Source: a virus. Taken from it: 32,432 bases of DNA. Every line of letters begins with the position of its first letter. Position 1 is the stretch's first letter. The position numbers and the translations under genes were made by a program. Positions 1 to 32,432 of the stretch are shown here, piece by piece. The stretch lies in the IMG/VR virus record IMGVR_UViG_3300031957_002911, positions 1 through 32,432 of that record; one strand, written 5' to 3'. The notes under the pieces were generated by a model. It was not told where the DNA came from. It ran no database searches and was given only the letters and a program-made list of their open reading frames with translations.

Positions 1-280
1 TATCAGTTGTATCTGCAACACTTTTTATAATCTGTCCAGCAACTTCATATGCTCTAGGAGAATCTGACTCCTGAGCTAATTCCATAATTCCATTTAAACT
101 TTCTTGACCTTTTTCAATTAAAGAATAAAGATTTCCTCTCGTATATTCATAGTCTTTCTTAGACTGTTCAATTCTTTCATCAGAAACAATAGGAATAATT
201 TCAGATTCCTTGGGAGTGACATCTATAATATCAGTTTCAGTATTCAGAGAATCGCTAATTTTATCGAATGATTTTGACAT
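1..280 (-). CDS. 16: Small terminase subunit gp16, 3' part cut by the window edge
   Basis: The first 93 codons of a gene that runs off the low-coordinate end. T4 gp16 is the small terminase subunit: it recognises viral DNA and regulates the large terminase gp17 at the portal. The visible part has an acidic N-terminus, then DYEYTRGNLYSLIEKGQESL and a helical stretch with SDSPRAYEVAGQIIKSVADTTD-like content, which lines up with the DYGVVRRN...ADSPRHMEV region of T4 gp16 as I recall it. It follows gp15 directly, as in T4. The start chosen is the ATG at 280-278 (MSKSFDKI); another ATG at 285-283 is in a different frame that soon stops. No clear Shine-Dalgarno sequence is visible, so it may be translated by coupling from gp15, whose stop is 8 bases upstream. 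Confidence 0.85.
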   Translation of the reverse strand, partial: MSKSFDKISDSLNTETDIIDVTPKESEIIPIVSDERIEQSKKDYEYTRGNLYSLIEKGQESLNGIMELAQESDSPRAYEVAGQIIKSVADTTD

Positions 281-288
281 GACATTAA

Positions 289-1086
289 TTATGAATCAGT
301 TCCTGAGGCTGGATTAAATGACTTACTATCACTAAACATTTCTATCGTTTCACTGAATCCAAAGTCATCTCCAGGACTAGCATCAATGGGATCAGGAACA
401 GCGGTATATCTCATTTCACGTTTAGCGGTATCTGTATCAGTTTGAGTGTGATAATCAACTTGAACCTTACGAATGAGTCCATCAGTGCTTTCTGCAATAG
501 GACCAAATAGATATGTGTTAGCAGTAAACGTTAAATTATAAATTAAAGCTCTCCTTGTTTGGAAATTTCCTTCATATTCATCTTGCATATTGATATTATT
601 TAATGCAATGGCAATATCTCTCTTTTCTCCTATTGAACTCACTAAATCAACAGTAACTTTAAAAGATGGTTGAAAGTATGGTAAAATTTGCTCTATAATT
701 TGTAGAGCGTCTTCATTTAGTTTTGAATATATTGATAGTTGAAATTCTACGTTATAAGGAACAGGAAGAAATACTTTTTTTAGGTTCTCACCATCTACTG
801 CTTTGAAAGTTTTAGTTACATTTGACTTTCTAGATGCATCATATGTAATTCCCAACATTTCAAATGACATTCGTGGTAATGTTATTGCCACTGATCTATC
901 GAAATCAGGGTTTTGCAACAATCTTGCAAGAAACTTTTGTTGGGGTGCATATGCTAAAGGAACTTTTATGTCACTAATTGTTCCAGAGTCATCACTTGTA
1001 TGTCTTATATGAATATCATTGAATATAGTACCAAAGGCAACAATTGTCTTTCGTAATATTTCGTGATAGTAATAAGTTCCTAACAT
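289..1086 (-). CDS. 15: Tail sheath stabiliser and completion protein gp15
   Basis: 265 residues, close to the 272 of T4 gp15. This protein forms the ring that caps the tail tube and sheath and connects the tail to the neck. Several stretches match T4 gp15 from memory: MLGTYYYHEILRK at the N-terminus (T4 MFGYFYNSSFRR), IIEQILPYFQP at 130-140, KRDIAIALNNI, a LIYNLTFTANTYLFGP strand pair, and DGLIRKVQVDYHT. The start ATG overlaps the gp14 stop by one base (TAATG), implying translational coupling. The C-terminal ~50 residues are acidic and Ser/Asp-rich and are less conserved. Synteny gp13-gp14-gp15-gp16 supports the call. Confidence 0.95.
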   Translation of the reverse strand: MLGTYYYHEILRKTIVAFGTIFNDIHIRHTSDDSGTISDIKVPLAYAPQQKFLARLLQNPDFDRSVAITLPRMSFEMLGITYDASRKSNVTKTFKAVDGENLKKVFLPVPYNVEFQLSIYSKLNEDALQIIEQILPYFQPSFKVTVDLVSSIGEKRDIAIALNNINMQDEYEGNFQTRRALIYNLTFTANTYLFGPIAESTDGLIRKVQVDYHTQTDTDTAKREMRYTAVPDPIDASPGDDFGFSETIEMFSDSKSFNPASGTDS

Positions 1087-2465
1087 TAGTATGTACCAAA
1101 GGGATTCGATTCTGTAAAGTCTACGATATCGTCAGCTAAGTTTTCAATTTCTTCATTTTGAGCATATGCTATTTCAATTCCAGGGTCTGAATTAAATGTA
1201 GAAACTGTATGCGTGGCGTTAGATGTAGCGCCAACAACATCTTCTCCAGCTGTGAACGTACCACTATTTATGTACACGTCTAGGGTCTTGGCATCTTTAT
1301 CGTATTTCTTGACTCTTGCTGTAGCACCAGATAGACTTCCAGTAACAATTTCATTACTAATAAAGATTCCAGTTCCAATTGATGGTGCTGTAGAAATCCC
1401 CACAGTTGGTGCCACAGTATAACCAAAACCAGCGTTTCTAATTCTCATTTCAGTAATAGTTCCACCAGTTCCAATTGTAGAAATTACTTCAGCAGAAGAA
1501 CCAATTGAAGTATTTGCTGAACCAGCTAAAGTTACTATAGGAGCATTGACATAAAGTGATCCAGGGTTTGTAATGGTAAGTGTTTGAACAGATCCATCAC
1601 CAAGAATTGCTGTTGCAGCTGCTCCAACACCACCGCCACCACTAAACGTTATGGTTGGAACCTCTGTGTATCCTGCACCAGCATTTGTGATAAGAACTTC
1701 CAAGATGGAGTTTGATGTTGTTATAGCAACAGCTGTTGCATTTGTTCCACCTACAGGTGCAGTTGAAATTGCAACCGTTGGTGCTGATGTATAGTTATAT
1801 CCATCATTATTAAGTTGAACTTTTCTAACTGATCCAGTTAACGCAATGCCAGCAGTTGCAGTAGCATTTACACCAGATCCTGTAAGATTTATTGTAGTAA
1901 TATACCCTTCATCAACAACTCTATCATCAATTGCCTCAATACCAGTATCGATAATTTCATCTTCAAGTCTAAGAAGTTCACAACTTATCTGATAAACATA
2001 ATTTTTACCTAATTGGTAAAATGGTTTTTCTTCCTCAACAAATTTAATTTCATAAAGTCTTTCACCAAGAGGGAAGAAAATGACATCACCTTCTCTAGGC
2101 CTAGAATCTAATATAATTTCACTAGCATCTTGTTCTTTTAAATCTTTTAAAAACTCTACGATATAAGTCTGAAATCTTTCTGCTGAAATTGTTAATGATA
2201 TTTCATTTCTAAGTTCAATACCAAATTTTGACATGATATTGACATTATCACCATATCCTTGATAATTATCAAGATATGCTTCGATGATAAAATTATCATC
2301 TAACTTAGACATTGTAACTTCTTTAGAAATTTTTTCAGTGCCAAGAATTTTTCGTGGGATATAATATACATCTATCCCATATATTTTTAACTGCTCATTA
2401 ATCAAATCTTGAAGTAAATACTGCTCTTGACTTGATCCTTGTAGAAAATAAGAATTTCTTGCCAT
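1086..2465 (-). CDS. 14: Neck protein gp14 with a glycine-tyrosine repeat insert
   Basis: 459 residues against 256 in T4. gp14 forms, with gp13, the neck or head-completion complex that seals the filled head and receives the tail. The gp14 core is at residues 1-175: the YYIPRKIL segment near 34-41 and PREGDVIFFPLGERLYEIKF plus KPFYQLGKNYVYQI at 123-160, which align with the EGDLIYFPMDNSLFEINW and DPFYQLGQN segments of T4 gp14. A gp14-like acidic tail ending in NPFGTY is at about 430-459. Between them, residues ~190-425 are extra: four repeats of the form I..I.I.N.G.GY...P.V.I, then an SGATARV...GTFTAGEDV module. The same repeats occur in gp8 and in the two giant proteins here. The gene shares one base with gp13 upstream (2465) and one with gp15 downstream. 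Confidence 0.93.
   Translation of the reverse strand: MARNSYFLQGSSQEQYLLQDLINEQLKIYGIDVYYIPRKILGTEKISKEVTMSKLDDNFIIEAYLDNYQGYGDNVNIMSKFGIELRNEISLTISAERFQTYIVEFLKDLKEQDASEIILDSRPREGDVIFFPLGERLYEIKFVEEEKPFYQLGKNYVYQISCELLRLEDEIIDTGIEAIDDRVVDEGYITTINLTGSGVNATATAGIALTGSVRKVQLNNDGYNYTSAPTVAISTAPVGGTNATAVAITTSNSILEVLITNAGAGYTEVPTITFSGGGGVGAAATAILGDGSVQTLTITNPGSLYVNAPIVTLAGSANTSIGSSAEVISTIGTGGTITEMRIRNAGFGYTVAPTVGISTAPSIGTGIFISNEIVTGSLSGATARVKKYDKDAKTLDVYINSGTFTAGEDVVGATSNATHTVSTFNSDPGIEIAYAQNEEIENLADDIVDFTESNPFGTY
1392..1829 (-). repeat. Four GxGY protein repeats inside gp14
   Basis: Residues ~213-358 of gp14. Copies lie at about 213-233 (NNDGYNYTSAPTVAI), 253-275 (NAGAGYTEVPTITF), 292-313 (NPGSLYVNAPIVTL) and 336-358 (NAGFGYTVAPTVGI), spaced roughly 40 residues apart. 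Each has two short hydrophobic strands, a G-x-G-Y turn and a P-x-[IV]-x-[IF] strand, followed by a Gly/Ala-rich link. This looks like a beta-solenoid or small beta-sandwich repeat. T4 gp14 has no equivalent. Confidence 0.85.
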
Positions 2466-3304
2466 TATCCTATCATGTCCATGGGTGGTAATTCATAATA
2501 ACTAGCCATCTTATCTTCTATTTCTCTTATTTCTGCATTTCCATCTTCATAATATTGTCTACCATTAAGTTCAACACCTCCAGGTAGTTTGGTTCCACTA
2601 AATTTCATCATGTTCGCACCCCACTGTCTTTTGATTAAAGAAGTTAAGTATCTTTTTACCCAAGTATCATTATATATTTTATTAAAATCTGATGGATTTA
2701 AAGCACGAATACAGTCAATAACAAGATAATCACCAGCTGTCTGAGCAGTCCAATCAATATCTAGATACAATCTACCAGATCTCTTTGAAAATCTAACTTG
2801 CTTATCTGTAGTTAATAAGAAATCAATATCTTCTAGATATCTTTTTGTCATTGAATAATTTAGAAGATCCACACTACTGAAGTAGTATAGATCATTTAAA
2901 AATAGTTGATATTTAATACTAAACATGCCACCAGAAATAGAACTAGTGTCAAATTTAAAAATTTTATTGATTCCTATAACAGAATCTGGTACTTTAATAT
3001 AATTGTTGTTCTCTTCAAAAGAAAATTCTGTTGTCAATCCAACAGATTCTGTTACTGTTGTAGTTGAAATTCCAGTGCTTGCAGAACTACCTGGACCCCT
3101 TCCCCTATCAATATCATCTTGTGTAATTTGATATTTTAGAAATGTTTTTTCAGATCCATCAAAATGACGTTCTTGAAAATATTGAATGGTATCATCAACC
3201 AAATCATCTATCTGATCATCATCCACGTTGATTTCTAAAACTGGCGCACCAAGTTTTCGTAGAGAGTAATCTATTAATTCTTGTCTTGTAGATGGTGATG
3301 CCAT
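2465..3304 (-). CDS. 13: Neck protein gp13
   Basis: 279 residues, close to the 309 of T4 gp13, the head-completion protein that binds the portal side of the neck together with gp14. The N-terminus STRQELIDYSLRKLGAP followed by EINVDDDQIDDLVDDTIQYF and a Tyr/Phe-rich helix is the typical gp13 start in T4-like phages. A short insert near 75-95 (GPGSSASTGISTTTVTES) carries the GISTTT tract typical of the other virion proteins here and probably forms a loop. The C-terminal half (WVKRYLTSLIKRQWGANMMK, then a PGGVELNG loop) is helical. The ribosome site GGAG sits 4 bases before the ATG. The gene follows a 44-aa gene after 11 bases and overlaps gp14 by one base. Confidence 0.93.
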   Translation of the reverse strand: MASPSTRQELIDYSLRKLGAPVLEINVDDDQIDDLVDDTIQYFQERHFDGSEKTFLKYQITQDDIDRGRGPGSSASTGISTTTVTESVGLTTEFSFEENNNYIKVPDSVIGINKIFKFDTSSISGGMFSIKYQLFLNDLYYFSSVDLLNYSMTKRYLEDIDFLLTTDKQVRFSKRSGRLYLDIDWTAQTAGDYLVIDCIRALNPSDFNKIYNDTWVKRYLTSLIKRQWGANMMKFSGTKLPGGVELNGRQYYEDGNAEIREIEDKMASYYELPPMDMIG

Positions 3305-3315
3305 TTTACTCCAAA

Positions 3316-3450
3316 CTAATTATTCAGTAAAATTTTTACAGATTTGCTGGTATCATCAAGAGATGAAACTGATTTATCAGTCCTATTATTTAATAAAACT
3401 GTAGTTACAGTAGAGCTATTCTCAGTTGTGACTGTAGTTATTCCAGCCAT
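3316..3450 (-). CDS. Small hypothetical protein, 44 aa
   Basis: A short open frame starting MAGITTVTTENSST and ending VKILLNN, then TAG. It fills the gap between the 118-aa gene and gp13 almost exactly. Its ATG overlaps the upstream stop by one base (TAATG), the same junction used by gp13/gp14 and gp14/gp15, and its stop is 11 bases before gp13. It is Thr/Ser/Val-rich, with no membrane segment and no recognisable domain. The GITTVTT start resembles the GITT/GIST tracts of its neighbours. It is probably a small virion or assembly protein, but it could be only a translated spacer that couples gp13 to the upstream genes. Confidence 0.6.
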   Translation of the reverse strand: MAGITTVTTENSSTVTTVLLNNRTDKSVSSLDDTSKSVKILLNN

Positions 3451-3806
3451 TATCGGGTAATTCCAGGATTGACAATCGCGGAACCTTGAACAACTCTAAG
3501 TGTTGTAGAAATACCACTCACAGTGTCTATCCCACTATTAATTACAACATCATAAACATATCTACCACTTTTTATGGCAGATGTTTCCGTTGCACCTAAA
3601 GAAATACGAACATTTCCACCACTATCACTTGTCACTGTTGAAATGAAAGTGTGTTTTGAAGATGACGTTGGAGTCTTTCTTAATTGAGCACTAACAGCAT
3701 ATCCAACCAAACTCTTGGGTGAGTTTGTTGACGCATCTTCAATGGTGAAATTTTTAGTAAAATCAGCACCCTGATTGATAATCAAGTTGTGTGAATATAC
3801 TGCCAT
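3450..3806 (-). CDS. Small beta-rich putative virion protein, 118 aa
   Basis: The sequence reads as alternating strands: SHNLIINQGADFTKNFTI, LVGYAVSAQLRKTP, GNVRISLGATETSAIKSGRY, YDVVINSG and TTLRVVQGSAIVNPGITR. The pattern (Q-G-x-D-F, L-x-G-Y, a T-x-x-I-x-x-G-x-Y-x-Y-D-V core and a V-V-x-G closing strand) suggests an immunoglobulin-like beta-sandwich. I recall short proteins of this kind beside the neck genes of T4-like marine phages, but I know no proven function. It lies where T4 has wac (whiskers) and gp12. It may be a small decoration or a fibre-joining protein. A late-promoter-like AATAAATA lies about 27 bases upstream. Confidence 0.8.
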   Translation of the reverse strand: MAVYSHNLIINQGADFTKNFTIEDASTNSPKSLVGYAVSAQLRKTPTSSSKHTFISTVTSDSGGNVRISLGATETSAIKSGRYVYDVVINSGIDTVSGISTTLRVVQGSAIVNPGITR

Positions 3807-3831
3807 CTTACAAGTTCATCAGGGCTCTTGA

Positions 3832-4044
3832 CTATTTATTATTATTCTCAATGAGAGTCTTCAATATCCCCTTGATTTCAGAGAGTTCATTTTTAAGTTG
3901 ATCAATCTCTTCATTTTTTCTTTCTTTTTGCCTTTTTAATTTCATGTAGTTTGCATAAGCTTGATCATCTACATTGATCACACTCCCAGTTTCTAAGTTT
4001 TTATACAAACTGGGATCTTGATCTACTTTAATATATTCAGACAT
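3832..4044 (-). CDS. Small coiled-coil protein, 70 aa
   Basis: Residues 1-33 form a short head (MSEYIKVDQDPSLYKN...VINVDDQAY). From about 34 on there is a charged helix with a clear heptad pattern: I47, L50, L54, I57, L61 and L64 occupy a and d positions, so a parallel dimer or trimer is likely. Its start is one base beyond the stop of the 2476-aa gene, so the two are probably coupled. I recall similar small head-plus-coiled-coil proteins near neck genes of T4-like cyanophages, function unknown. It may help trimerise or attach a fibre-like partner, taking part of the role of T4 fibritin (wac), which is also a coiled coil encoded near gp13; that is inference. Confidence 0.8.
   Translation of the reverse strand: MSEYIKVDQDPSLYKNLETGSVINVDDQAYANYMKLKRQKERKNEEIDQLKNELSEIKGILKTLIENNNK
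3833..3840 (-). promoter_or_regulatory. Possible variant late promoter before the 118-aa gene
   Basis: Minus strand reads AATAAATA within AATAATAAATAGTC, one mismatch from the T4 late motif TATAAATA, about 27 bases before the ATG at 3806 and overlapping the stop of the 70-aa gene. The spacing equals that of the two perfect motifs in this window, but the mismatch is in the TATA part. Confidence 0.3.
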
Positions 4045-4045
4045 T

Positions 4046-7000
4046 TTATGCTAATGCAATGGTTCTAAGATCATTCATTCTAGGAGCGAGACACTCATTT
4101 GTTCCACTAAACACAATCTTTATCTGATATGCAGTAAATGGTGGCAATTCATCAATACTGAATTGGTACTCCCTCATTTCATCAACTGTTACAGAAATAA
4201 CTTGCTGATCTGGTTTACCAGAATTTTTAGATGGATCTATGACTTGATCGCCAAAATTATCACCATCAGTATCAGTTAAGTTATCAAATCCAGGGAACAG
4301 AACAAATGATGGATTTGTGTTTCCACTATCAACTGGGAATGTTCTGAAGAGTGCTCTGATGTCTGCAGTGGGATCAACATAAGCTGCTGTGAACAACTTA
4401 AGTGAAGTTGCAGGGTTTTTCAGATCAATCCTATCAGAAACGTAGATTGCAGCATGAGGATCATCTTGTATGGAATTTACTCTAGAATCGGTTGTATAAT
4501 CACTAATTGGATTATCAACTCTAGATCTATCAAAGTCAATAGAGCAGTTATTAAGATAGATAAATGGTGAATAATTACTATCTGTACTCTGCAAATCAAC
4601 TTCAACTGTAAATGATTTGTTTCTTGGTAGACCTGTTACATTTGCTTCTTCATTTACTTTTGAACAAACCATTTGAGGTTGGCCAAACAATAAAGTTGCA
4701 TTTGGTTCAGTTGACAAGAACCCTTGATCAACGAAAGATGCTTCATTACCACCAGCACTAGTTCCAGAAATTGTTCTCACGCGAGTTTCAATTTTGGTCT
4801 TCTTAGGAGTAACAATGTCAAGTCTGCAGTTTAATCTGTCATACTGAATGTTACCAGAAGCAAATACTTCATCACCACCAGCAATAAATTCACTTGCAAA
4901 ATTCAACATGTTTGGACCATCTCTCCTATTACCCCTATCAATTTCAATATAGTAGGTATCAATAGTTTTATTTGCTTGGAAAACTACTGCAGAAGGAATG
5001 TTATGGACTTTGTTAATTTGAGTCAGTGAAATGTCATTGAATTCATATGGATATACTTCGTCTCCAGCTGCATGTCTAACGGCCGTGGTTCCTTCTGCGC
5101 CTCTTGTGGCTATTCCAAGAGTGCCATTACCAATGCTGTTGTAATACATGACTTCATTATCAACCAAGATATATCCAGCAGAAGTAGTTATACCTTGGAA
5201 TGTTCCATAAGGTGAAGTGTCAGCAACTCCAATAGATGTTACAGTGGCGTTAATATCCACATTTAATTCTGAAGGAATTCTTGTTGGATCTACGTTATAG
5301 ATGTCAACAACATTACGAGTATCTTTCAGTGCATGATTTGGATGAAGAACTTCAATTACATTTCCTGAATGCAATTCATCAGAAACAATAGAAGTTCTAA
5401 CTGCTGTTGTAACACCAGTATTCAAAGTTTGTGCATTTCCACTATCATCATAGTAAACTAGTGGATCATCAACAACAAGGTGTTCACCTCTGACATTTGT
5501 AAGATAAAGTGTATCAACACCATCAATCGCAGAAATTGATATCTGAGCACCAGTACCTTTAGTCACATCTGCTGTAGTAATGCCAAGAGACTCTCCAGCA
5601 ATATAACCAGTTCCAGTATTTGCAATTGACGCTGAAGATAAAACACCATTAGCAATTGTTACTATACCTGTTGCTCCAGATCCATCACCAGATAATGAGA
5701 AGAAGTTTACATTACTGTAAGTACCATCAGAATATCCAATACCAGGCAAATTAGCTTTCAGGGATTGGATAGTTCCACCAACATTACCAATTACACCAGT
5801 AACAAGTGATCCAGTTCCGACCTTTCTACCAATCTGTAGAACATCCTTCATCCCTTGTGTCAATACAGTTGTAATACCAACATCAAGTTGTCTTGGTAGA
5901 GACTTAATTGGATCTTCTGGCATATCAGGAAGTTGATCACCATCTCTATCAATATCTGGATTATGGAATGTAACAGTTCCGTTATCAACTAAGAAACGAC
6001 ACTTATTAACTCGGAACTTCATGTCTTCAAACTGACATGGTGTCCAAATAGAACCGTTCTGTGACTTATACAGTGAACCAGAACCATACTGTCTAGTATA
6101 TTGCTGTGATTCAGGCCCAGATAGTTCTGCAGTGTTTACAGTTTTCTCTCCAAGTTTTGCAATCCAAGCATTATACTTGATCGAAGTTGGTGCTAGAAGT
6201 ACAATACAATATTCAGTTTCTGGTTCAACAGGAATTGGTGCTGAGAAAGTAACTCTAGTAGCAACACTAGCATCATCAGAAATATTTATTTGTGATGGTT
6301 GGAGAACCACTTGTGCTTCTTGAGAAACAAGTTGTAGTGTTGGTAGACCTAATTGAATTGTTCTTAATTCAACAGTCAATGGTGCTCTACGATCTTTTGT
6401 TGCCATGTAAATGTCAACAGAGGAAATGAATGCACCTTTTTTATCTGTTGTGAATGACTGTGCCAGAGGGTCTCTTCTAGGAACTGGTCTTACAACAACC
6501 CTCTCCCTCAAAACTCGGGTTTCCCTAATAATTCTAGGCTCAATAACTCTTGTTCTTTCAACAATCTCCCTTCTCACAATAATCTGTGGGGGTGGAAGTC
6601 TCTGCATTCTAAAGACATTCGTTTTGGTTACAGTCGTAACCGCATTTTTAGTTGTCGTTACCAGTTTTTTAATGGTTGTTGTTAATGTAGTTCTGGTAAT
6701 TGTTCCTGAAGAGGTGAATGGAGCTTCTGCATCACTATGCTTAATTTGTCCAGGTAATGCAACTGTATCCTTACTATCGTTAGTTAATTTGAATACTTTG
6801 GTTCCTGTCTTAAATCTTGCATTTACATCTTTTGGTCCAGCAAATGCAATGTTTCCATACAAACTTCCAATACCATCAGTCATCAACCTTTTTCTACTGA
6901 CTGTTGCAACTGCACCACTCTTTCTACCGATAATTACATAATTTGACCAGAAGTTTCCAAAGAACTTACCTTGTGCCTTACGAGACATTCCAAGAATATC

Positions 7001-10000
7001 TAGATTCAAAAATGTAGAAGAACTATTGTAACTAGTTAACCTACTAATATCTTGTCCTCTATTATATGGATTAAAAGTATATACATCGCTTGGGCTTGTA
7101 ATCCTTCCAGACTTATGATTTGGTCTAGCAAGTCTACAAACAGCTGTTCTACGAGCTCTCTTAAACTTTTTAGTTTTAGGATCGTCAACGGCAATATTAG
7201 AGAATCGACCATCTCTAACATATCTTTGTGCCTTTCTATTCCAAATTTCAACAATTTCTCCAACTTGGAAAGATCCCTGAACGTTTTTAATTTCAACCAA
7301 CTTAGGAAGAAGTCTTACCTTTCTGGATCCATCATAGAAACCATAATATCTTGTAAATGGTTTCAATCCATCAGCAAAGAAAGAGACGTTTCTCTCTCTC
7401 ATATACTTGGCTTTAGTAGTCTTTGAGTCAATTTTTGTAGAAACGTCAGTAATTGAAGTTGATACTGATGTATCTACTTTCGTACTCTTCTTGGTCGTAG
7501 TCTTCATTGAAGACGGACCATTTTTTGGTTTTCCAACCCTGAATTTTTCTACAACGTTTTGACTCTTAGTGTTTAAGGTCTTAAACTGTCTCTGAATTCT
7601 CTTTTTATTACTAACCTTAGTTTCTGTCCATGTATCTTGTGCTGGTTGTAACAGAATAGTACCAACATAATCAATAATACTGAATGGGTTTACATTCTCA
7701 ACTCTAGTTGCATATGCTTGTTTCAGATACTCAATCTCTTCATATCTTAGACTTACAACATTTCCTGTTTTTTGGCAATTTGTATCCAACAATGGATCAT
7801 TAGATGATAGATCTAGAGTATTAACATCATCTTGTGTTCGATACTGTAACTGTGGGGTTAAAGTTATTTGGGAAGCTTCACATGAAAGTTGTTCGATACC
7901 TGGATCAACAACCATAGTTGTCAATTCACTATCAAATAAGTCATTATTTGTAAAATCATCAGCAAAGAAACCAGTTTTGAATCTGCTCAATCCATCAGCG
8001 TCTGTAATCTCTAAAGATCTAGTATCATTTTCAAGTATTGAAAGAGAAACTGTATCTTCAAGATTTTCAATTCTATCTTGAAGAGCACCGATATCTCTCA
8101 TCGTGAAACGCTTATTATCAATAAGAGTTAGTCTAGTGCTTTCAACATTATAAACATATGGTGGAGACTCCAATGTTGCCAAAGTCATAGAGTCTTCGAC
8201 AACTGAAGGTACTTGTGGATCTTCAGATGGAACACCTTCAACAACTTCAATTTCACCCTCTGGAGTTAGAAGAATTCTATCCATTCTACCTAAGTAGAAA
8301 TCATAACTAAGGAAAGAACTTTCAGAGTCTTTTGGGATCAATGGTGAAGAAGAACCAGTGACTGAGAAATCTCTAGAGTCATAATCAAATGGTGATTTTC
8401 CAGCTTCAGTTCCGAAAGGAGCAACTCTTGGTCTAAAGTCTAATGTATCTGAAGCTCTTGCAAAACTAAATTGATTGAAATTGTTTGGATCAAAAATATC
8501 TGGTATGTCATTCTTGAATCTATCTGCACCATAAGATAGTACAGTAAAAGCATCACCATCATCACTATCTGGGATAACGTAATGATTGAAGATAACTAAC
8601 AACTGTTTTGTTGGAACTTTATTTTCAACTCTAACTAATCTTGAATAATCAGAGAAATCTGGTCTTTGACCATCATCAAGAATATATTGCTCAGTTATAT
8701 CTACATATCTACCTTCAATAATTGCCTGAATAGTTCCTTCAATTTTAGATTCTTGGAATGTGAGAGTTTCACCAACAGAGAATCTATCATCATTCAAATA
8801 TACAATTTCAACTTTAGTTGGTGATGATCTTGTAACAATTTGTGCTACAGCATTATTATCGGGTCCAAGAATGTACTCACCAAGAATTGAATTTGTATCT
8901 AATGCAAGACCAGTTTCAAATGTCAATGCATCTAATACTGGAGCTTCTGATGTTTTGGATTCATATACAGCAAGAATTTCTGCAACATCTGGATAATTTA
9001 GTGAAATTTCTTCGTCTTCAACTCTAAGTCCATAAAAAGCGTTATGGTTCATTCCATTGACGGTTCCTGTAGAGATTCCAGAACTCCTCAATTTGGACTT
9101 ATCTACAGTTAGTTTTGTACTTCTTGACCACTGTTTTAATTTTGATTGCAATCCTCTCTTTTTAGCTGTTACAAGAACAGTAACGTTACTTTCACTTCTC
9201 TTTAGACCACTAAATGAAATTTCAGTTCCATCACTATTGAGTGTGAACTGTTCAGATCTCAGTCTTTCTGTAGATCCATCCGAATATGTTATTACATATC
9301 TTTCACCATCAAAGGCATCAAAAAATGAACTTGTTACACCAACATTACTAATGTTGATGGACATTTCACCTTGAGCATTTGTTGATTGTGCAAGTATTTG
9401 ATCATAAATTGTAAGATTTGATCCAGAAATATCAACTGATGCAATATTTGCCTGATCTAATGGTAAAAATAGTGATCCGCCATTGTCACCTTGTTCAAAT
9501 CTTGTCTGACCAATTCTAAATCCAGTTTCAATTGTGCCAGATGGTAGAGTTCCAGTAACAACACCAGCGACCGTTGGTACGGCCACAATTGTCATTGAAT
9601 CTCCATCAGCAGCAACTGCACTTACACGGTTGAATACAACATTATCATATTCTGGATTTTGATATCTGATAATTGAATTAGTTGCAATTCCAGTAAACTT
9701 ATTACCTGGAGAAGTTACAGTTCCTCCTGATGTAATTTGAACTGTATCTCTTCTAGTAAATCTAGGAGCGACTCTACCTCTTTGAAGTGTATCTGCAACA
9801 AAATCAGCAGTTAAACCAAGAGTTGATGCATCCTGATATACAGATTTTACTGAATTGATATCATAAACTATCATATCTTTGATAGTTCTTGGAAATTCAT
9901 TTGTGCCATCAATACTGATGGTTTCTCCTTCAGCAAAAGTTCCAGAAGTTTGATGAAGTTTTACTTTGTCACCACTTGTCCAAGCTTCAGCAGCATATCC

Positions 10001-11476
10001 ACTAGCACCACTACTATTTCCTTTGAAATAAGTACCTTTAGAATATTGATATACTTCATTTAGGGTCAATTCAGTGTAAGTCTGAATATCAAATAGTCTT
10101 AATTCCCAATTAGTAGCATCACTTGAATATGAATTTCTAGGGGCAAATGAGTATATTCTGGCTTCACCAACTTTTTCACCAGTGCCAGCAGTAGTACTAT
10201 TTCTTCTTTGATCATAAAGATCAATTACATGAGTGGAATCCTTATCAAGCCCAATTACTGGTGTACCATGTACATTTTCCACCATTAAAACTGAACCAAG
10301 ATCAAATGCAACTAGAGAATTATCAACTCTCTTAGTTGTTCGTGGTTTTGGAATATCAACTACTCTTGACCCTGATATATCAATATCATATCCATTCACA
10401 TATGCCTTACCAGGACCCACTGTAAGGCACATTAAATCGTCTGTAGGTACATTTCCACTCCTAGTAGTCTGACTGCGCTCATAGATACCATCATTACCCT
10501 GCTCATCGTTTAGACACTCATCCATAGTGAGGTCCATAGGGACTACAGTGTAATCACCAGATTCCTCATATGTTCTCTGTGCAAAATAATCTCTAATTTG
10601 ATTATATTGAGTTTTTTGTTCTGCCTTATCAGTTTCACCGTCATTAAGTCTTAGAATTTCTACAAATTCTTTATCATCCTCATCAGTTACTAATTTTTTA
10701 GTAAGTTGTAATTGGAACTTGAATCTATCTGCTCCAGGAGCTGAGAAATTATTAAATCCAGCGGCATTATCAAATAATTTTGTATTCTCATTTGAGTTTA
10801 CAGTTGTCTCAATAATGTCTAGACCAACTCTATATGTTGGATTGTTGGTATATTGATCTAGTATAATAGTTTGTGCTAATACATTTACAAAGAATCCACG
10901 AACAAAGTAAATACCATCAGCTATGGAAATGGCTGATCCAATAGCAGTGGCATCCTTTGCAACAACCTGAGCAAATGCGGAACCCTGGAAAATAGTTGTA
11001 TTTCCATAAGTTACATCATCTTCTGCAAGAAGGAGTTCACTTTCAGTAAATGTTGAAAATTCACCATCTTCACTAGAGTTTAAATACTTGACATATATTG
11101 TAAGTTGATCATCATCTGAATCATCTGCAAGTAGTACATTTACAACAGATGCAGTTACTCTTGAAGTTTGTCCTAAAATTTCCGTACCAATAAAATTTTG
11201 GGCATATGCTTCAACGGAAACACCAAGATACTCTGGATTAATCTTTACGGAATAATATTCACTATCATATGTAATTCCACCAGGAATTACAACAGAACCA
11301 TCCTTGAAGAAATGATCTCCAAATTTTTCAATTTGATTTTGAAGAATAGACTGAGCATTATTTAACTCTCGGGCTTGAACTGGAAACCCTGGCTTAAACA
11401 GAACCTTATAGAAATTGTCGTTTTCGTTAAAATCGTCAAAATATGGGGTCGTGTTTAGATTTGTCTTTTGTGCCAT
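4046..11476 (-). CDS. Large virion structural protein, 2476 aa, DUF4815-like N-terminus
   Basis: The N-terminus (FYKVLFKPGFPVQARELNN at 22-40, then LQNQIEKFG and FFKDG to 60, followed by GGITYDSEYY) resembles DUF4815 phage tail proteins. A GKAYVNGYDI strand follows. Later parts: a short coiled coil (IGALQDRIENLEDTVSLS), a Lys/Thr/Ser-rich basic block (~1310-1400), a Thr-rich stretch, an alternating V/R/E tract (1632-1668), a DPLAQSFTTDKKGAFISSVD domain from 1669 (a strand-rich region seen in phage baseplate or fibre proteins), one GxGY repeat near 1950, a DEVMYYN...ATRGAEGTT..RHAAGDEV module near 2105-2145, and a C-terminal domain ending NDLRTIALA. It lies between gp8 and the neck genes, where T4 has gp9-gp12 and wac, so it probably builds the outer baseplate or a fibre base. 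No receptor-binding tip is recognised. Its start is 3 bases after the gp8 stop. Confidence 0.9.
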   Translation of the reverse strand: MAQKTNLNTTPYFDDFNENDNFYKVLFKPGFPVQARELNNAQSILQNQIEKFGDHFFKDGSVVIPGGITYDSEYYSVKINPEYLGVSVEAYAQNFIGTEILGQTSRVTASVVNVLLADDSDDDQLTIYVKYLNSSEDGEFSTFTESELLLAEDDVTYGNTTIFQGSAFAQVVAKDATAIGSAISIADGIYFVRGFFVNVLAQTIILDQYTNNPTYRVGLDIIETTVNSNENTKLFDNAAGFNNFSAPGADRFKFQLQLTKKLVTDEDDKEFVEILRLNDGETDKAEQKTQYNQIRDYFAQRTYEESGDYTVVPMDLTMDECLNDEQGNDGIYERSQTTRSGNVPTDDLMCLTVGPGKAYVNGYDIDISGSRVVDIPKPRTTKRVDNSLVAFDLGSVLMVENVHGTPVIGLDKDSTHVIDLYDQRRNSTTAGTGEKVGEARIYSFAPRNSYSSDATNWELRLFDIQTYTELTLNEVYQYSKGTYFKGNSSGASGYAAEAWTSGDKVKLHQTSGTFAEGETISIDGTNEFPRTIKDMIVYDINSVKSVYQDASTLGLTADFVADTLQRGRVAPRFTRRDTVQITSGGTVTSPGNKFTGIATNSIIRYQNPEYDNVVFNRVSAVAADGDSMTIVAVPTVAGVVTGTLPSGTIETGFRIGQTRFEQGDNGGSLFLPLDQANIASVDISGSNLTIYDQILAQSTNAQGEMSINISNVGVTSSFFDAFDGERYVITYSDGSTERLRSEQFTLNSDGTEISFSGLKRSESNVTVLVTAKKRGLQSKLKQWSRSTKLTVDKSKLRSSGISTGTVNGMNHNAFYGLRVEDEEISLNYPDVAEILAVYESKTSEAPVLDALTFETGLALDTNSILGEYILGPDNNAVAQIVTRSSPTKVEIVYLNDDRFSVGETLTFQESKIEGTIQAIIEGRYVDITEQYILDDGQRPDFSDYSRLVRVENKVPTKQLLVIFNHYVIPDSDDGDAFTVLSYGADRFKNDIPDIFDPNNFNQFSFARASDTLDFRPRVAPFGTEAGKSPFDYDSRDFSVTGSSSPLIPKDSESSFLSYDFYLGRMDRILLTPEGEIEVVEGVPSEDPQVPSVVEDSMTLATLESPPYVYNVESTRLTLIDNKRFTMRDIGALQDRIENLEDTVSLSILENDTRSLEITDADGLSRFKTGFFADDFTNNDLFDSELTTMVVDPGIEQLSCEASQITLTPQLQYRTQDDVNTLDLSSNDPLLDTNCQKTGNVVSLRYEEIEYLKQAYATRVENVNPFSIIDYVGTILLQPAQDTWTETKVSNKKRIQRQFKTLNTKSQNVVEKFRVGKPKNGPSSMKTTTKKSTKVDTSVSTSITDVSTKIDSKTTKAKYMRERNVSFFADGLKPFTRYYGFYDGSRKVRLLPKLVEIKNVQGSFQVGEIVEIWNRKAQRYVRDGRFSNIAVDDPKTKKFKRARRTAVCRLARPNHKSGRITSPSDVYTFNPYNRGQDISRLTSYNSSSTFLNLDILGMSRKAQGKFFGNFWSNYVIIGRKSGAVATVSRKRLMTDGIGSLYGNIAFAGPKDVNARFKTGTKVFKLTNDSKDTVALPGQIKHSDAEAPFTSSGTITRTTLTTTIKKLVTTTKNAVTTVTKTNVFRMQRLPPPQIIVRREIVERTRVIEPRIIRETRVLRERVVVRPVPRRDPLAQSFTTDKKGAFISSVDIYMATKDRRAPLTVELRTIQLGLPTLQLVSQEAQVVLQPSQINISDDASVATRVTFSAPIPVEPETEYCIVLLAPTSIKYNAWIAKLGEKTVNTAELSGPESQQYTRQYGSGSLYKSQNGSIWTPCQFEDMKFRVNKCRFLVDNGTVTFHNPDIDRDGDQLPDMPEDPIKSLPRQLDVGITTVLTQGMKDVLQIGRKVGTGSLVTGVIGNVGGTIQSLKANLPGIGYSDGTYSNVNFFSLSGDGSGATGIVTIANGVLSSASIANTGTGYIAGESLGITTADVTKGTGAQISISAIDGVDTLYLTNVRGEHLVVDDPLVYYDDSGNAQTLNTGVTTAVRTSIVSDELHSGNVIEVLHPNHALKDTRNVVDIYNVDPTRIPSELNVDINATVTSIGVADTSPYGTFQGITTSAGYILVDNEVMYYNSIGNGTLGIATRGAEGTTAVRHAAGDEVYPYEFNDISLTQINKVHNIPSAVVFQANKTIDTYYIEIDRGNRRDGPNMLNFASEFIAGGDEVFASGNIQYDRLNCRLDIVTPKKTKIETRVRTISGTSAGGNEASFVDQGFLSTEPNATLLFGQPQMVCSKVNEEANVTGLPRNKSFTVEVDLQSTDSNYSPFIYLNNCSIDFDRSRVDNPISDYTTDSRVNSIQDDPHAAIYVSDRIDLKNPATSLKLFTAAYVDPTADIRALFRTFPVDSGNTNPSFVLFPGFDNLTDTDGDNFGDQVIDPSKNSGKPDQQVISVTVDEMREYQFSIDELPPFTAYQIKIVFSGTNECLAPRMNDLRTIALA

Positions 11477-11479
11477 TTT

Positions 11480-13042
11480 TTAGAATTCCAGAACTACCTT
11501 AATGTCTTCTTTTTGGCGAGAGTTTCTCGCAATTGTTGGTCTATTGTCTAGGTATATTATTTCACCTGTCCTCTTATTTATCTGTGGGTTTGCTATTCCA
11601 TCTGTGAAGTTAACTCCCAAGTTGACAACATTGTTTCCAAGGATTGTCGTGATTCCAGCAAAGGTAGTGTCAACTGATGCTGAGAATCCACCATCAGTTG
11701 TAATAGACTCTGCAGATGATTCAAAATTGACATATTTTGATTCGGAAGTAACACCAATATAATCGCGTTGTGTTCCAGTAGTTTTATTAAAGTAAAGTGT
11801 TCTATCTTGAATATATTTAATTACGTTTGTTTCTTCGTCAAAAGATGCAACGTATGCAACAGCTGTTGTAGTACCTACAATTTGCTTAATTGTATTACCA
11901 ACGACTAAACTGCCAGATGGATTTACAACTTTAATTTGACCTGTTGCACTAAAGTCATTAGAAGTGAAATTGGATGTGGATCCAAAAGATGTTGGATTTT
12001 TTACAATACCAACTTGTGCAAATTGAGTATCTGTTGGAAAGTTTTTAGTTGAATCATCAAAACGTCCATAAACTAAAACTTTTTCTGCACCAAGTTCTGT
12101 GTATATGTCAAATCCATGACCTTTAGATGGTGGAATAATTGGAATTAATTCAGCAAACTCAGTTAAACTACCACTTTGAATTGGTCCTAGATCAATAACA
12201 CCGTAACTATATCCACTACCACCAGCAGATATTTGAGCATTGATTATTCTTCCACTAGTATCAGTAGAAACAACAACTTTTCCTCCAGTTCCATCGCCAA
12301 GAATATCTAATTCAACATCAAGACCTAGACCATAACCAAATCCAGCATTCTTAATTGAAACTGTTTTTAACTGATTATTATTTACGCTAGAATCACCATT
12401 ATCACGAATAACTGAAACTTGTGGATCAATACTAGTTGACCAATTTGGTGGCAAAGTAATATATTCAGTTGAGTCAAATTTAATAATATCTGATGGAGAA
12501 ACTGTAAACAGATATTTCCAAAAATAACCATCACCACTACTACCAGCCTTAGTTGGTTCTAGATCTGTGAAATTTGGTTCATCTTGAGATGAATTTCCAG
12601 AAGGGTTTGAAGGTGTTGCTCCATTTTCAATACAAATATAAACTCTGAAATCAGAATTCATCACATAATATCTTGCATCATAAAGTCTGGTTGATCCAGT
12701 AACTGGTGATAGATTATTTAAACTATAGTCATGACGATATTGCTCGTAAACATTACCTTGTTCCCAATCAACTCTTTTAATAACTCTACGAATATTAGCA
12801 GGGGTAATTTTTCTACCAAACAGCATCGTATCATAAGCATGATTGCTGTAATTGAAATTATCAACTGGGCTAGGAGGACCAGAAGTGTTGGTATTCCAAT
12901 CAGATGTTCTACCATACCCAATAGCTAAAGTTGGGTTTGGTAGAGACGTAAAGATGAAATATGAATTATTAGAATTCTCAACGGAATCAATAAAATTATT
13001 GACATTTAAGATTCTAAACTGATCCGTTACAATAGCCGCCAT
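11480..13042 (-). CDS. 8: Baseplate wedge protein gp8, enlarged
   Basis: 520 residues against 334 in T4. gp8 is a wedge protein that sits as a dimer on gp7 and gp10 in the outer baseplate. T4 landmarks are present: the AIVTDQFRILNVNNF start, FGRKITPANIRRVIKRVDWEQG (T4 has VIPRRDWGDT), GDGYFWKYLFTVSP plus TEYITLPPNW at 170-201 (T4 GDGYVWEYLFEIPP, NEYIVVP) and the C-terminus TGEIIYLDNRPTIARNSRQK..IKVVLEF (T4 GEMIYMENRPPI...INILFTF). The extra ~190 residues lie between 210 and 490 and include two GxGY repeats and a glycine/serine module with TAVAYVASFD. The ATG follows AGGTAG by two bases, and a late promoter lies 27 bases upstream. Confidence 0.93.
   Translation of the reverse strand: MAAIVTDQFRILNVNNFIDSVENSNNSYFIFTSLPNPTLAIGYGRTSDWNTNTSGPPSPVDNFNYSNHAYDTMLFGRKITPANIRRVIKRVDWEQGNVYEQYRHDYSLNNLSPVTGSTRLYDARYYVMNSDFRVYICIENGATPSNPSGNSSQDEPNFTDLEPTKAGSSGDGYFWKYLFTVSPSDIIKFDSTEYITLPPNWSTSIDPQVSVIRDNGDSSVNNNQLKTVSIKNAGFGYGLGLDVELDILGDGTGGKVVVSTDTSGRIINAQISAGGSGYSYGVIDLGPIQSGSLTEFAELIPIIPPSKGHGFDIYTELGAEKVLVYGRFDDSTKNFPTDTQFAQVGIVKNPTSFGSTSNFTSNDFSATGQIKVVNPSGSLVVGNTIKQIVGTTTAVAYVASFDEETNVIKYIQDRTLYFNKTTGTQRDYIGVTSESKYVNFESSAESITTDGGFSASVDTTFAGITTILGNNVVNLGVNFTDGIANPQINKRTGEIIYLDNRPTIARNSRQKEDIKVVLEF
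12188..12373 (-). repeat. Two GxGY protein repeats inside gp8
   Basis: Residues ~224-245 (LKTVSIKNAGFGYGLGLDVEL) and ~264-285 (GRIINAQISAGGSGYSYGVID) of gp8, separated by a DGTGGKVVVSTD link. They have the same layout as the gp14 repeats: I..x.I.[NG].G.GY. T4 gp8 has no such region, so this is an insert between the conserved GDGY-WKYLF core and the conserved C-terminus. Confidence 0.75.
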
Positions 13043-13068
13043 TACTACCTGTTAAAAGGAATTTTTTT

Positions 13069-13076
13069 TATTTATA
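13069..13076 (-). promoter_or_regulatory. Late promoter TATAAATA before gp8
   Basis: Minus strand reads GTATAAATAAAAAAAATT: a perfect copy of the T4 late -10 motif TATAAATA, in the only real intergenic gap of the structural block (41 bases between the giant gene's stop and the gp8 ATG). T4 late promoters need no -35 box and use gp55, gp33 and the gp45 clamp; cyanophages of this group are reported to use a similar NATAAATA motif. Transcription should begin a few bases before the ribosome site AGGTAG. Confidence 0.8.
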
Positions 13077-13083
13077 CGTTGAG

Positions 13084-16000
13084 TTATAGGAAGATAATTT
13101 TACTTAGACTACCAGTGTTTCTAAGTCCCAATCCACGTCTTGATATTGAAGAGAAAGTTGTTAACCCAACATCAACAGTATTTCCGCTTACGGAAATTGA
13201 AATTGGAGTATCTCCTCTAGTAAATCCAGAGAGTTTACCCCAAGAGAATTCACCAATATTTGCACCAAAGGTTTGAGCAATTGCTATAACGTTTGTGTCA
13301 GATTTAATATTACAAGTAATAATACCTGTATTACCTTCAATGTTAAATGCGTTTACTGTATAGATGTTATCTAACAGATTTGTTCCGATTCCAACTATAT
13401 CAGAATCATCCACATTAACTGATGTAACTCCAGATCCAGTAACAGTACCCTTAACAAAAATTGGATAACCTTCTAGTAAAGTTGGCAGTAAAGATACAGG
13501 GCCAGAATCATTCAAATCAACTTGAAGTTTAAGTGCAAGAGGATGACCACCAGTTCCAGTTGTTGTACCGATTCCAGTAATAATGCCTGCGTAACCAAGA
13601 ATGATATCTGAATTGCTAATAGATTCAGTTTCAGAAGCAGGGAATTCTACAATTGCTTTTGGTGGATTAGTAGGATCATAACCTAATCCCTCATTAGTGA
13701 GTGTTACTGAAGTTAATATGCCACCTGATGCACTGCCAGTTGCAATTGCAGTAGTTCCAACTCCAATAATTCCATATTTTGAATTGTCAACTTTTGAAGG
13801 ATTTGCAATAGAAACTTCGACAGGTCCATCAGCATATCCAGAACCAGCACTTGCAATAGTTAATGATGTAATTGTTCCACCAACTGATACTGATGCTGTA
13901 ACTGCGGCCGCAACGGGATCGTTATATTTAACAATAAGACCATCTGCAACAACTAGACCAGTGTTTCCTTCATCTTGCTCATATCTAAAGAGATCTGCAC
14001 TCTCAAGGAATATTTCAGAGTCAGTTACACTAAAGTCTCTAATGACTTTACTGGTTGGCATGATTTGTGCTTCAAGTGTTTCTCTGATTTTTGGTTGATT
14101 TTGTTCAGAGATGATGATATCTTTCTTCTGTCTGGTAAAGGAGATTGGTCTGAAGATGTTTGCATCGATACCTTGTCCTCTATAGACATTTGTTTCAATG
14201 TCAGTAGAGTCCTTAATAGAGAAGATTGTTCTTTCATTCTGAGTAGTGGTTTCTGTTCCATCAAATTTCCTGAGTTGAACTTGATCTCCAGGTTTTACAG
14301 TCTCAAATACTGTAACAATGAAACTATCAACGCCTCTAGTTCCTCTATAGAAATAGATGGAAATTACATCAGATGGGCCTGGTGGTGAGGTGAAGTTGAA
14401 GTTGAAACTTGTACCACCTTCAAAGAAGTAATCCTTTTTGGGCACCTGAACAACACCGTTAACAAAGATCAAGAGAACAGAATCCAAGTCAATCTCAGCT
14501 GATCTTTGGTTTGTAGGATCTGTTTGGAAACTTAGAGGGATGCCATTCAAGTTAAGTGGGAATCTAGTTCTAGTTCCATCTTGAAGACTTCTGATTGAGT
14601 CAATATAATCAATTTCTCCAAAGTTCCATGCAGAGAAAGTGTCACTAAGAATTTCAAGAACTTCAAAAGTCAATTGTGAATATTCAGTTCCTACTCCTGC
14701 TGCAGTAACAAGTCCAACTGGAGTAAAGACATCACCTCGTTTGAAGGAGAATCCAGGACTGGATAATTCATAGTTAACAATTCCAAAGAGATCTGTTCCA
14801 ATTCCAGTAGTAGCAGCAGATCCAACTATACAGTCAACTTTTACACCCAATCCAGTTTCTACTGTAGCTCCAATGCCAGGTCTACTAACACCTTGAATTG
14901 GAAGATCGGAGTATGATGGTGTTTCGATTTGAATTGTTGGATTCGTGTATCCAGATCCCTCACCTTCAATATTGAAAGATAAGACACCACCATCGTTTAC
15001 AGTTGCTACTACTGTTGCAGCAGCGCCAGAATGACCTTCCTCTTCAACTACAACATCTACAGTATTGAAGTAACCAGAACCGAATGTCAAGTAATTGTAT
15101 ACTGCAACCTCAGCGTCTATACCACCTTTTCTTCTATTTGGAACAAATGTATGTGCAAATCCAACTTTAAAGACATCGACTATAAATTGGGTGGGTGATA
15201 TGATAGTTTCAATTTCATATGGCCCAACTGATTTGACACCAAATACAACACCATGATCATCGTAGATATGATCAATTGTAGAAACTCCTACATTAGTGAT
15301 AATTTTATTAGAAGCAGGAAGACCAAAGATTTGGAATTCAGATCCTTGAGTTCCATCTGGGAAAATTGAAGTTGTGATGCCAATTCTAACCTTACCAGTT
15401 CCAGAAACATAATCGTGAGCAATTGTAGAAATACCTACGTTTGTAACGATTGATGTTCCAGAACTTCCAGCATTAACGTTAAAGTAGAAACCTTGAGTTC
15501 CATCTGGGAAGATAGTTGTTGTCACGCCTGCATGAGGAGCTGCACATGAGAATTCAATATCGCGAAGCATTACCAGATCACCATCACTTAAACCATGATT
15601 ATCTGCTGTTAGGATTGTACTAACGCCAGTTGATGCGGTGTAATCAAAGTCGTAGATAGCAATCTCATTACCATATGCAAGACAAGTCATTGCAATTCCA
15701 GAGAGATTAATTATATCCCCAATGGCAAGACCGCTGTGATTTTTCTTAGTAGTAATAGTTGAGAAACCAGTTGTCTTGTCATATTCAAAGTTTTCGATTG
15801 CAAAAGGAATTCCTCTATTATCTGGGAATCTAGTAGTGGTAAATCCAGTATCAACATTACCACCACCAACGTAAGTATGTGCAAAACCGACAGGATTTAC
15901 ATTAGTGACGAATGTTGTTGGGCCAACAATTGAATTGACCAAATAACTATCAGCGTATGTTACGCGATTTAAATGTCCACTATGATCAACATATGTGTGA

Positions 16001-19000
16001 GCAATTGTTGATGGACCTACATTAACTGTCAGTGTTGTTGCTGAAGTTGCAGTAACTTCAAATTCATCAATTACAGTATCTGGGAAGATAGTTGTAGTGA
16101 CTCCAGAGTGCTCAGAATCACATGAGAATTCGAGATTTGCCAATCTGACAAAAGATCCAATTCCAATTCCATGAGTTCCCTTTGTAGTGATAGTACCAAC
16201 ACCGATAGACTCGGTGTAATCAAAACCACTAATACCCCACTGAGTACCAATATCACTTGGGAATCTGTCAGTAGTAACACCAATTTCTACTGCAGCCTCA
16301 CTTGTACCAGTTGGAATATGAGGGATAGTGGAAACGCCAACTTGTGTTTCAAATTGAGTTGTGCTATTTCTCTTAGTTACAACATTAAAGACTCTACCAT
16401 TTGTTCCATCTGGGAAGAATGTTGTAGTGACACCAGCATGTTCAGATGCACAAGCAAACTCAAATCTTTCAAGTTTGACTTGCATACCAGGATTCAATCC
16501 ATGAACAAGGTTAGTGGTAATCGTCATGATACCAACAACATTGTTATATTCAAATGTGGTAACACCAACTCTCTTATTGTAAGATCCCGCAGGGCAGATC
16601 ATCTGCAAACCATCAAACTGAACTCTCATATCCTTATTCAGGTTATGATTGCCAGATGTTGTTACAGTCATGATTCCAGATACATTATCATAATCAACAG
16701 TAGAAACGCCAACTAGACTGTCATAGCCACTAGTGCAATCAAACTGAATGTTTCTCATGTCTAAGAAATCATTATTAGTAAATCCATGAGGCCCAGCAGT
16801 AGTCACTGTTCCAATACCACTTGTTCCATCATAGATAAAATCAGTGATGGTTGTATAAGTTCCTACAGTATCAAGACCAACAATATTAGTAATAGTGCCA
16901 CCAGCACCGACCTCAGCAATGACCTTAGCTCCAACTAGAGGTGCTACTCCGATTCCACCAGAAGATGCAACAGAAACAATTACACCACCAACTGGCAGTT
17001 TGTTTTTAATAGCATCAAGTTCGCTAATATAATCATCACCAGTTATCAGTTTAGTTCCACTGAATACTACTTCTACATCATCTACGTTAGATACGATTGA
17101 ATATACATTCAGAGGGTTGTTATCAGTTGACTGACCCTGGTGAACACCATTAAGGAAGAGTAGTCCACTTCCACTAGAAGTATCGAGACCAACAGGATAA
17201 TCTCCACCATTAACACCTAGTGCAAACGTTCTACCAATACCAGTGAATTCAGTTGAAATATCATCATAAAGTTCATTCGTGGTGTAATCACTTCTTAGAT
17301 AAACACGCCCATTAAATTCAGATCTAGTAAATGATAGTCCTCTATCATCGGTAACAAAATCGCCACCAGAACCTTTAGGTGTATCAACAAAGTGAATATC
17401 ACTTTCTACAATGTTATATGCTCCTCTGTGAACAATTGCTGTTTGATTGCTTTCGTGAGCAACTTCTGTTGTTCCAACAAATCCTCTAGCAACATTTACA
17501 AGTTGGAAAGTGCCAATACCAGTAATTGGGCCAAGTCCTGTTGTACCAACTCCAACATTCAAAATGTTCATCATCTCATCACCAATTTTTAAAATGTAAT
17601 CGGGAACAAGAGTTGAGATGCCAGATAGTGCAAGGAATGTTCTACCAACAGCAACTGGTTCAATAGTCTCATGTGTGACTAGTGTTCTAGAAATAGGATC
17701 TTGAACAACACCATCGAGAACAATCAATGATTTTTCAAGTTTTTTGGTAGTGTCAATTAGATGACTGTTACCTTCACCAATACCTGTTGGTGAAATTCCA
17801 AGACCTTTTAGAGCAAAGTCTCTCTTGGTAGCAAGTTTAATGTTATTATTATCAATTCTAATTACAAATAGATTCTCTGGTAGAATATTTGTGGTAACTC
17901 CAGAAAAGTAAGACTGTCTGCTTGTAGTTGCCGTAGCCACAACAGACATTGTAATACCAATTCCAAGTCTTTCTGAATAATATGTGCTTCCAATACCAAC
18001 TGGAACATTATTTGCAACAGTGAGAGATCCTTCACCAATAGCAGTAACAGTTCCAAATCCAGTTTCTGTGACAAGTTCACGAATTGTATCACCAATCGCA
18101 ATAACTGAAGTGTTTGCAACTCCAGTGATAACTTTAGTTCCATCAGAATCTCCAAGGAAGAATCTGAATGTGCTTCCAATACTTACAATAGTTGCACCAG
18201 ATCCAACACCAGGTCCAAAGAACTCTTCACCAATAGATATACCTGAACTATTGCTTGCTGAAGAAACAACGTTTGATCCACTTCTAATATCACCGATTAA
18301 ACTTTCACCACCAGCGGTTGTAGATCCAATAGTAATTGATTCTGAATTAATTCCAATGATAGATGATCCAGGTGCATACTTGATATCCTGGCCATTATTC
18401 ATGAAATGACTTTCTAGGAAAATGTTTCCTGTTGTCTGATCAAATACTGAACTATTTGAAGGATTAAATCTTCTTGCAAAAATCGGATAACCTTCATATT
18501 CTAAAGTGAAACTAGTTCTGTCTTGTGGAGTGTATTTTGCCTGTATAACAAGCTCAATAGCAGTTCCAAATCCAAATTCCTCAATTTGGTTAATGTTTGT
18601 ATCTAGATCGCTATAAACAATCTCACTAAATTCTTCAATTCTGATTTCATCACCAATATATTTTGCATCAGGTAGGAAAATCAACTCACAGAAAACTCCA
18701 TTATATTGAGCACTAAATGATCCAAGACCAATTGGTGTGTTTATACCTAATTGTGGATACTCAAGAACATAGGTATCTTTTTGAGCAAACTCCTGAGCAA
18801 ATAGAACTTGACTTAATGATTCAGTATTTCCACTAGAAACTCTAATGATTGATTTTGAGAAACGATCAATAATTGATGTGATTCCAACAACTGTGATACC
18901 ATAACCAGCATTAGCAGTTTCTTGAATTACATTAGATTCTATTCTTGCTGTTCTTTCTGTACCATTTTGCTGTGCGGGAAGTTTAAAGTGTTCTGTTCTC

Positions 19001-22000
19001 AATCCAACATTGGTGGTTGTGAATCCAACAACATTTGCTTTAATTGTGGCGGTATTTGAACCATCATTATGGAATTCTAATTTTAGAACATCATTTACTA
19101 TATCGGCACCAAATGTACCGATAGGTGAGAAACTTAGCAATCTTTCACTACTATCAAATCCATATTGACCAAGATATGCGTTGACCCCATCATGAAGAAC
19201 AGTTATTTCTGCATATTGCCTTTCAGAAGTTGTATTATCTATAACTTCAACATATGCAAACATTGAATTAAAATCACTAGTATCAAATCCAACAATTTGA
19301 TCTGTAGATCCAGCTCCAATTACAGTGGTTACGCCGATGAGTCTTGTATCACCAATAATATTGGTTCCAATACCAGTAGTTCTTGAATCAAATAGTTGGC
19401 GGAATGCTTTTATATCATAAGTTTTTTCTGAATTTGATGGGGAATATCTTAAAGCGATAGTTCCATCTAACTGAGAAAATTCTGTAGTAAATTCTCCTAG
19501 ACTTTCTTGCTCTTCTACAAGATCTACTTGTAGTTGAGGATTAGATTTGATATTTGATTTTTCTAGAAGGAAGGTATTATTATTACCATCAGTAATAACA
19601 ACCAAATCATAAATTTGGAATGATGTCAGATCAACAACGTCAGTTACTACAACTGTAAATCTAGAATATCCTGTTCCAGAAGGGAACTTAATAATATCTA
19701 CGAAATCACCGACTAAGTTTTCTCTATCAATAAATGATTCACTTATATCATCAATACTCAGAACTCTATTAGTCAAACATTCAATAAAGTTGGTAAGTTT
19801 TTTAGTTCCAAACTTGATTGAATTTGTAGCAAGTTGACTAATATTAGTTACATTCTGTTCAACATCAGTATCAACTGCAAAATCAAAGAAATTGTTAGTT
19901 GTTACATCTGATTCAGAGAATAGGTCAATAACTATAGATTGTGTGCCATCACTAATAAAATTAGTAGAAGCAACAGCTACTGAATTGATTTCAGTGTCAG
20001 CGAAATTCTTTGTACCTGAAATATGTGCCAAACGATTGACTGGACCAATTAGATCATTAAATTTAACAGGACTCTTAATACTATATGCTAGTTTTTGGTA
20101 ATAGTCATTATCTGACATGACTTGAGTATCATCATTCAAGAATCCTTTATTTGTCAACCAACCAAAGTTAATTGTAGATCCACATCCAACATCATAGAAA
20201 CCATCAAAAGTCTTAGTGTCTACAACTGTTCCTCTAGCTCCAGAGATTGAACCAAGAAGTTTATTTCCAACAACCAGTTTTAAATCACCTCTGGTTTTAA
20301 GGAATGCTTCATTAGAAGAATCCACTTTCAAAACAGTTTTGGTTGTTTCACCCAAGTCGTTTTCTAATAGTAAAGGTTCATTATCAATAAAATCTTTACT
20401 AGCGATGTCTACAGAGAATGTTGGGTAAGATTCTTTCTTAACAATAGATCCAAAGTTAACATTAGTAACACCAATTCCAGGAGATCCTGTTCCTATCCCA
20501 GTTAGATCAATTGTAACTTCAGCAGGGTTAACACCAGAATTGAAATTTGTAACTTCAAAGAATCTAAATCCATAATTTTTAGAATTAAATCCATCGCCTT
20601 CTCCAGTATATTCCTGAATACCATCAACAAATACTTCATCACCTGCTTGTAGTGGGCTTGTTGAGAATCCTAATATTGGAGTCACAACAGTTAGAGTCAT
20701 AATTCCAGTTTGAACACTATCAATCTTTGTAATACTTAAACCATTATCATTAATCAAACTAAAGACACTATGACCAACACCCTGAAGACCACTTCCAGGA
20801 TTTATGATTTCAACACTACTAATACTTCCAGAGTCTAATTCGGCAATGATACTTACATCATCAACTTGCTCAAGACTTACTGAGTTTACAAGGACTAAGT
20901 TTGGAGCAGTAATAAAGTTTTTCCCACCATATACTGGTATGATACTATTAGTAGTGAAGTAATTTGTAAGTTCATGTCTTGCTGGAATGTCAGCTACTGG
21001 TTTTAGAGTTTTATCAACAGCAAAGTCAAATCCAGGTTTCTCAACTTCAGTTCTATCCAACAAACCAATATTGGTTGATTTTGGAGCAATTTCAGCATTA
21101 ACTCCTAAGGTTGTTGTAATCGTTGATATTCCAGGAAGTTTATCATAATTAGTTCCTTTGTTCAAAATATTGAGTTTGGAAATTCCACCGAAGGCAGTAG
21201 TTGATTTTGTAGAATATTCTAACTTATCAACTTCAGAAGAACTATAAGAACCTCTTTCAGGTTTTTCCGAAAGACTAACTAAGAATGTTGTACCTGTAGT
21301 TCCTAATCCAACTACAGTTGTTTTTGTAGAATACTCACTATCAACATATAGAATTCTTGAGAAATTATCTACTGAAATATCAGATTCTACAAGAGTATTA
21401 TTTGAAATTTTTTCCAAGTTATAATATAGTTGCTCTGGTAAATACTCGTTAAACTTAATAGTAAAACTAGCCGTTCCCAGTCCAACAGTTCCAATTCCAG
21501 TCAATTCAAATGCTTCAGAACTTCCAGTTCCAACAAGTTCATTTCTATAATCAGAATCATAGAAAATTCTAAAATTATAACCAGACAAGGAACTATCTGA
21601 CACATCAAATTTGATATTATTATTTCTAGTTACTTTTATTTCTGGGTTTACTTTAGATATTGTATGTGAAGTTCCACCAACTTTGGTAAATTCAACTAAT
21701 CTAATAGTTTCTCCCTCAAGGTCAGTTTTAGTTTCTGCAATTGAGAATGCATCTGGATCATCAGAAAATACGAAATACTTTCCAGTATCAATACCAGTTG
21801 TTTCATTCGCATCATAGAATACCAAATCACCAGTAACTAAACCATGACTCTCAATATTAAATCTTGAACTTGATAAACCAACTGAAGCTGAACTGAAACC
21901 AATGGGATCAATAATAGTATTTTGAGTGAACTCATTAAATAAGACTCTTACTGCTGTTGATGTTCCAATACCAACTGTTAGATTTGGTTTTACATTTAAT

Positions 22001-25000
22001 CTAACTTCATCATCTTCTTCAAGACCATGAGAAGATGCTGTCGCTACTCTTGCAGTTAATCTTTCTACTCTACCAGTTACCTGCTTATAATCTGATGTGA
22101 TTTGATATTCATAATCGTCTGTATCACAGGAAACGAAATTAATTTCTGCAGAATCTAAAGTGGTTTTAATACCAATGGTATTTGTACCTTTATTGACAGC
22201 ATATACTAGTTGTTCATTTCCAGATAAAGGAAGAGTAAATGTATACGCAGCACCAACTGTAGATACTGCAATAGCATTACCAGATGCTGGTTTTATAATC
22301 TTAATTGGTTGATTATCTGTAAATGTATGATTCTCAAGATAGATTGAATATGTTGGAACACTTCTAAAAGTTGTTGCACCACTAACAACATAATCTGTAT
22401 CAATTGCTATACCTACAGTAGTTCCAAATCCGACGGCTTCTGTAGGATTAAAATATACAACATCATTTGCTTTAGAATCTAAAGTTGGACCATTAAAATT
22501 AAATATTATTTGACTGGATTTTACTAATATAGAATCTCCAACAGTATGACCAAGCCCAGAGGTTCCTCTTACTGCTCTAATGATGTTATTAAATGGACCA
22601 GAAGTCTTGTAGATATTGAGAACTTTAAAAGTTTCATCATCAATTTGAAGTTCAGAGTTTGGTCTTAAGAACTCTGGGACATTCGAGACTGGTATATCTG
22701 TGGTTATACCACCAACAAATTCTGCTGCTATGTTATCAGTTAAACTAAAGTCGTCAACTGGAACTCCAATATTTACATCACCAGACAAATTAGCAACATA
22801 AGTTGAGAGACCAGAAATTTTAACAATATCATTCGGTTCCAAATCATGATATGTTGAAATGAATCCAGCTACCTGATTTCCATTAAGAGTTTCAAATACA
22901 AATTTATCATATGTCAAAAATTCCTCTGTTATACTATTAACAAAGTCTCCAGTAACTTCTGAGACTTGAGCGGATGCTGATCCACCAGTTGTATCACTAT
23001 TATCAAATACAACACTATCACCAATTTGATAATTTGTTCCTTTCTTTACAATAGAAATACTTTCTATTTGACCTGTTTTTCTAGACCTTACAGTAACCCT
23101 TTGACTATCAAAATTATAAGGTTGAGTAAAGAAGTTATAATCAGCACCAACTTCTGCAACGTTGTACGGGAAAGTATTTCTAATTAATTCATTTCCAACA
23201 AAATCAAAATCTTGATTTAGTGATACTGAAGATCCTGCAAGATTTTCTTCAATAACATTGGATCTATATGAATCACCCATGAAATATGGGAAACTAGATG
23301 CGAGATCTCCAGTTAATGGATCTAGTTCTAACGTTGCAAAGTATGCATAAGTTCCGTTTGGAAACTCTGGTGTTTTGGTAAATCTACCATTGTGCTTATC
23401 TAAGTCGCCAGAATCATTAAACAAATAATCTTCGACAAATAATCCAGATTCAAATCCACTTGGTCTATTGGTGACTTGATTAATATCAATAACATAACCA
23501 GATTCAATTAGTTTAATAGCAGAAGTTTGATCACCTGAGTCTGTATAACCAAAACATCCATAAATTGGATTTCCGTCATATGCCCATCCAATTAGTGGTG
23601 AGTGTTTGGTGTTATCAGTGTCTTGGAAATCTGACTGTAATTTTGGACTATAACCAACAACAGCATATTGTAAGCCGTTTTCACCTTTATCAATTATAGC
23701 TTCACCACCATAATCTTTAAATCTTGCTCTGCTGTTGAGAGTTAGACTTCTAATAGATGAACGTAGAACTGCTCCACTTCCTCTTGATACTGGTTCAATT
23801 TTAGTGTCTGAGAAAACATAATTGTTACCACTCGCGATAACAACTACATCTGTAACCAGACCATTTGCATCAGTAACTGCTCTCGCTATACAACCACTTC
23901 CAGATTCACTAATTATATTAATATCAGGTGGAGAAAAATAGTTATTTCCTGGTTGTGTTACTAAAATATCAACAATCTTTTTATCAACAATTACCGCTCT
24001 AAATTCTGCTCCAGATCCTATATCAATACTTACAGATGGCCTATTATGGAAGTTTAGAACTTTAGATCCATATGATGTTCCACCATCATATAGAAGGGCA
24101 TCTTTTATGTTGCCTGTTACAATAGGAGTAGCTGTTACAACACCTACAGTATTTGCAATGGATACTGAAATATCAACTGTGATTTCTGGATAATTGAATA
24201 AGTGAAGACCCGTTCCAATCCCAGTGATTTTTTCAGTCAATCCTCTATCAAAATTAGTATTACTAGTTCCTGCAACACCAGCGTCTGCAATTCTAAAGTT
24301 ATGATCATCTATTTTGATAACATAATACTGATTTGATGTTGATAGATCTGGAATCTTATCACCAGTAGCGTTATATGTAATTAACTCACCTGTAGAATAT
24401 CCATGATTTTTAAATGTGAATGAATTATTAGATGTTGAGATACCTGTTGTTTGAATAGCAACTTGTCTATTTTCATATCCAACCCCACCATCTAGAACAT
24501 TAACACCAGTTAATTGCTTGGTTGATTGTGCAGTTCTAAATTTATGTAAACCACCACTGTTACTACCAGTACTAAAACCAACAGTGTTTATACCACTATT
24601 AAAATCTGATTCATTTTCATATAATCTAAAAGATACTGGATCAATAACTTCGGTAAAGTACTTACCACCAGTTTCTAGGAAATTACCAGTAACACTAGTC
24701 AATCCAAATCCAGTGACTCCTAAAGATCTGTTACCATTTGGATCATAGATAATTTCTTGACCATTTCCAAAATTATGATTATTGGTTGTTCTAATAAAAT
24801 CACCATAAACGGAGACGCCACCACCATCAGAGGCATTCTTACCATTAAATATAACTTCTCTAAATTGATCAATTACAGTTGGTTCGACTAAAGCCCCAGT
24901 TCCATTACCACCACTTATACTGATGCTTATGACTCGATCAATATCAAAGTCTTGTGGATCAATAAGAATATCTTTAAGGGTTCCTACTACGGCAACATTT

Positions 25001-27318
25001 GCCAGAGCAGTATTTCCAGAATTATCCGAATCTGCAATGATACATTTTGGTGGATTGATTACATCATAACCAGATCCAAAATTGAAAACACTAATTTTTT
25101 CAACGGGTCCAAAAAATACTTTGTCGTCAATTTTATAATTTGTAAGTTCTACACCATTTTTAAGAATGCCAGAAGCTCCAGCAATTGTGCTGGTTTCACT
25201 ACCAGTATCTAATGATCTTATCAATGAAAACTTCTTTAGAACCTTTTGTGGCGAAATCTTCTTATCAACTTGTTCTGATAATGAGAAGAAGTGAGATCCA
25301 GTATTTCCATCATCAGGAACATTTAGTTTTACATTGATACCAGTATCAATGAATGATCTGGCAACATAAAGTTTTATTTTATTGTTCGGTGATTGAACTT
25401 CAACAAAATAACTTCTACCAAACTCCAAACCTTTAATTGGTTCAGTTGCAGTTCCAGCAGAATAAACTACCTCATCACCAGTTATGAAAGGAACAGTATT
25501 TGAAAATGAAATATTATTATAATCACCAAGTGAATCTTGATCATCAAGAGTTCCAGAAGATACTGATGCCTCAGCAATTGAAACCTCAATTTGATTTAGA
25601 TCAATGTTGTAATCAGGTAAAGAGTTTGATGCAACATAAAGAGTACTACGATTTTTTGTAATATATGTGTTCAACACATTTGATACTAGAGTATTATTGC
25701 CATAACTCAGTTCAATACCAGTGCTAGATGCCTTTTTAATTTGTCTTCTAATATCATATGCTCTACCCTGCACCAAATCGGAAATATTACCACCAGATAA
25801 TACAACTTGCTTATCACCAGTGATTGTAGCTGTGGTTAACCCAACAACAACATCAAGAGTTTCACTATTGACAACTTCTACATTATCACCGTCACTAAGG
25901 AATGCATCATCTAGACTTCTTTCTAGAACAAATACAGAACCATTAAAACTTTCAACTTTTATACTTGATGCAGTATTATATTTCCAAGAGTTGAATGAAA
26001 TCTGTTCGTAAGTTTTATTAGATGGAGGATTTAGAATTTTTGAACCAACTGTTTTGGCTCTATAAACTTCACCTATGTTTGCGTTGTAGATATCTTCCTG
26101 TGGATCAAATTCTGATATTACGCCAGTTAACCTAAGTTCTACTTTTTCATTAGTATCGCTTGTATATCCATATGCAACGTCATTGGTTCTAATATTTGTA
26201 GCAGGTGCAATGTTTGCGGTAACACCAGAACAACCTAAGAATTGATTAATAGTTTTATCAGTGTATGTAATGACATCACTGCCATTTCTTAACACACCAC
26301 TCTTAGGGAATCCAATGGTACTATCTACCAAAATTACATCACTTCCAATGAGAGTATCCCCAATGGTTTTTGAGCTTGGTGTTATAGAGAAGGTGCCATC
26401 AAAACCAGGAGATGGTTCTTGATATCTTAGGAATAGAGAAACCGTATAATATGTAACTCCACCTCTAATAGTTTCTTCTACTTCAGAGATGGGAGCTGAA
26501 CAACCACCAATATCTGGATTATTGCTATTACTATCCTGGAATAGTGTTTGACCAGATAATTTGGATGGATCTCCACCATCAACCTTTTCAGTCAATAATA
26601 CTAGTCTCTTTCTGAATGATGATTCAGACGGTTCAAGTAAAAACTCTGACTGCTTTTTAACTTTTGAGTTTTGGCCAAATAATATTGATATTAGAGTATT
26701 GATTGATTCAGCAGTACCCTTAGACTGATAGAATGACTTTAAATTCTTAACTAAGTTGTTTACATTTACATCTGAATCAAAAGACTCGTTCTCAAATCCA
26801 GGTGCATATAATACTTTTAAGTTTTTAAAATATTCTCGTAAAAATAGTGTACTAAGGTTAGTTACACCAATCCCTGTAGTGTGGTCTTTGGCGTTGGTAT
26901 TGTTAAATGTAACCTCACCATCATTATATTCACTGATACCACTAAATCCACGAACACAACCCGTGAATGAATTGGTTGTGATTCCACTGTAATAAATTAT
27001 CTCATCATTAAGTTGAAAGATACCATCTTTATTTGGATATCCTTTTGTAGAGAATACATTGATAACTGTATCACTACTAGAGACATCTGATGTCAGAGTA
27101 GTGATGCCAGAAACTACTTCTGGAGTTATATTATCAAATTTTAAATATTGATCCAAATTATCAATTAGATCTGCAGGAGAGCCCTGAGAATCTTGTGATT
27201 TATAATACTGTTTTAAAAAATCAACCGCCTTTGGTGTTTCTACTGAAACATAAGATGGTAATTGACTTTCAATAATTTGATTGACTTTTACTCTTGTATC
27301 AAATCCAGTTTCTATCAT
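13084..27318 (-). CDS. 7: Giant gp7-like baseplate wedge protein, 4744 aa
   Basis: One uninterrupted frame of 14,235 bases, 44% of the window. It lies between gp6 and gp8, the slot of gp7 (1032 aa in T4, the wedge initiator). The N-terminal ~310 residues carry the gp7 signature: ESQLPSYVSVETPKAVDFLKQYY (split here in two: ESQLPSYVSV, then AVDFLKQYY), SFYQSKGTAESINTLISILF at 195-214 (T4 has FYSTKGIEASYKFLFKVL), and LSGQTLFQ at 254-261 with YYTVSLFLRY at 290-299 (T4 LVGQTIYT, WTVTIHNLLG). The rest is beta-rich mosaic: GxGY repeats, many HG-x-x-x-G-D-x-V-x-[FY] modules with YFV/YYV strands, a YHYH-like domain (~1235-1345), a six-copy FPDGT repeat block (~3490-4023), and a DGTRTRF...VLLIFVNGVVQVP module (~4246-4310). 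No signal peptide, membrane segment or catalytic motif is seen. The symbol 7 applies to the N-terminal part. Ribosome site AAGGT precedes the ATG. Confidence 0.88.
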   Translation of the reverse strand: MIETGFDTRVKVNQIIESQLPSYVSVETPKAVDFLKQYYKSQDSQGSPADLIDNLDQYLKFDNITPEVVSGITTLTSDVSSSDTVINVFSTKGYPNKDGIFQLNDEIIYYSGITTNSFTGCVRGFSGISEYNDGEVTFNNTNAKDHTTGIGVTNLSTLFLREYFKNLKVLYAPGFENESFDSDVNVNNLVKNLKSFYQSKGTAESINTLISILFGQNSKVKKQSEFLLEPSESSFRKRLVLLTEKVDGGDPSKLSGQTLFQDSNSNNPDIGGCSAPISEVEETIRGGVTYYTVSLFLRYQEPSPGFDGTFSITPSSKTIGDTLIGSDVILVDSTIGFPKSGVLRNGSDVITYTDKTINQFLGCSGVTANIAPATNIRTNDVAYGYTSDTNEKVELRLTGVISEFDPQEDIYNANIGEVYRAKTVGSKILNPPSNKTYEQISFNSWKYNTASSIKVESFNGSVFVLERSLDDAFLSDGDNVEVVNSETLDVVVGLTTATITGDKQVVLSGGNISDLVQGRAYDIRRQIKKASSTGIELSYGNNTLVSNVLNTYITKNRSTLYVASNSLPDYNIDLNQIEVSIAEASVSSGTLDDQDSLGDYNNISFSNTVPFITGDEVVYSAGTATEPIKGLEFGRSYFVEVQSPNNKIKLYVARSFIDTGINVKLNVPDDGNTGSHFFSLSEQVDKKISPQKVLKKFSLIRSLDTGSETSTIAGASGILKNGVELTNYKIDDKVFFGPVEKISVFNFGSGYDVINPPKCIIADSDNSGNTALANVAVVGTLKDILIDPQDFDIDRVISISISGGNGTGALVEPTVIDQFREVIFNGKNASDGGGVSVYGDFIRTTNNHNFGNGQEIIYDPNGNRSLGVTGFGLTSVTGNFLETGGKYFTEVIDPVSFRLYENESDFNSGINTVGFSTGSNSGGLHKFRTAQSTKQLTGVNVLDGGVGYENRQVAIQTTGISTSNNSFTFKNHGYSTGELITYNATGDKIPDLSTSNQYYVIKIDDHNFRIADAGVAGTSNTNFDRGLTEKITGIGTGLHLFNYPEITVDISVSIANTVGVVTATPIVTGNIKDALLYDGGTSYGSKVLNFHNRPSVSIDIGSGAEFRAVIVDKKIVDILVTQPGNNYFSPPDINIISESGSGCIARAVTDANGLVTDVVVIASGNNYVFSDTKIEPVSRGSGAVLRSSIRSLTLNSRARFKDYGGEAIIDKGENGLQYAVVGYSPKLQSDFQDTDNTKHSPLIGWAYDGNPIYGCFGYTDSGDQTSAIKLIESGYVIDINQVTNRPSGFESGLFVEDYLFNDSGDLDKHNGRFTKTPEFPNGTYAYFATLELDPLTGDLASSFPYFMGDSYRSNVIEENLAGSSVSLNQDFDFVGNELIRNTFPYNVAEVGADYNFFTQPYNFDSQRVTVRSRKTGQIESISIVKKGTNYQIGDSVVFDNSDTTGGSASAQVSEVTGDFVNSITEEFLTYDKFVFETLNGNQVAGFISTYHDLEPNDIVKISGLSTYVANLSGDVNIGVPVDDFSLTDNIAAEFVGGITTDIPVSNVPEFLRPNSELQIDDETFKVLNIYKTSGPFNNIIRAVRGTSGLGHTVGDSILVKSSQIIFNFNGPTLDSKANDVVYFNPTEAVGFGTTVGIAIDTDYVVSGATTFRSVPTYSIYLENHTFTDNQPIKIIKPASGNAIAVSTVGAAYTFTLPLSGNEQLVYAVNKGTNTIGIKTTLDSAEINFVSCDTDDYEYQITSDYKQVTGRVERLTARVATASSHGLEEDDEVRLNVKPNLTVGIGTSTAVRVLFNEFTQNTIIDPIGFSSASVGLSSSRFNIESHGLVTGDLVFYDANETTGIDTGKYFVFSDDPDAFSIAETKTDLEGETIRLVEFTKVGGTSHTISKVNPEIKVTRNNNIKFDVSDSSLSGYNFRIFYDSDYRNELVGTGSSEAFELTGIGTVGLGTASFTIKFNEYLPEQLYYNLEKISNNTLVESDISVDNFSRILYVDSEYSTKTTVVGLGTTGTTFLVSLSEKPERGSYSSSEVDKLEYSTKSTTAFGGISKLNILNKGTNYDKLPGISTITTTLGVNAEIAPKSTNIGLLDRTEVEKPGFDFAVDKTLKPVADIPARHELTNYFTTNSIIPVYGGKNFITAPNLVLVNSVSLEQVDDVSIIAELDSGSISSVEIINPGSGLQGVGHSVFSLINDNGLSITKIDSVQTGIMTLTVVTPILGFSTSPLQAGDEVFVDGIQEYTGEGDGFNSKNYGFRFFEVTNFNSGVNPAEVTIDLTGIGTGSPGIGVTNVNFGSIVKKESYPTFSVDIASKDFIDNEPLLLENDLGETTKTVLKVDSSNEAFLKTRGDLKLVVGNKLLGSISGARGTVVDTKTFDGFYDVGCGSTINFGWLTNKGFLNDDTQVMSDNDYYQKLAYSIKSPVKFNDLIGPVNRLAHISGTKNFADTEINSVAVASTNFISDGTQSIVIDLFSESDVTTNNFFDFAVDTDVEQNVTNISQLATNSIKFGTKKLTNFIECLTNRVLSIDDISESFIDRENLVGDFVDIIKFPSGTGYSRFTVVVTDVVDLTSFQIYDLVVITDGNNNTFLLEKSNIKSNPQLQVDLVEEQESLGEFTTEFSQLDGTIALRYSPSNSEKTYDIKAFRQLFDSRTTGIGTNIIGDTRLIGVTTVIGAGSTDQIVGFDTSDFNSMFAYVEVIDNTTSERQYAEITVLHDGVNAYLGQYGFDSSERLLSFSPIGTFGADIVNDVLKLEFHNDGSNTATIKANVVGFTTTNVGLRTEHFKLPAQQNGTERTARIESNVIQETANAGYGITVVGITSIIDRFSKSIIRVSSGNTESLSQVLFAQEFAQKDTYVLEYPQLGINTPIGLGSFSAQYNGVFCELIFLPDAKYIGDEIRIEEFSEIVYSDLDTNINQIEEFGFGTAIELVIQAKYTPQDRTSFTLEYEGYPIFARRFNPSNSSVFDQTTGNIFLESHFMNNGQDIKYAPGSSIIGINSESITIGSTTAGGESLIGDIRSGSNVVSSASNSSGISIGEEFFGPGVGSGATIVSIGSTFRFFLGDSDGTKVITGVANTSVIAIGDTIRELVTETGFGTVTAIGEGSLTVANNVPVGIGSTYYSERLGIGITMSVVATATTSRQSYFSGVTTNILPENLFVIRIDNNNIKLATKRDFALKGLGISPTGIGEGNSHLIDTTKKLEKSLIVLDGVVQDPISRTLVTHETIEPVAVGRTFLALSGISTLVPDYILKIGDEMMNILNVGVGTTGLGPITGIGTFQLVNVARGFVGTTEVAHESNQTAIVHRGAYNIVESDIHFVDTPKGSGGDFVTDDRGLSFTRSEFNGRVYLRSDYTTNELYDDISTEFTGIGRTFALGVNGGDYPVGLDTSSGSGLLFLNGVHQGQSTDNNPLNVYSIVSNVDDVEVVFSGTKLITGDDYISELDAIKNKLPVGGVIVSVASSGGIGVAPLVGAKVIAEVGAGGTITNIVGLDTVGTYTTITDFIYDGTSGIGTVTTAGPHGFTNNDFLDMRNIQFDCTSGYDSLVGVSTVDYDNVSGIMTVTTSGNHNLNKDMRVQFDGLQMICPAGSYNKRVGVTTFEYNNVVGIMTITTNLVHGLNPGMQVKLERFEFACASEHAGVTTTFFPDGTNGRVFNVVTKRNSTTQFETQVGVSTIPHIPTGTSEAAVEIGVTTDRFPSDIGTQWGISGFDYTESIGVGTITTKGTHGIGIGSFVRLANLEFSCDSEHSGVTTTIFPDTVIDEFEVTATSATTLTVNVGPSTIAHTYVDHSGHLNRVTYADSYLVNSIVGPTTFVTNVNPVGFAHTYVGGGNVDTGFTTTRFPDNRGIPFAIENFEYDKTTGFSTITTKKNHSGLAIGDIINLSGIAMTCLAYGNEIAIYDFDYTASTGVSTILTADNHGLSDGDLVMLRDIEFSCAAPHAGVTTTIFPDGTQGFYFNVNAGSSGTSIVTNVGISTIAHDYVSGTGKVRIGITTSIFPDGTQGSEFQIFGLPASNKIITNVGVSTIDHIYDDHGVVFGVKSVGPYEIETIISPTQFIVDVFKVGFAHTFVPNRRKGGIDAEVAVYNYLTFGSGYFNTVDVVVEEEGHSGAAATVVATVNDGGVLSFNIEGEGSGYTNPTIQIETPSYSDLPIQGVSRPGIGATVETGLGVKVDCIVGSAATTGIGTDLFGIVNYELSSPGFSFKRGDVFTPVGLVTAAGVGTEYSQLTFEVLEILSDTFSAWNFGEIDYIDSIRSLQDGTRTRFPLNLNGIPLSFQTDPTNQRSAEIDLDSVLLIFVNGVVQVPKKDYFFEGGTSFNFNFTSPPGPSDVISIYFYRGTRGVDSFIVTVFETVKPGDQVQLRKFDGTETTTQNERTIFSIKDSTDIETNVYRGQGIDANIFRPISFTRQKKDIIISEQNQPKIRETLEAQIMPTSKVIRDFSVTDSEIFLESADLFRYEQDEGNTGLVVADGLIVKYNDPVAAAVTASVSVGGTITSLTIASAGSGYADGPVEVSIANPSKVDNSKYGIIGVGTTAIATGSASGGILTSVTLTNEGLGYDPTNPPKAIVEFPASETESISNSDIILGYAGIITGIGTTTGTGGHPLALKLQVDLNDSGPVSLLPTLLEGYPIFVKGTVTGSGVTSVNVDDSDIVGIGTNLLDNIYTVNAFNIEGNTGIITCNIKSDTNVIAIAQTFGANIGEFSWGKLSGFTRGDTPISISVSGNTVDVGLTTFSSISRRGLGLRNTGSLSKIIFL
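15250..16850 (-). repeat. Six-copy FPDGT / HGL protein repeat block in the giant protein
   Basis: Residues ~3490-4023 repeat a unit made of F-x-Y-x-x-x-x-G-x-x-T-x-T-T, H-G-[LIF]-x-x-G-D-x-V-x-L, F-x-C, H-[AS]-G-V-T-T-T-x-F-P-D-G-T and V-G-[VI]-S-T-I-x-H-x-Y. FPD-type cores lie near 16405 (FFPDGTNG), 16256 (RFPSDIG), 16078 (IFPDTVI), 15823 (RFPDNRG), 15497 (IFPDGTQG) and 15348 (IFPDGTQG). At DNA level the plus strand shows CATCTGGGAA in each of the three FPDGT copies, so some are recent. Most units also keep one cysteine in the F-x-C position. Probably a string of small beta domains. Confidence 0.85.
23284..23616 (-). other. YHYH-like domain inside the giant protein
   Basis: Residues ~1235-1345 read HSPLIGWAYDGNPIYGCFGY at 1239-1258, then DLDKHNGRF, TKTPEFPNGTYAYF ending at 1327, and FPYFMGDSY. 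The order A-x-D-G-x-P-I-Y-G, D-x-x-N-G-x-F, T-P-E-x-P-x-G-T-Y-x-Y and F-P-Y is that of the YHYH domain, where the final motif is normally YHYH. Here it is YAYF, so both histidines are replaced. The function of YHYH proteins is not established to my knowledge. Confidence 0.7.
26389..27318 (-). other. gp7-homologous core of the giant protein
   Basis: Residues 1-310, the only part of the giant protein that resembles T4 gp7 and hence probably the part embedded in the wedge with gp6, gp25 and gp8. In T4 the matching segments lie late in gp7 (roughly residues 650-900), so the N-terminal two thirds of T4 gp7 is missing here. Residues ~70-148 form an inserted module (STKGYPNKDGIFQLNDEI, then GCVRGFSGI) with no T4 counterpart. 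Confidence 0.7.
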
Positions 27319-27319
27319 C

Positions 27320-29305
27320 TTACCTTGTTAATTTGCCGTTTGAGTAACTTGAAGTAACTGGGAATCCGATTCCCGAAACTTGCTCACCAGAAGTGATTGT
27401 GTCCTTAACCATATTTATCGTGCTTTTATCTATTGACAATTCAACAAACAAATTTTCCAATCCAATGACATCATTACTTTCTGGAAATGCTTGTACTTCA
27501 ATAGTTCCGTTTGAAAGAACGGTATTAACGATATTAACTGTAAAGATATTAATCTCTCCAGTCTTATAATTAACACTTCCAGCATTCTGTACTTTTACAG
27601 ATGAAACGCCATTTTCATCAATAGAAATAAATGAAATAACGCCCGTTTCGGCTCTAACTGATGACCCTGGTCTTCTATTAAAAACCTCAGTAGCTGCTAA
27701 AGAACTAGTTACATTTACATTATTACTAATAATACCTGGTGTATCTGTCATATAAAGAATATCAGGAACACCAGCAACACTAAATCCTGTTGACTTAATA
27801 TTCGCCCCAGCTGGATTTACATGAAACTGATTACCAAAGCACAACTCATATTGAGCTGGATTATTGATAGAAGATTTCATGTTTCTTCTAATTTTCACTT
27901 TTGTAATATTAGAAGTAATAGAAGTGTCTGTAGAATCAATTACGTTTAGTAGTTTACTATATTTGAATCGGCCACCAAAATTATTAAGATCTTCTGATCT
28001 TGAAAATTCTGATAATGTAGATGTAACAGAACTCTTCAAGTTCTCTAAACTCGAAACTTTACTTCCATTATAATAAACAAAAATATCCAATTCTACATTT
28101 AAAATTTCAAGATCTACAATACTTTGTTTAATCCCAGCAACTGCATAATCTTTAAGTCTACCTAAGATCAATCCTTTATTGAAATCAGATACAAAGTAAT
28201 CATTCTTTGGTTTGATTGAAATTTCAACCTCTCCAAATCTTGGAGGTGTCATTTCTTCACCACCAACTACAGAAACGGATTCTGCATCAGGAAACACTTG
28301 CTTTACAATTGCTTCGTAATCACTAGCCGTAACCGCCCTGTACTGCGATGAGTACGTTTTAGGAGCAAAGTATTTAATAGACTGTATTGATTCAATCTCA
28401 GTCCCTCCTTGCGCCTTCTGGTTAGTCGTTACTACTATACTAGTAGTAGGAGAAATTCTTTCATCTGAAGATCCTCTTAGAACACCAGAGAAACTGAAAT
28501 TTACAACTCCATTTCCTTCGATACCATTAGTTACAATGTAAGATGCAACAATTTGACTTCCAGTTTCTGGTTTCTTACCGATGACACCATCACCAAATAA
28601 TAATTCATATTTTTCATCTCTTACTTCTTGCAAGAAGTAAATTTCTGATGAAGAAGTAATTTTGAAAACAGTATCAGATCTTACGAATTTATTATCAATA
28701 CCTTGATCTAATGGGCCTTTAATTCCTACTCTAAGTGTGCTGGTATCAATAGAAGCATTGTCAAGAATAAATCTTTGATCTAAAGATTGATCGACATTAA
28801 ATTTCTTAACTGCATATGATCCTTCATATACATCAATATCAGAGAAGAGTGCAGTCCTAGCACCAATCTGATTATCTAATGCATTATCTAATGGTGCTGT
28901 TGCGGTAATATCTTCTGGAATAGAAAATACGAAACTAGTGTTTTTGGTGTTTCCTACACAAACTAGTCCCGCTTTTAATGTAACAGTTTGACTGGAACCA
29001 GAAAATTTTACGGAAAATGATATTTTTGACTTAGCTGCAGTGCGTGAACGCGGAGTATAACCAATATTACGCGCCAAAGAAACAACATTCTCTCTTAATG
29101 CTGCGGATTCAATGAAAGATTCGTTGACAATCATGTTCGCATTAAACGAACTGATGTAAGTATTGTAGGCAAGAGTGTCAATTAATACGGAAAAGTTTGA
29201 TCCTTCAAAATCAAAGTCAGAAAAATCCGAATTTGCTCTTAGATAATCTTTAATTTGATCCCTTATTTGATCAAAATCTAAATTAGCGTACTTTGTAAAT
29301 GGCAT
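27320..29305 (-). CDS. 6: Baseplate wedge protein gp6 (baseplate J-like)
   Basis: 661 residues, the same length as T4 gp6 (660). gp6 dimers form the inner iris ring of the baseplate that ties the six wedges together around the hub. Evidence: the N-terminal helix pair IRDQIKDYLRANSDF, DFDFEGSNFSVLIDTLAYNT at 31-50 (T4 DYDFEGSRLNVLCDLLAYNT), the conserved SAALRENVVSLARNIGYTPRS, a baseplate J core with YELLFGDGVIGKKP, and AVTASDYEAIVKQVFPDAESVSV (T4 VTATDYDTFVSERFG). The start is one base beyond the gp25 stop. The stop is one base before the giant gene's ATG. The three genes therefore form one translational unit. Confidence 0.95.
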   Translation of the reverse strand: MPFTKYANLDFDQIRDQIKDYLRANSDFSDFDFEGSNFSVLIDTLAYNTYISSFNANMIVNESFIESAALRENVVSLARNIGYTPRSRTAAKSKISFSVKFSGSSQTVTLKAGLVCVGNTKNTSFVFSIPEDITATAPLDNALDNQIGARTALFSDIDVYEGSYAVKKFNVDQSLDQRFILDNASIDTSTLRVGIKGPLDQGIDNKFVRSDTVFKITSSSEIYFLQEVRDEKYELLFGDGVIGKKPETGSQIVASYIVTNGIEGNGVVNFSFSGVLRGSSDERISPTTSIVVTTNQKAQGGTEIESIQSIKYFAPKTYSSQYRAVTASDYEAIVKQVFPDAESVSVVGGEEMTPPRFGEVEISIKPKNDYFVSDFNKGLILGRLKDYAVAGIKQSIVDLEILNVELDIFVYYNGSKVSSLENLKSSVTSTLSEFSRSEDLNNFGGRFKYSKLLNVIDSTDTSITSNITKVKIRRNMKSSINNPAQYELCFGNQFHVNPAGANIKSTGFSVAGVPDILYMTDTPGIISNNVNVTSSLAATEVFNRRPGSSVRAETGVISFISIDENGVSSVKVQNAGSVNYKTGEINIFTVNIVNTVLSNGTIEVQAFPESNDVIGLENLFVELSIDKSTINMVKDTITSGEQVSGIGFPVTSSYSNGKLTR

Positions 29306-29306
29306 T

Positions 29307-29708
29307 TTATCTGGTTGCCTCTAATACGAAGGAAAATTCTTGTGTTGGGGTATTCATTCCAACGATATCATATGCTATAACGCACTCAAATTCATTTCTA
29401 TCAGGCGCAGGCCTCACGTTTACAATGATATTGTCAACTCTAGGTTCATACTGTTCAATAACTAACTTGATTTCTTCTTGAATTTGAGAAGAACTTCCGA
29501 AGTCAACAAACTCAAACAACAAATCACGAACGGGTGAACCTATATCAGAGTCAAAAAACCTTTCAGTAAACTGTGTCTCTACTAAATTGCGAACAGCTCT
29601 CTGAATCGCTCTCTCATTTTTTAATATAGGCAGATCTTTTGTGACAGGATGAGCCTCAAAAGACAAGGAAATGTCCTTAAATGCCCTTGAAACTCGCTGT
29701 GTTGCCAT
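29307..29708 (-). CDS. 25: Baseplate wedge protein gp25
   Basis: 133 residues, near the 132 of T4 gp25. gp25 is the small sheath-initiator-like wedge protein that joins gp6 and the first sheath ring. Evidence: F-K-D-I-S-L-S-F near the start, DLPILKNERAIQRAVRNLV (the usual N-E-x-A-I-x-x-x-I-x-N-L-x-T), ERFFDSDIGSPVRDLLFE and the family's EPR motif at 88-90 (QYEPRV). A T4-type late promoter lies 22 bases upstream. No clear ribosome site is visible before ATGGCAACAC. In T4 gene 25 is upstream of gene 26 and away from gene 6; a gp25-gp6 pair is typical of other T4-like phages and many contractile tails. Confidence 0.96.
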   Translation of the reverse strand: MATQRVSRAFKDISLSFEAHPVTKDLPILKNERAIQRAVRNLVETQFTERFFDSDIGSPVRDLLFEFVDFGSSSQIQEEIKLVIEQYEPRVDNIIVNVRPAPDRNEFECVIAYDIVGMNTPTQEFSFVLEATR

Positions 29709-29724
29709 TAATAGACCATGAACT

Positions 29725-30411
29725 TTATGTATTTATACCCTCATTAGGATATTCTGATAAATTTTCACGTTCTTGTGATGTCTTCCAGAAATATTCGTCT
29801 TCACGACCCATTCCAAGTCTTTCAAATCCATTTTCAACTTGATACCATTGAGTTGAAACCTTAAAATCAGGCATTTTTGGCTCAACAGGTGTCAAACTAT
29901 TGTCAAAAATACGCAATCTATTGTTTGGATATAATGCATACTGTCCATTTTCAAGTTCAATCAAGTTATGAGACTTATGTTCGGCAGGATTTTCACTTGT
30001 TGCCCAATCAACATAGTCTGGATCATGATGATAGTTATCAATGGTACAAATATAGGTGCCTTTTACATTACCATGATCCCTTGTATAGCATTCAAAGTCC
30101 ATTGAGCCAATAAATTTCTTATCTACTGAGACAACCCCATAATCCATACAGTTCCAAAACTGAAGGTTAGGTAGATTCATATCAGGTGTGGGAGTCTCAG
30201 GGTCTGCTACAAAGGCACTGATGGGCAATTTATCGTACATTGCCGCATATTCTGGTAGATAGGTCTCAAAATAAAAAGCACGCCCAGGAATCGATTTAAC
30301 CGATACCCAGACGCCCTTTACAAATTCACCATGACCACTTTGATGATCGGTGAGATATTCTTTACGAACCCACACTTCTTTTGATGGAAGATTAGCAATC
30401 AAACATGCCAT
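29725..30411 (-). CDS. Hypothetical protein, 228 aa, upstream of gp25
   Basis: The protein is rich in aromatic and acidic residues (WNCMDYGVVSVDKKF, DNYHHDPDYVDWA, QYALYPNNRLRIFD) and has no signal peptide, no membrane segment and no motif I can assign. The C-terminal 60 residues include KVSTQWYQVENGFERLGMG and YFWKTSQERENLSEYPNE. I recall homologous-looking genes in T4-like cyanophages directly before gp25, annotated only as hypothetical. The stop codon lies inside the late promoter of gp25. The start ATG at 30411 has no good ribosome site; an AGGTGA lies about 17 bases upstream. It may be a virion or assembly protein by position, but this is weak. Confidence 0.8.
   Translation of the reverse strand: MACLIANLPSKEVWVRKEYLTDHQSGHGEFVKGVWVSVKSIPGRAFYFETYLPEYAAMYDKLPISAFVADPETPTPDMNLPNLQFWNCMDYGVVSVDKKFIGSMDFECYTRDHGNVKGTYICTIDNYHHDPDYVDWATSENPAEHKSHNLIELENGQYALYPNNRLRIFDNSLTPVEPKMPDFKVSTQWYQVENGFERLGMGREDEYFWKTSQERENLSEYPNEGINT
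29730..29737 (-). promoter_or_regulatory. Late promoter TATAAATA before gp25
   Basis: Minus strand reads GGGTATAAATACATAAAG, a perfect T4 late -10 motif 22 bases before the gp25 ATG. The motif is also coding: it supplies codons ATA AAT of the last residues (I-N) of the 228-aa gene. It should start the message for gp25, gp6 and the giant gene, about 16.6 kb without another visible promoter. Confidence 0.8.
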
Positions 30412-30436
30412 AATGACTTAATGCATCTTCACCTAT

Positions 30437-30544
30437 TTAACCTTTTTTCTTCTTTCTTGGTTTTTTGGGTGCGGCGCTTGCTTTGAAACGCTTATCGGGG
30501 CGAGACTTCCCGCCCTTATGCACCCACCTAGACGCTTTGGTCAT
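30437..30544 (-). CDS. Tiny basic protein, 35 aa
   Basis: Starts MTKASRWVHKGGKSRPDKRF and ends APKKPRKKKKG, then TAA. 16 of 35 residues are Lys, Arg or His, and there is no acidic residue except D17. The ATG sits in the stop of the previous gene (ATGA overlap), a standard translational-coupling junction. The charge pattern suggests nucleic acid binding (RNA, ribosome or packaged DNA). There is no hydrophobic core, so it is probably disordered. It could instead be the second half of one longer protein in related phages, joined by a one-base shift; both parts are similarly basic. Confidence 0.6.
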   Translation of the reverse strand: MTKASRWVHKGGKSRPDKRFKASAAPKKPRKKKKG

Positions 30545-30693
30545 CCTCGACCTTGACCCCTATACATCTTACGAGCCGAGTTACGGGACGACGCCGCGTA
30601 TTTTGTGTTCTTACCAGAACCCTGACGAGTTCTTTTGGGTTTACCAGGCATCCAGCCATCTTTGCTGATACCGACTTTTGAACGTACTGCCAT
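30541..30693 (-). CDS. Small basic protein, 50 aa
   Basis: Reads MAVRSKVGISKDGWMPGKP, then KRTRQGSGKNTKYAASSRNS and KMYRGQGRG, stop TGA. It is Lys/Arg/Gly/Ser-rich with almost no hydrophobic residues. An SD-like GAGGAG lies about 10 bases before the ATG, overlapping the end of the 62-aa gene. I recall very similar short basic proteins in marine T4-like phages, without a function. A DNA- or RNA-binding role, or an internal head protein, is plausible on charge alone. It ends at the ATGA overlap with the 35-aa gene. Confidence 0.75.
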   Translation of the reverse strand: MAVRSKVGISKDGWMPGKPKRTRQGSGKNTKYAASSRNSARKMYRGQGRG

Positions 30694-30700
30694 AATTAAT

Positions 30701-30889
30701 TCACTCCTCTAGTAATTGCTTCATTTCGTGACGGAAGTTTGCAGGATTCAATGCAGGATCCTGTGTCATATAATATTCATGGGCATAGAATTCCATCTGA
30801 TCCATGAATTCAGTCTCGGTAAGTTCTTCATGTAGAAGCTCCGAGCCACGGTAGACATTGTAATAATAAGTCTTGTTCTTTCTAGCCAT
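30701..30889 (-). CDS. Hypothetical protein, 62 aa
   Basis: Reads MARKNKTYYYNVYRGSELL, then HEELTETEFMDQMEFYAHEYY and a C-terminal FRHEMKQLLEE. A short beta start followed by acidic helices; no known motif. It has the best ribosome site in the window: AAGGAGGT four bases before the ATG, partly formed by the stop codon of the glycosyltransferase gene. This suggests high or independently set expression. The start is therefore well supported. Confidence 0.8.
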   Translation of the reverse strand: MARKNKTYYYNVYRGSELLHEELTETEFMDQMEFYAHEYYMTQDPALNPANFRHEMKQLLEE

Positions 30890-30899
30890 TGCGACCTCC

Positions 30900-31658
30900 T
30901 TAGATAACGCGAGTTTTTTCGTGACCTACCCTGATACGAGGATCACACCAGATCTCATATCCTGCTTCCTTCGCATCAAGACAGAATGATACATCCTCTC
31001 CACACATATCCTGTACTGCCCCACTATCAAAGACTTGCATCTTCGGAGCAAACCATGGATACTTCATACCCTCATTCTCAAAGACTCCATGCTTGATTAG
31101 GATCCATCCGAAACCTGCATAATCAACTGTGAACGGTTGCTTACGCTTGGCCATCGTGTCAAGTGTCTCATGATTCATGACCCCACCATTGTTGGTAAAG
31201 TCCTCTTCCTCTAGCCAGTGCGCCACAGAGGTGGTCTTTCCATCTTCTGTGCAATACCAACCAGAAGCAATGTCTTCGTCCATCAGAACCAACTGATAGA
31301 ACTTCTCAGTGTTGAATACAATATCACTATCAATCCATAATTGATAATCATACTTTAACTTTCCATCCCAGGGAATCTGATCAGGTCCCCTAAGGACATT
31401 CGCTCCAAGACACTTGCATCTTGCAAAGTTTACCATGGAGGAATAGTCCTGACTGATCTGAATGCTCGCTCCGGCTTGCACTAAATCAAAACAGAGTTGT
31501 ACAAAGTTTTTTAGATATGTATATGATACCCCTCGACCAGGTAGACAGAATACTACTGTCTTTCCTTTGATTATCTCTTTAGCTTTGTCGTAGTCCCACT
31601 CTGAACTAGATGCTTTCTTCGCTGGCGGTTTCGCCTTGATCGTAAATCCTTTCGCCAT
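30900..31658 (-). CDS. GT-A-like glycosyltransferase, 252 aa
   Basis: A Lys/Ala-rich leader (1-30), then a Rossmann-like strand TVVFCLPGRGVSY (34-46), a helix with LVQAGASIQIS, FARCKCLGANVL, and YQLWIDSDIVF containing the metal-binding DxD (D110-S-D112). Later come GFGWILIKHGVFE and a C-terminal GEDVSFCLDAKEAGYE..CDPRIRVGHEKT with the acidic and histidine residues typical of the GT-A active site. The family moves a sugar from a nucleotide sugar to an acceptor. In phages the acceptor may be host surface glycan, phage DNA or a virion protein; nothing here tells which. It is short for a full glycosyltransferase but complete. No good ribosome site precedes ATGGCGAAAGG. Confidence 0.8.
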   Translation of the reverse strand: MAKGFTIKAKPPAKKASSSEWDYDKAKEIIKGKTVVFCLPGRGVSYTYLKNFVQLCFDLVQAGASIQISQDYSSMVNFARCKCLGANVLRGPDQIPWDGKLKYDYQLWIDSDIVFNTEKFYQLVLMDEDIASGWYCTEDGKTTSVAHWLEEEDFTNNGGVMNHETLDTMAKRKQPFTVDYAGFGWILIKHGVFENEGMKYPWFAPKMQVFDSGAVQDMCGEDVSFCLDAKEAGYEIWCDPRIRVGHEKTRVI

Positions 31659-31690
31659 AATCTGAAATGATGAACTCAGTTATTCTAACG

Positions 31691-31700
31691 TATTATATAG
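31691..31700 (-). promoter_or_regulatory. Possible promoter before the glycosyltransferase
   Basis: Minus strand contains CTATATAATACG, a perfect -10 hexamer TATAAT in the 48-base gap before the glycosyltransferase. A TTGACA lies only 7 bases upstream, too close to be its -35 box, and nothing like a -35 is at 17 bases. A similar TATATAAT precedes the 31707-31895 gene. Confidence 0.3.
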
Positions 31701-31706
31701 CGTCTG

Positions 31707-31895
31707 TCAATCATCCACTGGGCAGTCCTCCCCAGTCTCTAATACAATGTCATTCCCGTCGCTATTCGCTATCAGACACGTCCCGTCATACCATCCCATA
31801 TCATTCACCAGATACTCTGGAAGTAATATCATATAATCATGAGTCACTGGATCGATCTCTACAGTCAAATAAACTGGCCCAGAATTTTTTTTCAT
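31707..31895 (-). CDS. Small AbrB-like protein, 62 aa
   Basis: Begins MKKNSGPVYLTVEIDPVTHD and continues YMILLPEYLVNDMGWYDGT, an L-P-E-x-L-x-x-x-x-G-W-x-x-G-[TD] pattern like the swapped-hairpin AbrB/MazE DNA-binding fold. The rest (DIVLETGEDCPVDD) ends acidic. Very similar short proteins are common in T4-like cyanophages; the role is unknown. I chose the ATG at 31895 because the frame upstream (to 32060) is a mix of basic and hydrophobic residues that crosses a promoter region, and AAGGAA lies about 10 bases before this ATG. Confidence 0.7.
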   Translation of the reverse strand: MKKNSGPVYLTVEIDPVTHDYMILLPEYLVNDMGWYDGTCLIANSDGNDIVLETGEDCPVDD

Positions 31896-31916
31896 ACAAC
31901 GTATTTTCCTTCTTCG

Positions 31917-31922
31917 ATTATA
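31917..31922 (-). promoter_or_regulatory. Possible -10 element before the AbrB-like gene
   Basis: Minus strand reads CCATATATAATCG with TATAAT 22 bases before the ATG at 31895, downstream of the terminator at 32069-32093. No convincing -35 box is at 17 bases. The stretch 31896-32068 otherwise shows no gene I would support. Confidence 0.35.
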
Positions 31923-32068
31923 TATGGGACGGGGGTTTTCTAAAAAGTATTCCGTGTAATATAAAGCTCGCTTGGGTAACACTTTGTAGACTAGGGTAGT
32001 TAGGCGTTTTAATAACGGGGGGGCCATCGCCGCCTTAATTAACAACAACCGCACCGCCAATAACTGTC

Positions 32069-32093
32069 AAAAAAGGGGGCAATGTAGCCCCCT
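32069..32093 (-). terminator. Intrinsic terminator after the 61-aa gene
   Basis: Minus strand reads AGGGGGC-TACATT-GCCCCCT followed by a TTTTT run: a 7-bp GC-rich stem, a 6-base loop and a U tract, starting 5 bases after the stop of the 61-aa gene. It should end the transcript arriving from the right and separates the two small genes there from the AbrB-like/glycosyltransferase unit. Confidence 0.85.
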
Positions 32094-32098
32094 CTGTG

Positions 32099-32284
32099 TT
32101 ATTCAAATGTAGGGATCTTATCTAATGCTTCCTGCTGATACTTGTCAGAACAGACACCTGCAAAGAATGAAGCTTCAGAGGGGAAGCGTTGACCTAAGGT
32201 GGGTTGAATGTCTGTCTTGGTGTTACGCTCTACCCAGCGAATCTGTTGAGATTCGATATCAGAGCACATGGAGAAGATTGCCAT
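32099..32284 (-). CDS. Hypothetical protein, 61 aa
   Basis: Begins MAIFSMCSDIESQQIRW and ends SDKYQQEALDKIPTFE. It has two cysteines (C7, C45) and a mixed helix pattern; no motif recognised. The ATG follows the upstream small gene's stop by 11 bases, without a clear ribosome site. The stop precedes an intrinsic terminator by 5 bases, which supports it as a real last gene of a transcription unit. Confidence 0.7.
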   Translation of the reverse strand: MAIFSMCSDIESQQIRWVERNTKTDIQPTLGQRFPSEASFFAGVCSDKYQQEALDKIPTFE

Positions 32285-32295
32285 TTGATTGTGAG

Positions 32296-32424
32296 TTAGT
32301 AATCGATGTTGGAGTTAATGAATCTTTCAACGTTGAACTTCTCTTCCTCCTCTAATTCACGAAGTTCGGGGATGTCATAGATCTCACCTGGTGAATCCAT
32401 GATTTCTGAAAGTAGATCGTCCAT
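32296..32424 (-). CDS. Small acidic protein, 42 aa
   Basis: Reads MDDLLSEIMDSPGEIYDIPE, then LRELEEEEKFNVERFINSNIDY and TAA. Strongly acidic, probably one helix plus tail. It ends 11 bases before the 61-aa gene in the same direction and shares its unit. Only 8 bases upstream of the ATG are visible, so a longer gene entering from beyond the window edge cannot be excluded. Confidence 0.6.
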   Translation of the reverse strand: MDDLLSEIMDSPGEIYDIPELRELEEEEKFNVERFINSNIDY

Positions 32425-32432
32425 AGTGTTAG

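Follow-up and report, generated by a model that had tools for sequence, protein, structure and literature searches.

A giant wedge protein of a marine T4-like cyanophage with a gp7 core that appears to be split by inserted domains

How does a chain of several thousand residues come to stand in a baseplate gene cluster at the position where T4 encodes the wedge subunit gp7, and how much of that chain is gp7? T4-like myoviruses are described as ubiquitous in the ocean (PMC3037559), and the literature matches listed included no structure of the baseplate from a marine T4-like cyanophage. The literature is split on whether these phages have gp7 at all, with the public records of P-SSM2 and P-SSM4 carrying the label gp7 and PMC7029224 stating that VrlC has taken the place of a missing gp7. 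We analyzed a virus record of 32,432 bases (the window, meaning the whole stretch of DNA) that carries such a giant gene. We conclude that the encoded protein is very probably gp7, the baseplate wedge subunit, from a marine T4-like cyanophage, with a core that appears to lie in three colinear pieces (residues 1–71, 155–450, and 2346–2460) and with inserts that would be peripheral.

An earlier note on this DNA, made from the letters alone, had described a single open frame in the gp7 slot. The frame stands as one ATG-started gene, located on the minus strand, which the note had left out (Table 1). The minus-strand order is gp25, gp6, the giant gene, gp8, and a 2476-residue VrlC-type protein with a DUF4815 domain, followed by a small LtfC-like protein, a head-tail adaptor, a neck protein, and a tail sheath stabiliser; the giant gene is thus flanked by gp6 and gp8, as the note had placed it. 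Internal stops were absent from all 18 IMG/VR contigs that hold both ends of the gene (3955–4981 codons; 12 genes at 3955–3957 and six at 4744–4981), a set that includes the S-T4 genome itself and one contig that looks near-identical to the window (100% identity in the two stretches matched). The giant frame is therefore a real gene and no accident of assembly. Contigs L077/L106 and L079/L113 start within the gene and were excluded from the 18, and a broken frame was seen in the partial contigs L078 (836 residues) and L080. Compared with four relatives, dN/dS was below 1 in every computable region (0.05 to 0.62), with three cells giving no value and with dS approaching or exceeding 1 for the two relatives that are more distant.

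Giant size at this position is already on record and is not new. By sequence, the giant protein is an orthologue in the known family PHROG 2885 ("baseplate wedge subunit", giant cyanophage type), which it matched at 3195.8 bits, the best stretch covering residues 2–3002. All 360 phage records found with residues 1–320 (tblastn, 1e-5) were named cyanophages or marine viruses, so direct single-sequence similarity stops short of T4. The nearest listed phage was S-T4 (72% identity over residues 1–320), whose HOU04_gp197 (baseplate wedge subunit, 4749 aa) occupies the same slot and gives a single BLAST alignment over residues 1–4744 at 65.6% identity, differing from the window protein by residue changes and small length differences only. 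The gene after gp6 encodes 1032 residues in T4, 1016 in HTVC008M, 3048 plus a 175-residue protein in S-PM2, 3895 in S-SRM01, 4156 in S-SM2, 4446 in P-HM1, 4749 in S-T4, 4878 in Sf-CH5, 5195 in P-SSM2, 6378 in S-RIM2, 6619 in S-SZBM1, and 7312 in P-SSM4. The window protein is a new member of this known family, which the earlier note had placed correctly, although its layout differs from the one that the note gave.

The motifs on which the note had based its comparison are present, FYQSKGTAES at window residue 196 and FYSTKGIEAS at T4 gp7 residue 734, and profile comparison, together with superposition of a model in the same register, bore out the proposal that the N-terminal part is homologous to a late stretch of T4 gp7. 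The first ~640 residues of T4 gp7 are indeed missing from the window protein; the compact gp7 genes of Desulfovibrio phage 7757 (Des7757), Moby, Cr30, and HTVC008M likewise start at the core. A profile built from 22 N-termini, those of the window protein and of 21 IMG/VR loci, together with five phages, scored 19.7 bits against T4 gp7 (best of 500 shuffles of T4 gp7, 8.0) and below zero against T4 gp6, gp8, gp9, and gp10, with a HMMER match to T4 gp7 that spans only 29 residues. Against six T4-type gp7 sequences, hhalign gave 95.4% (E 1.7e-8) and aligned window 184–295 with T4 722–813; controls reached at most 0.4% (T4 gp6, gp8, gp9, and gp10) and 1.5% (40 column shuffles). The pelagiphage N-terminal family alone gave 8.6% against T4 gp7 and 99.0% against the cyanophage family (hhalign). 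The first ~300 residues of Des7757 gp7 matched T4 gp7 644–895 at 94.7% over 236 columns (40 shuffles ≤6.2%), and the N-terminal family matched Des7757 plus Moby at 97.9% in profile comparison. Through these compact genes the N-terminal core helices (T4 helical domain, 643–689) could be aligned, with no direct match to Pfam Gp7_helical. The KG(T/I) helix segment of T4-type gp7 is present in the window protein.

After the KG helices follows the domain V barrel, for which hhalign and VIA-align (T4 760–850) agree in register at a modest Z. The underlying AF2 model had a mean pLDDT of 63, with core helices mostly below 50. VIA-align placed model residues 233–409 on 5iv5_BJ 760–850 (Z 8.4, 2.5 Å, 89 residues) and 233–402 on 5hx2_A 761–843 (Z 7.7, 2.7 Å, 82 residues); 5hx2_A is T4 gp7, and 5iv5 contains the same sequence, its chain BJ being assigned to gp7 by length. 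The superposed T4 region is Pfam gp7 domain V (766–861), in the register of the sequence alignment, and unrelated chains attain the same Z over another part of the model. Pfam Gp7_5th had no match in the window protein, Foldseek with the AF2 model returned no match at E 0.001 or better, and the N-terminal profile returned none among PDB sequences at E 10, although T4 gp7 is included there. Pfam PF23786 (Baseplate_wedge) scored 14.9 bits against window residues 1–450, under the cut-off of 27, which is passed by Des7757, Moby, Cr30, HTVC008M, and a stretch of S-RIM2; S-PM2 scored 19.7 bits.

The earlier layout, in which only the first ~310 residues looked like gp7 and ~4400 residues were attached at the C-terminus, did not hold. 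The last core piece lies near residues 2346–2460, so that ~1,900 residues lie inside the core and ~2,280 beyond it, and two smaller domains (72–154 and 311–390) are inserted as well. The compact Des7757 protein (586 residues) contains the KGT segment and a later segment, YYQDFSYVLK...HPAGF. In the giants this later segment lies far downstream (residue 2406 in the window, 2485 in P-SSM2, 3464 in S-RIM2, and, as FYQ, 3543 in S-SZBM1); in S-T4 and P-HM1 the motif pattern fails and the closing profile matches. This profile, built from window residues 2301–2560 and relatives, recognized phages outside its training set: S-PM2 (1800–1889, 61.3 bits), HTVC008M (698–822, 53.7), Des7757 (230–292, 50.4), Cr30 (50.1), and Moby (34.0). 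Against T4 gp7 it scored 6.7 bits, and hhalign gave 18.7% with this longer profile and, with a shorter one, 44.8% against the T4 family at T4 864–891 (60 shuffles ≤3.7%). The closing segment that follows domain V in the window thus matches compact gp7 genes strongly and T4 directly only weakly; the region had no Pfam match.

Both core pieces occur in the compact gp7 of Des7757 (586 residues), Moby (503), Cr30 (767), and HTVC008M (1016), all adjoining gp6, with 66, 161, 530, and 443 residues, respectively, between the two profile matches, compared with 2,035 in the window. Sequence comparison thus indicates that the core pieces are colinear with the compact gp7 genes and, by way of these, with T4 gp7, and the core of gp7 seems to be interrupted by ~1,900 inserted residues. 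T4 gp7 shares with the giant the helices, the KG motif, domain V, the closing segment (weakly), and the slot between gp6 and gp8, and differs in its ~640 extra N-terminal residues, in having no long insert, and in its domain VI (T4 920–1012), which was not detected after the closing segment of the giant (0.1%) and likewise had no match in the Des7757 gp7 C-terminus. In the literature listings and paper passages covered by our searches, we found no published description of such a split core.

Table 1. Location of the giant gene, its proposed parts, and neighbouring genes in the window; domain boundaries within the giant are estimates.
Feature	Coordinates	Strand	Basis or remark
gp25	29307..29708	-	
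gp6, wedge partner	27320..29305	-	
Giant gp7 gene	13084..27318	-	4744 codons + stop; 508.8 kDa; calculated pI 4.5
Core piece A, residues 1–71, predicted N-terminal helices (core-bundle part)	27106..27318	-	profile alignment to compact gp7
Insert 1, residues ~72–154, small beta domain (GFP..G type)	26857..27105	-	absent between flanking core pieces in Des7757 and Cr30
Core piece B, residues 155–310, KGT-motif helices and first part of domain V barrel	26389..26856	-	hhalign, VIA-align
Insert 2, residues ~311–390, second insert-1-type domain	26149..26388	-	similarity to insert 1, E 7e-4
Barrel end, residues 391 to ~409–450	25969..26148	-	VIA-align
Insert 3, residues ~451–2345, inside gp7 core	20284..25968	-	compact gp7 has almost none to ~530 residues there
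YHYH block, residues 1066–1500	22819..24123	-	within insert 3; BLAST
Core piece C, residues 2346–2460, closing segment (YYQ..Y.IK ... HxxG)	19939..20283	-	profiles and direct compact gp7 match
C-terminal extension, residues 2461–4744	13087..19938	-	chain cut at its start in DSL-LC02
Variable repeat array, residues ~3481–4109, units of ~100 residues	14992..16878	-	
Conserved C-terminal block, residues 4110–4744	13087..14991	-	
gp8	11480..13042	-	
VrlC-type protein (DUF4815)	4046..11476	-	next-but-one gene after the giant; distinct from gp7

The inserts differ in size and conservation among relatives. Insert 1 holds ~500 more residues in S-RIM2, P-SSM4, and S-SZBM1. Insert 2 apparently sits inside the barrel, as suggested by the 89 aligned residues being spread over model span 233–409. 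Within insert 3, a YHYH domain (Pfam PF14240) at residues 1233–1332 is the only Pfam domain found in the giant, and the block around it is the sole part of the insert that BLAST aligned in all of S-PM2, P-HM1, S-RIM2, S-SZBM1, and S-SM2 (in S-SM2 as part of its long alignment). P-SSM2 gp7 (PSSM2_111) lies between gp6 and gp8 and has both core pieces by profile, like the window protein, to which it is 36% identical over residues 5–3001 and 42% over 4110–4738, and between 3718 and 4110 it has ~800 residues in place of the ~400 in the window protein. S-SZBM1_208 (6619 aa) adjoins gp6, has both core pieces, and aligned with window residues 1067–1468; compared with the window, its insert 3 and its extension are longer in addition to the enlarged insert 1, and three additional genes stand ahead of the next wedge gene. 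The helices of core piece A are seen in the low-confidence AF2 model.

Beyond the closing segment, the 3957-residue relatives largely lack the repeat array, and their chain picks up again at 4079 with 45% identity. Self-BLAST of the intact chain gave no match, and the repeats came to light when it was cut into fragments for comparison. Several relatives carry extra residues at 4109/4110, a recurrent insertion point. Against one of four relatives, the synonymous difference dropped from 0.18–0.41 in the two regions before this point to 0.09 beyond it, as recombination would give, and the drop was absent against the other three; 4109/4110 is thus a possible recombination boundary. An AF2 model of residues 3820–4744, with a mean pLDDT of 33.5, was too poor to use. 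We abandoned the view of the extension as a random mosaic, given the colinearity of residues 1–3000 with distant relatives at 37–40% identity.

In isolate DSL-LC02, two adjacent proteins of 2514 and 1432 residues replace the giant, split just after the closing segment, with a new in-frame ATG one codon past the stop and the 1432-residue protein continuing the homology. Contig L080 carries an in-frame stop that, by profile position, lies a few tens of residues beyond the DSL-LC02 break, but this could be a sequencing error. Such breaks would suit a chain that is made as one piece and then cleaved, leaving the C-terminal extension as a separate baseplate or fibre protein. We regard this as unlikely, given that the gene is one frame in all 18 end-to-end IMG/VR genes; the virion proteome tables seen for S-SZBM1 and S-CREM2 give coverage without peptide positions. 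In purified S-SZBM1 virions, mass spectrometry found S-SZBM1_208 with 71 peptides, 13.5% coverage, and an emPAI of 0.41, next to 0.23 for its neighbour S-SZBM1_209 (PMC9146016), which is gp6 by Pfam. S-CREM2 ORF122 (~1937 residues by coordinates, placed by position only) was reported with 91 unique peptides and 27.2% coverage (PMC10665884).

A layout closer to that of the earlier note would make residues 1 to ~450 the entire gp7 core and treat the match at ~2400 as a shared mobile domain. The part upstream of the YYQ motif does match elsewhere, if weakly (HTVC008M 88–148, 16.1 bits; S-RIM2 and S-SZBM1, 2–6 bits), but the distribution of the closing segment makes this improbable. We scanned 172 sequences, with 1340 frames of 120 residues or more, using the short closing profile and the N-profile. 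The closing profile matched 102 frames, and the 90 of these that also have the N-terminal half each contain it exactly once, never twice. These 90 frames are 90 loci, some repeating a phage or contig. Spacing between the two halves, counted between the last residue matched by the N-profile and the first matched by the closing profile and therefore overstated wherever the N-profile match stops short, as it does in Cr30, ranged from 66 to 2689 residues (median 2015), with 63 of 90 frames within 1900–2300, as in the window. No frame longer than 2600 residues in the scan had the N-terminal half without the closing segment. Eleven of the 12 closing-only frames start at a locus edge, and the twelfth (L141), from a pelagiphage, is 788 residues long, with its other part in a frame of its own.

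Among the 162 frames matched by the N-profile, 72 lacked a closing match, 55 of them at a locus edge (including six T4-type fragments). Of the other 17, 13 were frames of ~2350–2490 residues resembling the VrlC of the window (13–18 bits), and the last four were S-SZBM1_205, T4 gp7, the other part of L141, and L078, a gp7 frame that ends inside its contig. T4 gp7 and the six T4-type fragments matched the N-profile and none reached the closing threshold; T4 thus stands outside the 90. Most cyanophage proteins in the scan belong or are close to the training set of the profiles, and S-PM2, HTVC008M and its relatives, Des7757, Moby, and Cr30 serve as its independent tests.

A query that uses no profile of our own, the 292 residues of the Des7757 compact gp7 core, matched all 16 whole phage records searched. 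It aligned to T4 as one block (query 10–280) and to 10 of 11 cyanophages as separated, colinear pieces of one frame (in S-SZBM1, query 7–66, 86–135, and 240–290), the exception being P-SSM2 with the closing piece only; HTVC008M, Cr30, and Moby gave two pieces each. In S-SZBM1 and S-RIM2 the closing piece is 52–55% identical to the 586-residue compact gp7, which also speaks against a mobile domain, as does its position: in compact gp7 genes the segment comes after the barrel, and the weak T4 matches fall directly after domain V. The sole match outside gp7 genes was a chance-like one to a short HTVC008M frame with three stops (E 0.0013), and single matches in S-T4 and S-SRM01 (E 0.001–0.004) were no better. 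In the window, the query matched 19987–20355 (E 1.7e-6, query 157–286) and nothing in the N-terminal half to E 1, where profiles were needed. PF23786 (284 positions) behaved similarly in S-RIM2, with profile 172–222 at ~679–729 and 235–280 at ~3458–3499, above the cut-off jointly and below it singly; P-SSM4 showed the same pattern with each piece below the cut-off. In keeping with the earlier note, no homologous gp7 was found elsewhere in the window record, nor a second one in the 16 whole phage records, barring the chance-like HTVC008M match.

That gp7 is absent, with VrlC in its place (Zaragoza-Solas 2020, PMC7029224) and the giant an unrelated structural protein, agrees with the shortness of the HMMER match to T4 gp7 but is highly improbable against the profile, structural-register, and whole-record evidence for gp7, and the statement conflicts with the gene orders, since Des7757 (gp25, gp6, compact gp7, gp8, and a DUF4815 gene of VrlC type) and the window each have both genes, so that gp7 and VrlC coexist. 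Pfam placed DUF4815 in the next-but-one gene and found none in the giant.

Reading the giant as gp7 with a split core suggests how it might be built into the baseplate. T4 gp7 is a monomer of 119.2 kDa present in six copies per tail (PMC3004832). At the opposite end of the size range from the giant, the 242-residue gp17 of Vibrio phage XM1 is called an ortholog of T4 gp7; its N-terminal helix-turn-helix forms a core bundle with two gp6-like chains, and its unresolved segments 80–106 (a loop) and 201–242 (the C-terminus) bind tail spikes (PMC10457771). By position, not by alignment, these two segments correspond to insert 1 and the C-terminal extension. We hypothesize that the core pieces of the giant come together to pack on two gp6 chains, in the manner of T4 and XM1. 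If they do, insert 3 (~1,900 residues) has to exit the wedge and re-enter it, and would form an out-and-back arm. The last ~2,280 residues would depart from the closing segment as a second arm, a variable array with a conserved end. The core would hold gp6 while the inserts form the periphery of the baseplate. With copy number and position as in T4 and XM1, six copies of ~509 kDa would amount to ~3 MDa, each carrying its own peripheral armour or fibre-attachment apparatus. The added mass might also stand in for T4 pins or short fibres, as the earlier note suggested. A host-facing role may be expected, likeliest for the variable repeat array.

We further consider it probable that cyanophage gp7 grew largely from within, by gaining domains at three fixed points of the core as well as beyond its end. 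The resulting chains, the longest with 7,312 residues, would exit the wedge, come back to complete the core, and exit once more. If so, a single polypeptide would provide a large share of the baseplate periphery, for which T4 uses separate proteins. The proposed split core changes how the giant protein should be pictured, favours gp7 in the disagreement over its presence, names the residues expected in the wedge, and shows where the chain could be cut to express it in pieces. Mislabels such as "head closure Hc2" on the gp7-slot gene of HTVC008M may also find an explanation here.

In relatives of the giant gene, which encodes the 4744-residue gp7-type baseplate wedge protein, insertions recur at residues 4109/4110, where the synonymous difference also falls against one of four relatives, and together these observations suggest module exchange at this point. 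In the isolate DSL-LC02, the gene is naturally split into two, and the segment that closes the gp7 core lies immediately before the break.

The neck protein gp14 apparently shares a beta domain of the GxGY type with both gp8 and the giant. The neck protein matched PHROGs 701, 4406, 2885, and 438 in addition to its own, and a gp14 family match was detected within the giant at 1097-1172. HTVC008M gp055 contains both gp7 core pieces (the N-terminal half and the closing segment), and its head closure label probably derives from a beta domain also present in the neck protein.

The profile built from giant N-termini gave weak matches (13-18 bits) in the frame of the VrlC-type protein with DUF4815 (window 4046-11476) and in similar frames, of VrlC size, in 12 loci. 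Synechococcus phage protein S-SZBM1_205 was matched too. All these matches probably arise through the small domain that makes up inserts 1 and 2.

Features located in the window and in compared loci
Feature	Location	Remark
HTVC008M gp055	L090:33435-36485	annotated 'head closure Hc2'; gene after gp6
LtfC-like protein, 118 residues	window 3450-3806	between VrlC and head-tail adaptor
Neck protein gp14	window 1086-2465	apparent GxGY-type carrier
gp8	window 11480-13042	apparent GxGY-type carrier
Giant gp7	window 13084-27318	apparent GxGY-type carrier
Recurrent insertion point in relatives	about window 14992	giant residues 4109/4110
Split giant gene, DSL-LC02	L171:5499-17345	two adjacent proteins
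252-residue frame	window 30900-31658	glycosyltransferase-like by eye

The LtfC-like protein matched PHROG 3304 (L-shaped tail fiber assembly), and scored 22.8 bits against PF23926, under the cut-off of 27. The 252-residue frame, without a Pfam match at E 1, lies where G+C rises from about 0.35 to 0.42-0.43 (window 30001-32000).
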